Shown: in pieces, positions 1 through 64,000 of the stretch | Numbering within the stretch: the first letter of the stretch is position 1 | Layout of the letters: every line of letters begins with the position of its first letter | Source: Phallus indusiatus | Lineage: Eukaryota; Basidiomycota; Agaricomycetes; Phallales; Phallaceae | Direction of reading: 5' to 3' | Assembly (NCBI GenBank): GCA_027605045.1 | Contig: JAQFWX010000047.1 | Span: forward strand, 1 to 64,000 | Length of the DNA stretch: 64,000 nucleotides | The notes under the pieces: generated by a model | Told to the model about the DNA's origin: nothing | The model's input: the letters and a program-made list of their open reading frames with translations, nothing else | The model's database searches: none | Position numbers and translations under genes: made by a program

Positions 1-381
1 ATAACACTCGTTGGCTGTGGAACTGGATCAAAAGCCGAAGAACTTTTCGACACTCTTCTGCTTGTTGCCCGAAATATCCTGCAGTTTGTCCGTTTAGCCA
101 ACGTGACGCGTCAGTCAGGACGCTCGATATTTTCAAGACCAAGGGTCATTGATCTCTCAGCTGCAGGGTCACGAAGGCTGGATATAGATATTGAAGACGA
201 TGACGAATGGGCAGGGAATGCGGGTTACAGGCGCATACCAAATGGGGTGGTATTGGACGAAGACGTTGAACCGGGGAACATTGTTTTTGACGCTAACCCG
301 GACAATGACCCAAGTCACAATCCATGGAACACACGTCGCGACAGCGGAAACGACGAAGATACATGGGCTAGGTTAGGATAG
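1..381 (+). CDS. 3' end of an unrecognised gene with acidic C-terminus
   Basis: The reading frame is open from the first base of the window to a TAG at 379-381, giving about 126 residues of a protein whose start lies outside the window. The first 36 residues are hydrophobic and helical in character (LFDTLLLVARNILQFVRL at about residues 15-32). The remainder is polar and strongly acidic (IDIEDDDEWAGN at residues 61-72, then many D, N and E) and looks disordered. I do not recognise the family. Without the N-terminal part no function can be given; a helical-repeat or membrane-associated protein with a disordered acidic tail would fit what is visible. Confidence 0.55.
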   Translation: MTLVGCGTGSKAEELFDTLLLVARNILQFVRLANVTRQSGRSIFSRPRVIDLSAAGSRRLDIDIEDDDEWAGNAGYRRIPNGVVLDEDVEPGNIVFDANPDNDPSHNPWNTRRDSGNDEDTWARLG

Positions 382-654
382 GACAGAATCGCCAATGTTT
401 TGTTTCATCGTGTCCGAAAGGCATTTTCCAGTCACTTATCTATGAACCTGCTATGCGTATTATAATACTTAATACCTCCAATGTATATTGACCAAAACTG
501 ACTCCGAGACTCAAGGAATATATCATCAGCCTTAAACGAGACATTATCCAGGTTATGCGCATTGCAAATCCACAAGATATTCTGAATTAATCTGGAGTGC
601 ACGCAGCATAATTTGTGACAACCAGTCACATGCATATGTCGTTCTTCCGACGGA

Positions 655-2561
655 ATGTCGAAGAGAACCGCCCCAGCCTCAGACAAATCTGTTAAAAGAT
701 CGAAGAAACGTGAATTTGCAGCCCCCATACCCGAAGATGAAGATTTACTCAAATCGCAGCTATCTGCACCCTCTTCCACCTCCCTTTCCTCTCGTACACT
801 GCCTTCGAAGGAGGTACCGAGTCTTGTGACGTTATGCATTCGAACACTCGTAACTAATCTTCAAATTTTATTCACTGAGAGAAGAAAAGATATAACACAA
901 TATTGGCTGAAAAGGCTTCCCGAAGCTATTATACCTAGGCTTTTTGCCACCTTGTGCGGCACGCATCCTACCTTGATCTCGCATGGGCTCATAGTAGCTG
1001 TACGCTCATCCCAATGATTTACGAATTTAGAGCTTGACGTAAACGAACAGTATTTTCTCAGAGGCGATCCAATAGTCCTTTCCGGCTCAGTACCTGGTAT
1101 TTCGTCTTTTACTATTCAGGCCTTGGCAAAAACCGGTAACTCGCTGAGAGAGTGTCATTTGACCGACTTGGATAAAGTTCCGGACGATGTATTTGCTGGA
1201 CTATTGTCTCAATTACCATGGTGCGAAGTCATGGTTCTTAGGTGAGTCTCATGGGCATGGAGCGTTTACTATTGCTGAGTTCATCTCAGAGGGTCCACAA
1301 AAGTTGGTAAAAGGTCTGTTGAAGCGATAGCAAACACATGCAAACATCTTCGAGCCTTGAACTTAAACTTCACCTCTGTGAACCCCTCCTCTATTGCGTA
1401 TCTTACTTCCGAGTGCTTAGAGCTAAACATTCTCAAATTAGCGGGTATACAATCGATTGTGAGTACTTTTTGGGCCTGTTCTTATTATGGTATTAATAAA
1501 TTACACTAGACCGACAGCGCATTCTCCGACATTCTACATGTCGTTCCTCATGATGGCCTTCCACTGCGTCAGCTTACATGTCTCAAACTCAAACACACGT
1601 CAATAACGGAACAGAGTTTGAAAAACATCGGCCAACGCTGCATTCATTTGAAGCGCCTGGACGTTTCCTTCACACACATAAAACACCCAGCAGTTCTTTT
1701 TGATACCAGTGTCTTCATACCTGAATTAGAAAAACTATCTCTAACTTCCACTCCGTTGACATCCGCTTTTTTATCGAAAGTGTCGGTTTCTACTTCGAGT
1801 ACCCCTTTAAAGTTCCTCCGAACGCTTTATATTGGTGCTATGGGTAGTTCGCCTTCGTCTCGGGTTAGGAGTGGGCTAGATACTCTAACACTCACTGATG
1901 GAACACTGGATCTATTAACTGATGCTTTGCACGAATGTAAACTATTGGAAAACGTTAGCCTTGTTGGGAACTCTAAACTGGGTATGCGCTCAAGTATCCA
2001 CTCTTCTCTGGCTCGCTTTATTCGAATGGTGGGCAGACGCTGCAAAGTAAGCTTTGGTTCAAAGCTATGGCTCAGAACTCATATATGCATGATCTTATTA
2101 TAGTTTCTGAACCTTGCGGCCATTTCCCGCCTGAAGTCCTCAGATCTATCCGGTCTACCTCCTATCGAAGCCCTATCCGACCACGCCATTGATGACCCAG
2201 CAGATTACGGACCGTCACCAATTCAAACCCTAAATCTCAATAGCACAGACGTAGATGACGTCGCAGCTGCGTATATTGCGACTTGTCCGAATCTTCGGAT
2301 GTTGAGTATCGCAAATACCAAATTCAATAGTCAGTTTGATGATAATTGTCCTGGCTGAGCTTATAACTTGGTTTCAGACGAATCGCTATTTTTTATCATA
2401 GATGCTTGTCAACAGCTCACAACGCTGGACTTGACGAGTTGTCGACATATCAGGATTGCCGACAGGAGAAGATTTTTCGAGGTATGACTCACGACCTACA
2501 AAAACCCCTGGATTAACATACAGTGTAGGTCTGGCAAGGTCACCGCCGAACTAATTCCTAA
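655..2561 (+). CDS. Leucine-rich-repeat (RNI-like) protein, multi-exon
   Basis: ATG at 655 opens a lysine/arginine-rich N-terminus (KRSKKRE) followed by an acidic stretch, then at least six leucine-rich repeats of the ribonuclease-inhibitor/F-box-LRR kind spread over several exons, for example LRALNLNFTSVNPSSIAYL, LKRLDVSFTHI, IQTLNLNSTDV and LTTLDLTSCRHI. Introns with GT-AG ends are visible near 1242-1290, 1459-1510, 2047-2103, 2330-2379 and 2481-2528. An in-frame TGA at 1015-1017 requires one more intron (perhaps 954-1030) or means the gene is damaged there. The stop at about 2559-2561 depends on the last splice. The repeat layout resembles Rad7/AMN1-type LRR proteins, but no F-box is seen, so I leave the name general. 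Confidence 0.6.
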
Positions 2562-2881
2562 AGACTTATTTTATTGCCACTGGCAGTTTCCTTGATATGG
2601 ACCAGACAGACGTCTATTTGTGCTATTCCCTTTTCGGTCTTCAGGTCTGGATAAGCCGGATAATTTCGCATGGTTCTCGTTTTTACTATATTGGCAGTTC
2701 GTCATTGGCCCTGCAGTAGGTGATATGATATCTGATATCCGACAGTTGAATTAGGCCACCACGGTTATACACCAACCGCCCTTCCTTTCTGAGAATCTTG
2801 TATTCTGCACTATACGATAAAAACAAAAGGCATAATTGACCTGTCAAAGGACGAGTGCTTTCTTCCATACTCGAGAATCAA

Positions 2882-3739
2882 ATGACTTGCGGAATGACTT
2901 GCGGAGTCTCTCATACACTCTTGTCACAACTACTCAACGTCTATAACCGTGTTCTTGCTCTACCTTCTCTCGTTCCCTCCCCAAGAGTCAATACCGTGTT
3001 TTCAGAGCTAGTCTCTCTCTGTCTGCAAATCAAGATATCCTCGAATCATCTCACTACTCACCTCGATGAAGCCTGTGAAAGGAGCAATACCAAATTCAAT
3101 GCTCACTCACTTATTTCTCGCGCTATGGAGGCAGAAGGTTGTATGGAGCGTTATTGGGCAGGCATCCTAGCAGTCGCGGACGATGTCGAAAATGAAATGC
3201 GATCCTTTTGGTACTGGGATAACTATGCCACTCTCACGAGGTACGAACTGGACAGTCTCAGAGCGGCAGGATGCTCGACCTTCCGGAGGGTGGCTTTCGT
3301 GGGATCTGGATCTCTTCCACTGACAGCGATCCTGATCGCTCGAGAGACCAAATCACACGTTGTGCTGTATGATAGGGACCCAGAAGCAAATGCTTTGGCT
3401 GCGAGTTGGATCCGAAAATTACCCCAGAATCATGAAGCAGAGCAATTCTCTTTCCGTGACATCGACGTGTGGGATGTCATGCCTGAAGAATTTGCCCTCT
3501 ACGATGTCGTATGGATTGCGGCATCTGTTGGAATGGATGGGAAAGAGAAAGGAGCAATTGTCAGGCACGTCAAAAATGGTATGCGACCCGGCACTTTCCT
3601 TGCTATACGTAGCGTGGAAATGGGGTGTTCCCTTCTTTATCCCGAAGTTCAACATTCCGAACTTGGTGATATTAATATCCTACGACATGACGTGCCTCCC
3701 CAGGGGGTTGTTAATTCAGTAATAGTACTAAGGGCCTGA
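2882..3739 (+). CDS. Nicotianamine synthase-like protein
   Basis: This is a single-exon gene of 285 codons, read from the ATG at 2882. Nicotianamine synthases join aminocarboxypropyl groups of S-adenosylmethionine to make the metal chelator nicotianamine; some fungal relatives make other SAM-derived amino acids. The family pattern is clear: a helical N-terminal half with FWYWDNYATLTRYEL at about residues 117-131, then a Rossmann SAM-binding fold with VAFVGSGSLPLTAILIA (glycine-rich loop), VVLYDRDPEANALA (acidic residue after beta-2) and a C-terminal RSVEMGCSLLYPEV segment. The N-terminus contains a perfect tandem repeat of MTCG codons, so either of two ATGs 12 bases apart may be used. The gene precedes and converges with COG1. 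The length matches the family; the product is not predictable from sequence. Confidence 0.85.
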   Translation: MTCGMTCGVSHTLLSQLLNVYNRVLALPSLVPSPRVNTVFSELVSLCLQIKISSNHLTTHLDEACERSNTKFNAHSLISRAMEAEGCMERYWAGILAVADDVENEMRSFWYWDNYATLTRYELDSLRAAGCSTFRRVAFVGSGSLPLTAILIARETKSHVVLYDRDPEANALAASWIRKLPQNHEAEQFSFRDIDVWDVMPEEFALYDVVWIAASVGMDGKEKGAIVRHVKNGMRPGTFLAIRSVEMGCSLLYPEVQHSELGDINILRHDVPPQGVVNSVIVLRA

Positions 3740-3790
3740 AAATGTGTCAGAGTCGGACATTAGCAGGTGGCGTTTACAATTGTTTATTTT

Positions 3791-6700
3791 TCATGGGCCT
3801 TCTGTACTACCTATCGGTAACATTGTGAATCTATTAGAAGGCTTCGCAGTCCCTAATGCGGGAATATAATCCTGCTCAATATCAGGCATCCCAAGGCGCA
3901 AAAGCGGTGCTGGCTTTGCTTTGGAGGGTGCCTTATTCTTTTGGGTTGCTGAACCATTTTGAGCATGATGAGGTAAATCAATCAGTGGACCGAATAACGT
4001 TTGTGAACGAAGCAAGTACGCTGATGTAGACCGATCTAAGCAAGACATGGCGTCAGGGAATCTGTCATTGGGCATAGATTCCAACTAGATACAATGTTAG
4101 TTTATGTCGGGTGATTTTTATGAGTGGATTACCTTGGCTTTTGCGGACATTAATGTTTCTGCTAGTGAGGAATTTCCCTCATTCAGCCCAGGCTGTAAAC
4201 GTGAAAAAAACGTCATGTCCCAGAGGACCTGAAGTTGTTTTGGATGCCACGTTATATTTTCAACTGAAATGTTCTTTGCAACAGCTGACCCAAACGATGC
4301 GAGCAGTTTTTTGAGAATTTTCTTGGAAGCAATCTCGTGTTTGGGGAGACCAAGTTCATTGAGCGATGAGTTGATTGTCAATAGGGCGGTCATGAGACAA
4401 CTTGATGGTTGACTGGGTAAAGAAGCAGCTGAAATGATCCATCTATTATTAAATGCTGTAGTAGCGCACGAAATCAACAACACGTACATTGATCGTCAGA
4501 TGTGGCGAACATCTCTTCGTATGCAGAGAGGGCTTTTGAGACAGCTTTGCTTCGCCAAGAGTCAATGCATTGATCTTGCAAACGAAGTAAAGTATCCACT
4601 AGTGCTGTTTCATTGATTAAAAATAGGTAACGCTAATCGCTGAAAAGACATACTTTGATCAGATAAGGAGGTAAATCGCAGCGCTTGTAGAAATTGGGAG
4701 CGCAATAGATGATAGCACAATCGGCCCATGAAAATATCCAAGTTATGAACATCAGCTGCGAGTTCACTCTGTACGAACGTCTCGAAGATTCCAGATAACC
4801 TCAGTGAAGACGACAGCAAGGATTCTTGATATGACTCCATAAGCTGCCGCTGGATGGTTCTAAATAAGTAAGCATTGAGTCCTTCAACCCAGCAAACAAG
4901 GGGACTTACTGTGCTTCGTCATTCGACTGTTGTATAATGTTCATATCCGCTTCGATCTCAGATGCTTGTGATTCAATGTTTTCTTGGACATCGAGCAAGA
5001 GCGGAGTCCGGCCTTCAATGCGATGTCTCATTGTAGCTTTATACCGGGGGAAAGGTGATATAGCTGAGCTGTCCTCTAGTTCAATCATAGATGGCAACTC
5101 CGATGAAGAAAACATTAGTGAAGATGGGTCGGCATCTGAAAGTAGTTAGCTTATAGAGATGACAAGAAAGACAAAGCTTACCCAACGATCGAGCGCCATT
5201 ATCCTTGATTGTTCGGAGAATCTTCTGCAAACTTCTTTGCACAATATTTTCTAAACTCTCCAGCCCCATGTTCAAAATCTGGATGATTCGCACTCGAACG
5301 CCATTATTCACCACGCCTTGTAGACTAGTCTTCTCGGATTCCTTCAGCCGACGGGCAGTTTTTAAGCGATCCAAGATTTTCGTTCTGGTTGACCATACTT
5401 CATTGATATTTACTAAATCACGCAACCAGTCTAGAATTTTCCCGCCGAAAGATTCCAGGGCAACTTCAAACCAAGAGGACAATTTGGAATCGAGCACGAG
5501 AGGGTCAACACGAGTGCTGGTTGAAGTCAAATCGATATAAGGTTTATACGTCAGTATTTTCCGGGGAAGCACTAAGAGGTGAGCTGAAGAAGGCAGAGTA
5601 GAAATCAAGGAAGCCGTCGTGACCAGCGGCTTGGACGGATCGCTTGATTGGAAACCTTTCAGATGTTGTTCAATCATAGAATGCGCCATGTCCTCGTCCA
5701 CCTGAAAAATGTCCCTAGCAATGCATATCGTACCGCATATGACTTCAACGACATCCAAGAGAGTTTTTTGTAAGTTATTGACGAAGACTTTGCGTTTCGA
5801 GGGTGCTTTGGGTTTGTCTTCGCCAGTTATAGGACTAGATTGCAACTGGTTGTTCAATGAGGTATTGAGCATCCTACTTCGTTCAGAGAGGAGGGCTGAC
5901 AAGGTTTCAGTCAAAGGGAGGGAGTTGAGGAGATGCAAGCTAAGCAAAGTTGTGCACATTGTCTGGAAGGGAAATAGTATGAGGAAAAATACGATAGAAA
6001 AACATTGGTTCATACGTCTGAGGTGACTGAAATCTCTTTGAGGGACTGGGTGGCTCGATGAGCTATTTGGGCACGAAATTGATGAATTATGCCCCATTGT
6101 CTCTGTGCGAGCGGGAACTGCGTCTAGATGGAATGAAAGTGAGTAAAACAGTCAATTGAACAATTCAAAACGTACTTGGATATTTACACCAGCCTTACTC
6201 CAAGAAATTTCTGCTAAATCTTCACTCGTCAAAGCACGATGAACGACTCTAGACAACAAGAACAACCAAGCCGCATTCAGATATTCCTTCCGTTCCAAAA
6301 AACGCCACATGGATTCGGGAGTATCGAGTAACAACTTCAAATGCGCCGCAAGAGAGCGTAGAACTTTCAGATAGTCATCTGGTCGTACTCAGCAAAGCTG
6401 AAATCAAAAAAAAAATAATCAGAAACAAAAACCAACCTTCTGGTCCTTGTTCTGCAATACGAGGTGGTTCATAATCTTGCACTGAAGACGTAATTCTTTT
6501 CATTTGGCGTAGAGAGTCAACAACTCGTTGGGAGGACTCGGACATGGAAATAATGGAAGTAGAGGCCTGCAATAAATCACGATATCGTTCTCTATACTTT
6601 CAAGATCAAAGGTAAACTACAGTGCAGGCCACGGCCGAAGCTTCACGTACCCGACCATCAACCTCAATTCTTCTTGCTTTGCATCGGCCTCAGCTCTACA

Positions 6701-6972
6701 GATTGTTAGATAATTATCCTTTCAGTTAAAGGAGGGTTTTGGACAGACTTTAATTTGATTTGGATTGCCTTGATTTCGGAGACAGAGTACTTGACGAATA
6801 GGGTGTCTGGATGGACATTGGTAAAATCAAGCTCTGTTGCCTTAACAGATTTCGGATGTTTTGTATTTGGCGAAGACAGTAGATTAGATATAATTGGACT
6901 CGCTGCTTGAAAGTTATTGCCTGTCAGCGTAGTGGTCGAAGAGTACGACCTATTTCGCCGCTCGTTAACCAT
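3791..6972 (-). CDS. COG1: Conserved oligomeric Golgi complex subunit 1 (COG1)
   Basis: This multi-exon gene reads leftward from an ATG at 6972-6970. COG1 is a lobe A subunit of the COG tether, which recycles Golgi glycosylation enzymes in retrograde vesicles. The diagnostic start of the Vps51/COG1 family is present: HPDTLFVKYSVSEIKAIQIKL in exon 1 (residues about 55-75), then after an intron the segment QASTSIISMSESSQRVVDSL, matching the family's LLQAADSI-type helix. A long central exon (about 5081-6097) is helical and leucine-rich. The C-terminal exon ends in a proline- and glycine-rich stretch with the stop at 3791. At least eight exons can be followed from minus-strand open stretches separated by GT-AG boundaries. 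It converges with the nicotianamine synthase-like gene and diverges from the FAM32A-like gene. Confidence 0.85.
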
Positions 6973-7522
6973 GTTTGATGCTAAGCGCCGGACATTTGAA
7001 GTGGGACCTTTTTCTCACCAGTACATCATCTCTTCTGCTGTTTAAAAAATTCAGAACTATATGGATCAGCATGTCATATCATGCAGTCGGTATATCTTAG
7101 TTTCCACAGCTGGAACTGATAAATCCCACCCACTTTCATTAAAATAAATTCAGGTATGGATATGATTTCCACTTGAGGGCCTTCACCATCGATTATCGCA
7201 GGTTGATTGGTTTTGTGTATTTTTCCGCGTCATGAGATTTAAAGCAGCTCAAAATGTTAATTTTTTAGTGTTTCTGGAGATATAAAAATTGTTGACACTC
7301 GCTTCACCCCCATCTTTTCACGTCCTGTGCATCAAGCAAATTACGAAACGGACCCCATGCTCGATAACGGAACTGCTCTGATTTTGGCATGTTTGCACAG
7401 AATCATGTTAGCCTCGTCAACAGCCACGTTTCTCCTTGAACTGGCATATATTTTTGTCGAAAATATGGGTTCGTGACGGTTCATGTCACGTACGAAACTA
7501 CTCTTGTCTTCGACTCAGGACG
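6973..7522. promoter_or_regulatory. Divergent promoter region between COG1 and the FAM32A-like gene
   Basis: This 550-base stretch separates the start codons of two divergently transcribed housekeeping genes and must carry both promoters and 5' leaders. It is AT-rich with several short pyrimidine tracts just upstream of the 7523 ATG, as is common for fungal promoters. I see no clear operator-like repeat, RNA gene or additional ORF with family features. Confidence 0.4.
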
Positions 7523-8095
7523 ATGTCCGATTATGACTTTCAGCCTGGGGGGTCCCTCAAGCTTAAAGGAGTTATCGAAGGCTCGATAAAGAAAAAGTGA
7601 GATTATTTTCATTATATCTACACTGCATAGCCGATTGCATTCTATTTAGAAAGAAAAAGTCATCTAAATCGAGAGAGAAAGACAAGGGCGATATTGCCCG
7701 GTCTCGGTTGCAAGAAACTGGCACAAATTCCATTGATGGAGGTGGCACGTCCATGTTAAAGGAGCCAGAGGTCCCCGTGGCTGCTGTAAATAAAACAGAA
7801 GCCGAGAAAAGGTTTGAAGCCGCTCAGCGAGAAAGGGTGAGCTATAGCGCCGGCTGATATGCATGCGTTTCTCTTCTTAAAGGTTTTTTTATGCTTACGT
7901 CTTTGCAGCTCGAGAAGAAGATTTCTAAAGTCGCTACCAAAACTCACAAAGAGCGTGTTAACGAGTTTAACAACAAGCTGGAAGCTCTTAGTGAGCACCA
8001 TGACATCCCCAAAGTAAGTACCCTTTTGCGTTTCACCTTTCCGTCTCTGGTGTCCTTAGCCTTTTCCTTTTTCCTGTTAGGTTGGACCCGGTTAA
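7523..8095 (+). CDS. FAM32A-like nuclear protein
   Basis: Four exons (7523-7596, 7650-7836, 7909-8013, 8081-8095) join to 381 bases and 126 residues. Eukaryotic FAM32A is a small conserved protein that in humans acts as a splicing factor in the catalytic spliceosome. The hallmarks are all present: the N-terminal GGSLKLKGV motif, a middle run of lysines (KKKSSKSREKDKG), then KRFEAAQRER and the C-terminal THKERVNEFNNKLEALSEHHD followed by IPKVGPG. All splice sites are GT-AG, and the last exon encodes only four residues plus the stop. The gene is easily missed because no exon exceeds 187 bases. Confidence 0.9.
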
Positions 8096-8378
8096 AACAC
8101 TCGTTACACTCTTGTTTATACCTTCCTGTGTATTATGTAGTCATAACGCTTTGATGTCCTTATTTACCCTCTAATATACTCTTGTGTCCTTATAACTTCT
8201 TAAAATCATCAATTTGTGGGAATTTTGAAATGAAAAGCCGATGGATAAGGTTAGGAACATCTTCCTCAAAACGCCCATACCCAATCCTTGTCGGTGACCT
8301 GCATCCACTCTTGTCAGCGACGAAGTTCCTCTTCTCGTTCATCCTCTAACATCTTATTTCCTAACTCATTCTAATAAA

Positions 8379-10565
8379 ATGGCACCTTTGAGCAGAGGAG
8401 ATGAACCTAAGAAGGGCCATATTTGTCCACCGTCTACTGCAACTCATCCAGCCGACCGTTGGGAAACAGCATTCATCTATTCTTTCATATGCAAATTCAC
8501 CAAAATAAAACAAGAAGTAGAAGGTCTGGATGCTGTTTCAGAGTTAGTATTGGATACGATCTTGCCGGTTTACTCCGTGTCTGACTATTGTGCACCCAAC
8601 GTCGTTATCCAGCTTGGAAGAGGCGCTTCTGTTCAATGAACCGCATCATATACTCGAACAAACTCTAGCACGATTTATGCTCAATTTGCGACCACAAACG
8701 CGTAATATAAGGTGAGTGTAAATTCCACGTGTGCGTTGCATCAGGCGGTTCATCCTCCAAACTCCTCCCAGCCCAGACATTATTTCGAGCACGGTATCAG
8801 CTTACTTCGCGGAGATGTTCAGTAAAGGGGAAATGTCTATCTTCTGGGATGAAGCTATGATGAGAAATGTTGATCCATTCGAAAAAGCCGATTTCTTTGG
8901 GTTGGATTGGTCTATGAAGGTACCTTCGCTTGTTTCTTCGACATCTGTACTACGCGTTAACCCCCTCCTGCATATCGCGTTAGCTTCGTATCCTTCGCCA
9001 GCTTGTCGAATGGCAACTTAGTCACAGCGTAGAGATCAAAGGACTCATAGACCGTGCTTGGGGCGTTGTTCATATGAAACACAAGAAAACAAACCAGGAG
9101 ATTGCTCAAGAGACACAGCAGCTTCCAGACGACGATCCGTACTCTAAGAAGAAGCTAATGATGGTTCCATTAGGGCAAGACGTGAAAAAGACACGATATT
9201 GGGCGGTCGATTGTAAGAACATTCTTCTCTTTTTCTTCTCTATACCGTATCTGTTCTCGACATGACCAAGTGACACTGGACGCGAGACGAAAGTCTAAAT
9301 GACTTATACAATCTATTTTTTTCATTACATTCTTTCATGAGCCTCATATCTTGGTGTTTCTGACGCGTTTTTATCCTTGTATTTAGCTTCTCCCCGGCTT
9401 TATGTGTCCACAAACCCATGGAAAGTTACTGCGACTTTTACTAAAGTTTCTTCGACAAAGGAGGAGTACTTAAAAGTCATTGAAGACCTCAAAGACAATT
9501 CACCTTCTCCTCCAAAAAGTGGGGCGAAGAGACCGAAAACTGATGCAGCCCATTTCGCACTAATAAAACAACTAGAGAGCAGAATAGAGCTAGTAGACCA
9601 AGAGGTGCAGGTAAGAAAACGAAAACTTAACGTTTGGGGTTATTATTTACATTTACACGAATTTAATCATCCAGAAAATTGCCAAGTCTAAGAAAAAACT
9701 GCTACAAAAACAAATGGCCGCCGCTCAGATTGCGGAAATGAGTCTAAGAGGTCCACGAACGCGCAGAGTTTCAAAAAAACCAGACTATGTGTATTACAAT
9801 GGCGAAGACGAAGTATATATCCCAAGTTTTTTTACATCAAAATCATCCTAACTAGTCTCCTAGGAAGATGAAGAGGAAGACTTCATTGACGATACGTATG
9901 AAGACCGTATGGATGATGAAGCAGATTTCATCAACGATGATGCTATGTCGGAAGACGACGAATATAACTATAAGAACGGCGTCGGAAAATCGCGTGGTCG
10001 TCCGCAGCGGGCGGCGGCTTTGGCTGGAGCTGAAAGACGTCGATCCACGCGCACAACAGCTTCCGGTAGCAAAGCTCATACTTCACAGGCAGAATGGCGT
10101 GGCGAGCGACGATCCGCTCGATTAGGACCCGCTGCTGACGACACTTTCGATTATCAGCCCCCAGTCAAGCGTCCCCGTACAGTTAGCTCTGCCACACCTT
10201 CACTGCACGAAGAAATCATGGACCTTGATGCTCCACCAGAACCACCAAAAGCCACGGCTCTTCGACCGAATGAAATTGCTGTCCCCCAAGTTGCTGGCAA
10301 GAAGAAGAGCAAATACTGGTTCTATGCAGTAGAACCTATACCTGGCACTGCGATACCTGAGAAACCCCGAGAAGAATCAGATGCTACATCCTCAGCAGTG
10401 TTCATGATGAACACGAACGGAGCTTCAACAGGGACAACAGACATTCCAACGTCGACCAGTCCAGAAGCGGACAGGGGAAATGACGCTATGGTAACAATTA
10501 CTGCAGAAAACAGTTCGATAAATGGTACAAATGGAACTGTAGGCTTATCCCCTGTCACTTCGTAG
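8379..10565 (+). CDS. WHIM/DDT-domain-like chromatin protein
   Basis: The gene starts at ATG 8379 and runs through about seven exons to the TAG at 10563-10565. The N-terminal half, WETAFIYSFICKF then LEEALLFNEPHHILEQTLARFML, resembles a DDT-type helical domain. WSMKLRILRQLVEWQL then IKGLIDRAW is the WHIM1 motif, and RYWAVD followed by SPRLYVSTNPW matches the WHIM2/WHIM3 region of ISWI-partner proteins. These contact linker DNA in nucleosome-spacing complexes. The C-terminal third is disordered: an acidic block (EDEEEDFIDDTYEDRMDDEA) followed by basic KSRGRPQRAAALAGAERRR and RPRTV segments, consistent with histone and DNA contacts and nuclear localisation. No PHD finger is present. RSF1-like is a possible but unproven name. 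Confidence 0.65.
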
Positions 10566-10793
10566 CGAGAGTGTCCCGAGGGAATCACTCTGAGGCTAAC
10601 GATTGTAGCATCTGATTTCAGCTTTCCTTCGAGTTTATTTCCTTTCGGTACTTTGTCAACTTCCCATCATTTCCAAAACGTACTGTATTTTACATTTACA
10701 TTTTTACAAATATAATTTGTATTTTCTACTATTTATTAGTTCTTGTCAAATTCCTAAGTAGTTATCGGAACTCTCTTACGTAAACGGTACTAA

Positions 10794-13249
10794 ATGCTCT
10801 CAAGCTTTTTCAGGTCCCAAGGATGCCTGCGTGTAGCTAAACCTCGATTTGTACATCGCGAGATTTCCTTTAATTCTGTTTCCAACTATACCCCCGATGA
10901 GCAGGCACTCGCCAAACACTTTGACGAATTCAAAAATTCAAACCTCGCCTCCTCGGATGGGTCCCGTTTCTCAACTGGTTTATTCCATCACCCCCTTCTA
11001 CGGCATCATACCCAGTTCAAGGATGCAGCGTCGTTAACATTATTTCGAGCTAATAAACTGGTGGATAGGATTTGCAAAGCTCCGTCATCTCCCTCGGAGC
11101 TGCGCAAAGTCGTGAAAAACCTTGACCGACTAAGTGATACATTATGCAGCATCGTAGACCTCGCTGAACTTGTGCGCAGCGCACATCCTGATCCAGATTG
11201 GGTCACTAGTGCAAATGAGGCGTATGAAATGCTTTGTGAGTTTATTGCTGTTTTGAATACACATACCGGTCTTTCAGGGGTGCGTGGCTGTTTGTGATTC
11301 ATGTTTGTACCACTCATTGCCTTATCATTTTTTTATCTAGGCTTTGAAAATTGTCTTGTCGAATGAAAACATCGTTAAGAGTATGTCCCAAGAAGAACAC
11401 CGAGCTGCGCTCAGCTTCTGGCGGGATTTTGTCAGATCAGGCTTGGATCTTTCTCCACAGAGTAGAGAAAAGTTCATAGCTCTATCATCTGAAATCATCT
11501 CCCTTGGAAGAACCTTTCTCGCCGAGGCAGGAAAACCTCGACCCCCTGCTATACTACGGCCAGATGACTTTCAGGGAAACGATCCACAGCTCTTTCGCCT
11601 GAAAATGAAGAGCCATAGAGAACCTGTGAAGGTTCACCCACATTCCTCCGAGGCAGAATTGGTCATGCAGAGTGCCAAAGAAGAACTCGCCAGAAGGAAA
11701 GTTTTCGTAGCTAGTAATTCAAGTTCGTCAAAGCAACTGGAAAATCTACATCGCTTGTTGAAGGCAAGAGCTGATTTAGCTCATATGAGCGGGAAACAAA
11801 GCTTTGCGCATATGGTCCTTGATGATAAAATGGCCAAATCTCCTGGTAAGTAAGATTTTTTGGACTAGCCGTTTCTTCATGAAGCTAAAACCTGCTACTT
11901 GTGGTAGAGAATGTTCGACGATTCCTTGACACTAGAATGGCTAATCTGAGACCTCGAGTGAACGAGGTTGTTTCTTCTATGGCGCGACTAAAGAAGCGGA
12001 CACTAGGTTTACCTGAAACTCCCCAAATATTGGGATGGGACCGGGAGACCTTCACACCACACCTATCGGTTGCTCCACACATTCCCATGCCATTGCTGAC
12101 GCCAGGCAATGTCTTCGTCGGATTATCTCGGCTGTTTCGCAGTCTCTACGGCGTTACACTACGTCCCGCCGAAATTTTACAAGGCGAAGCTTGGCACAAA
12201 GATGTACGCAAACTTGAAGTCATTCATGAAGATCAAGGTTTATTGGGCTGGGTCTACATCGATCTATACCGTCGCTCGAACAAGGCTACGGGCTCTGCGC
12301 ATTACACTGTTGTTTGTTCACGGAGAACTGACGAAGATGATGAGTATGGCGATTTCACTGAAGAGGAGTTATCCAAGGGTGTTAACCTTGAAGCCCTGCG
12401 GGAGTTACTGCCGTTCAATCGCTATAAAGTTAAAGGTCGCCTTGGAACATACCAACTTCCGATCGTGGTTTTATTGTTTGAAATCGCGCATCCCCTTACA
12501 GGACATGAATATACGTTTTTAAATTGGCACGAAGTTTTGACAGTATGTCATGAAATGGGACATGCATTACATTGTGAGTGCAGACTGTTTTATCTTTCTT
12601 CCCAATTGAGCTGAATTATGTACTAGCCATGATGGCCCTAACGGAGTATCATAACGTTTCCGGAACTAGATGCGCTACGGACTTCGTCGAATTACCGTCT
12701 ATTCTCATGGAATACTTTATGACATCTTCGGAAGTCTTGTCGAAGTTTGTTGAAAACCCCAATGGTCCCGTATATCCCTCGAATCCCGATACTAGCTTTG
12801 CCGTTCTCGATAGCCACACGCAAGTTTTACTTGCTTTGCTAGATCAGGAATATCACTCTGGTCTTGCGTTCGACGCCAAATTCGATTCTACAAAGACGTT
12901 CGCTGAGCTTCAGAATACCTATAGTCCGATACCATATGTTCCGGGGACGTCCTGGCAGACTCAATTTGGACATCTATTTACTTACGGTGCTACGTACTAC
13001 TCATACATGCTTGACCGGGCTATAGCCAGTCGTATTTGGCAACAGCTATTCCAATTAAAACCACTTGACCGAGAAATGGGAGAAAAATACAAGCAGGAAG
13101 TCTTGATTCACGGGGGAGGTCGTGATCCATGGGAAATGATAGCCAATGTTTTGGACACTCCGGAGCTAAAACGCGGAGATACGGATGCAATGCAGAAAGT
13201 TGGAGAGTGGAGCGTTGTGGATGATGTCGCTACTACTGCTCGTTATTGA
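10794..13249 (+). CDS. OCT1: Mitochondrial intermediate peptidase (M3 metallopeptidase)
   Basis: Four exons (10794-11279, 11341-11845, 11908-12573, 12627-13249) join to 2280 bases and 759 residues, the usual size of the family. The enzyme removes an octapeptide from imported mitochondrial proteins after the main processing peptidase has cut. The N-terminus (MLSSFFRSQGCLRVAKPRFVHRE) is a basic, serine-rich mitochondrial presequence. The zinc-binding motif HEMGHALH is interrupted right after its last H by the third intron, and SMMALTEYHNVSGTRCATDF and ELPSILMEYF follow, as in thimet-family peptidases. In Agaricomycetes this gene (MIP) is the standard neighbour of the HD mating-type locus, which fits the homeodomain genes 2 kb downstream. 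Confidence 0.95.
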
Positions 13250-13445
13250 TTCAACCGTTACAGCCTGGAAAATATATACCCCAAGATATCTAATATACAT
13301 CGATGTTATGCAACAACAACCAAAAAAGGAACCAGTTGGGAAAAAAGACAGTGTTATATGAAGTACATTCTGGTTTTGATTGGTAGGATTATGTACCTAC
13401 AGAGCGAAAGAAACAAAAAAACATAACTTATCCATGAGAAGTTCG

Positions 13446-15088
13446 TTAGTATTCAATAATCCATACACCCCGATCGGTGACCCCGCCTAGTATCCCTTCG
13501 GCATCGTCAAAGTCCAAACATTGTAACATGTTGAGGTCGACGCCTTCGGGTGCTGCTAACCGCCTGACATAAGTATCCCTATTTTTATGGTCGGTAAACA
13601 AGCCCATAAGATGTAAGTCAGCTTGGCTATCTTCTTCAATCCAAATGGGAAAGGATCCATATCGACCGAGACAGAAGGTAAACCGCACTCCATCTTCTCC
13701 GAATGGGACAACAGCTGACCGAGTCCAATATTTCGAACGTGGAATAGGCGTGCGAGATGTTTCAGCAGACGACTTGGTTATATCGGGTGTAGGAAATGGT
13801 TCAAATGTTTGAACTTTGATAGTACGACGTGATTCGTCGTCAGGCATAGCAGATATAGAGAATAATGATATTGGGCGAATGGAAGCGGAACGGGGACAAG
13901 TATTTCTCCATATCTTGGAGAACCGCGTCTGATACGCATTGTCTAAACGATCTCCTCGTAAAATCAGGGTAGGGGTAATCTTGACCTGAGGTAAGGGATC
14001 CGCAGTCTCGGTGGAGAATAAAGTATCGGGGACGGGAAACACAATGGAAGCCGGATTACCACCACGCTCTTCGTGTATAATGATTTGATCCCCTACAACT
14101 TGTAAGGTTGGCCAGGTTTCCAGCTGATGCAAATAAGTGAGATAAGCTTCTTCCTTAAAAGTTGAAGAACGTACAGGTATGATAGATTGAGGTAAATGAA
14201 TCACTGCTGCTGTCGCAGTCCTCCAATTTGCAATCCAAACAACGAACTGGCTTAAAGGTTTATCCTCGAGAATGCATGAATAGGCGGCCACTACATCTCC
14301 CTCCAAGGACACGATCCACCACGGCTGATCCCACGGCGAAGACATGATATGAACGAACTTTACGCTCGGGCCTAATGTAGCATCCTCAGTGACCACGATG
14401 CGCATGACATGAACCATATGGACATCTGAGGTCTCCCTAATTATTCGATCATGAGTAGACGTTTTCCAAGAGACTGATTTTCATTTACTTACATATCGTC
14501 ACGCGATTGATCAACGGAAATTGCCAGAACCATGCTTTTACCATCTTCCACCACATCAACGTCAATGCTATGTACTTTATTACCCCCGTGCTCGCACTCG
14601 CCAACATTCCGTCCGTCCCGTAAGTCACGACAGGTAAGTTTTCCTTTGATAGTGACAACCAGGAAGAATCTACCACCCGGTAACAGCCGCAGCATCATAA
14701 CGCTATCATCTTTCTCAGAGAGCTCAAGGTATCGAGGTTGTCTCCATGGGGAAGGAGACTCGCTGCGCCAGGTGTTTTCTAATCGGAGACCACGTCGGCA
14801 GAATGATTGCAGCTCTTCGGTAGAAAAGCTAATGCGAGGGCGAAAAGGAGGAAGAGCCAGCGGAATACGATTACACAAGTTGAAGGTAAACGTATACCAA
14901 ATATGACGGGAGTTCGTAAAGTTGTAAATACGACGATTAACCTAAAGTAAACGTCAGCCCTGCTATCGGACATAAGGCGATACTCCTTTAGAAAGACTTG
15001 CCGTTTGCAAAGAAAAAACATCTTCCATGTCCAGATGATAGCAAATCTCCAGAAGAATGTCCTCGGGTAGATTCAAAAAGTTGGCCAT
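13446..15088 (-). CDS. F-box protein with probable beta-propeller-like C-terminus
   Basis: Three exons on the minus strand (15088-15002, 14941-14493, 14436-13446) join to 1527 bases and 508 residues. An F-box begins at residue 5: LPEDILLEICYHLDMEDVFS, continued across the intron by LQTVNRRIYNFTNSRHIW. F-box proteins recruit substrates to SCF ubiquitin ligases through Skp1. The rest consists of short beta-strand-like segments (MMLRLLPGGRFFLVVTIKGKL; WWIVSLEGDVVAAYS), suggesting a propeller-type substrate domain, as is common in mushroom F-box expansions. The first intron has a GC donor (GCAAGT) and an AG acceptor, 60 nt long, and is the only choice that restores the F-box. The gene lies between the peptidase and the mating-type genes; its substrate is unknown. 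Confidence 0.85.
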
Positions 15089-15392
15089 GTTCGTTTTGAA
15101 AATTGACGAGCTGCTAGGAAATCAACGGTTGATAGTTCAAAGTTCTCAGTGCCATTAAGTATATGGCGGCGACTGTGACATGGTGACAGACGTCGCGTGA
15201 CGACTTGATGATCCTGAACCGGAACTTCGTCCAAAAAAAGTTTTTCTCAACCAATTATCCTATTTTCGGTGGGTTTGTTCGGTTATGTTCGCAAAATTAA
15301 GTAGGTAATTTCAAACTGCTAAATTCTCTTCAAACTTACAACCAAGTTGACACTAAGTTAGGAATGAATAATACATAAATTTTAAATAAATG
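15089..15392. other. Intergenic spacer between F-box gene and first HD1 gene
   Basis: This 304-base stretch holds the promoter of the minus-strand F-box gene and the 3' end of the minus-strand HD1 gene. It is AT-rich on the right side (15350-15390), compatible with a polyadenylation zone. No further structure is seen. Confidence 0.4.
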
Positions 15393-17333
15393 TTACGGCC
15401 GTGTTTTGCTGTCAACAAATACGCCTATTGGAGGACTTTCGAGATTATCACCAAGGCTCGCCGAACTCCACTCCAAAAGGAGGTTTCTCAGCTCTTCGGC
15501 AGCTTGTTCGAAGGACTCGGAGTTGGATGAGAACTCTGAGCCAAATTGTGTCTGGTTAAGGAAGTCCTTTGACGGTGACAGAGTATCTCCGTGTTGATCT
15601 CCCAGGCCATGACTCCTGCATTTGGATTGTCCTATACCGCCTTTGCAGTGGACGTGATTGCTCGAGTTGCCTTGAATATATTCGTGTTGATCGAATAAAG
15701 GTGATGAACCCACATCAGAATCGGCGGTAAAAATGGGTGAATCGCCTGGATGCAATTCTTGCTCGTCCAATTCTGGAGACATTATGTCTTGTAGGAAAGT
15801 AAGAGATAAATCGAGCTCCTCCTCTTGGTGGGTGTGGGTACCATCCGACGTTTCGAGCAAACCGTCGCCGGCAAAACCATTCATAAATGAAGCCCAGTCA
15901 AACAAATTGACGTCTAACTCCCATGACTCGTCTGGAGGTGATATATCTACCTCATGGACATTTGGATGCGCGAGTTCGGCCCGGCATAAGCGTATTTCCT
16001 GGTCGTTTGTTATTGAAGAACTGCTTTCACTTCCCATATCTGTCGATACTGGTGTGTTGAATTCTAGCGTTGTCGCTTGCAGGTCGTGGTCCTGTTTGGG
16101 CTTTTTGGATGGTATAAAGTCGGACGTTTCGAATTGTGATCGAGTACGCTTGTTTGATGCAGCCGAGAACGTACAGTTGGAAGGTGCGGATTCAGTATAA
16201 TTTTCAAGAATTTCCGGGGAGAGTATCGTTAGCGAATCTAAAGGGGTTGAGAATGTGAAAGGAAGTCCCATAATCCGAGAAGATGTGTTTCGGGGGATTC
16301 GAAGGCATAGGTGTGATCTAACTCGTTCTCAAAAGCATTGGCGACCCTGATTTCTTGTTACTAAAGTATGCAAATAAATAAAAATAGGACTAACCTATGG
16401 CGTTTGATTTTCGCGGAATGTCTATCATCTTCTGGTATCAAAGGGGATACAGAAAATGTACTCTCCGGCTCGGAAGGCTCTTCGCTAGGAGACGTCGAGA
16501 TTGTTGAAGTCCGAGAAACGCATCTATTCCGGGCTTCTGCTTCCCAGCTGTTTTCCTCCTCTCTCCCTCTTTTTCTACTTTCGGATATCGCGGATGAAGC
16601 TGTTGATTCAAGATCAAGACCCTCAGCCCAAGGAAGAGGACTTGAGCTAGCTGTATTTGCGCAGAATCCTTGACTAGCGGAACGAAGTTCGCCCTCTTCT
16701 TCTAGGGTGATTTCGCGTAATAAATTGGCAAGGTCAACCACCCAATCTCTAGGCTTGGCTTGCTCTTCGTCCCATGCTTTTACTTTAGTTTGCATCGACA
16801 GGATATTCTCGACAACACCTTGAGGATCTTGCCTTCTCCTCGTTCCTCCGCTAACAAGGACATGAGTACAGACTTCAACCATGGCCTTCGTGTCCCCCTT
16901 ATAGTATTCGTTACAAATGTCTATCCATCCGCTTCTTCTGCGGGAGTTTGTGAACCAATTAGAAATGGTGGTGAGATTGACCTGTGAGCATGAAGCCTCT
17001 TCGACAATTGCTAGCTTCTCTTGGAGTGATGGATAGGGATTATGTAGATGATTATAGAAAAAGGGATAACAATATTGAGCAACGGTGGACATTGGTTTAG
17101 TATGGGAAGAATTGGGTATCTCTCTTGTGGTCTTTGACATGGTAAGGTGGTATGGACGGGATTCTTGCGGACAGAAGATATCGTCAGAGGGGGGGGACTC
17201 TATACTAGTTGAATCATCGCGGGTTGAGAACGTCCTCAGCTTTCGGTATGGTAGTGGGTATAATGGGGATTGGATATCAATCTATAAAACCATGTGAGGA
17301 TTCTCTATTAGCACGCTGTTTTCTTCTCACCAT
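15393..17333 (-). CDS. HD1-class homeodomain mating-type transcription factor, copy 1
   Basis: I reconstruct three exons: the ATG alone (17333-17331), 17281-16395, and 16317-15393. They sum to 1815 bases and 604 residues. HD1 proteins dimerise with HD2 proteins of another allele to start the dikaryotic programme. The homeodomain lies near residue 75-130, with YPFFYNHLHNPYPSLQEK in helix 1 and recognition helix ISNWFTNSRRRSGW. The residues before helix 2 give the longer TALE-like spacing of the HD1 class, and HNPYP is the HD1 signature. Downstream are a basic RKRGRE segment (likely nuclear signal), a second basic IKRHR at the exon junction and a long acidic, serine-rich C-terminus of activation-domain type. 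The N-terminal dimerisation region is shorter than usual. Location beside the peptidase gene supports mating-type identity. Confidence 0.85.
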
Positions 17334-18257
17334 TGTATATTCCTAGGGTGTCGAGACTTTATTTTGCAGGTGGGAGTCAAATCGCAGGAAGACTAGTTCG
17401 GTGCAATCTAGGTGGTTAAGCAGAAAGGTGTCACAATATTATGGAACAGGGTTTTTAACGAGGAAGTTTTGAAAAGAGGTGAATATGTTGTGAGAGTTTG
17501 TGGTTTGGGAAAGAAAGGCAGAGGCCCGTGACGTCTATCCAATCACTAGAATTAAACCTCGGTCGCTGCACCTCGGAATCAAATTGCCAGCTAAAGGATC
17601 CGGAAAGAATGAACAATGAGCGAAAGATAATGCTCATATTTTCGGCTCATGAAGCGCTATTCATAGTGTATGTCTTATTTACTTTTTTGTTGATAATGCA
17701 ATTGTTAGAAAGTATGTCCTTTTTTTTCGAGCGAGGCGTTATTGAATTTACAACCCATTTAACAGTCCAAATTTTGCTTCATGAACCGGAAATCGCTGAG
17801 TATACGGAGGTGTGGGAAGTTGATCCAGAAACTCAGAACAATGGAGGAGGACAATAGCGTTCCCTCCATTAAGTTTGCTTCCGTTTCTCCATGTATCCCG
17901 AATTCGCAAAGAGCATTTGTGACATACGATATCAGCCTGAAATCCTGAGATTCAATATTAGTTTATTATGATACGTTTCACAGATTTGTAGGAAAAGTGG
18001 TCAATGCAGTTGTTAGGCTTTTCCAGGAAAAACTCAACAATACTTAGTCATATTATTGCCGATTCATCTGGCGACTCGGAGGTCGTCCGTTTTCCGAGAT
18101 CTAGGCGACGCTCCCGCGCTCGAATAACGAGCGGGCAAAGCTTTTTGCTAGTCTTAATTTACGCCAAGTTTGCACGACAAAATAATTTTTGAGGATGACA
18201 GGTACACTATGCGTTAAATTACAATGGAGGTATTACAGGATTAAAATTGATATCGTA
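17334..18257. other. Spacer between the two HD1 genes
   Basis: This 924-base interval contains the promoter of HD1 copy 1 and the 3' flank of copy 2. An open frame at 17498-17857 on the plus strand has no recognisable domain and I do not call it. The 16-base sequence TTAAGTTTGCTTCCGT at 17869-17884 recurs exactly upstream of HD1 copy 2 (see findings). No HD2-type WFQNRR motif was found on either strand. Confidence 0.4.
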
Positions 18258-20202
18258 TTATGAGTTATGATCAGGCTCAGAAGGCTGATTACTGGGAAAA
18301 GAAAAACATAAAAGCTCATCCAAAAATAAGTTAGACTGGGGAATATCGTTTAAGACGATAGAAGGGGTTTCCGAAGAGGGTTCTTGAACCAAGCTTGGAA
18401 TTTCGAGAATTTCTGGTTCCACGGGTTCGGCAGCTTCAAAATTACTAGTCTCTACGTCTTCTTCAGAAAATGGCAGCTGCAAGAAATCGTTGGCAATTTG
18501 AATCGTGTTACCATTGGCAGATTGAAGCGCGCTATCTTCGTTTTCGGGACAAAAGAAACCCATAAGATTTTCCCAATTGAACATCTCGAATTCGGTTTGT
18601 CCGACTTCGATGTTCGAATCCGGCGTGGTGGGTACTAATGTGGTTCCATCTAGAAGCTCGGTGCTGCCAGGCAAACAAACCGAAGTGGGTGCTTCCGAAA
18701 GCTGCTGCAATAGTTTAGAGAAAGAGTCGAGTTCCTCGCTCGATATTTCTGGGAGAGGAAAATTCAGTGGAGGTTGGCTAATGTGTTGTGTCGAATGTGT
18801 TTCTGGGTTATGATCGCCTCTGGGTACTTGGATGAATTCGGGCAAAGATATAATTAACGATTCCTCCGAATCGACGACATTAGACAAACGCCTTCGTTTC
18901 GCGGTGGACTGCTCGGTCTTATTTTCGTCGGTGTTGAATGATCCGAGATCGACATCAGTCCAAGTCCTCTTCTGTTGTAAAGACTGCGGGTCACTTGACT
19001 GATCGCTCGACGTGATTGTCGTTTCGAGATCTTGTAGGTAGCCTGTATTTTGCAAGTCCCAGGGAAGACTGAAAGTAAATGAGCTGTGCGTTGGAGTTAT
19101 ATCGCCACCGAAAATAGCTTGAGGACATATATCTTCTTGCATAGGTGGTATCTCGGAATTCGTAAGTGCTAATGGTGGGTCGAGTTCTGGAGAAGAGGTC
19201 TCGGACCTGAAAATATATCAGAAAATTTTGAAATAATAAATTGATTTAGAATTCTTGAGGTACCTATGTCGTTTAGTGGGACGTGTTAAATCAAAGTCTT
19301 CATCCACGTCGGTTGAATTGGACCAGCTTAACGATGGGGTGCGAGAAAGCTGAGAAGCGAAATCGTCCGAGGTTCGATAAGAGGTCGTGGGGTGGAAGGG
19401 GAAACTGTCATCGTTCAAAACTCTATCGTCATCGTCCAGGTCAATAACGTCAGCCTTGCGTTTCGAATTCGCAGGGCGACTACTAGTAGGTACTGGGTTA
19501 ACATTCGGATGTATTGATGGTGACTCCTCATGTATCGGAAAACTCGTCGGTTTTGCGCCCGCCAATATTTGAAAGCCAATTTCTATGAGGGATTTATCTT
19601 CAAGTGAGTACGAATCAAGTAATTCGCATAATTCGACAACCCAAGGACTCGGATCCGTTTGGATCTTGTGCCAGTTTTGTACTTTCATTTGCATGGTCAA
19701 GATAGCTTCGACAGCAGCTTGAGTTATGGGAGGACGCGGAGCGGCATCTGACATGTTGTCAATGAGTACCCATTCGCAGGCGGTCACCATGCTTCTAGTA
19801 TCTCCTTTGAAAAACTCGTTACATATGTCCATCCAGCCGCATCTCCTGCGGGAATTGGTAAACCAATTCGAGACATTTGTGAGTGATATATCTTGTAACC
19901 CGCTTTCTTTCAAGAGAGTTTCCTTCTCGGCTAGTGTGGGATACGGGTTGTGTAGATGGGAAAGGAAGAAAGGGTAACATATTCGAGCTATTGGGGAAAG
20001 GGGTTTCGAGGACGAGGGGTGAATATTGTAGGATCCGTCTTCGAGAGCCTGGTCATTCTGAGTGGTAAATTTATATTGGGGATATTCAGCATCGAAGAAG
20101 GATGTCGAGGGTTGGCGAAACTCCTGTAAGAACGATTTACTTGACTTCTGTGGAGAAAATTCAGGTAAATCAAAACTATACTAAGGTGAGGGGACATACC
20201 AT
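18258..20202 (-). CDS. HD1-class homeodomain mating-type transcription factor, copy 2
   Basis: Three exons with the same layout as copy 1: ATG alone (20202-20200), 20147-19264, and 19206-18258. They sum to 1836 bases and 611 residues. The segment ICYPFFLSHLHNPYPTLAEK and helix 3 VSNWFTNSRRRCGWMDI align directly with copy 1, as do NEFFKGDTRSMV after the homeodomain, the KRHR at the second exon junction and a SFTFSLPWDL segment early in exon 3. The C-terminal half is acidic and Ser/Pro-rich (activation type), with a basic KRRRLS patch near its middle. Apart from the homeodomain region the two proteins are strongly diverged, as expected of old paralogues or subloci. It is transcribed away from the gene-poor side toward copy 1. 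Confidence 0.85.
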
Positions 20203-23200
20203 GAGGGCGAGAAAATAGAGGATATCAGTAGGGTTGCGATATATAGTAGTGAGGAATTTGACGTTGTGAAAGGTTCAAACAACGATGAGGGTGGAATATA
20301 GTATGCTATTTCAGCAGATAAACTTCGGGGGGAGATGGTACTTGTAAACTTGGGCGTGTAAGAATGTTCAGGCAGTTTTGAGGGCAAGAACAGCAATGAA
20401 AGGTAAAGATAATGAACCCAGACTGTTCGTACCAGTGGTTAAGCGAGGGACAATAGAGATACAGCAACTTTTAAGTTTGCTTCCGTCGAAACCCCAAAAA
20501 GCAGACCACCACCGACCATCGTGATTGGATGGGGTTAATCAAGCGAATCTGGACCCGAGCAACTGGCTCCCATTGTTCGTCTTCAAACTTTTTGCTACTG
20601 TCTTCCTAGAGACTTCAAGCTTTCAAATTTCAAGAATCAAGTGTACCTTTCATCACCGCAATCACATTCTCACTAATCGTTGTCTCATGGGCTCTCATGT
20701 CTGGCTTACGGTGATACTGAGAACGAATTGATTTTGCCTCTGTTGCTTGTGTTGCATGGAGTCATAGCACGAGAACCTCAGGCTGTGCCAGATACGCATG
20801 GGTTCAAAAGCACCATGAAGCGGTCAACAGGCGATCCAAATGCATGATACAGATCGATTTGTGTTCAGTTGTGTTTGCAATGGCGAGTTACACTTACGAT
20901 ACTCGCCGGCGCTCAAGGACCTCCGAAGATCTTCCTTGATGAGGTTGTGTGCCAAAACGGAAATTTCCGAATCCTTGCTTTTCACGAATCGCACTAATCA
21001 CTGCAGCGTTGGCTTTCGGTGTAAGTTATTTCCGGATTTTTTACAACTTAAGTTTTCTCAATTCGCTGACCAGATGAGTTCCTTTCAGATATGAAAAGTC
21101 TCGCTGTAGCTCCCACGGCATGCTTCCACGACTCAGTACACTATCAGAATATCTTTCTCCTCTGATGCCACAAAATACTATGGGATCCGGTTCTGCGTTC
21201 AAAACTCCCGGGGGTTCTGGGACAAGAATGACTCGAGTAATGACCGGAGCGTTGACTCATATAGGTCATAAACGGTAAAGAAAAAGTGAGATCGCACCAC
21301 CACGTCCATCCGTTCGTCTTTAAGTTATTATGACGGGGACCGAACTTAATAAATAAGGTTGGACAGCATGTTTTCATTTTTCTTTCAGGGAGAATCATTT
21401 CGTCAGCCAGTAAAACACCCTGGCAATTCGTTTTGCGAAATCGATTTATAGTTCATCTGGGCTCGCGAGGAGCTTTTAGATCACCCGCTTGCGTGCAATG
21501 GTTCCACTGGCATAAACTCGTGGAATTGTTCGCTGTGAGTAACATTATTGACAGTTGCGATAAAGAAACGTACTTTATATTGACAAACGTGCCAGAGATG
21601 CAGATTATGTGAGACGGACAGCGAAGGAAGAGTCACTTTAGCATGCTCGAAGGACCAGGAACAGGTCTAATTCTTTCTTCCTTTGGTTCATTTTTCAGGT
21701 ATATTCACGGCACATATATTATCCGGCTTTCCATTCGAAACCCGATAACTTTACAAAACCGGGCCCTGTAGATATTTTTGTGGAAATATGCCGGGAGGTA
21801 AAATACCATTACATCTCTTCTTAGCAGAAGACGACAAACATTCAGAGTTATGACACCCTTTAAGTCGATTCCGTAAAAAAAGAACTCCTCATGGTAGTGC
21901 CACTTGGCTGACAAGGGGGCATATGGTACGTGTGTGTGTGCCTTTCTGAATCTCACCGGCACTCAGATTTCAATTCATTGGTTGCAAAAGTTTCCCGAGC
22001 TTGCGCCTAAAAAGCTTGCAGAGAAAGTAGCTCAAACACTCTTGGTTATAAATGCGCGTGAAGAGTGTTTGGTCAAATTATAAAGGCAGCTAGCAACTAA
22101 ATTCAAATTGAGTTTTTTTTGTATCGGGTTGTGATTGAATCAATTTTATCATCTCTCAAATTATATTAGTTCGCATTAACTGCGTCTGATGAGAATGCAC
22201 GTAACATGAAATGTTTTCTGAGATACCCTGGTCCATGTTCGGTTGATAACTTCCGTTATTTGGACAACCGTAGTAACCCGTCTTCAGACGATTACATGCA
22301 GTAGGAACTAAAAAAAACATTTTAAGACTTATAAGGTAGATGACGGTGGCCTACAAAATGAGCGAAAGTTCGAAGACGTAGAAATTTGCTATTTTGATGT
22401 TTGAAACCACTTGACTTTAACAGCATACTTATGTATTATTTAACCGACTGCACAATTGTCGAATAACATTTACTTGATCCAGTCTGTTCCAAGCAGTCGG
22501 ATAATTGCACGAAAGGAAAAGGAGCCAATTAATTTAAAAGAAGAGGGGGAAAATAAATGAATTCATCATGCACGCACCACGAGATAGGCCGAGATAGGCC
22601 GCGAAATCTCAGCAGATAAAGCTAATTGTTTTCAATTAATTTGCTTCGAATTCTGTTTAATAAGCCGGGAGACCGTACCTCGCGAATTAGAAGTCGGTTT
22701 CCGGTTGACAAAGTTCATACTCCCATGAGAAAACGGAAGACATTACAAAAGAGACGAAAAAAAAGGAAGTTGAGGTTTAAGCTCAGGAATTCGAATCCAA
22801 TTATTATTAAGAAGGGGGAAAAAACGCAGCTATGACTTTGCGAGGGGCGAATCAACACTGATGTAATTGATGATGGACGTCGAAACGTCGGACGATGGCC
22901 TTACGGTTTTCAAAAAGGGTGGGCGATCTAAGTTGCGTACCCACGAATCAATGATAGACGCGGGCGGTCCGCGATTTTCAGTCGCAAATCAGTGCACTCT
23001 GCCAGCAGTAGTACATATCAATTTGATTTTGGTTTTGAATCTGAAAAGAGAATGACGCAGTTCCGTTCTCGAATCTCTTATACGTAAGTTTGGCTTAGTG
23101 ATGGTGTTGTACATTCAGATCATCTGGAGAGGTCTGAGGAGTCCGAAAAACGTGAGGCAGAGATAGGTCTGTGAGACAGTTCAAGTTCAAGCCAAGATCG

Positions 23201-23710
23201 GAGCAAAAATACATCCGAGTCCGAACACTCCGAGCCGCCCAACTCTTCCGAGTACCGAGTGCCCTGAGCGGCATCGTTTTTGTCATTAATACTCCAGAAT
23301 CCACGCGCGTCGCGAAGTTCGAGTAACGAGTTTGCGTCTCATCTCATAAGTACATCTCGACTTCTCGAATTTCGAAGTCGTTCATTTATATTCTTCCGTT
23401 GTCTCAAGAAAAATAACAAGGGAACAATAACTACTATTACATACGTTATCTTTCCGGTTTTTTCTTTTCTAATATCCATTGCACTGATTTGAGTTATATT
23501 CATTTATTGTCCCCTAAAGATTCTCAAGAAGAACAGGCACAAAAAATAACGAAAGCAATAACTATTATTATTGCATCTTATTATTCAAGTTATCTCGCGA
23601 ATTTCCACTGCGCTAATCCGAGTATTGAAGAAAAAGAATGGTCTGTGCCTTGTACATACTAATCTACAATCCAATCAAGTCCAAGTCCAATTCCAAATAC
23701 GGGGTATACA
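20203..23710. other. Gene-poor 3.5 kb interval beyond the mating-type genes
   Basis: I see no coding region with family features on either strand. The left end holds the promoter of HD1 copy 2, including the repeated 16-mer at 20471-20486. Around 22582 a 10-base unit GAGATAGGCC is repeated twice in tandem. Short basic or low-complexity open frames (for example near 22626-22835) have no conserved content. An HD2 gene or the beta-flanking gene, which might be expected on this side of a mating-type locus, is not here. Confidence 0.4.
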
Positions 23711-25926
23711 CTAAACAACCTGAAGATCATCCTCCGTCGCCGTCGCTCGACTCCCTCTACCACTCCCACTCGGACCCTCATCCACACCCCTGACATCTTC
23801 ACTTTCACCCCTACTCCTCCCACCCCGACTCCTAGGTGACAAAGCAGTCATCTCAATAAACAAATCCGGATCCTCACTCTCAATATACCTCGCACTCTCT
23901 TCATCATGCGCCCAACTCTCTTCATCCAAATCCAAAATCGCACTTAGATATCGTCCAACTGGACCACCGCTGATAATACTACTCATCCCGCTAGTGCCAG
24001 TGCCAGTTCCAGTTCCAGCTCCAGTGCTAGTGCCGCTCCCACTGCCGGTGGCGACGTTCCATTGGTGTCTTCGGATTGCACTCGACCTCCGAGTCGACCG
24101 CGACCTTGACCGAGACCCCGCGCTTAGGTTTCTTTTGAGCCGACTGGAAGTTGGACCGGGCTGTACACGTATCAGTGACGATACTCCTCCTCCTTCTCCG
24201 GTTCTTCCTCCTTCGTTTTGATCTTGACTTTGATCTTGGTCTGTACTGGAGTTGGTATTGGCACTGGTACCGCCTGCACCGGCACCAGCAGGTTCCCAAG
24301 GTAATGTACTCTGCGAGAGTTTTGTTTCGCTCGCGCGGATGGCTTGTCGGAGGTTCAGTAGAATTCGGGCGGTTAAGACTGAATGAATAACGCGCTGCAA
24401 TCTAAGAAAAGGTTGGTTGATTAGGTGAATAAGAGGGAAAGGAGAGGACTTGCTCTTCGAATGAGGGTGCATTTGCCGACTGTCAATGAACGCTCAGTTG
24501 TCAAAAGAACCGTTGGAATGAAATACACGAAATGAATTTTGAACGCACTGGTATGACTTGATTTATGATATTGGCTAGTGACCAAACTTGATTCCGGAAA
24601 AATAAAATGAGATTCAAGCTCGTGAGTATATTAACCTCAGGGTAGGGCAGTGTGTCGTACCAGCGATGAAAAAACAATACAGAATAGCTGGACAACTAGT
24701 CGTCAGTCCTACTAGGTAAGTGCTTTTTCTTTAAATGGTTACCATCTCTATGCAGTGTTATGAGCAACTTCGATCTCTTCGATTTAACTAACGAAGATTT
24801 AATGTTGTCCTGGAAAGAGATAAGAACAACGCACTGGCTTGTCGACATTTGTAGAGCGTGAGCACAAGAATAACTGATTAAAAATAAGATAAGCAAAACA
24901 GTCATCCTTTAATTCGTTGCTCACTGATTTCAAAAGAGAGAATAATGATATAGTCGAATATAATTATCGGATTCAGAAATGCGACGAGCCAGCATCCAGG
25001 CGGGTATCCTTCTGCAGCTGTACCGACTAAACAATACAAAAAAAAGATCAGCGCATTGTGGAATGATAAGAAAAAAAGGAGCACCCCGGCATATACTATT
25101 TATTGTACGTACATTCAACACGAGCTAGACTGATGCGCGCGAATACAAGAGAGAAAGTGGCACCGGCGAGCAGAACAGTGAGTAAAATGATGAATAATTT
25201 GAGGTTTCGTTCCCAGACGGCCCATGTTCGGAAGACTAGAACAGCTTTTGATTTCAAAATCGACGGGCAATTATGCATAAGCTGTTGCTAGACACTCCAA
25301 GAAAAGAAAGATAGTTACTTTCTGATATGATCATTCCGACAATGGTGAGCCCTTTTTAAAAGAATTCATTGAATTTGTTCAGCAACGTGCTTCTTGTAAT
25401 CGATAAAATGAGCATACATACATGCGGATGCTGTGAACAGGCGTTCGCAAGTTGGAACGGAGTGATTCGGAGAGGCGACTAGTAGTAGTAATATGTATGT
25501 TGCGCACCGTCAGGTAATGATAATTTGAAATAATGATGATATGTTTACGCACGAGCTAAAAGTAAGACGCTGTCTGTGAACACGGAGTATCGAGTCAGAA
25601 TGTATAGTACTTTTCCTGTACTCCATCGTGTAGGCCAGATGAGTTCGACTTCTTGGGGAAGACAGATAAAGTAATCGGTTACCTGTGTCGTTAGGATGAT
25701 CAGACACCTTCAAAAGTGAGCCTGAGATAACTTACGGCTATAGCAAAACTTGCAACTTTTTTGAATGTTAGCATTTAATGAGGCAAAATAGCGTTGAATG
25801 TACTACGAACCATTGCAGAACTAGGATAATGGTACGCGAGAACGTCAAACTTGAATAAAGCGGGGAAGGCGAAAAACTCACTCTATATGTCTCGCTAATT
25901 AAAACGATATCGATGACTGAAAACAT
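23711..25926 (-). CDS. DUF6533-type membrane protein, copy A
   Basis: This multi-exon minus-strand gene runs from the ATG at 25926-25924 (MFSVIDIVLIS) to a stop at 23711. The DUF6533 signature spans two exons: SFAIA then VTDYFICLPQEVELIWP with TRWSTGKVLYILTRYSVF. Then come hydrophobic segments VLVFRTWAVWERNLKLFIIL and GCWLVAFLNPIIIFDYIIIL, and the family's last helix RVIHSVLTARILLNLRQA. About seven membrane helices are expected. The last exon encodes a long cytoplasmic tail rich in Ser, Gly and Arg with a GTGTGTGTG repeat, ending in acidic DLDEESWAHDEESARYIE. The family is abundant in Agaricomycetes and has no established function. Exon boundaries in the middle are approximate. Confidence 0.75.
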
Positions 25927-27522
25927 GTCAATCGCCAATTAACCATGATAGACTATTAACAGTCAAAGAGAGGAGCGGAAAGAGAGGAGAGGAACATCCT
26001 GACTTTATAAGGACTATTAGATGATGTATGTAAATTGAAGGGAGAAAAAACTTAATTAAAATTAAAATTACCATGTCATCCATGCGGGACAGAGGGCTCA
26101 GTTTTACAGCCTTTCGAGCGCTAGAACCTTTGTAGAGACAAGAGCTCAACTTGAAAATTGAATGAAATCCGGCTAGGCTACTAATAGGATTTAAGAGTTA
26201 TGTATGTATGTATTGGCATGGTGCCAGTCTTGAATGGGCTATGGTCGCAGTAACACTGGTGTGGGAAATTTTGATTTCTGAAATTAGAAACAGTTAAGAG
26301 GAAAAAAGGCTGTCACCGTATCATGTGTTTTAAATATTTTTGTCGCCTGATATATAAGAAAAGAATTTGTCATGGTATATGTATGCAAGAGAAGGTGGCG
26401 AAGCGACGGTGACTCATGAGTCGCCGCGGCTGAATGTGTAAGTAGAACTTCTTGAACGCCGTGAATATTTTTTTTTGAGAAGAGACATAGTGCGTGCATA
26501 CATACATGCATACTAAAACGAAGACGCCGCTCAGAAGACTAGCTAACACGCGTTCAAAGTTGCGCACGCGCACGCGTGCGCGTGTGGCGCTAACGTTCAA
26601 GATCTAGTTCTTGCCGTAAATTCATATATTTCGAAAATGTTGGACCGGAGGTGAAGGAGTTGTAGTTTGCCAATGAAGATTTGGTTATTATAGCGATGCA
26701 CGCTGAACGTGGACTCTGGCGTCGAATTTGAAAGAAAGAGGGTGTGTTCTATAAATAAACACACAAGCTGCCAGCATTGGTGAGAGAGAGAGCCTGAGAA
26801 CTTCCATTCGAAGCTGAACGCGTGAACGTCTGCAGCTTGTAGCAAAACAATGATTGCTACCGCGACTGTCGGCCGGCATTTGATAAAATAATGAGATGAG
26901 TAATTCAATATATGTAAGTAATATGGTTGCGGTTGTTTGGCTAGTGAATTGGAGTGATTTTGGATGGCATCATGGCTTGCAAACAACCACTCTAACAAAG
27001 ATCCATCAATTTAAAATAAAACAGGAACACAATTGGGACGCAAACCAAGTTGATAATAGTATGGTCCGATTCAACTGTGTACTATACGCATTTGACAAGG
27101 ATCATTGTATGTAAAGAAGCTTTGAAATTGATGTTTCAACTCAACTTCTGAAGAAATTCACACCAATTGAATGAAGGGAGATCCGAGCTGGTTTGAGGAA
27201 TATAAACATTTGATACTATTGATGCTGCGGAGGCCTGTCTTTCAGAAAATGGATGGCGATCTGTGAATTCTAGAATTGTATTATACCAGTAGTGTCCTAG
27301 TACTAGTACTATGAGGTATCGATGAGTGAATATGTATATGGGGGTGATAGAAAAGTCTCTCAACCGGGCTCTCTAGGTCTTCAGATACCCGGCAAATTAC
27401 AATACCCGTAATCCTAAGTGGGCCTTTTAAGGGGGGAATGACAGGTGGAACTTTTGACATGACATGGTGGCAAAAGGGCATGTGATAGCAAGCCAAGCGC
27501 TCTCACACGATGATCTGCAGAG
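25927..27522. other. Spacer between DUF6533 copies A and B
   Basis: This 1.6 kb AT-rich interval has no recognised gene. It contains the presumed promoter of copy A and the 3' flank of copy B. At 26561-26586 there is a 26-base alternating purine-pyrimidine tract whose core 26565-26584 is a perfect 20-base palindrome. Dispersed ATGTATGTATG-like repeats occur near 26196-26215 and 26365-26385. Confidence 0.45.
26565..26584. repeat. 20 bp perfect palindrome in Z-DNA-prone tract
   Basis: The arms CACGCGCACG and CGTGCGCGTG are exact reverse complements with no spacer. The tract alternates purine and pyrimidine from 26561 to 26586, which is the sequence type that most readily adopts left-handed DNA. 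Confidence 0.9.
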
Positions 27523-29394
27523 TCACCGTCGTACAGTGTGTGAACCGGAGTCCATATTCGTCCGTTCAGGTCCAGGTCGTGGAGATAAAGTGTTCATTTC
27601 AATGTACTCCCCTCTGTCCACTGGCACTGGCAGTGGTGTATTACCCTGCCCTTCTTCAAGTTGCGTGGCCGTCTCTGCACTCTGAACCCGCATCGCACTC
27701 TCCTCGTCGTGCGTCCACGTATCCTCGTCCAAATCCACAATCGTACTCAAATACCGTCCAATGCCGCTTGAACTTGAACTAGTAGCAGTCGAATCGTCCA
27801 TATTCCATTGTCTCCTTAATCCACCTCTGCCCCGACTCGTCGTTCTTCTTGGTCTAATACGAGCGCGAGTATAACCAGGGCTTCGTCCGATACCACCATG
27901 AGACATTCCCGCAGCTCCAGCTTCCCAATCCATTGTGCTCTGTTGAGAGCTCTTCAGCTCGTTCGCTTGGACTGCTTGACGCAGGTTGAGCAGTATTCGA
28001 GCTGTCAAAACAGAGTGCATCACCCGTTGCATTCTATGTATCTCCGGTGAGTGTGTGCATTTTGAAAAACGGATTGCTACTCACTCTTCAAACGATGGGG
28101 AATTGGCAGACTGTAATTAAATTATTAGTATGCTCAATTTCCTTTTATGAGAGACGCACGGAAGTTACGACTTGGTTTACAATGTTGGCTACTGACCATA
28201 CTATTCAAGCCGAGCCGGTCATAAAGAGAATTTAGCGGAGTAAATGAAAGGCCGTACGAACGATGAAAAAACAGTATAATATGGCTGAAACTGACGTCAG
28301 TAAGACAGCATATTTGAGTTCTAGTACACACCGTCTCTGTGTAACGTAACGAGTAACTTGGATCTTCCTTTTTTAACTGGTGAAAACAATTAATAAAGTC
28401 TGCGGGTAACAAGGACTAGGACTAACTAGCTTGCCGGCATTTGTACAGTGTCAGTATGAGAACAACTGTTGAAAAATTCAAATAAATTCAGATATACGAG
28501 TTCTTGCACTTACTGATCTCAACGCAGAGGACTATAATGTAGTCAAAAATGATGAGCGGGTTCAGAAAGGCGACAAGCCAGCATCCTGGCGGATATCCTT
28601 CCGCCATTGTTCCATCTATAGAAATGGATAAGCCAGCCAATTGAGATCACATGCATATATACATACATTCGACGTGGCTGAGACTAATGTGGGCGAATAC
28701 GAGAGCCAGAACGATACCGATAAGCAAAAAACTGAAGAGAATGATGAATAATCGTATGTTTCCTCCCCATACGGCCCAAGTTCGGAAGATGAGAACGGCT
28801 TGTACAAAAGGTAAGCCAAAAGAGATCCATAAATTGAAATGGCAAGGTACCTTCTGATATAACCATTCCAATAATAGTTAACCCTTTAATAGACGAATTA
28901 AGAAAAGCAAGGGGAGGATGTCATGAATTACATACAGGCAGCTGCTGTGAAAAGGCGTTGACAAGTTGGGGTTGAGTAACTCGGGGATGCGACTAGAATT
29001 TGGACACGTCAACTGTGAAGGTACCGCTCAGTAAGAGTATCACGTACAGAAAATAAGCAAGACGCCATCGAGGAATGGGGAATATCTAGTTGCAAAGTAG
29101 AGTACTTTGCCTGCGCTCCATCGTGTTGGCCAGACGAGCTCGACTTCTTGAGGAAGGCAGATCAAGTAGTCGGTGACCTATTCAATATTAGTATCGAATA
29201 ATTAGTATGATAACACACGTACAACTACGGTAAAGCTAGCAGCTAGGTGGCGGGTTAGTGCATGTCACATTTGAGAATAATATGTTTACCATTCCAATAC
29301 TATTGAAATCTTAGCGAATTTCAAAAGTAGAGGGATCTAGACGACGTACGCTGTATGATCTGCTGATGGCGACGATGTCAATGACAGAGAGCAT
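27523..29394 (-). CDS. DUF6533-type membrane protein, copy B
   Basis: Minus-strand paralogue of copy A, from the ATG at 29394-29392 (MLSVIDIVAISRSYS) to the stop at 27523. The signature exon reads VTDYLICLPQEVELVWPTRW with SAGKVLYFATRYSPF. Later exons give AVLIFRTWAVWGGNIRLFIILF, GCWLVAFLNPLIIFDYIIVL and the terminal helix RVMHSVLTARILLNLRQAV. The tail is about 140 residues, Arg/Ser/Gly-rich, ending with YLSTIVDLDEDTWTHDEESA and a short acidic region, so the tail motif WxHDEE is shared by all copies. Its 5' half (from about 28978) belongs to a duplicated segment that recurs at 36757. Confidence 0.75.
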
Positions 29395-29794
29395 CCAGGA
29401 CCAGATTGTACTTGGGCCATGTGCTTGTGCATTATATACAATACAGTATTAGAGTTCACGCATTCTTCATTTGAATTGAGAGATCACGAGGTTTGGCGAC
29501 TTTGAGAAGTCGAACTGTGTGCTTCCGGAATCCAAAGTGGGAGATAAAGAGGACTCTGAATTGAAATTCACGTTTCATAAAAAAAAACTGTCGATAATTA
29601 AAATATTCTCAGGATATTGTCACATTTGTAATGTCACACCGTCATGACTTGTGCGGTCCGTGTTCTCGCAGTGTTCACTGCACATGATAGAGTCAGCTTG
29701 TCGCGCGGTCCGTCCTAGTCTTTTCGTTACTCCACTTCAAAACAAAACATAAATTGCGAGCGAGGTCAAAATGTAGCACTCGACTACTTGATCC

Positions 29795-32311
29795 ATGTAT
29801 CTCGAACTAGTGATAGTAGTGCTGCAGCTCTGTCTATTTGTCCTGGGCTTGGCTCCATCCGGTCCATGGGAGTCATTCAACATCGCTCCCTCCTCCAGAA
29901 CAGTCTATCCAGGCTCTATTAAACGCATAACCGGTCCCGTCACTAATCCCCAAAGTCTCGTTCATTCCGGAGATCAAGACCGAGATTTCATGTCACTTCA
30001 GCCTGGATCCTGGGTTACATTTGATTTCGGAAAAGAGGTGAGTTTTAAAAAAATGCACCTAAATAGTGATTGACTGGATGAGCCAGATAGGTGGATGGGT
30101 CTCGTTCTCATACTCGACGCTCAATTCCTCTTCCATACAACTCGCGTTCACCGAATCACCTCTCTTTATCGGTCCCATCTCAGACGACTCAAGCTATCCA
30201 TCCGCGAACACCTCATACGACGGTGCACTCGACGTCCTCTTACCTGCGCCCGCGTCCGAGTCCTCAAGTCAAGTTAGAACATGGGTGCAATGGACAATAC
30301 CACGAGAAAAATTACGCGGCGGGTTCAGATACTTGACTGTCGTTTACCCGTCATCCGACACGAGTTCCAGCGTTCAAATCGCTAATTTATCCGTGTCAAT
30401 TGAGTTCATGCCTCACTGGAATGGTGTCCGCGATTTAAGAGATTATTCTGGTTATTTTTATGCTACCGGGTTGAACGACGCGGAAACGTATAACAAAGCT
30501 TGGTATGCAGGAGTAAATATCATTTCTTGGTCCACCAAAAAAATTATAAATAACAAATATCTGGTAGGCGTATACTGTGCAGACTAACACTGTTCCCGTC
30601 AACACAGGAAGACAAGTCCCCTTCGTGAACTCAGGTACGCTCGTTAAACACCTTCATACTCTCATATTTAACACCTATTTAATACCCTTCAATTCAGCCG
30701 AAGGATGGCTTAACAACGCAACCCTAACATTCAACATCTCCCGCCTCTCCTCCGGCTCCTCCTCCTCTTCGAATCCAAACTCAAACGACCCATCAATCAT
30801 CCCCATCATCGTCGACGGCGCAAAACGCGATCGTGCCGTCTGGCCAGGCGACATGGGAATAGCCGTCCCTACTCAATTCGTCTCCACATTCGATTTAACG
30901 CCTACTCGAAATGCATTATCGATCATGTTTGAGAGTGTTAACCCCCATACGGGGATGTTAGCCGAAAGTGGTGCGTTTTTTCTCCCAAGAGAGTGTTTGA
31001 ATTTGAATGTTTGAGTGAGTATATTTACTTCAAGGTCCCCCGTTGAGTCAGACAGGTTCGGATACATATCATATGCATACACTCATCGGAACGTATAATT
31101 ATTGGCTTTATTCGGGAGATGACAAGTGGGTGCAGTCGATTTGGACGAATTATACGAAAGCGGTGGGGTATCTTGCTGGTAGGGTGGATGCTGCGGGGTT
31201 GTTGGATGTTGGAGGAACGAGGGATTGGGCGAGGCTTGGGCAGGGGGGACATAATTCTGAGGCGAACGCGTTGTACTATCGTGTAAGTGAGAAGGGGCGG
31301 GGAAGTGGAGGAGTACTTATTTGGATAATTTTAGGTTTTGACGACGGCTTCGATTCTCGCTGCGCAAATCTCGAATGATTCGGAATCATTATCCCTCAAC
31401 ACACAATGGTCTCAAAACGCGACAGCCTTACAACAAACATTCAACGCTCTATTATGGGACGACGCTGCAGGACTATACAAAGACAATACCACCACTGCCG
31501 GTGCATTCGTCCACCCACAAGACGGAAATTCCTTTGCGCTATTATACGGTCTCACAATGAACGATACCCAAAAAAAAAGAATAAGCGAGGGTTTAATGAA
31601 GAACTGGGTAGACGTTGGAGCTGTTGCACCTGAATTGCCTGGAACTGTGTCACCTTTTATATCCGGGTTTGAAGTGCAAGCGCATTTTACGGCCGGGAAT
31701 GATGATGCGGCGCTTGATCTTTTAAATCGGACGTGGGGTTTTATGTTGAATACGCCTGATAGTGTGCAGTCGACGTTGCTTGAGGGGTATACTAGTAACG
31801 GGTCCATCTGGTAAGAATCCTCTTTCTCCTTCTCACCCATCATGATTTGATTTGATTTCTTGTTCTCATTTTTTTTCCAAGGTACCGCTCCGCAGACGGA
31901 TACAACTACGACCCCTCATACACATCCCACTCACACGGCTGGTCAAGCGGTGCAACCTCCTCACTCACATTTTACCTCCTCGGACTTCAACTCGTTTCAA
32001 AATCAGGTTCAACCTGGAAAATTGAACCTCATCCCGGCTCTTCATCTTCTTTGGGTTCGGTGGAAGGGGGATTTGAAACTGATTTAGGCTGGTTTGGCGT
32101 TTCGTGGGTTATTGAGAAGAACTTTGAAGGAATGGAAATGATGAGTGTTAGTATTGATGTGCCTGTTGGGACGAGTGGGACTGTTGTTTTGCCGGGGAGG
32201 TTTAATGGGAGGATTGTTATTGATGAAAAGGAAAGCAGTGCGAATGCGAATACGACTGGTGGTGTTGAGATCAGTGGGGGGAAGCATGTTGTTGTGGGAT
32301 ATGCGGTTTGA
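29795..32311 (+). CDS. Secreted GH78 alpha-L-rhamnosidase-like enzyme
   Basis: This multi-exon gene runs from ATG 29795 to TGA 32309-32311. Family GH78 enzymes remove terminal L-rhamnose from plant glycosides and pectic polymers. A signal peptide (MYLELVIVVLQLCLFVLGLA) opens the protein, followed by a beta-rich region (GGWVSFSYSTLNSSSIQLAF). The catalytic (alpha/alpha)6-barrel part shows DRAVWPGDMGIAVPTQF, TYNYWLYSGDDKW, GTRDWARLGQGGHNSEANAL and NSFALLYGL, matching fungal GH78 proteins. A C-terminal beta-domain follows. Introns of about 50-60 nt are seen near 30034-30085, 30503-30590, 31010-31040, 31282-31335 and 31812-31885. Some exon joins are uncertain, so I cannot exclude minor damage. 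It sits between two divergently oriented DUF6533 genes. Confidence 0.75.
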
Positions 32312-33218
32312 GTGCGTGCTTTGATTTTTGTTTGTTTGGTATATTTGTATTTGTAAGTCTTTTGGACTTATTCGAGCGCGATGTGAGCATATATGTACGC
32401 AAATTTTGAAAAGTGGATCTTTGGACGATGAACGCTATCAATAATATCAATCAATCAATATGATCTTTCTGGGCTCTTAGTGCCGACCTCCTGGAGAGCT
32501 ATTTATGTAAAGTAGGTATGTAGATCACATCACTGAGCAGTGCCGCCTGGCATTTGATTTACCTGGCACTCAAGCATACTGGCAGATGGCCGCAACTATT
32601 TGTTTGACATTTCATATCTATCTAATACCTGTCGGCCGACCATTGTAGCACAAGTTGTTAATATTAGTTCAGCCTTCGACGGGAAATTCTCTCACTGCGT
32701 ATATATTCATGAAACATATTCTGAATCCCAGTTTCCACTCAAACCCATAGTTTTGAACGGCCTTGAAGTTCTTTTTTTTTCAGTTTTGGGATTTCCCACA
32801 CTAATGCCAGCGTTACTATTATTATGATTCACTGAAGTTGGGCCGGTACCATATCAATTGATTTATGTAAGTAGACTCATTTAATTCAGACTGTCAATCA
32901 ACTTTCGAGCTCTCGTCTCTTGAATTCAAATCGGTGATCCGAGTCTGGGTTTCGGATCTGAAGCACATACACCCATCTTGAAATTTCCGGCCGCTCTGGA
33001 TGTTTCAAAATGATCCAGGGGAATGTGCTTCAGCCCTAAGGCCTAAGGCCTGAAGGCCCCAGATCAATGGTGGACAAAAGTGCCCAGCTCCATTTTTAAG
33101 GATCAGCACGATGCTTGATAAGTTCAACGTTTAGCGCTGTAAAGCGGCATCTCACCATGGGAGTCGCAACCGTTAAATAGTCCACCACATAGTTAATTAT
33201 GATATATGAGCGATTGGC
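32312..33218. other. Spacer between rhamnosidase and DUF6533 copy C
   Basis: About 900 bases with no recognisable gene. It contains the rhamnosidase 3' flank and the promoter of copy C. A small run of overlapping GGCCTAAGGCCT-like repeats lies near 33038-33058. The same interval is conserved in unit 2 (about 38172-38920), including the segment before each ATG. Confidence 0.4.
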
Positions 33219-35309
33219 ATGCTTTCAGTCGTCGATATCATTTTATTTAGCAGAACCTCTGGAGTAAGGTTTTTCCACGCGTGTTCTAAAACTATCTTCG
33301 TTTTGACGTTCTTGCGTATCATTTTTGTCTCATATTTAGTACTGCAATGGTGCGTAAATTCGACGCTATTTTACTTCGTTAGGTGTTAACGTCCCGGGGA
33401 AGCCGCAAGCTTTGCTATAGCCGTAAGTTATAGGCTCAGATCCAGTTCCACTCGTTCTAATAACAACATAGGTTACAGACTACTTTATCTGTCTTCCCCA
33501 GGAAGTCGAGCTCATTTGGCCTACACGATGGAGTACAGGAAAAATTTTGTACATCTTAACTCGATACTCCGCGTTCACAGATAGCGCCTTAAATTTATAT
33601 CGTACGTAAAATCAGTGTTGAGGTACTTTTACTATGTCTCACGATTAGTAATAGTCTCCACCCCGGTTCACTCGGCTCCAAGTTGCCAACGTGTTTTCAC
33701 AACATCCGCATGTATATATGCTCGTTTATTAATACATCGACACTCTCAAACTCACTGAACTTCTTTATAAAGGGCTTGTCTTCTTCGGAACGTTCGTTTC
33801 AGAAAGTAATCATCATCATTCCTTTTTTAGTACGGTGTCAACAGCTTACATATGTATTTTCCGATTTGAAGTCGTTCTAGTCTTCCGAACGTGGGCTGTC
33901 TGGGAACGAAACCTCAAGTTATTTATCATTTTACTCATCCTTTTATTTTCCGGTGTCATTGCTTCTCTCGTATTTGCCCACATTAGTCTAGCGCATGTTA
34001 CATGTATGTGATGTATTATCCTCAATCTGGGCCTTTCTTTTTCAGGCACTGGGCTGATCTCTCCTTTCAACAGTTGGTACAACAACAGAAGGATACCCAC
34101 CCGGATGTTGGCTCGTCTCATCTCTGAATCCGATAATTATATTAGCCTATATCATTATTCTTTTTTTTGAAACCAGTCAGTTTACTTAAGCATTGTTGTC
34201 AAAATTTTCTTATCCATCTCAAAATAACAACTCTTTTCAAACAGCTTTTTTGGTGCTCACTCTTTACAAATGCCGACAAGCTAGTACGTCGTTGTTATCT
34301 TTATCTTTTCCAGAACAACACTAATCCTCCTTTTTTTTTCTTGGTTAGTCATAACGAAGAGGTCAAAGTTAACTATAACATTGCATAGAGACGGTAACTT
34401 ACTAACCAAAAAGTCGACTTTCCAGTAGTACTGACAATTAGTCATATCTAGCCATTTTGTATTGCTTTTTTATCGTTGGTATGAAACATTGCCCTATGGA
34501 TCAATATGGTATTCACGAGCGTGAATCTTATTTTTTTATTCTCGAAATCAAGTTTGTTCGTTTGCCAATATCATAAATGAAATCATGCCAGTGCGTTTGC
34601 TAATTTCACATAATTTCTATACCTAATCTTTTGCCAGTCGCCACCCTCATTTGAAGAGCAAGTCCCTTCTTTTGTTTACTTCATCTGATTAACCCCCTTT
34701 TTTTCTCATAGAATGCAGCGCGTTATGCATTCAGTGTTGACTGCTCGAATTCTGCTCAACCTCCGACAAGCCGTCCGCCTCGAAGCAAAACTGTCATCGC
34801 AGAGTATATTATCTTGGGAACTCAATGCCAGTACCAACGCCGACAGTACGAACCACTGTAAACAAGAAAGAACCGAAGGAGGAGAAGGAGTATCATCATC
34901 CTTAGCACAGGGAAGAAACATAACTCGGTCCAAAATAAACCGAACCGGAAACGCGAGGCCGAGTTCAATCCCAAGTTACCAATGGAACGTCACTGGCACC
35001 GGCACTGGAAACGGATCAGGATCAAATTCATCTCAATTTACTGGTAGTACCAGTATTATGAGCAGTGGTGGTTCGGTTGGAAGACATTTAAGCGCTGTTT
35101 TGGACTTGGATGAAGAGAATTGGGCGCATGATGAGGAGTGTGCAAGGTGTATTGAGGATGAGAATCCGGAGTTGTTTATTGAGACGACGGCTTTGTCGCT
35201 TCTGAGTGGGACAGAAGGGATTTTGGGTGGGGGTGGGGGTGAGGGCCCGAATGGGAGTGGAAGCGGGAGCGGGAGTCAGACGACAGAGGCTGATGTTCAG
35301 ATTGTGTAG
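33219..35309 (+). CDS. DUF6533-type membrane protein, copy C
   Basis: Plus-strand member of the family with ATG at 33219 (MLSVVDIILFSRTSG). Short exons follow: YCNG joined to AFAIA, then VTDYFICLPQEVELIWPTRW, STGKILYILTRYSAF, VVLVFRTWAVWERNLKLFII, a GCWLVSSLNPIIILAYIIIL-type helix, and the last exon with RVMHSVLTARILLNLRQAVR. The cytoplasmic tail carries NGSGSNSSQFTGS, the shared SVGRHLSAVLDLDEENWAHD motif and a Gly/Ser-rich end (GGGGGEGPNGSGSGSGS) with the stop at 35307-35309. It is the closest relative of copy D and appears intact. The role of the family is unknown. Confidence 0.75.
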
Positions 35310-35579
35310 TGTACGTTTCTCAGATTTGGAATGTGTGTGATATTGCACTGTAGATTAGTATGTACATAGACACGGATCATTATTTTTTTACCAATTTCGC
35401 GAGAAAAAAAAACTGAAATAACTTGAGTGATAGTTGTTGCTTTGCTGTTTTTTTTTTCTCGTACCTGTTCTTGGGGACAATGGATGAATAGATGACTCCA
35501 ATAGTGTGATGAAGTGAAGGGAGATAATCGTGCAGGATACGAAAGCTCTCCCGGAAACCAAACCACCTCTAAACAGATG

Positions 35580-36400
35580 CAGATACTTCAGTAATAGACT
35601 TTAGCATCTTCCGTCATGACCATGAAACCTTCAACCAGTCCTATGTCAATAGGTTCTAGTTCGGGCTCATCAATACGCAGTTCGTGTAGAATTACAAGCG
35701 ACATGTGTCTTACCAGAGGGACGTCTAGGATGTCTGCTTCTGTACGCAGCCAGAGGTGGCACATCGGCCGAGTGGACAGGACGAGAACCCTTCAGACCGA
35801 CTAAATCTCGAGTCATCATCTTTCAGGGGGATGCTATTGTTGTTGATGGGTCGCGATTCTGAAAAAGTCGATCCAATAGAGATTTCTATAGAAAAAGCTC
35901 ACGTAAGCTCTATGAACATAGCGAAGCGATTTGGTGTATAAACATACAGATGTCTTTAGGTTGTTCACCAGTCTTCGGACTGGAGTCGAGGGAGTTGGAG
36001 AAATAGCCGCCGGGGGTGGTTTCAGTGCAGGATCAGGGGGAGATTCCGGGCGAGAATAACACAGCGAAACGAAAGCGATGAAAATGTTCGAGCCAAATAC
36101 AACGCAGAACAAGTCAATCTCTTAAGACACAACATGTTAGTGAACGAGTAGCGCTTAGATCAGACTTCGTCCCACCGATGATATGAATTGTTCATAACCA
36201 GGACGCAGGAACGTACAGCACCTTGAGGTGGATGTACGTGGGGAAGAACTGATTGAAGAACGGGATAGCAGAGACGGCTACGAAATTGTTTCTGAGCACC
36301 GTCAATAATTAATACATGGTTGCGTGATACATGTCGTTTGGCTTGTGAAAGATCATAGGCTGCGGTAAGTGGCAGTGGCGGCGAGAGTGATGGGAGCATG
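35580..36400 (-). pseudogene. Unassigned fragment of a membrane-protein gene
   Basis: On the minus strand two coding-like pieces can be joined by an intron with an AG near 36119. One is NNFVAVSAIPFFNQFF and PTYIHLK (about 36226-36295). The other is EIDLFCVVFGSNIFIAFVSL followed by a proline-rich tail (about 35940-36118). A further piece, LHELRIDEPELEPIDIGLV with a stop near 35593, may be its C-terminus. One clear membrane helix is visible. The intervening region has stops in the frames I tried. I do not recognise the family; this may be a decayed gene or one whose introns I could not resolve. Confidence 0.3.
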
Positions 36401-36756
36401 AGGAATCTGGGTCAGAATAGTGAAGGTCGTGAATGAAGACTCTAGTCGTATTGCAGGTTTTGTGTGTCCTCATATGTCTTCGTGGGTTGGGCTTTCCGTC
36501 GCATCCAGTGTTAGTCCCCCGCTGGTTGACCGGACCAAAGAATCATAGCCTCGGAATTACTTCAACATGTCTGTGGTAAGCTGGAGCTCCTGTTTAACAG
36601 CCCAAAACGTCACACTGAACGAGGCAGTCGCATGCCGAAGAGAGATTGGCCTGTGTGTACACTGCAGGTTTCGGAAAAAGTAGCATCTGCCAGTGAGTAT
36701 GTTTTTCTTGAGGATCATAAATGAACTAAGACTTACGGTGTTGGACGCAAGATAGG

Positions 36757-37183
36757 ACGAACTCGGGGATGCGACTAGAATTTGGACACGTCAAACTGTA
36801 AAGGTCCCGCGCGCTCAGTGAGAGTATCACATACAGAAAATGAGCAAAACGTCATCGAGGAATGGGGAATATCTAGTTGCAAAGTAGAGTACTTTGCCCG
36901 CGCTCCATCGTGTTGGCCAGACGAGCTCGACTTCTTGAGGAAGGCAGATCAAGTAGTCGGTGACCTATTGGATATTAGTACTAAATGATTAATATAATGA
37001 CACAACGTACGACTACGGTAAAGCTAGCAGCTATTAGGTGGCGGGTTAGTGTACGTCACATCCGAGAATAATATGTTTACCATTCCAATACTATTGAAAT
37101 CTTGGCGAATTTCAAAGGAGTGGATTTAGACGACGTACGCTGTATGATCTGCTGATGGCGACGATGTCAATGACAGAGAGCAT
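36757..37183 (-). pseudogene. 5' fragment of a DUF6533 gene (relic of copy B)
   Basis: The minus strand from the ATG at 37183-37181 (MLSVIDIVAISRSYS) through the signature exon (VTDYLICLPQEVELVWPTRW at about 36890-36965) repeats the 5' exons of copy B. Everything downstream, including the later membrane helices and the tail, is missing, because the duplication begins inside the gene. It is therefore a truncated relic. Confidence 0.8.
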
Positions 37184-37581
37184 CCAGGACCAGATTGAAC
37201 TTCAATGGGCCATGTGCTTGTGCATTATATACGATACAGTATTAGAGTTCGCGCAGTCTCCATTTGAATTAAGAGATCACGAGGTTGGTGACTTTGAGAA
37301 GTTCCAACTGTGCTTCCTGAATCCAAAGAGGGAGATAAAGAGGACTCTGAACTGAAATTCACGTTTCATTATGTCGATAATTAAAATATTCCCAGGGGTA
37401 TTGTCACGTCGGCAATGTCACACCGTCATGACTTGTGCGGTCCGTGTTAAGTGTTCACCGCACATGATACAGTCACTGGCTTGTCGCGTGGTCCGTTATA
37501 GTCTCTTCGTTACTCCACTCAAGTCATGAAAACATAAATTGCGAGCGAGGTCAAAATGTGTAGCACTCGATTACTTCACTC

Positions 37582-38171
37582 ATGTATCTTGAACTGGCGA
37601 TAGTAGTGCTGCAGCTTAGTCTACTCGTCCTGGGCCTTGCTCCATCCGGCCCATGGGACTCATTCAACATCGCTCCGTCATCCAGAACAGTTTATCCAGG
37701 CTCTGTCAAACGCATAACCGGTCCCGTCACTAATCCCCAAAATCTCGTTCACCCCGTAGATCAAATTCAAGACCGAGATTTCATGTCGCTTCAGCCTGGA
37801 TCCTGGGTTACATTGGATTTCGAAAAAGAGGTGAGTTGAAAAAAAAAATAATCAAATCCATCTACATAGCGATTGAATGGGTGAGCCAGATAGGTGGATG
37901 GGTCTCCTTCTCATATTCGATGCTCGATTCCTCTTCCATACAACTCGCGTTCACCGAATCACCTCTCTTTATCGGTCCCATCTCAGACGACTCGAGCTAT
38001 CCATCAGCAAACACCTCATACGACGGTGCACTCGATGTCATCTTACCCGCGTCCGCGTCTACGTCCTCAAGTCAAGTTAGAATATGGGCACAATGGACAA
38101 TGCCACGAGAGAAATTACGCGGCGGGTTCAGATATTTAACTGTGGTTTATCCGTCATCCGAAACGTTTTGA
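37582..38171 (+). pseudogene. Truncated GH78 rhamnosidase copy
   Basis: The first two exons of the rhamnosidase gene are repeated with a few substitutions, including the signal peptide MYLELAIVVLQLSLLVLGLA and GGWVSFSYSMLDSSSIQLAF. Within the third segment, just after VVYPSSE, the sequence jumps to the 3' flank of the full gene and stops at TGA 38169-38171. The catalytic domain is absent. A secreted peptide of about 180 residues could still be made, but no enzymatic role is likely. Confidence 0.85.
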
Positions 38172-38920
38172 AAAGTGGATCCTTGGACGATGACGCTAAT
38201 AATAGCAATCATTAGTATGATCTTTCTGAGCTTCGTCACTTCTATCAAGACTTGACGCCGACCTAGGCCGACCTCTGGAGAGCTATGTGGAAGTAGGTAT
38301 ATAGATCACATCACTGATCAGTGATGCCTGGCCCTGGCATTTAGTTTACTAACCGGAGCATACTGGCGGATGGCCGGCAACTATTTATTTGACATTTCAT
38401 ATCTATCTATCGACCGGAAATTCTCACTGCGTATGTATTGATGAAACATATTCTGAATCCCAGTTCCCCTTCAAACACATACTTTTGAACGGCTTTGAAG
38501 TTCTTCTTGATTTCTTTTTTCTTTTTCTTTTTCAATTTTGGCATTTCCCACACCAATCCCAGCGTCACTATCATGATTCACTCGCTGGCATTGGGCCGGT
38601 ATCATAACTTTGATTTATGTAAGTAGATTCATTGAATTCAGACTGTCGGTTTTTTTTGTCTTCATGAGTCATTTCATTCAACTTTCGAGCTCTCGTCTCT
38701 TCAAATCAGTGATCTGGTTTTCGGCTCTGAAGCACATTCACCCACCTTGAAACTCCCAGACCACTCTGGAGGTTTCAAGATGGTCCAGGGGGGGATGTGC
38801 TTCAGAGGTGAAACCCAGATCATTCAACGTTAGCGCTGTAAAGCGGCATCTCACCATGGCCTTCTCTTCATGACCGTTAAATACTCCACCATGGTTGATT
38901 ATGAGTACTGAGTGATTGGC

Positions 38921-40914
38921 ATGCTTTCAGTCGTCGATATCGTTTATTTTAGCAGAACCTCTGAAGTAAGGTTTTTCCTCGCGTGCTCTGAAACTATCTT
39001 CTTTTGACGTCCTTGCGTGTCATTTTTGTCTCATAGTACTGCAATGGTGCGTAAATTCGACACTATTTTATTTCGTTAGGTGTTAACATCCCGAGGGTAG
39101 TCGCAAGTTTTGCTATAGCCGTAAGTTATAGGCTCAGATTTAGTCCCACTCCTTCTGATAACAACGCAGATTACAGACTACTTTATCTGTCTTCCCCAGG
39201 AAGTCGAGCTCATCTGGCCTACACGATGGAGTGCGGGAAAAATTTTGTATATCTTAACTCGATACTCCGTGTTCGCAGACAGCGTCTTAATTTTATATCG
39301 TACGTAAAATCAGTGTTGAGATACTTCTACTATGTCTCATGATTAGTATTAGTCACCTCCCCGAATCATTCGACTCCAAGTTGTCAACGTCTTTTCACAG
39401 CATCGGCATGTATATATGCTCGTTTATTAGTACATAGACACTCTCAATCAAATTCACTGCACTTTATAAAGGGTTTATCATCCTCGGAACGTTCTCTTCA
39501 GAAAGTAATAACCATCATTCCTTTTTTAGTATGGTGTCAACGTCTTATGTGTTTTCCGATTTGAAGTTGTTCTAGTCTTCCGAACGTGGGCTGTCTGGGA
39601 ACGAAACCTCAAGTTATTTATCATTTTACTCATCCTTTTATTTTCCGGTGTCATCGCCGCTATCGTTTTCACCCGCATTAGTCTGGCGCATGTTACATGT
39701 ACGTGGTGTATTATCCTGAAGCTGGGCCTTTCTTTTTCAGACACTGTCTCACACGTTAACACTGGTCTCTCCTTTCAACAGTCAATACAACAGCAGAAGG
39801 ATACCCACCTGGATGCTGGCTCGTCTCATTTCTAAATCCGATAATTATATTAGCCTATATTATTATTCTTTCTTTTGAGACCAGTCAGTTTGAGCATTGT
39901 TGTCAAAAAGATCTTGTTAATCTCAAAATAACAACCCTTTTCAAACAGCTATTCTGGTGCTCACTCTTTACAAATGCCGACAAGCTAGTGCGTCGTTGTT
40001 ATCTCTATTTTTTCCAGAACAACACTAACCCTCCTTTTTCTTTTCTGGTTAGTTATAACGAAGAGATCAAAATTAACTATAACATTGCATAGAGACGGTA
40101 ACTTATTAACCAAAAAGTCGACTTCCCAGTAATACTGACAATTAGTCGTATCTAGCCATTTGGTATTGCTTTTTAATCGTTGGTATGAAACACTGCCTTA
40201 TAGATCAACATGGTATTCACGAGCGTGAATCTCATTTTTTTTATTCTCGAAATCAAGTTTGTTCGCTTGCCAATATCATAAATCAAGTCATGCCAGTGCG
40301 TTTTGCTAATTCACATAAACTCTATACCTAATTTTTTGCTAGTCGCCACCCTCATTTGAAGAGCAAGTCCCTTCTTTCCTCTTCATCTGTTCACTTCATC
40401 TATTCAACCTCCTTTTTAAAATAGATTGCAGCGCGTTATTCATTCAGTGTTGACTGCTCGAATTCTGCTCAACCTCCGACAAGCCGTCCGCCTCGAAGCG
40501 AAACTGTCGTCGCAGAGTATATTATCTTGGAAACCCAATGCCGGTGCTGGTACCAACGCTGACAGTACAAATCATTGTCAACAAGAAAAAATAGAAGGAG
40601 GAGAAGGAGCGTCATCATCACTAGTACAGGGAAGAAATACAACTCGATCCAAAAGAAACCGTAACCGAAACGCGAGGCCGAGTTCAACCCGAAGTTACCA
40701 GTGGAACGTCACTGGCACTGGCACTGAAAGCGGATCAGGATCAAATTCATCTCAATTCACTGGTAGTATCAGTATTTTGAACAGTGGTGGTTCGGTTGGA
40801 AGATATTTAAGCGCTATTTTTGACTTGGATGAAGAGAATTGGGCGCATGACGAGGAGAGTGCAAGGTGTATTGAGAATGAGAATGCGGAGTTGTTTATTG
40901 AGACGACGGCTTTG
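38921..40914 (+). pseudogene. DUF6533-type membrane protein, copy D, disrupted by Element 1
   Basis: The copy is nearly identical to copy C from the ATG at 38921 (MLSVVDIVYFSRTSE) through the last coding exon, including RVIHSVLTARILLNLRQAV and the tail motif DLDEENWAHDEESARC. The coding sequence stops matching copy C exactly at 40914, inside the codons ALS of the tail, where TGTAACGG of Element 1 begins. The membrane domain and most of the tail remain, so a protein with about 70 foreign residues encoded by the LTR could still be produced. The rest of the gene should lie beyond Element 1, outside the window. Confidence 0.8.
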
Positions 40915-41206
40915 TGTAACGGTTCCGCTATGACCAGCGGACTACTATTACCCATAGTACATATTAGTATATATATACAATTGCATGCAGACGATCGTCG
41001 TCTGCACAAGTACCTAGTATTATGTAATGTACATAGGCGCCGTCACACCAGTAAATACCGCGTAACGGTAAAGGCGCCGGCAGCCTTTCTTACCTGCACT
41101 TGCAAATATACAGCTTTATACTGTTTGTTGTGAGTCCGTAAGAACCGGGCTAATCGTAAACTGTAACGAAACGTTACATCTTTTTTAACACCTAAACGGC
41201 GTTACA
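40915..41206 (+). repeat. 5' LTR of Element 1
   Basis: The LTR begins TGTAACGG and ends GGCGTTACA, giving seven-base inverted ends TGTAACG/CGTTACA around the canonical TG...CA. An internal copy of the same inverted pair, TGTAACG-AAA-CGTTACA, lies at 41162-41178. Further hairpins are visible (for example CCGCT/AGCGG and GCAGACGA/TCGTCTGC). The right end is inferred from the inverted terminus because the second LTR is outside the window. I see no typical initiator-tRNA primer site immediately after it. Confidence 0.65.
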
Positions 41207-41255
41207 ATTTCCAAAATACGCCAATCGTATTTGCTAGTTTATAGTGAGAGAGGAT

Positions 41256-44200
41256 ATGCCTCCTAAAAGCAACAAGAAGTCAAAAAAGAACGTAGGCGAA
41301 CCACCACCTACCGAAGGCGGTCCATCCACATCTGCACGAGCAGGTGATACTGTTGTGATAGATGCAGCATTGTTTGAAACACTAGTCGCGGACCACGCGA
41401 ATCGATCTAGACAAGGATCGAGACAAGGATCGAGACAAGCTTCACCAGCGCGGAGCGAATCAGGTGAATCAGTGAAATCGACCAGATCTCATAAGTCCAA
41501 CCTCGGAAAAGACGAGGTAGTCCTACCACGTAAGATGATTGAGGATGCAAAAAGGATGATCCATGACCTCGTAAGAGGTGATACACCGGGACAAGACGTC
41601 GGTGATATGTTAGTACGACTAGATGCAGCCGTAATACCCGATGAAGAAGAACCGTGGACAACGGTGAAAGGGAAAGGTCGTGCACGAGACGACAATAGAA
41701 CCAGCACGACAATACTGGCCCCAGTAATGGACAACGCGCAGGCGACGGTCAAGACAATGGCAAACACGCCAGCATTGCCAGCGACGCCCAGAGCTCCATC
41801 GGCAGCACCGACCCCCGGTATAACACGTCAACCCACACAACAGTACGCGGTACACGCGGAAACACTACAGTCAGTGTTACAGGACCTACCTTCTGCACAA
41901 CCAGCAGCGACCAGCACGCCCATCAGACCCACGCGAGCAGCAGATGACGCAGCCGCAGAGATAGAGAGAGGACGAGCTGAGCTGGATAGATCACGTCGAA
42001 ACAGCCGACGTACCCCACCAGAGTTCGTGGCAACTCGTGACTACCTGGAAGATCAATCTACCAGACGAGTCAACGCGGGTCAAGGACCGCGTGATAAGAG
42101 TAATCCTTCAGCTGCAGAGCTGGAAGAGTCAGCGAAAGACCTGGAAAGGATGGCCGCTGAGGCAGCGCAACTGGCACGGGAAAAACATTCCGAAGCATTA
42201 GACAAACGCACAACTGCGTTACAAGGGAAGGTTAGTAGGCAAGAACCGTATGTCGACATGCAGGAAGACCTGCAGGAAGTGCGAGCAGCACGCACTGAAC
42301 TGGCTAAAAGCAACCGAGAAATGGAAGCTGGCCAACGACCTGGCATCATCTTTGAGCAAGACCTCTCTAATCGCTCGGCGCCCGCTCAGACTGCAGCGCA
42401 ACCAGGACCGTCAACAGTACATCCTGGCCCACCAACAAACGCCGGTCAAGCACACGCTCCTGCAACGTCCCCGACAACCAGAGCACCGGTTGTACCCAGA
42501 AGAAGAGCAACATCTGCCAGGGATCAGTACGAGCAAATGAGAGAAGACCTCCGAGATATACCGGAGAGTAACGCTGGGCCCTTCATGCCCAAATACTATG
42601 ATGACGAGGACTCGTCAGACGACGAAGAAGAAGCGTACGATCGCGGATACTTCGAACGTGAAATGAGGGAAACCCCATTTGACGACCGAGAAGATAGACA
42701 TAAACCCACAAAGAGGTTTAGAAGAGTTCGGGAAGACGAGGGGATAATTGTCATGGTGCAAGAAGCACTAGAGGAGTGCAAGGATGTAGTAGTATCAGCG
42801 TCCCCACTTGCGAAAGCGGGTGCAAAGATGCCATTATCCGTTATGTATAGCGGATCATCAAAGCCTGAAGACTTTGAGAAGTTCGTGACCTCTATCCTCA
42901 GATGGTTGAGGCTGAATAACCTACTCGGCGCAGCGTACGTCGAAGCACATATAGCCGTAGTCGGTATGCGACTAGATGGAGAGGCACACGAATGGTTTGT
43001 GGAGCACGTAGAACGAGGAGGTCGTTCAACCAAGGGTTGGGACTTGGTAAGACTGTTCCGAAGGATGCACAATATGTTCTTGTCACCTACAAGCAAGAAC
43101 CAGTCTGCACATAACTTCGATCACGCGAAGCAAGGTGCAAGGAGCGTACACCGGTACATGAGTGAACTTGTCAGGGTACGCTACCGCCGTCTCTCATTTC
43201 CTTGATTATTACCATCGGCATCACTTCATTTCTATTTTATTTATTATTTCCGTGTTTTACTTTTACTTTCCGTTTCCTTGTTTTGTCTCTATTTCACTTT
43301 CTCTACTCGCGCGCGTCGCGCGCTCGTACCCGGCGTGATGCCCGTGACATCACGTCGCTTAGATTCGGCTTGGGCGCCTGGCACTTAGCTGTGCCAGGGC
43401 CGCACGCCGCGTCGTCGTTTATGTATATAGTAGCTGTACCTAGAGTGAGGGTCCCTAAGCTTGTTCTCTTAGGATCCCCTCCCTCTAGGTGAGTAGTTAG
43501 TATCTTCCCAATATATGTTCTCTTAGGATCCCCTCCCTCTAGCCTGAGCTGAGTAGCCCTAACAGAACTGTTGAAATTCGCAGCACGTCTAGTCCATCCA
43601 CCGGACAGATACACCTTCAAACGAAAGTTCTTAGAAGGACTTGATGAGAGAATTCGCAGTGAAGTCACCAAGAGGGGATTCCTGGCCGAAAACTCATCAA
43701 TTCGACGGCTGTACATAGCCGCGAACGACATAGAGCAAGCATGGGACTATAATAAGTCAATACTAGCTCAACGTCAGACACCCGTAAAATCAACGGGTAC
43801 CCATTCAAGCTTGGCCAGACAAGCTCAAGAGAACAACTACCGCGCTAAAATCAAACCAAGCGGTATACCCACGAGGACTATTCCCCGTACGACCACAACT
43901 AGCAACGCGCTAGCTGTAAGACCAGCGACGAGCAGTACGACTAAGCTGGCGAGAGCGTCGACTACCACGACAACTCGACCAGTCAGCTCAGGAACGCAAG
44001 CCCGAAGCAGTAGCACTGTGCTGAAGTGCTATGAATGTGGACAGACTGGCCACCTAAGACCACAATGCCCTAGAAAGGGACAGGTACGTGCTAACGTAAT
44101 GCACGTTGAGGAGGAAGAGGAAGACGATGCGGACGAGCTGCTCGACGCAATTATAGAGGAAGAAACGGGAGTTAACATACTAGAAGTGGAGGAATCCCCA

Positions 44201-47200
44201 CAGTATGATGACGCTGAACAAGGTCAAGACACCGCGGAAGCAGCGGACTACGGGGGAGGGGACCACTATGAGTGGGACGAGAACGAAGACGCAGCAGGCG
44301 CATACATGATGGTGATAACCGAAGACCACGGTTATGATGAAAGAAGACTACTTGTTATCAAACAAGGCTCGTCCACCATTGGGACGATTAAGTCACAGGA
44401 AGAACCCCTGTATGACCACACGATGAGACCTAAGTCAAGGGCTCCAAAGCGTGATAAAGAATCAATAAAACCTCTAGAGGGTTACTGGCTCGTAAACGGC
44501 CAATTAGCGCATTGTTTGATTGACAGTGGATGTCAAGGCATGATAATGTCACCATCATTCTCGCTCACGACTGGAGCGAAGACATTCAAACTGGATAAGC
44601 CAGTATCACTGCAGCTCGCAGTGAAAGGAAGTAAGTCCGTAATACAGTACGGAACGTATACCCGAATAGAATTTGGGGATATTAGTGTATTAGAATACTT
44701 TGATATAGTCAACATTGACTACTACGACGTCATAATTGGCGTACCATTCCTGAAAAGGTATGACATCTGCCTGGATTTTGGCAACGGAATAATCACCCGG
44801 GATGGAGGAGTAATCACTCCAGTGGAACGGTTCACTGAAATACCTAACACCACGGACGAGCCCACCGAGTTAAGTGAAAGCTTAGCCATAGCATCAGCAC
44901 GCCCCATAACCACTACGTCTAACGCAGTAGCAGTGAGACGGAAGATCCGAGTACCGGAACTTAAGGATGAGAACCTACCCGCGCTACGCGAGTACTGGAA
45001 GGAGGAGTACAACGACTTATTCGGGCCAGTGCCGAATAGACTCCCTCCATTTAGGGATGTAAATCATCATATCCCATTAATAGAACCTAACAAGGTTATC
45101 CGGTACAGACTACCGAAGTGCCCAGACGCCCTCAAGCCACTGCTGGCTGAAAAAATAGAGCGCTACACGCAAGCAGGTTGGTGGGAACCGACTGTCGCAC
45201 AGCAAGCCATCCCCATGCTATGCCTGTTTAAAAAGGCATTATCAGGACTACGCACGGTATTTGACCTGCGTCAGCAGAATGATAATACGTTGAAAGACGT
45301 GACCCCGTTTCCAGACCAGGAGACCATTCGCCAAGACGTGGCGAGACACAAGTATAGGTCGAAAATTGACCTAACGGAAGCTTACGAGCAAGTCAGAATT
45401 GCTCCGGAAGACGTGGACAAGACCACGTTCTCGACGATATATGGCACGTTTAAAAGCCATGTTATGCAACAAGGTGATTGCAACGCGCCTTCGACATTCC
45501 AGAGATTGATGACCCATATATTCCGGGACCACATCGGAAGAAACATACACTCGTACATCGACGACGTGTTCATCTACTCAATGACGATCCAACAACACCA
45601 GGAACATCTGGAGATTGCCTTCTCGAGATTGAGGAAGGAACAACTTTACCTAAGTCAGAAGAAAGTTGACTTATACTCCAAACGATTGGAGTGCCTAGGA
45701 CACATCATCGACGACGATGGTATCCACCCAGATATGGATAAAATGGATAAAATTCGCGATTGGAGAACCCCACGTACGTTCAACGACGTTCAGAAGTTCT
45801 TAGGACTGGTGCAATACGTTGCCGCCTACCTTCCGGGAGTCGCTACTTACACTTCCCCATTGTCGGGATGTACCCACAACAACAGGCAATTTGAGTGGAC
45901 ACCGGCACTAGAACGCTGTTTCAACGCAATCAAAGCGTTGACGAAGAACGCCCCAGTTCTTAAACCTATCAATCCTGATAGCAACGAGCCAATTTGGCTT
46001 GTAACCGATGGATCCAAGTGTGGCGTCGGTGCGTACTATGGTCAAGGCGCAAGGTGGCAAACCTGCAGACCCGCAGGGTTTATGTCTAAGAAATTTACTC
46101 CGGCACAATACAACTACCGGACTCATGAGCACGAGCTCATTGCAGTACTTGAAGCACTGAATAAGTGGGAAGACAAACTACTAGGTCGTAAATTCACCCT
46201 AGTAACGGACAACGAGGCCTTGAAACACTTCAAGACACAGCCCCGTATGTCGCCTAGACAGGCGAGATGGTACGAGTATCTCTCTCGTTTCGACTACGAA
46301 ACGATTCACATCAAAGGTGAGACCAATACGGTCGCAGATGGACTCTCGAGATACTTCGAGGATGACCTACCTAACGAGATACACCCACCTGAGAACTACG
46401 TCAACATCGACGTGAAACTAGATCCAACAGGGGATCAGCTACCTCCTGAAAGGAAAAGCGAACTCAGAATCAGTGCGGCGAGACGCATTAACACTCGGGC
46501 GAAAGCTAGAGTCCAACAACAGACGGCTGGACAAGCATCCATTGAACAACGATCAGCGTCCATCGAAGAAGCGGATACAGACGACGAAGATGTACTGGCA
46601 GTCACAGCACAACATAGCGGTAAAACGCTTAAAGCCAAAATCGAAGGCTTTGAAGGATTAGCTGATCTGATAAAGAGCGGCTATAAGGACGACACAACAC
46701 TGAAGAAAGTGTTAGAAAACCCTGATGCATACAAAGGGTTTGGGATGAAAAACCAGCTACTATACACGAAGAATCAGTTTTCCCGTGACGTGGTTTGCAT
46801 ACCCCATCACTTATTTTACCAGGGGAGGAAGCTGGTAGAGATCATAATTAGTGAAGCACACGAAATTGTGGGACACTTTGGACGCTATAAAACGTCGCAA
46901 TACATTAGACAAGTGTATTGGTGGAGAACGATGGCAGAGGACATCGAAGAATACTGCAAATCGTGCGGTAAATGTCAAACGAATAAGGATGACAATAGAC
47001 ATCCTAGCGGTCTACTGAAGACGCTACCCATTCCCAATAAACCATGGGAATCAGTCGGAATGGACTTTATAGGCCCATTACCAGTATCGAAAGGACACGA
47101 CTTCTTACTAGTCATAATTGACAGATTAACGTCAATGGTGAGACTCATGCCCACCACCACGAAGCTAACTGCGAAAAGCGCAGCACACCTGTACTTCGAA

Positions 47201-48157
47201 GGTGTAGTTAGGCATCATGGCGTGCCAGCTTCTATCGTCAGTGATAGAGATACCAGATTCACCGCGAAATTCTGGAAAGAACTACAGCGACTAATAGGGA
47301 CAAAACTCCTCATGTCCACTTCATTCCATCCACAGACGGATGGAGCAACAGAGCGGGCGAACCGCTCCATAGGACAAGTATTACGTTCTATAATAGATAA
47401 TGACCAAAAGGATTGGGCTGAACGTATCCCGATGGCGGAATTCGCACTGAACAGTAGCACGAGTGAAACGACTAAGTTCACGCCATTCGAACTTAACTAC
47501 GGATACACCCCTGCACTAGGGCGACAGCTCAACACCGACACCAAGTTCAATGGTGTGAAGCAATTCGCATTACAAGCGAAATGGAATCTTATGGCCGCAC
47601 ACGATGCCATAATCGCGAGTCGCGTGAAACAAACCATGCACGCGAACACTCACAGACGAGATGCGCCTGTCTATAAAGAGGGTGACCTCGTGTACCTTTC
47701 TACGAAGAACATATCTCTACCAAAGGGTAGATCCAGTAAGTTGGTACCGCGTTACGTCGGTCCTTACAAAGTATTGTCAGTCAAAGACAATATTAACGTC
47801 AAACTCGACTTGCCTGACGAGTTGAAGAAGCGTAGGATAAATCCAATATTCCACGTGGACTTAGTGAAACCACATATCGCCAATGATGACGATAGATTTC
47901 CACGTCGTGAGTCATTAACGGCGTACGACTTTGGACAACCGGACAATGCCGAATGGCATGTAGATGAACTACTAGCCCATCGCTGGACTGGGTCTAAAGA
48001 CACGGACATCGAGTTCCTAGTGCAATGGACGCTAGGTGATACGACCTGGGAGCCGTACGAACACTGCAAAGACTTGCAGGCATTGGATGAGTATCTCCAA
48101 TTACGCGGGGTTACCCAATTAGGGAAATTGCCGCGTCTCCGCACGACGCGTAAATGA
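41256..48157 (+). CDS. Element 1 gag-pol polyprotein, interrupted by a solo LTR
   Basis: If the insertion 43169-43564 and one target copy (43565-43569) are left out, 41256-43168 plus 43570-48157 sum to 6501 bases, an open frame of 2166 residues. In order: basic N-terminus, long charged gag, capsid-like region, zinc knuckle CYECGQTGHLRPQC (44032-44073), aspartic protease with LIDSGCQG (about 44514), reverse transcriptase with YIDDVF (about 45553), RNase H with VTDGSKCGVGAYYG (about 46000), integrase HHCC (H near 46860, CKSCGKC) and DDE core (MDFIGPL; IVSDRDTRF), then a chromodomain-like end (EFLVQWTLGDTTWEPY). Gag and pol share one frame. It would have been functional before the solo-LTR insertion; the insertion now introduces stops. 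Confidence 0.9.
43169..43564 (+). mobile_element. Solo LTR of the Element 3 family
   Basis: The sequence from TGTCAGGG to CCCTAACA is 396 bases and matches the LTRs of Element 3 in reverse complement with about 20 differences. It is flanked by the perfect 5-base target duplication GAACT (43164-43168 and 43565-43569). No internal sequence remains, so it arose by recombination between the two LTRs of a full element. It includes two direct copies of a 24-base unit, TCTTAGGATCCCCTCCCTCT being its core, near 43471 and 43521. Confidence 0.95.
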
Positions 48158-48296
48158 GGATCTGCAAGCAGATCTGCCCCGTGCCCCCGGCGGCACAGCA
48201 GCCACGAGAAAATCCTACTCGGGCGCTACTCTGATACAAGAGTAAATAAATACTCTTTCTTACGACCCCGTCTCAGCCACCTGAGCACCGTCAACG

Positions 48297-49593
48297 ATGT
48301 CTGCAGAACCTTCACGACCTACCTCTTCATCTACGAAGCCCTCGACCCGCAAGGGACGATTTGACGATATCAAGCAAGCGTTGCTTGAAGCACAAAAAGA
48401 ATGGAGTATGGATTCCATGCCTGGCTGCGTAGCCATCACCCACGAAAGTGGGAAATGTACCCACTGCGATGAGTATATCTCGCACATTAGTACCGCTGCA
48501 AGCAAGCGTACCATTGTTCTTGACGAGAAAGACGTCAAAGAGTGCCTACTCGAGGCATTCCCGTTCCTGCAAAAAGAGTGGGATGATTTACGAAAGCGCC
48601 TCGAAGACGCTAACGACTACGCCGACCAGACCGTCCAAGAACTCAAGGACGTTGAGAGACGAGAGGACGACCTTCGAGATCGTATACGGGAACTCGAGGA
48701 CAAGTTGAAGCAAGCCCCACAGGCAGCATCGCCTGTGTCATCTAGGAAACGACCTCGGTCAGAGGCCAAGGGCCCCACGAATCATGGGCCCGTAGGATTC
48801 GACGCGTACGACGACGACGACGACGATGATCTAGACGACCACGATTGGGCGGACTCCTACAATGACGAGTCGGTACTCGACTCCAACGGTCAACCCGTTC
48901 CTCCCCATTCTGGGGACGATTTCGGCCTAATGGACAGGCTGGACCCTGAAGAGGAGTCATTATTGTCTCGGCGACAACTCGCTGAGAAAGTCCTCGCTGA
49001 GTTCCCAGGAACTCCCCGTATCTCCAACCAGGCCAAGTACCACGATACGTGGCCCGCTTTATGCAAGGCCACGACCCCACAGCGTCTCGAGCAGGGAAAA
49101 CCCCTGTACCTGGGCCAGTTCCCGACCCACTCGCGTGGTACATGATGTGTCCACTGGATGATCCCTCATTCGTACTCCAGGGGAAGCAGATCTGGAAGAA
49201 ACCACCCATATTGGACACACCTCAAAAAGTTGCAATGCACGCGCGCATTAGACTTGCCTGGGATGTAGGCATGATGTTCATCAATAGAAAGAAGAAAGAG
49301 CGAGACTACGCTCGCCTCACTATCGGGGAGCGCCCCGAAGCTTTTCCATACCCAACAGAAGGGCAAATGGACCTAGAAACGGGTCGCCTCTACGAGACGT
49401 GGTATAAGGACCCCGCCTCCGTACCCTTTTATATAAGGGTTGAACCATCGGGATCGCTGAATATCAGCGATGTTGAAGTCGTAGCGTGGCTTCGAAAAAT
49501 ATTCCTGAATCGGGAAACAAGGAAGACTGTATTCCCCATTGTAGCGGAGATATGTACCGAGCCTGGGCTATCCACCTGGCTCAACGCCGCTGG
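48297..49593 (+). pseudogene. Element 1 third ORF (downstream of pol), frameshifted and truncated
   Basis: An ATG at 48297, 140 bases after pol, opens an ORF whose protein starts with a Ser/Thr-rich segment. A helical domain with the spacing C-x4-H-x4-C-x2-C-x5-H (GCVAITH, KCTHCDEYISH) follows, then a long coiled coil (WDDLRKRLEDANDYADQTV and onward), an acidic run (AYDDDDDDDLDDHDW) and a C-terminal domain with PDPLAWYMMCPLDDPSF. A one-base frameshift near 49050-49060 separates the last domain from the rest. The ORF is cut by the LTR of Element 2 at 49594. Element 2 carries a homologue in the same place, so this is a real gene of the family. Its position is that of env, but I see no signal peptide or membrane segment. 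Confidence 0.75.
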
Positions 49594-49944
49594 TGTAACG
49601 GATCCACCGCATGCGGTGGATTGAGTATATGCCACTTAGGCATATGCAGAGGGCTTCGCCCTCTGCAGTAGTTACTATTACTTACTCTAATAACAGAGGC
49701 GCTTAACGCCTCTGGCTCGCTGCGGCGCGGCGAGCCATTATGTAATAACTATACATTAGTAGTAGCTACGCGCGTGCTGATTCAGCACGCGCAACTTGTT
49801 TTACTCCACAAAGAAAATACAGCACTTTGGTCTGTTACTTGTGGCGTGAAACTACAGCGTGATATAAACTGTGTACCGCAAGCGGTACACTATAAAAAGT
49901 AACGAAACGTTACATCTTTTTTAACACCAAAGGCGTTAAAAACA
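49594..49944 (+). repeat. 5' LTR of Element 2, built of consecutive hairpins
   Basis: It begins TGTAACGGATCC, like the LTR of Element 1, and shares with it the motif TAACGAAACGTTACATC and a TTTTTTAACACC tract. The right end (about 49944) is a guess, since no second LTR is in view. Perfect inverted repeats follow one another: 49603-49620, 49627-49645, 49645-49667, 49694-49714, 49714-49736, 49770-49792 (11-base arms around one base) and 49871-49890. Confidence 0.65.
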
Positions 49945-49999
49945 ACCCGCCGCTGTATTAAGCAAGCGAAATTAACCCTTCCTATTACAGGAGGATTCA

Positions 50000-52900
50000 A
50001 TGGCTCCTACTACCAGGAGTCAGAGTGCACCAGATCGTGGTACACCTGATTCCAATCAGCCTGACCCACCCGGGCCAGTGCAAACCGAAAATCCCGACCC
50101 GTCTAGGGAAGGAACCCTCGAAGGAGAGTCATCCACATGGGAGAGAGTGGATGCATCAACCCAAAATCCCACTCGTCCTGCGTCGCAGACGATGGAACAT
50201 CAGCCCCAACTCGCTGATGAAGAAGATGAGGACGTAAAGTCCGTAGCATCTGGTCGCTCCAGACTTAGCGTCAGGAGCGACAGGTCCATCCGAAGGGACG
50301 AGACAATGAACGCTGTTCACGCATCGTTACTCGATGGCGTGAGGAACGGGAATATGTCCCCGTCAGAACTGCAGAGACTAGCTCGATTAATCGAGAATGT
50401 CAACGCAGGAGTTGAAAACCCTGAGCCAGAGCCTGTTACTACAGGCACTGACAGGGACCAAGTCAGGACAACAGACTTGTCTCCTGAAGCAGAGCCTGCA
50501 CGAGCACGCTCTGACAAAGGAAAAGCAGAGCGGTAGATCCGCCTGCATCAGGTACTGGATCTACTCGTCCTAGACCAGCAGGGCCGACGAGTCGCCTTGC
50601 ATATCAATTCACAAACCCAGCCCCACAAGCTAGGTTTGTTACACCGACGGGACCGACATATGCCAGTCCGTCACCAGCGACAGCTGGTAATTCCCAATCC
50701 CCGGAGCCTGCACCAACAGGCACCAGACAACGTTCTCAGAACGTTACCCCAGGACCGAGTACGCGTCCTGATAGACCTCCTACTCAAGGAGCTACGGCAT
50801 ATACAGCTCCTAGAAACCCCGGCCCCGAAATAGAGGCTGGCAGAGAAACAGTGAGACGAATGCACCGTTTCACAAGACAACCGCCTCACGAGTCTGACGC
50901 GGTTGGTGACTATATCGATACCGAGATAGCCACGCGACTGGTGAACCAGTCGCGAAATGGAGCACCCCACGAGAGGATGCTGAAGTGGTCGCCCAAGCTG
51001 CCCTCGAATACCAGAGGATAGCAAGGCTACTCTCCGACAGAGCAATCCGTACGCATGCACGGGCTGTGGAGACGGCCACTAATGCGCTCGAGGAAGCTGT
51101 AGCAGGCTCTCTCGAGACTGACACTCCCAACGAGCAGCAAATGCGGATCATCCAAAATAGGATCCGCATCGCGAGGGACGCGCGTATGAACGCGGTCCGC
51201 CATGCTCGTGTGCTTGAAGGTGGCTATAATGCCATCACTGGCGATAGGATCCCATCGCCAGACCCAGCCACAAGCTCAAGTCGTCCAGACGACAGAGCAT
51301 CACCCCTGGCAGACAACTGCCAAGGCAAAGTGCCGAGCCCAATGGGCAGAGGCAAGCATCTGCTAACCCAGCAGAAGCACCACGTATCGATCCATATGAT
51401 GGATACGCTCGTCGACCACAGTATGGCGAGGATCTCCGCGCCACACCGTTCGATGAGGAACGTGTTGAAAGATTTGACCCTTTCAACGACGACGCCCAGT
51501 ACTTGAGGGCGTCATAGCCATGGTTCAAGAAGCCCTGATTGCAAACAGGGATATGATGCCAGGCAACTCGCCCCTTGCGAAAGCAGGGGCGAAGATAGGG
51601 CTCCCGCCCACATATAGCGGCTCGTCCAGAGCCGAGGACTTCGACAACTTTGTGTCGGGTCTGTTACGCTGGCTACGCGTAAACCACCTGCTTGGAGAAG
51701 TCAGCCAAGCAGAGCAACTCTCCTTTCTAGGCATGCGCCTAGAAGGGTTGGCACAAGAGTGGTTCACCCAGAACGTGGAACGAGGTACTCGTCCCATGCA
51801 TGAGTGGACCCTAGTCCCCGCTTTACGGAGACTACACGAACGATTCCTCCCACCCCACTCGAGAAGTGAGGTGGCGATCCAGTTCGAACGCGAACGGCAA
51901 GGATCGCACTCTGTACACGAATACATGAGTGCGTTACTCACGCTAGCCAACAGACTAGCGCACCCTCCTGATGATTATACATTCAGGAGGAGGTTCCTTG
52001 ATGGGCTGAACCACAGCCTCGCCGCTGAAGTAGCATTCAGAGGCGGTAGTCCTGAGCAGATGTCTGCTAAGGAACTACTTGCACTCGCCATCCAAGTAGA
52101 GGAGGCGTTCAAGAAGCGGAGGTCGATAACGGCCTCCCAAGGAAGCACTACCCATCCAACGGGTAGTAGTGGCAGTAGTGGTAGTGGCAGCAGCAGCAGC
52201 CACACCAACTTGGCCAGACAAGCGCATTCAAACAATATGCGCTTGAACCAGAGGAACCACGGTCCCTCTGCACGTCCCCATGAGACGCGAACTAATGGCA
52301 ATTCCCCATTGGGGAATCGCCCCTCGAGCTCATCAAGCTCGAGAAATCATAACTCGCAGCTCGCTAGGACTGCCCCAACTAGTACGAACAATCGCACTAG
52401 CACTACCCCTCCCACGTGTTTCAACTGTGGGCAGGTGGGACATTACAGAAATGCGTGCCCCAGACTGAGACAGGTACGAGCCAATGTGGGTCGTATCGAA
52501 GAGGTTGAAGAGACCTCTGGCGAGACATCGAACGATGCCCCGCAGGAGAACGTGGAAGACCCCACAGCTGAACAAGCTGTGGAGGAAGAGGTGGCCCAAG
52601 ACGAGCCCACCAACGACCCCGTCGAGGACGACGAGGGCATCCAATACCAATGGGACGATGATGACAATGGTCCCAGTGTATACATGCTCCTCACAATTGG
52701 TGACGAGTATGAGGAGCGCAGACTGCACTTCGCAGTCCACAAGTCATCGCCATTGGATGACAATGAGTCCTCGCTCGCTACGAGCAAGGAACCACTCTAT
52801 GACCATACGGCTAGAGTGAGCTCTCGTGCCCCAACACGAGACAGAAACGCATCGAGACCCATTGAGGGTTTCTGGCCAGTTAATGGCCAATTGGCTCACT

Positions 52901-54350
52901 GCCTAGTCGACAGTGGATGCCAGGGGATGATCATGTCCCCTCATTTCTCTCTTGCCACTGGGGCAAGAACCTTCAAGCTCGACAAACCTGTCGTGCTGCA
53001 GCTGGCCGTTAAGGGCAGCAAGTCTTCCATCCAGTATGGAACGTACACCCGAATCCAATTCGGAGGTATCGATGTCCAAGAGTACTTTGACATCGTCAAC
53101 ATCGATCACTATGATGTGATCATTGGCGTCCCATTCCTGAGACGCTACAACATCTGCCTAGATTTCAGCAGAGGTACAATCACCCGCGACGGCGAGGTGA
53201 TTGACACCAATCACCATGTGATTGGACACGCTCCTGAAACAGGAGCGATGGTGCTAGCCAGCACCCAACATTCCAGCTCCTCCGTCCCTGAGATGACGGA
53301 AGAGAATATCCCAGCACTCATCGAGTACTGGAAGAACAAGTACAGTGACCTTTTCGGTCCTGTCCCTTCCCGACTTCCCCCGTTTCGGGAAGTGAATCAT
53401 CAGATTCCTCTTATTGAACCCAATAAGAAGATCCGGTACCACCTTCCCAGGTGCCCGGATGCGCTCAAAGCGCTACTCGCTGAAAAGATTCAGCGATACG
53501 TAGCTGCAGGTTGGTGGGAACCAACTGTAGCTACACAGGCAATCCCTATGCTTTGCCTGCAGAAACGAGCCGTGGTCTTAGCACTACGGACCGTGTTCGA
53601 TCTGCGCCTGCAGAACGAAAACACAGAGAAGGACGTAACGCCCTTCCCTGACCAGGAAACCATCCGCCAGAACGTGGCGAGACACAAATACAGATCAAAG
53701 ATTGATCTGACTGAGGCGTACGAGCAGGTACGCATAGTCCCAGAGGACGTCCACAAGACGACCTTTGCCACCATCTATGGCACTTTCAAGAGCCATGTCA
53801 TGCAGCAAGGAGACTGCAATGCCCCATCGACGTTTCAACGTCTGATGACCCATATCTTTAGGGACTGCATCGGTCGTTCGACGGATGCATACATAGACGA
53901 CGTGTTCGTCTATTCAAACACAATAGATCTGCATCAGCAGCATCTAGAGAACGCCTTCTCGCGTTTGCGAGAGGCACAACTTTACCTGAGTAGTCGTAAA
54001 GTTGACTTATACTCTAAGCGACTGGAGTGCTTAGGCCACATCATTGACGATGATGGCATCCATCCCGATCAAGAGAAGATGGATAAAATACGTGAGTGGA
54101 GAACTCCACGCACGTATAACGATGTCCAGAAATTTCTGGGCCTCGTACAATACGTTGCGGCATACCTACCAGGGGTAGCCGCATACACTACACCACTATC
54201 AGGGTGTACGTACAACAACAGACCGTTCGTATGGACGCCGTTGTTGAACAAGTGCTTTGATTCAATCAAAGCACTCACGCGAAAGGCTCCTATCTTGAAG
54301 CCTATTAACGTGGACGACCCAGATCCAATTTGGGTCGTAACCGACGGCTC
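50000..54350 (+). pseudogene. Element 2 gag-pol, 5' part up to RNase H
   Basis: ATG at 50000 (MAPTTRSQSAPD) opens gag. Gag is broken by a stop or frame change near 50536, another near 50980, and more between about 51300 and 51500. From 51520 the frame is open to 54350: capsid-like region (HPPDDYTFRRRFLDGLNHSL), zinc knuckle CFNCGQVGHYRNAC (52418-52459), protease CLVDSGCQG, reverse transcriptase with YIDDVF at about 53890, and the first residues of RNase H, VVTDGS. At 54351 it is interrupted by Element 3; the frame resumes at 60574. Homology to Element 1 is continuous. Because of the gag damage the copy is defective. Confidence 0.85.
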
Positions 54351-54745
54351 TGTTAGGGCTACTCAGCTCACACTAGAGGGAGGGGATCCTAAGGGAATAT
54401 ATTGGAAAGGGAACTAACTACTCACCTAGAGGGAGGGGATCCTAAGAGAACAAGCTTAGGGACCCTCACTCTAGGTACAGCTACTATATACATAAACGAC
54501 GACGCGGCGTGCGGCCCTGACACAGCTAAGTGCCAGGCGCCCAAGCCGAGCCTAAGCGACGTGACGTCACGGGCATCACGCCGGGTACGAGCGCGCGACG
54601 CGCGCGAGTAGAGAAAGTGAAATAGAAACAGAACAAGGGAACGGAAAGTAAAAGTAAAATACGGGAATGATAAATAAAATAGAAAGGAAATGATGCCGAT
54701 GATAATAAATAAGAAAATGAGAGACGGCGGTAGCGTACCCTGACA
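54351..54745 (-). repeat. 3' LTR of Element 3
   Basis: On the minus strand it reads TGTCAGGG...CCCTAACA and is 395 bases long. It holds a duplicated core TCTTAGGATCCCCTCCCTCT, a CCTGGCAC-type hairpin and a CG-rich GCGCGCGTCGCGCGC segment. It has perfect TG...CA ends and is near-identical to the partner LTR. Confidence 0.95.
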
Positions 54746-54760
54746 CCATCCCCCCTTCAA
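54746..54760 (-). other. Polypurine tract of Element 3
   Basis: A purine run (GAAGGGGGGATGG on the minus strand) sits directly upstream of the 3' LTR, the expected primer for plus-strand DNA synthesis. Confidence 0.75.
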
Positions 54761-57700
54761 CGAGGCGGCGTCCCGACGCCTGTAGCTTCGACTAATGACG
54801 CCTGTAACTTCGAGAAATCGAACCGAGGGCGACGATGGAAAAGAAGGCCATTTATCGAGCGTGGCGCACTCGGATGTTCACGGTGGAACTCCTTAATGAG
54901 ATCAGGGGCTGCAATATTCGACTCGGGTTCCCACTGATCGTGCTCGGGACCGTAGCCTTCCCAACGCACCTTATACTCGAGTCGTCTCCGGAACACGCGA
55001 CTGTCCAAAATCCGTTCCACGACGTAGTGCTCACCATCATCTCTGACCTCCGGAGGGGGGGGGGCCTTGACGCGACGACCCGGGATTGTATCTTCAACCT
55101 TTGGACGCAACTTCCCGACGTGGAACACTGGATGAAGCCTCGACATCGACAGTGGTAAACGCAGCTTGTATGCGTGTGATCCGACCTTGCTGACTATCGG
55201 GAAAGGTCCCAAGTACCGATGCGACAACTTGGCAGAGGGCCTGGTGGTACGGATGTCGCTCGAATCGAGGTATACCTTGTCGCCAACCTTGTATTCAGGT
55301 GCCGGGATGTGCTTCCGATCGTAATACTTGGCCATCTCGTCCTTCGACTTGGCTATGGCGGCCTTGGCTTCCTCTATCGTCGACTCCATACGCGTCTTGA
55401 ACTCGTTGACAGATTCGATCTTCGAGTCGGCAACCTGCGGTTCGAATCCCATGCGAGGATGTCGTCCAGTGTCGAGCTCAAACGGTGTCGCGCGCGTAGC
55501 TGAGTGTACGTGGTTGTTATATGCGAACTCAGCCAGGGGCAGTATCTGGTCCCAGTCGTCCTGGCGCTCAGAGGTGAAAAGTCGAAGGTACTGTTCGACT
55601 TCTGCATTGACGCGCTCTGTCTGACCATCGGTTTGAGGATGATATGCCGTAGAGGGTGCAAGCCGTATGCCAAGGAGCCTAGAAAGCTCCTGTGTGAAGC
55701 GAGACGCGAACTGGGGGCCTCTGTCAGAGATCACCTTCATGGGGAGACCATGGAGCTTCCAGACGTGTTGAAGGTACAGACGGGCTAGACCTGTCGCGTC
55801 AAGTGTCGTGAATGTCGGCACGAAATGAACCCGTTTGGTGAGAGAGTCGACGACAGAGAGGATCGCGTCAAAACCGTTGGATTCTGGCAGCTCTACGATG
55901 AAGTCGACTGAGATGTGTTCCCAGGGTCGACTTGGCACTTCTGTGGGTCGGAGAAGGCCATAGGGAGCATGACGAGATGGTTTCGTACGTAGACACATGT
56001 CGCAGGCCTCTACATAGCGTTGTACATACCTAGAGACACCCGGCCACCAAAAGGTGCGCGAAACGAGCTCGAGAGTCTTGAAACGACCCGGGTGACCACC
56101 GAGTTTGGTGTCGTGGTGCCTGGAAAGGATTTTCCGACGTAGCTCGTCGACGTTTGGCACGTAAACCTTGCCGCGATAATAGAGGAGGTCCTGGTCTTCA
56201 AACCATTCCGACGAGTGAGCTGAACGACCACCTAGTGCACGAAGTGTTGCAACGGCTTTGGAAACACTATCTTCGACCTTGCCTTCCCGATTGGCCTTGC
56301 GAATCTGGCGTAGCAGGTCCTCCTCCTCCCCTTTAAGACGGAATGTTTGCAGAGCATTGATTGCAAACATTTCGGGTCGGATTAGAGTGACGCCACGATT
56401 ATCGTCCTTTCCCGAGCCATGATCTGGGCGCCGGGATAGGCCATCAGGTTTACCCATCGACTTACCCGGTATATGCTGCAGAGTAAAGTCGAATCGTGAG
56501 AGATATACTGACCATCTAGCTTGACGACGATTGAGGTTACGCGCGGACATGAAATACTCGAGATTCTTGTGATCAGTCCGTATGTCGATAGGGTGAGACG
56601 CGCCTTCGAGAAAGTGTCGCCATTCCTCTAAAGATCGTATGATAGCGAGCATCTCCTTGTCGTGAATCTCGTAGTTGCGTTCGACAGGGCTAAGGGCCTT
56701 CGAGAAGAACGCAACTGGGTGCCATTTATCATCCTCGTTCGACAACTGTGAGAGAACCGCGCCTGTTGCAAAGTCGGAGCTGTCTGCTTCAACCCGGTAA
56801 GGATTAGCGGGGTTGGGAATGAGAAGAATGGGGGCAGAGGTGATCGACGACTTCAGAGTATCGAAAGCATGCTGACAAGTGTCGGACCAGACGAAGGGCG
56901 TATCTTTCTTGGTTAGCCCGAACATGGGATTGGCAATACGCGCGAAATCCTTGATAAACCGACGGTAGAAGTTGGCGAAGCCCAAGAAGGACTGAACCTC
57001 AGTGACATTCTTCGGGACAGGCCAGTCTCTGACACCCGAGACTTTTGCGGGATCCATCTCTACGGTGTTCTCGGAAATGACGACACCTAGGTACTCGATT
57101 TTAGTCCGACAGAACTCGCACTTCTCCGCCTTGAGATACAGCTTGTGCTCGCGGAGACGTTCGAGAACGCGTCGTGTCACCCTGTCGTGCTGTTCTCGAT
57201 CTCGAGTGTAAATGAGAATGTCGTCGATATAGACGGCAACGACACCTTCCGAGATCATGTCTTCAAAGATCTCGTTCATCATCGTCTGGAAGGTGGCAGG
57301 ACTGTTAGTGAGACCAAAGAACATCACCAAGGGCTCGAAGAGGCCACGATTGGTGCGGAAAGCAGCCTTCCACTCATCTCCTTCCTTTATCCGTACGTTG
57401 TTGTAACCCCAGCGCACGTCCAGCTTGGTAAAGTACCGGGCACCTTGCAGTTTGTTGATGAGTTCCGAGATCAGAGGCAGCGGGTAACGATTCTTGATTG
57501 TCATGGCATTCAACGCACGATAGTCTTGAATAAGGCGAAGAGAGCCATCTTTCTTCTTAATGAAGAATACCGGGGACGCCATGGGCGACTTGGAGGGCCG
57601 GATTCGTCCAGACGCAAGGTTTTCTTCCAGAAACGCATCTAACTCGGCCTGTTCGTTAGGTGACAGCGGGTAGATCTTGCAAGACTTGGGCTCAGAACCT

Positions 57701-58701
57701 GGCACAAGTTCTATCGGGTGATCCCACTTCTTCGACTGCGGCAACGAATCGAATGACTCCTTCGAGAAAATGTCGGCAAAGTCATGGAACCTTTCTGGCA
57801 CGATATCCCGAAAGCCCTTGGGTGCTGGTGCGTCTGCGTTGTTGGCGTGGGCCTGAGCCAGTCGCTGGGAGATGGTCTCGGTGGCATATATGCGGTGAGT
57901 GTCGGGCTCGTCGGGTAGCATTGATATCGCGAACAGTCGATCACCCTCTTCAATCTCAGACTCGACATCGACCAGGTCTGGTATGTCAGGATCATCGGCC
58001 TCAGTGTTGTCGAGCTCTGGTAGAGGTGCGCGTCGGATCTGTTGGAACGCGCGCTTAGAGAGCTTACCCGCTGGCCAGCGTGGAGCACAAGACCGACAAC
58101 TGGGGCTGCAGCGCATGAACTCTACTTGACCAGTTGTGTAGTCTATGACGGGATTGTGAGCCTTGAACCACGGCAGCCCAAATAGGACGGGATACTTGAG
58201 CGAGGTAACGGCGAACAAGGTGCGTTCAGAGTGATCCCGAAATCGAACAACCAGGTCGACGACGTGGGTGATAGAGCCAGCATGGTTGGGCGTACCATCG
58301 ACATTAAACACGGGAATGGGTTTAGTAAGACGTACGGAGGGAAGCCGATGTTTCTCGACAAAGTCGCGGTCGAGGAACATACCGCTAGCTCCAGTGTCCA
58401 GCATGGCCTTGCTGTGCAGCAGGGCTCCAGTGTCAACACTCTGTAGTTCCACCGGGATCTCTAGCTTCTGCGTGCCAGCGGTAGCTGCGAGTCGGTATTC
58501 CTTTGGCAATGCGCGACGTTGAGAAGGCGACAGCATACATGGAGTTGAAACAGAGCGTGTAGCAGGTGGAGACGATTCTTCGGGTTTAGCAGGGGATGCA
58601 GCAGGGGTAGTTAGATTCGAATCAGAAGTGTCATTTTGTTCGCGATCTATATACAAAATGTCGAATCTATTAGATGTCGGCAACGAGGGTGCATCTATCA
58701 C
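54757..58701 (-). CDS. Element 3 Pol polyprotein with chromodomain
   Basis: An open frame of about 1314 codons runs leftward and stops at 54757. Domains in order: aspartic protease (MLDTGASGMFLD, about residues 100-111), reverse transcriptase with YIDDILIY (about 490), RNase H (VEADSSDFATGAVLS), integrase zinc domain (HHDTKLGGHPGRF with CDMCLRTK), DDE core (SVDFIVELPESNGFD; VISDRGPQFASRF; then YHPQTDGQTERVN), and a C-terminal chromodomain (VERILDSRVFRRRLEYKVRW, then EGYGPEHDQWEPESNI). The chromodomain marks it as a chromovirus, a clade whose integrases can be guided to modified chromatin. The frame is -1 relative to gag; no ATG is obvious, so expression probably needs frameshifting or reinitiation at the GTGA overlap. 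Confidence 0.93.
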   Translation of the reverse strand: MIDAPSLPTSNRFDILYIDREQNDTSDSNLTTPAASPAKPEESSPPATRSVSTPCMLSPSQRRALPKEYRLAATAGTQKLEIPVELQSVDTGALLHSKAMLDTGASGMFLDRDFVEKHRLPSVRLTKPIPVFNVDGTPNHAGSITHVVDLVVRFRDHSERTLFAVTSLKYPVLFGLPWFKAHNPVIDYTTGQVEFMRCSPSCRSCAPRWPAGKLSKRAFQQIRRAPLPELDNTEADDPDIPDLVDVESEIEEGDRLFAISMLPDEPDTHRIYATETISQRLAQAHANNADAPAPKGFRDIVPERFHDFADIFSKESFDSLPQSKKWDHPIELVPGSEPKSCKIYPLSPNEQAELDAFLEENLASGRIRPSKSPMASPVFFIKKKDGSLRLIQDYRALNAMTIKNRYPLPLISELINKLQGARYFTKLDVRWGYNNVRIKEGDEWKAAFRTNRGLFEPLVMFFGLTNSPATFQTMMNEIFEDMISEGVVAVYIDDILIYTRDREQHDRVTRRVLERLREHKLYLKAEKCEFCRTKIEYLGVVISENTVEMDPAKVSGVRDWPVPKNVTEVQSFLGFANFYRRFIKDFARIANPMFGLTKKDTPFVWSDTCQHAFDTLKSSITSAPILLIPNPANPYRVEADSSDFATGAVLSQLSNEDDKWHPVAFFSKALSPVERNYEIHDKEMLAIIRSLEEWRHFLEGASHPIDIRTDHKNLEYFMSARNLNRRQARWSVYLSRFDFTLQHIPGKSMGKPDGLSRRPDHGSGKDDNRGVTLIRPEMFAINALQTFRLKGEEEDLLRQIRKANREGKVEDSVSKAVATLRALGGRSAHSSEWFEDQDLLYYRGKVYVPNVDELRRKILSRHHDTKLGGHPGRFKTLELVSRTFWWPGVSRYVQRYVEACDMCLRTKPSRHAPYGLLRPTEVPSRPWEHISVDFIVELPESNGFDAILSVVDSLTKRVHFVPTFTTLDATGLARLYLQHVWKLHGLPMKVISDRGPQFASRFTQELSRLLGIRLAPSTAYHPQTDGQTERVNAEVEQYLRLFTSERQDDWDQILPLAEFAYNNHVHSATRATPFELDTGRHPRMGFEPQVADSKIESVNEFKTRMESTIEEAKAAIAKSKDEMAKYYDRKHIPAPEYKVGDKVYLDSSDIRTTRPSAKLSHRYLGPFPIVSKVGSHAYKLRLPLSMSRLHPVFHVGKLRPKVEDTIPGRRVKAPPPPEVRDDGEHYVVERILDSRVFRRRLEYKVRWEGYGPEHDQWEPESNIAAPDLIKEFHREHPSAPRSINGLLFHRRPRFDFSKLQASLVEATGVGTPPR

Positions 58702-60008
58702 TCGTCGCCGTTTTGAAAATCCTCTACCTCTGCTGCAGCTACAGTCTCCCCCTCTGTCAGAGCAGAGTCACCACGTGTCTGGGCTTCTATCGCGTCTTTC
58801 TGGGTCAGCAGATGCGCGATACTGTCGTCTAACTCCTCGGGCTGGAGATACCGGATGTCATATGCACGAGGGCATTCGCGAGCCCAATGGCCTGCTGCTC
58901 CACAGCGACGACACCTGGTTGATTCTAGGCCAGCACGTCGACGGGCAGCGTCAACGTCCATCGGATCATGCCTAACCTGGGGTGCAGGAGCAGGAGCCGC
59001 AGGTCTTGGAGGCAACGTGGGCACGATTTGAGATGCTGGCCTGGGAGGTGGATAGGGAGGAGCCTGATAGGAAGGGGCAGGGGGCCTCCTCTGGATCTGG
59101 AGGGTCTGATACGACGGAAAAGGGTTGGGACGAGGTCGATTAATGGGGACAGCTGCGGGATTTGTCTGGGCCGTTCCAGAGCCCACGAGTCGACGGCGAG
59201 CAGCGGTGAAGGCCTCGTTGGCACGCCTGTCCATGTCAAACATGCGTGCTTGCCTGATCCAGCCTTCGTAGTCGTGGAGTGCGGGTCGGTCTTTCATCGT
59301 CGCTACCAGAGATGCAATTGCCGGGTCTAAACCATTACGAAAGTACGTGTTAATGGCGAGTCCTTCCGTAAAGCCAGCGTGCTCAATGAGTATGTGGAAG
59401 GCGTCTACATACTCTTCCACAGTCCTGTTGCCTTGGACATAGCGGTTGGAGTAGAGGGCGTTGATGGCATCTTCTTGCTCGGATTGTGGAAAGAAATCTG
59501 CCTTGAATCTTTCCCGGAAGGCATCCCAGTCAGCAAAGGGCTTCTCTCCTCTTTGATACCTTTTCAGCATAGATTCGCTGAAGGTAAGGGCACGACCTTC
59601 ATTCATGTACGACATCGCCCAGCCGATCTTGAGTTCATCAGTCTCGAAGTCGCGACTGCATATACTCATGTAGAACTCGACAGTGTTCCAAAAGGCGCGA
59701 CCCTTGGAGCGATCTCCGTCGAACGAAGGAGGTACAGCAGGTCGGGTATTTCGGGAAGAGCGTGAACTGGCTTGATGCTCAGGAGCCGGTGGTTGTCCAG
59801 ACGAGGACGCGTCGCCCACAGGGGGGTTTTGGGTTGGAGCAGCTCTAGCCGCGTCTCGGATGCTCTGCAGCACCTCAATCATCTGTGAGGCCTGGGATTC
59901 CTGTCTAGCCATGCGGGCATCCATTTCCGCGAACTGCCGCATAATAATAGTCGCCACATCGTTGAGGGTGACGAGTGGGGGTGCAGAGGGTGGAGGAGAA
60001 GAGTCCAT
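58698..60008 (-). CDS. Element 3 Gag
   Basis: 436 codons from ATG 60008-60006 to TGA 58700-58698. A coiled-coil N-terminus (VATIIMRQFAEMDARMARQE) precedes a capsid domain of the retrotransposon-gag family (AFWNTVEFYMSICSRDFETD; WDAFRERFKADFFPQSEQ; EYVDAFHILIEHAGF), a proline-rich stretch, and a zinc knuckle CRRCGAAGHWARECPR near residue 366. It ends in an acidic tail. The stop overlaps the first possible pol codons by four bases (GTGA). No damage is seen. Confidence 0.92.
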   Translation of the reverse strand: MDSSPPPSAPPLVTLNDVATIIMRQFAEMDARMARQESQASQMIEVLQSIRDAARAAPTQNPPVGDASSSGQPPAPEHQASSRSSRNTRPAVPPSFDGDRSKGRAFWNTVEFYMSICSRDFETDELKIGWAMSYMNEGRALTFSESMLKRYQRGEKPFADWDAFRERFKADFFPQSEQEDAINALYSNRYVQGNRTVEEYVDAFHILIEHAGFTEGLAINTYFRNGLDPAIASLVATMKDRPALHDYEGWIRQARMFDMDRRANEAFTAARRRLVGSGTAQTNPAAVPINRPRPNPFPSYQTLQIQRRPPAPSYQAPPYPPPRPASQIVPTLPPRPAAPAPAPQVRHDPMDVDAARRRAGLESTRCRRCGAAGHWARECPRAYDIRYLQPEELDDSIAHLLTQKDAIEAQTRGDSALTEGETVAAAEVEDFQNGDE

Positions 60009-60172
60009 GAGAGAGAGAAAGGAAAATGGGGTCTTTGAGATGGAGCAGAGGGGTCGGTTATAGACGGGACTCGAGGGAAAAATACGACACTGCGATAGTC
60101 GGTGTCGAGCGCGATTTTTCGATAGCGAGTGTCGATAAAAACGGCCAGTCTGCGAGTAGAAGCTTGTTCTAC

Positions 60173-60568
60173 TGTTAGGGCTACTCAGCTCACACTAGAG
60201 GGAGGGGATCCTAAGGGAATATATTGGAAAGGGAACTAACTACTCACCTAGAGGGAGGGGATCCTAAGAGAACAAGCTTAGGGACCCTCACTCTAGGTAC
60301 AGCTACTATATACATAAAACGACGACGCGGCGTGCGGCCCTGACACAGCTAAGTGCCAGGCGCCCAAGCCGAGCCTAAGCGACGTGACGTCACGGGCATC
60401 ACGCCGGGTACGAGCGCGCGACGCGCGCGAGTAGAGAAAGTGAAATAGAAACAGAACAAGGGAACGGAAAGTAAAAGTAAAATACGGGAATGATAAATAA
60501 AATAGAAAGGAAATGATGCCGATGATAATAAATAAGAAAATGAGAGACGGCGGTAGCGTACCCTGACA
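60173..60568 (-). repeat. 5' LTR of Element 3
   Basis: A 396-base LTR that in minus orientation precedes gag. It is identical to the 3' LTR except for one additional A. The sequence just inside it, GTAGAA-CAAGC-TTCTAC, forms a small hairpin where the primer-binding site is expected; I cannot assign a tRNA. Confidence 0.93.
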
Positions 60569-60573
60569 GGCTC

Positions 60574-62790
60574 TAAATGTGGCGTCGGTGCCTATTATGG
60601 GCAAGGGCCTACATGGCAAACATGTAGGCCAGCAGGGTTTCTCTCGAAGAAGTTCACCCCTGCTCAGTACAACTACCGCACCCATGAGCATGAGCTCATC
60701 GCGGTACTTGAAGCCTTCCTTAAGTGGGAAGACAAACTACTAGGGCGTAGATTCACCCTAGTAACGGACAACGAGGCCATGGTCCACTTCAAGACCCAGC
60801 CTCGCATGTCACCGCGCCAAGCACGGTGGTATGAATACCTGTCTCGTTTTGATTACGAGACGATTCATGTCAAGGGCGTCACTAACAATGTCGCCGATGG
60901 CCTCTCTCGTTATTACGAAGAGAACACTCCGGATGAGGTTCACCCTCCGGAGGTATACGTCAACGCTGACGTTAGACTTGATCCCGAAGGGGATCATCTT
61001 CCCATCGAAAGAAGGGATGAAGTGAGAGTGAACGTTATTACACGTTCACGAGTACGAGAGGAACCTCGAGTTGAAGGTCCCTCAAATACTACACCTTCTG
61101 ATATTACAGAAGCGCAATCCGATGAGGATATACTTGCTCTAAGTGCAGAGCAAGACAGCAAGCTTCTTAAAGCCAAAATTGAGGGCTTTGCTGAATTTAC
61201 CTCGCTGATACAGCAAGGTTATCACAAGGACCCAGTATTTAAGCTGGTTCTTGCCAACCCAAACGCTCACAAGGCGTTTGGAATTAAAAATCAACTGATC
61301 TTTACCAAGAATCAGTTCCTCCGCGATGTATTATGCGTCCCCATAACGCATTTTACAAGGGGAGGAGGATCACTGAGATTATAATCAGTGAGGCCCACCA
61401 AATTGTTGGGCACTTTGGACGTTACAAAACGTCTCAGTACGTTAGACAAGCGTACTGGTGGAAATCGATGATTGAAGACATCGATACGTTCTGCAGATCC
61501 TGCGGAACGTGCCAGACCAACAAAGGGGAGAATAATCACCCCAGTGGTCTGTTAAAACAACTCCCGATTCCCAATAAACCTTGGGAATCGATTGGAATGG
61601 ACTTCGTCGGTCCATTACCCGTTTCAAACGGCCACGACTTCCTATTCGTCGTGATTGACAGACTGACCTCTATGGTTCGTCTGATGCCAACCACCACCAA
61701 GCTGACCGCCAAGGGCACAGCCTGGTTATACCTCAGTGAAGTCGTAAGACTCCACGGTGTCCCTGACTCAATCGTGAGTGACAGGGATGCACGATTCACT
61801 GCCAAGTTTTGGCAGGAACTGCAACGCCTAATGGGGACACGATTGCTCATGTCCACGGCGTTCCATCCGCAAACGGATGGATCTACCGAGTGAGCCAATC
61901 GCTCAATTGGTCAAATACTTCGTTCCGTCATACAGAACGATCAAAAAGATTGGGCCGAAAGGATCCCAATGGTGGAGTTTGCTATTAATAGCAGCACCAG
62001 CGAAACCACTGGTTTCGCGCCGTTTGAACTCAACTACGGCTACCTTCCCAGTTTGGGAAGGAAAATTGAGACGAACACCAAATTCAAAGGTGTTCAACAC
62101 TTTGCTCAACAGGCAAAGTGGAACCTCATGATAGCGCATGACGCTATCATAGCCAATCGCGTTAAACAGGCTCACTACGCGAACAACTCACGGCGCGATG
62201 CACCGGAGTACAAAGAGGGTGACCTCGTCTATCTGTCGACGAGGAATCTCAACCTCCCCAAGGGGAGAGTTAAGAAGTTGATCCCGCGTTATGTGGGACC
62301 ATACAAAATATTGTCCGTTAAAGACAATATCACAGTAAAACTTGAGCTCTCTGAAGAGCTCAAGCAACGTCGCATAAATCCCATATTTCACGTGGATTTG
62401 ATTAAACCTCACATCGCCAACGACGATGAGAGATTTCCACGCCGCGATACACTCACGGCGTATGACTTTGGACAGCCAGACGATGCTGAATGGCACGTCG
62501 AGGAACTCCTAGCTCATCGCTGGAGTGGAACTCGCGAGAAAGATCTCGAGTTCCTAGTCCAGTGGACCCTTGGGGATACCACTTGGGAACCTTACAGTAA
62601 CTGTAAGGACTTGCAAGCTCTAGACGAGTACTTGCAATTACGAGGCGTAAACGAGCCTCGGCAGCTGCCACGACTATCCAATCACGGAGAGTCGCGGACC
62701 AACAACAAGCGCCCAGATCCCACTCGGGATCTGCTTGAAGATCCCACCCACAGGGATCCACTGGCACTTCACTGCTACGCGGTGAGGTAA
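60574..62790 (+). pseudogene. Element 2 pol, 3' part: RNase H, integrase, chromo-like end
   Basis: Continues the frame broken at 54350: RNase H (CGVGAYYGQGP; KFTPAQYNYRTHEHELIAVL), then integrase. A one-base frameshift near 61340 (run of C in GTCCCCAT) moves the integrase zinc domain (HFGRYKTSQYVRQAYWW; CRSCGTCQTNK) into another frame. A TGA at 61891-61893 replaces an arginine codon that is CGG in Element 1, consistent with a C-to-T change at a CGA. The DDE core and the C-terminal EFLVQWTLGDTTWEPY chromo-like segment remain. Perfect hairpins occur about every 25-30 bases here. Confidence 0.88.
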
Positions 62791-62869
62791 TTTTCACTTG
62801 GGCGCTCCATGAGGCCGCCCAAGTATATAACCCAAAAGTCCGTTCACGGTCTTTTCTCCTCACACCCCC

Positions 62870-63959
62870 ATGCCTGACAGCAAGGGAAAACAACGCGAAC
62901 GATCACGCTCGCGGTCGCCTACGCCGCAACCTGTTAGTAGGTTCAAAAAGCAGAGGCTCAACTGGCCCTGCAAAGGTCCGAATGGACCTTAGACGCGATG
63001 GACGGATGCATATCCGTCTATCATAACAATGATAGTTGCACTGCGTGCAACGACTTTGCCAGTCACCTGGCAGGCCCCGCTGGCAGCGGGGCAATCATCC
63101 TTGACCATGATATGGTCAAGCAGGCCGTCTACAAGGCCTTTCCCTTCATAAAGAGGGAGTACTATCATCTAGACGAACGTCTAGAAGAAGCTGAAAAGGA
63201 CGTCAAGTCCTTGACAGACCACCTCGACGATGCGAATCGTCATATCTGCGAGCTGAAAGCTCGCATTGCTGAACTTGAACGTTCAGCGTCGACGGCAGGC
63301 CCGTCGACTACCCCATCGACCTCCAAAAGCGGTCGAGAGACCAGGCCGATAAAGCGCCTGAACCATCCCAGGCAGCCCCTTTGCCTGATATCTTCAACGA
63401 CATGTCGTCTGACGACGACATGGAAGACATAGTCGATGATAATGACTATGATGACGACGCCTCCATCGCGTCGTCCACCAAACACAAGCCTCAGCGTACC
63501 TACGCTGATGCAACCAAGGCATCGGGCTCTCGCGATGCTGCCCCGGTTTCTCCAAGGAAACCCTCTGGTCCGTATCCACGGACCAAGCCAGGATGGGACT
63601 CTAATAGGGACCCATGGCCCTTCTTCGTCAAGGGTTTCGACCCCACTGTTAGTGGGGATCATTCTCTGGTGCCTGGCACCCCCAATCCTACTGCATGGTA
63701 TAACACCTGCAGCCTCGACGAACCATTGTTCGTCGAGATTGGAACCCGGGTTTGGACCGACCCCCCGGTGTTCACGTACCCCGATGACAGAGGGGTTCAC
63801 ATGCGTATTTCATACGCATGGACTCGTTGGCGCAGATCCATGAAGGAGCGCCGCCTGGCGAGGAAAACAGCCAAGCTTGAAGCTATGGAGGCTGCCGCCA
63901 ACCGTCCATCGGTGGTGTTTATCTCGGGAGAGTTAATCCACCCGAGATCAAGTATTTAA
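62870..63959 (+). pseudogene. Element 2 third ORF, frameshifted
   Basis: Homologue of the Element 1 third ORF. An ATG at 62870 starts a basic RERSRSRSPTPQP segment; the frame changes near 62940 and again near 63375. The conserved parts are the C-x4-H-x4-C-x2-C-x5-H motif (GCISVYH, SCTACNDFASH), AFPFIKREY, a coiled coil (LDERLEEAEKDVKSLTDHL), an acidic run (DMEDIVDDNDYDDDAS) and the C-terminal domain PNPTAWYNTCSLDEPLF ending at 63959. The Element 1 and 2 proteins agree in domain order and motif spacing although their sequences differ widely, so the gene has been under selection. Function unknown. Confidence 0.75.
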
Positions 63960-64000
63960 TCAATACTTGGAATGCGGACCCTAACCAGGTCCTCCCTACA

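Follow-up and report, generated by a model that had tools for sequence, protein, structure and literature searches.

An earlier note on this DNA had described a retroelement whose coding sequence is tiled with short perfect hairpins, and the question that the locus raises is whether this pattern goes beyond chance and, if it does, whether it reflects selected nucleic-acid structure or a mutational process such as template switching. It was addressed in the window, the whole stretch of 64,000 nucleotides analysed here (C148:1-64000), and in a genome search covering 67.2 Mb in 206 contigs.

Three Ty3/gypsy elements are nested at the right end of the window, Element 3 (E3) lying in Element 2 (E2) and E2 in Element 1 (E1), so that E1 is split by E2 and E2 in turn by E3 (Table 1). 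The two E1 LTRs, 40915-41183 and 65573-65840, are 99.6% alike on alignment and those of E2 are 99.1% alike over 324 bases, indicating that both insertions are young. Both elements fit the ends of Ty3/gypsy chromoviruses, with TGTAACG/CGTTACA LTRs and 5-bp target duplications present as direct repeats on both sides (CTTTG for E1, GCTGG for E2). Pfam matches in E2 cover gag, zinc knuckle, protease, RT, RNase H, integrase and chromodomain, in the order protease-RT-RNase H-integrase, the chromodomain match (PF00385) at the integrase end (61894-62787) being marginal at 25.7 bits against a cut-off of 25.1. The reading frame of the E2 part at 60569..62790 breaks near 61.3 kb and meets a stop at 61891. 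A repeat search also placed the solo LTR of an E3-like element inside E1, at about 43164-43571. Elsewhere in the window, a nicotianamine synthase match (PF03059, 165 bits) lies at 2855-3739, and Peptidase M3 and Homeobox_KN genes lie within about 5 kb (11901-17140), a pair that we take to resemble the MIP-homeodomain mating-type region of mushroom-forming fungi and that would place the host among the agaricomycetes; the nested retroelements are about 24 kb from this putative mating-type region.

Table 1 Features of the nested retroelements (window positions unless a contig is named)
Feature	Position	Strand	Basis or detail
Element 1 (E1), Ty3/gypsy chromodomain element	40915..64000 in window, on to C148:65836	+	LTR alignment, direct repeat
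E1 5' LTR, TGTAACG...CGTTACA	40915..41178	+	hairpins 40986-41006 (arm 9), 41162-41178 (arm 7)
E1 gag part	41238..43160	+	codon shuffles
E1 gag end-pol	43583..48157	+	codon shuffles
E1 third ORF (48285-49145) and overlapping -1 frame ORF (from 49001), cut by E2	48285..49593	+	
Element 2 (E2), hairpin-rich Ty3/gypsy chromodomain element	49594..64000, on to C148:65003	+	
E2 5' LTR, 7 hairpins	49594..49914	+	inverted repeats, LTR comparison
LTR hairpin, 3-nt loop inverted in some copies	49645..49667	+	25 LTRs compared
E2 gag end, protease, RT	51478..54339	+	Pfam; codon shuffles
Element 3 (E3), Ty3/gypsy, nested in E2	54351..60568	-	direct repeat GGCTC on both sides
E2 RNase H, integrase, chromodomain	60569..62790	+	three open pieces
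Five hairpins of the earlier note	62000..62150	+	exact inverted repeats
E2 third ORF (62941-63432) and overlapping -1 frame ORF (63279-63959)	62941..63959	+	

Five perfect inverted repeats had been read in the pol codons of E2, and all five are exact and lie where they were reported: 62000-62018 (arm 9, loop 1), 62043-62061 (arm 8, loop 3), 62073-62095 (arm 7, loop 9), 62098-62120 (arm 8, loop 7) and 62128-62150, whose arm is 9 rather than 8 (loop 5). The first of these occurs in exactly this form at 52 places in the 67-Mb genome. When hairpins with arms of at least 7 and loops of 0-12 were counted in 1-kb bins, each with 15 dinucleotide shuffles, the shuffles averaged 0.3-1.2 hairpins per bin, roughly the chance rate that had been assumed. 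Against a chance level of about 0.7, E2 holds 7-19 such hairpins per kb, roughly tenfold or more above chance, the seven bins wholly within it having 7, 8, 9, 12, 12, 14 and 19, with the densest coding part in the third-ORF region (19 in 63001-64000). E1 bins contain 4-6 at 43-49 kb and 1-2 at 41-43 kb (gag), host DNA contains 36 across 40 bins (0.9 per kb), and each of the five bins wholly inside E3 contains 0-2.

The excess was equally apparent against codon shuffles (60 per piece, loops 3-12) that keep protein, codon use and dinucleotides. At arms of at least 7, the E2 gag-pol piece at 51478..54339 has 29 hairpins against 2.4 (19 against 0.7 at arms of at least 8), the three open pieces of 60569..62790 have 8, 7 and 12 against 0.8, 1.4 and 0.9, the last of them being 61894-62790, and the third ORF has 11 against 1.0, while three gag pieces have 3, 3 and 4 against 0.5, 0.15 and 0.8, so that the pattern does run through gag, pol and the third ORF. 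E1 carries the trait more weakly and with shorter arms of 6-7: its pol has 51 against 9.8 at arms of at least 6, 17 against 2.6 at 7 and 1 against 0.7 at 8, and its gag 17 against 3.2 at 6 and 1 against 0.75 at 7. E3, which had shown no such pattern in the parts read for the earlier note, is at chance at arms of at least 7 (pol 3 against 3.0, gag 2 against 0.8) as it is in the bins, and serves as an internal control; at its pol end, two stems with arms of at least 8 were found against 0.2 expected, the count at 7 being at chance. Hairpin density in E1 and E2 is thus higher than in their codon shuffles and in E3, which confirms the excess of short perfect hairpins and shows it to be greater than the earlier note had claimed.

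This excess extends over the whole element and recurs at every E2-type locus tabulated in the genome. All 19 E2 bins lie above their own shuffled mean, from LTR to LTR, and density climbs from 5' to 3' (rho 0.55, p = 0.016, 19 bins; in E1 rho 0.33, p = 0.17). The 321-bp E2 LTR holds seven hairpins with arms of 7-12, those of the 5' copy being 49602-49621 (arm 10), 49627-49645 (7), 49645-49667 (10), 49694-49714 (8), 49713-49737 (8, and 12 in the 3' LTR), 49770-49792 (11) and 49871-49890 (9). When the genome was searched with the integrase end of E2, at least 133 places were found; 132 of 443 candidates were scored, making the copy counts lower bounds. At the pol end and at arms of at least 7, all 37 distinct E2-type loci tabulated, the window included, are rich (7.0-14.0 hairpins per kb), the 17 E1-type entries have 2.4-6.1 and an older E1-like copy has 6.3 per kb. 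Seven of ten distant relatives in the genome are at chance. Two others, L050 and L053, which are near-copies of each other, show a mild excess (z 4.8 and 3.6; 6 against 1.1 and 4 against 0.9 at arms of at least 7) and are perhaps an independent or a fading case. A third, L054, was rejected as a hairpin-rich relative, its hairpins sitting in an inserted unrelated repeat; this repeat of about 570 bp, found in pol genes at L054:950-1527 and L066:231-796 (73% alike), consists of many short inverted repeats of the ACCTG/CGGGT type. A scan of IMG/VR for relatives found none. The hairpin excess is confirmed as element-wide and lineage-specific.

A further trait goes with this lineage. Downstream of pol, E1 and E2 each have a third ORF for which Pfam gave no match above cut-off (identity between the two is 34% over 124 residues), and in a comparison with ten distant relatives (in the range L047-L055, L062, L063) no match was better than E 0.31, indicating that the third ORF accompanies the hairpin-rich elements; its product could be a hairpin-binding protein. 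In both elements an additional ORF in the -1 frame shares about 150 nt with the third ORF; these additional ORFs, from 49001 on in E1 and at 63279-63959 in E2, are alike by eye. This arrangement may represent a conserved overlap or a -1 frameshift.

The dimensions of the stems indicate local structure. Grouped by loop length, E2 (arms of at least 7) has 67 hairpins against 7.7 at loops of 3-12, 10 against 3.0 at 0-2 and 28 against 26.4 at 15-100, while E1 (arms of at least 6) peaks at loops of 4-8 (56 against 7.3) and has 1 against 4.3 at 0-1. With the excess confined to short loops and nil at 15-100, these are compact hairpins and not long-range structure, and the loop window is the one that real hairpins would need. 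Enrichment by arm length is strongest at 8 and above in E2 (arm 8, 32 against 2.5; arm 9, 9 against 0.5) and at 6 and 7 in E1 (56 against 13.0 and 22 against 4.3). No trade-off between the length and the GC content of arms was found in E2 (rho -0.02 and -0.03) and a weak one in E1 (rho -0.22, p = 0.08; rho -0.47, p = 0.05), and stems have a weak preference for codon phase. Regular tiling was rejected, as the gaps between hairpins match random placement. In 150-nt pieces, predicted folding energy exceeds that of codon shuffles by 39.6% in E2, 16.5% in E1 and -2.5% in E3, the same pipeline giving 34.8% for MS2, 27.0% for Qbeta and 15.8% for PP7; by this prediction, the folding of E2 would match that of the RNA phage MS2 in strength.

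Our best reading, to which we would give an even chance, is that the nucleic acid of the E1/E2 lineage is under diffuse selection for local self-pairing during replication. Tolerated changes, synonymous and other, would persist where they create or preserve short stems (about 6-7 bp in E1 and at least 8 bp in E2, with loops of about 3-12 nt) anywhere in the element, LTRs included. Density and not position would be maintained, as in the genome-scale ordered structure of RNA viruses, with template switching probably supplying part of the perfect stems. The earlier note had offered selected RNA structure and template switching as alternatives, and the evidence set out below leans to selection, without singling out RNA as its object; for template switching, one LTR loop is inverted, and arm-by-arm rewriting found no significant support.

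The polarised variants among copies bear on this choice. Selection and template switching are taken to act only during element replication, so a difference is expected between variants shared by three or more copies and singletons, most of which postdate insertion. Polarity was set by the divergent copies L067, L066, L009 and L057; a wrong polarity would shift losses to gains and thereby mimic gains. At arms of at least 7, stem bases are gained in 8 and lost in 14 of the 99 shared E2 variants, compared with 3.0% and 24.5% for random changes of the same spectrum (p = 0.002 for gains, p = 0.008 for losses); the gains exceed their random rate yet are outnumbered by the losses, and may include variants of wrong polarity. 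The 207 singletons, with 9 gains (p = 0.17) and 41 losses (p = 0.07), fit random mutation, and for the small class of variants restricted to two copies the frequency of stem loss is that of random mutation (10/41). In E1 (arms of at least 6), stem loss affects 1 of the 37 shared variants against 16.8% at random (p = 0.009), the singleton count being 8/69. When shared variants and singletons were compared directly, the difference was non-significant (p = 0.13 for gain and loss together, p = 0.08 for loss). Stem-losing variants are thus in modest shortage after replication, which gives moderate support to selection as the cause that we infer.

The stems of E1 and E2 were also compared with each other. 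Among E1 stem pairs, 151/236 are still paired in E2 against 124.6 expected under site-wise substitution, whereas 166/302 E2 stem pairs are also paired in E1 against 155.7 expected, indicating that an older common set has been kept and that many E2 stems are new. Double changes between the two elements occur, for example, in the stems at 61435-61457 and 53691-53709, and E2 stems turn over fast. Selection is favoured because shared variants lose fewer and gain more stems and because E1 stems stay paired in E2. Stem conservation judged from raw variation was set aside, as the count is already lowered by taking the majority or a single copy as the reference for what is a stem; the raw shared variants number 28 at 792 stem sites against 137 at 2639 sites elsewhere in E2, and 2/576 against 57/3008 in E1, and per copy they are uneven, being lower in stems in L067, L009, L044 and L043 and not in L066, L065 and L051. 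Singletons in E2 copies of 60569-64000 are mainly C-to-T and G-to-A changes, 119 of 325 at CpG, as expected from cytosine methylation of transposons.

The strongest alternative, which we regard as possible although on the unlikely side, is mutational: during reverse transcription the nascent strand, on reaching an imperfect inverted repeat, would fold back or change strand and copy one arm onto the other. The repeat would become perfect with no benefit to the element, protein function being the only filter, and the limit to one lineage would be a property of that lineage's enzyme. Described footprints of template switching are loops inverted between perfect arms and compensatory change that occurs at once (PMC8794818). 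The LTR hairpin at 49645-49667 has such a loop: of 25 LTRs compared, 19 have TTC and 4 have its reverse complement GAA, one has AAA and one a partial deletion, and the arms are unchanged in the TTC and GAA forms. An LTR tree from which the loop was left out puts GAA in two groups, one of them within a TTC group (support 0.999), suggesting from the sequences that the loop apparently inverted twice; the second appearance of GAA, although not the first, could also be due to recombination between LTR lineages. The motif C(GAA)G is a very stable DNA mini-hairpin, and the loop forms C(TTC)G and C(GAA)G put it on different strands. Stems that in E2 are strictly Watson-Crick and not optimised for energy, arms of 10-12 in the non-coding LTR, and the absence from E1 of most E2 stems are likewise as copying between arms would have them. 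Other observations speak against it: no clean loop inversion was found in the E2 3' coding half across 36 copies, and changes in 31 E2-only stems show no significant concentration in either arm (mean arm-change difference 1.74 against 1.45 expected, p = 0.11). Variants in at least three copies break a majority-paired base in 27 cases and restore one in a single case, shared double changes are limited to two (stems 62308 and 63246), and gag, which evolves fast, has the fewest hairpins.

The two processes may also act together, a combination that we put forward tentatively and consider rather doubtful. The copying enzyme would write hairpins at near-palindromes and selection would keep them, leaving the RNA or the minus-strand cDNA as a self-armoured chain of 6-9 bp stems that host small RNAs or enzymes could hardly reach, a structural counter-defence carried at synonymous sites and not by a protein.

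Improbable in our view, but of interest for the strand concerned, is that the target of selection or mutation is the single-stranded minus-strand cDNA in place of the RNA, with hairpins protecting the strand of longest single-stranded exposure or being written there. Minus-strand exposure in retroviruses rises from 5' to 3', in the direction of the E2 density gradient, which may instead reflect gag translation. Among E2 stems with one mismatch, counted on the plus strand, A-C occurs 23 times (3.8 expected), G-T 7 times (3.1) and other mismatches 32 times (13.5), so that G-T is not favoured on this strand and the A-C tilt, which is G-T on the minus strand, hints at the latter. This bias is weakly significant, is absent in E1 (A-C 6 against 3.2, G-T 4 against 2.1, other 16 against 8.3) and is also present in RNA phages (A-C 14, G-T 13, other 31, three phages pooled). 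Folding energy showed no strand preference (E2 -1.02, standard error 0.81; E1 -0.72, standard error 0.84). A plus-strand RNA signature through G-U pairs was unsupported, a non-decisive result given that the phage yardsticks do not favour G-U either. With no preference for G-U and an equal folding excess on both strands, RNA is not singled out as the selected molecule. That chance, composition, codon usage or the region should account for the hairpins is scarcely credible, as had been argued for base composition, given the dinucleotide and codon shuffles, an E3 at chance and hairpins at all 37 distinct E2-type loci tabulated across the genome.

If diffuse selection for self-pairing is the cause, its benefit would be that the RNA or the single-stranded minus-strand cDNA is shielded from host attack, for example from targeting by small RNAs. 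RNA-silencing genes are present in the host, RdRP being matched on 9 contigs and Piwi on 6, and shielding from small RNAs is possible; ribosome pausing and RNA packaging are further roles that the earlier note had suggested as possible.

Selected structure would mean that LTR retrotransposons, and not RNA viruses alone, evolve genome-wide ordered structure inside protein-coding genes. A mutational origin would instead make these elements an unusually strong template-switching footprint of a reverse transcriptase, and would caution against reading function into every perfect stem and compensatory change. In either case, E1, E2 and E3, with weak, strong and no tiling in one genome, offer a natural comparison for effects on silencing, RNA decay and reverse transcription, and the many young copies make it testable whether diffuse structure in coding regions means selection.

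Among open-licence literature searched by title and abstract, no description of hairpin-tiled retrotransposon coding sequence was found, and the nearest known systems each share part of the pattern. Genome-scale ordered RNA structure (GORS) of RNA viruses, and the genomes of RNA phages, resemble E2 in a folding energy far above that of codon shuffles along the coding sequence, but these are RNA viruses, whereas E2 is a reverse-transcribed LTR element whose folding is predicted. The phages also have fewer perfect hairpins at arms of at least 7 (MS2 4 against 1.9, Qbeta 12 against 3.2 and PP7 7 against 2.0, compared with 74 against 7.8 in E2), the structure of E2 consisting of short perfect hairpins with no long-range excess at loops of 15-100. 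Yeast Ty3, another Ty3/gypsy element, has structured regions dispersed in its coding RNA, with a well-folded core of about 19% of the genomic RNA (PMC11381356); for Ty3 and Ty1, the available passages of that paper deal with individual probed structures, and an element-wide excess over synonymous shuffles was not found in them. Template-switch mutations share with E2 the perfect stems, compensatory double changes and loop inversion, but in the passages of PMC8794818 at hand they arise in DNA replication and affect rRNA and microRNA genes, while in E2 a whole retroelement with its coding genes is involved. Closest in build are the fungal Ty3/gypsy chromoviruses (Metaviridae), which like E1 and E2 have a gag zinc knuckle, protease, RT, RNase H, integrase, chromodomain and 5-bp duplication, and from which E1 and E2 differ in their third ORF and in the hairpin tiling.
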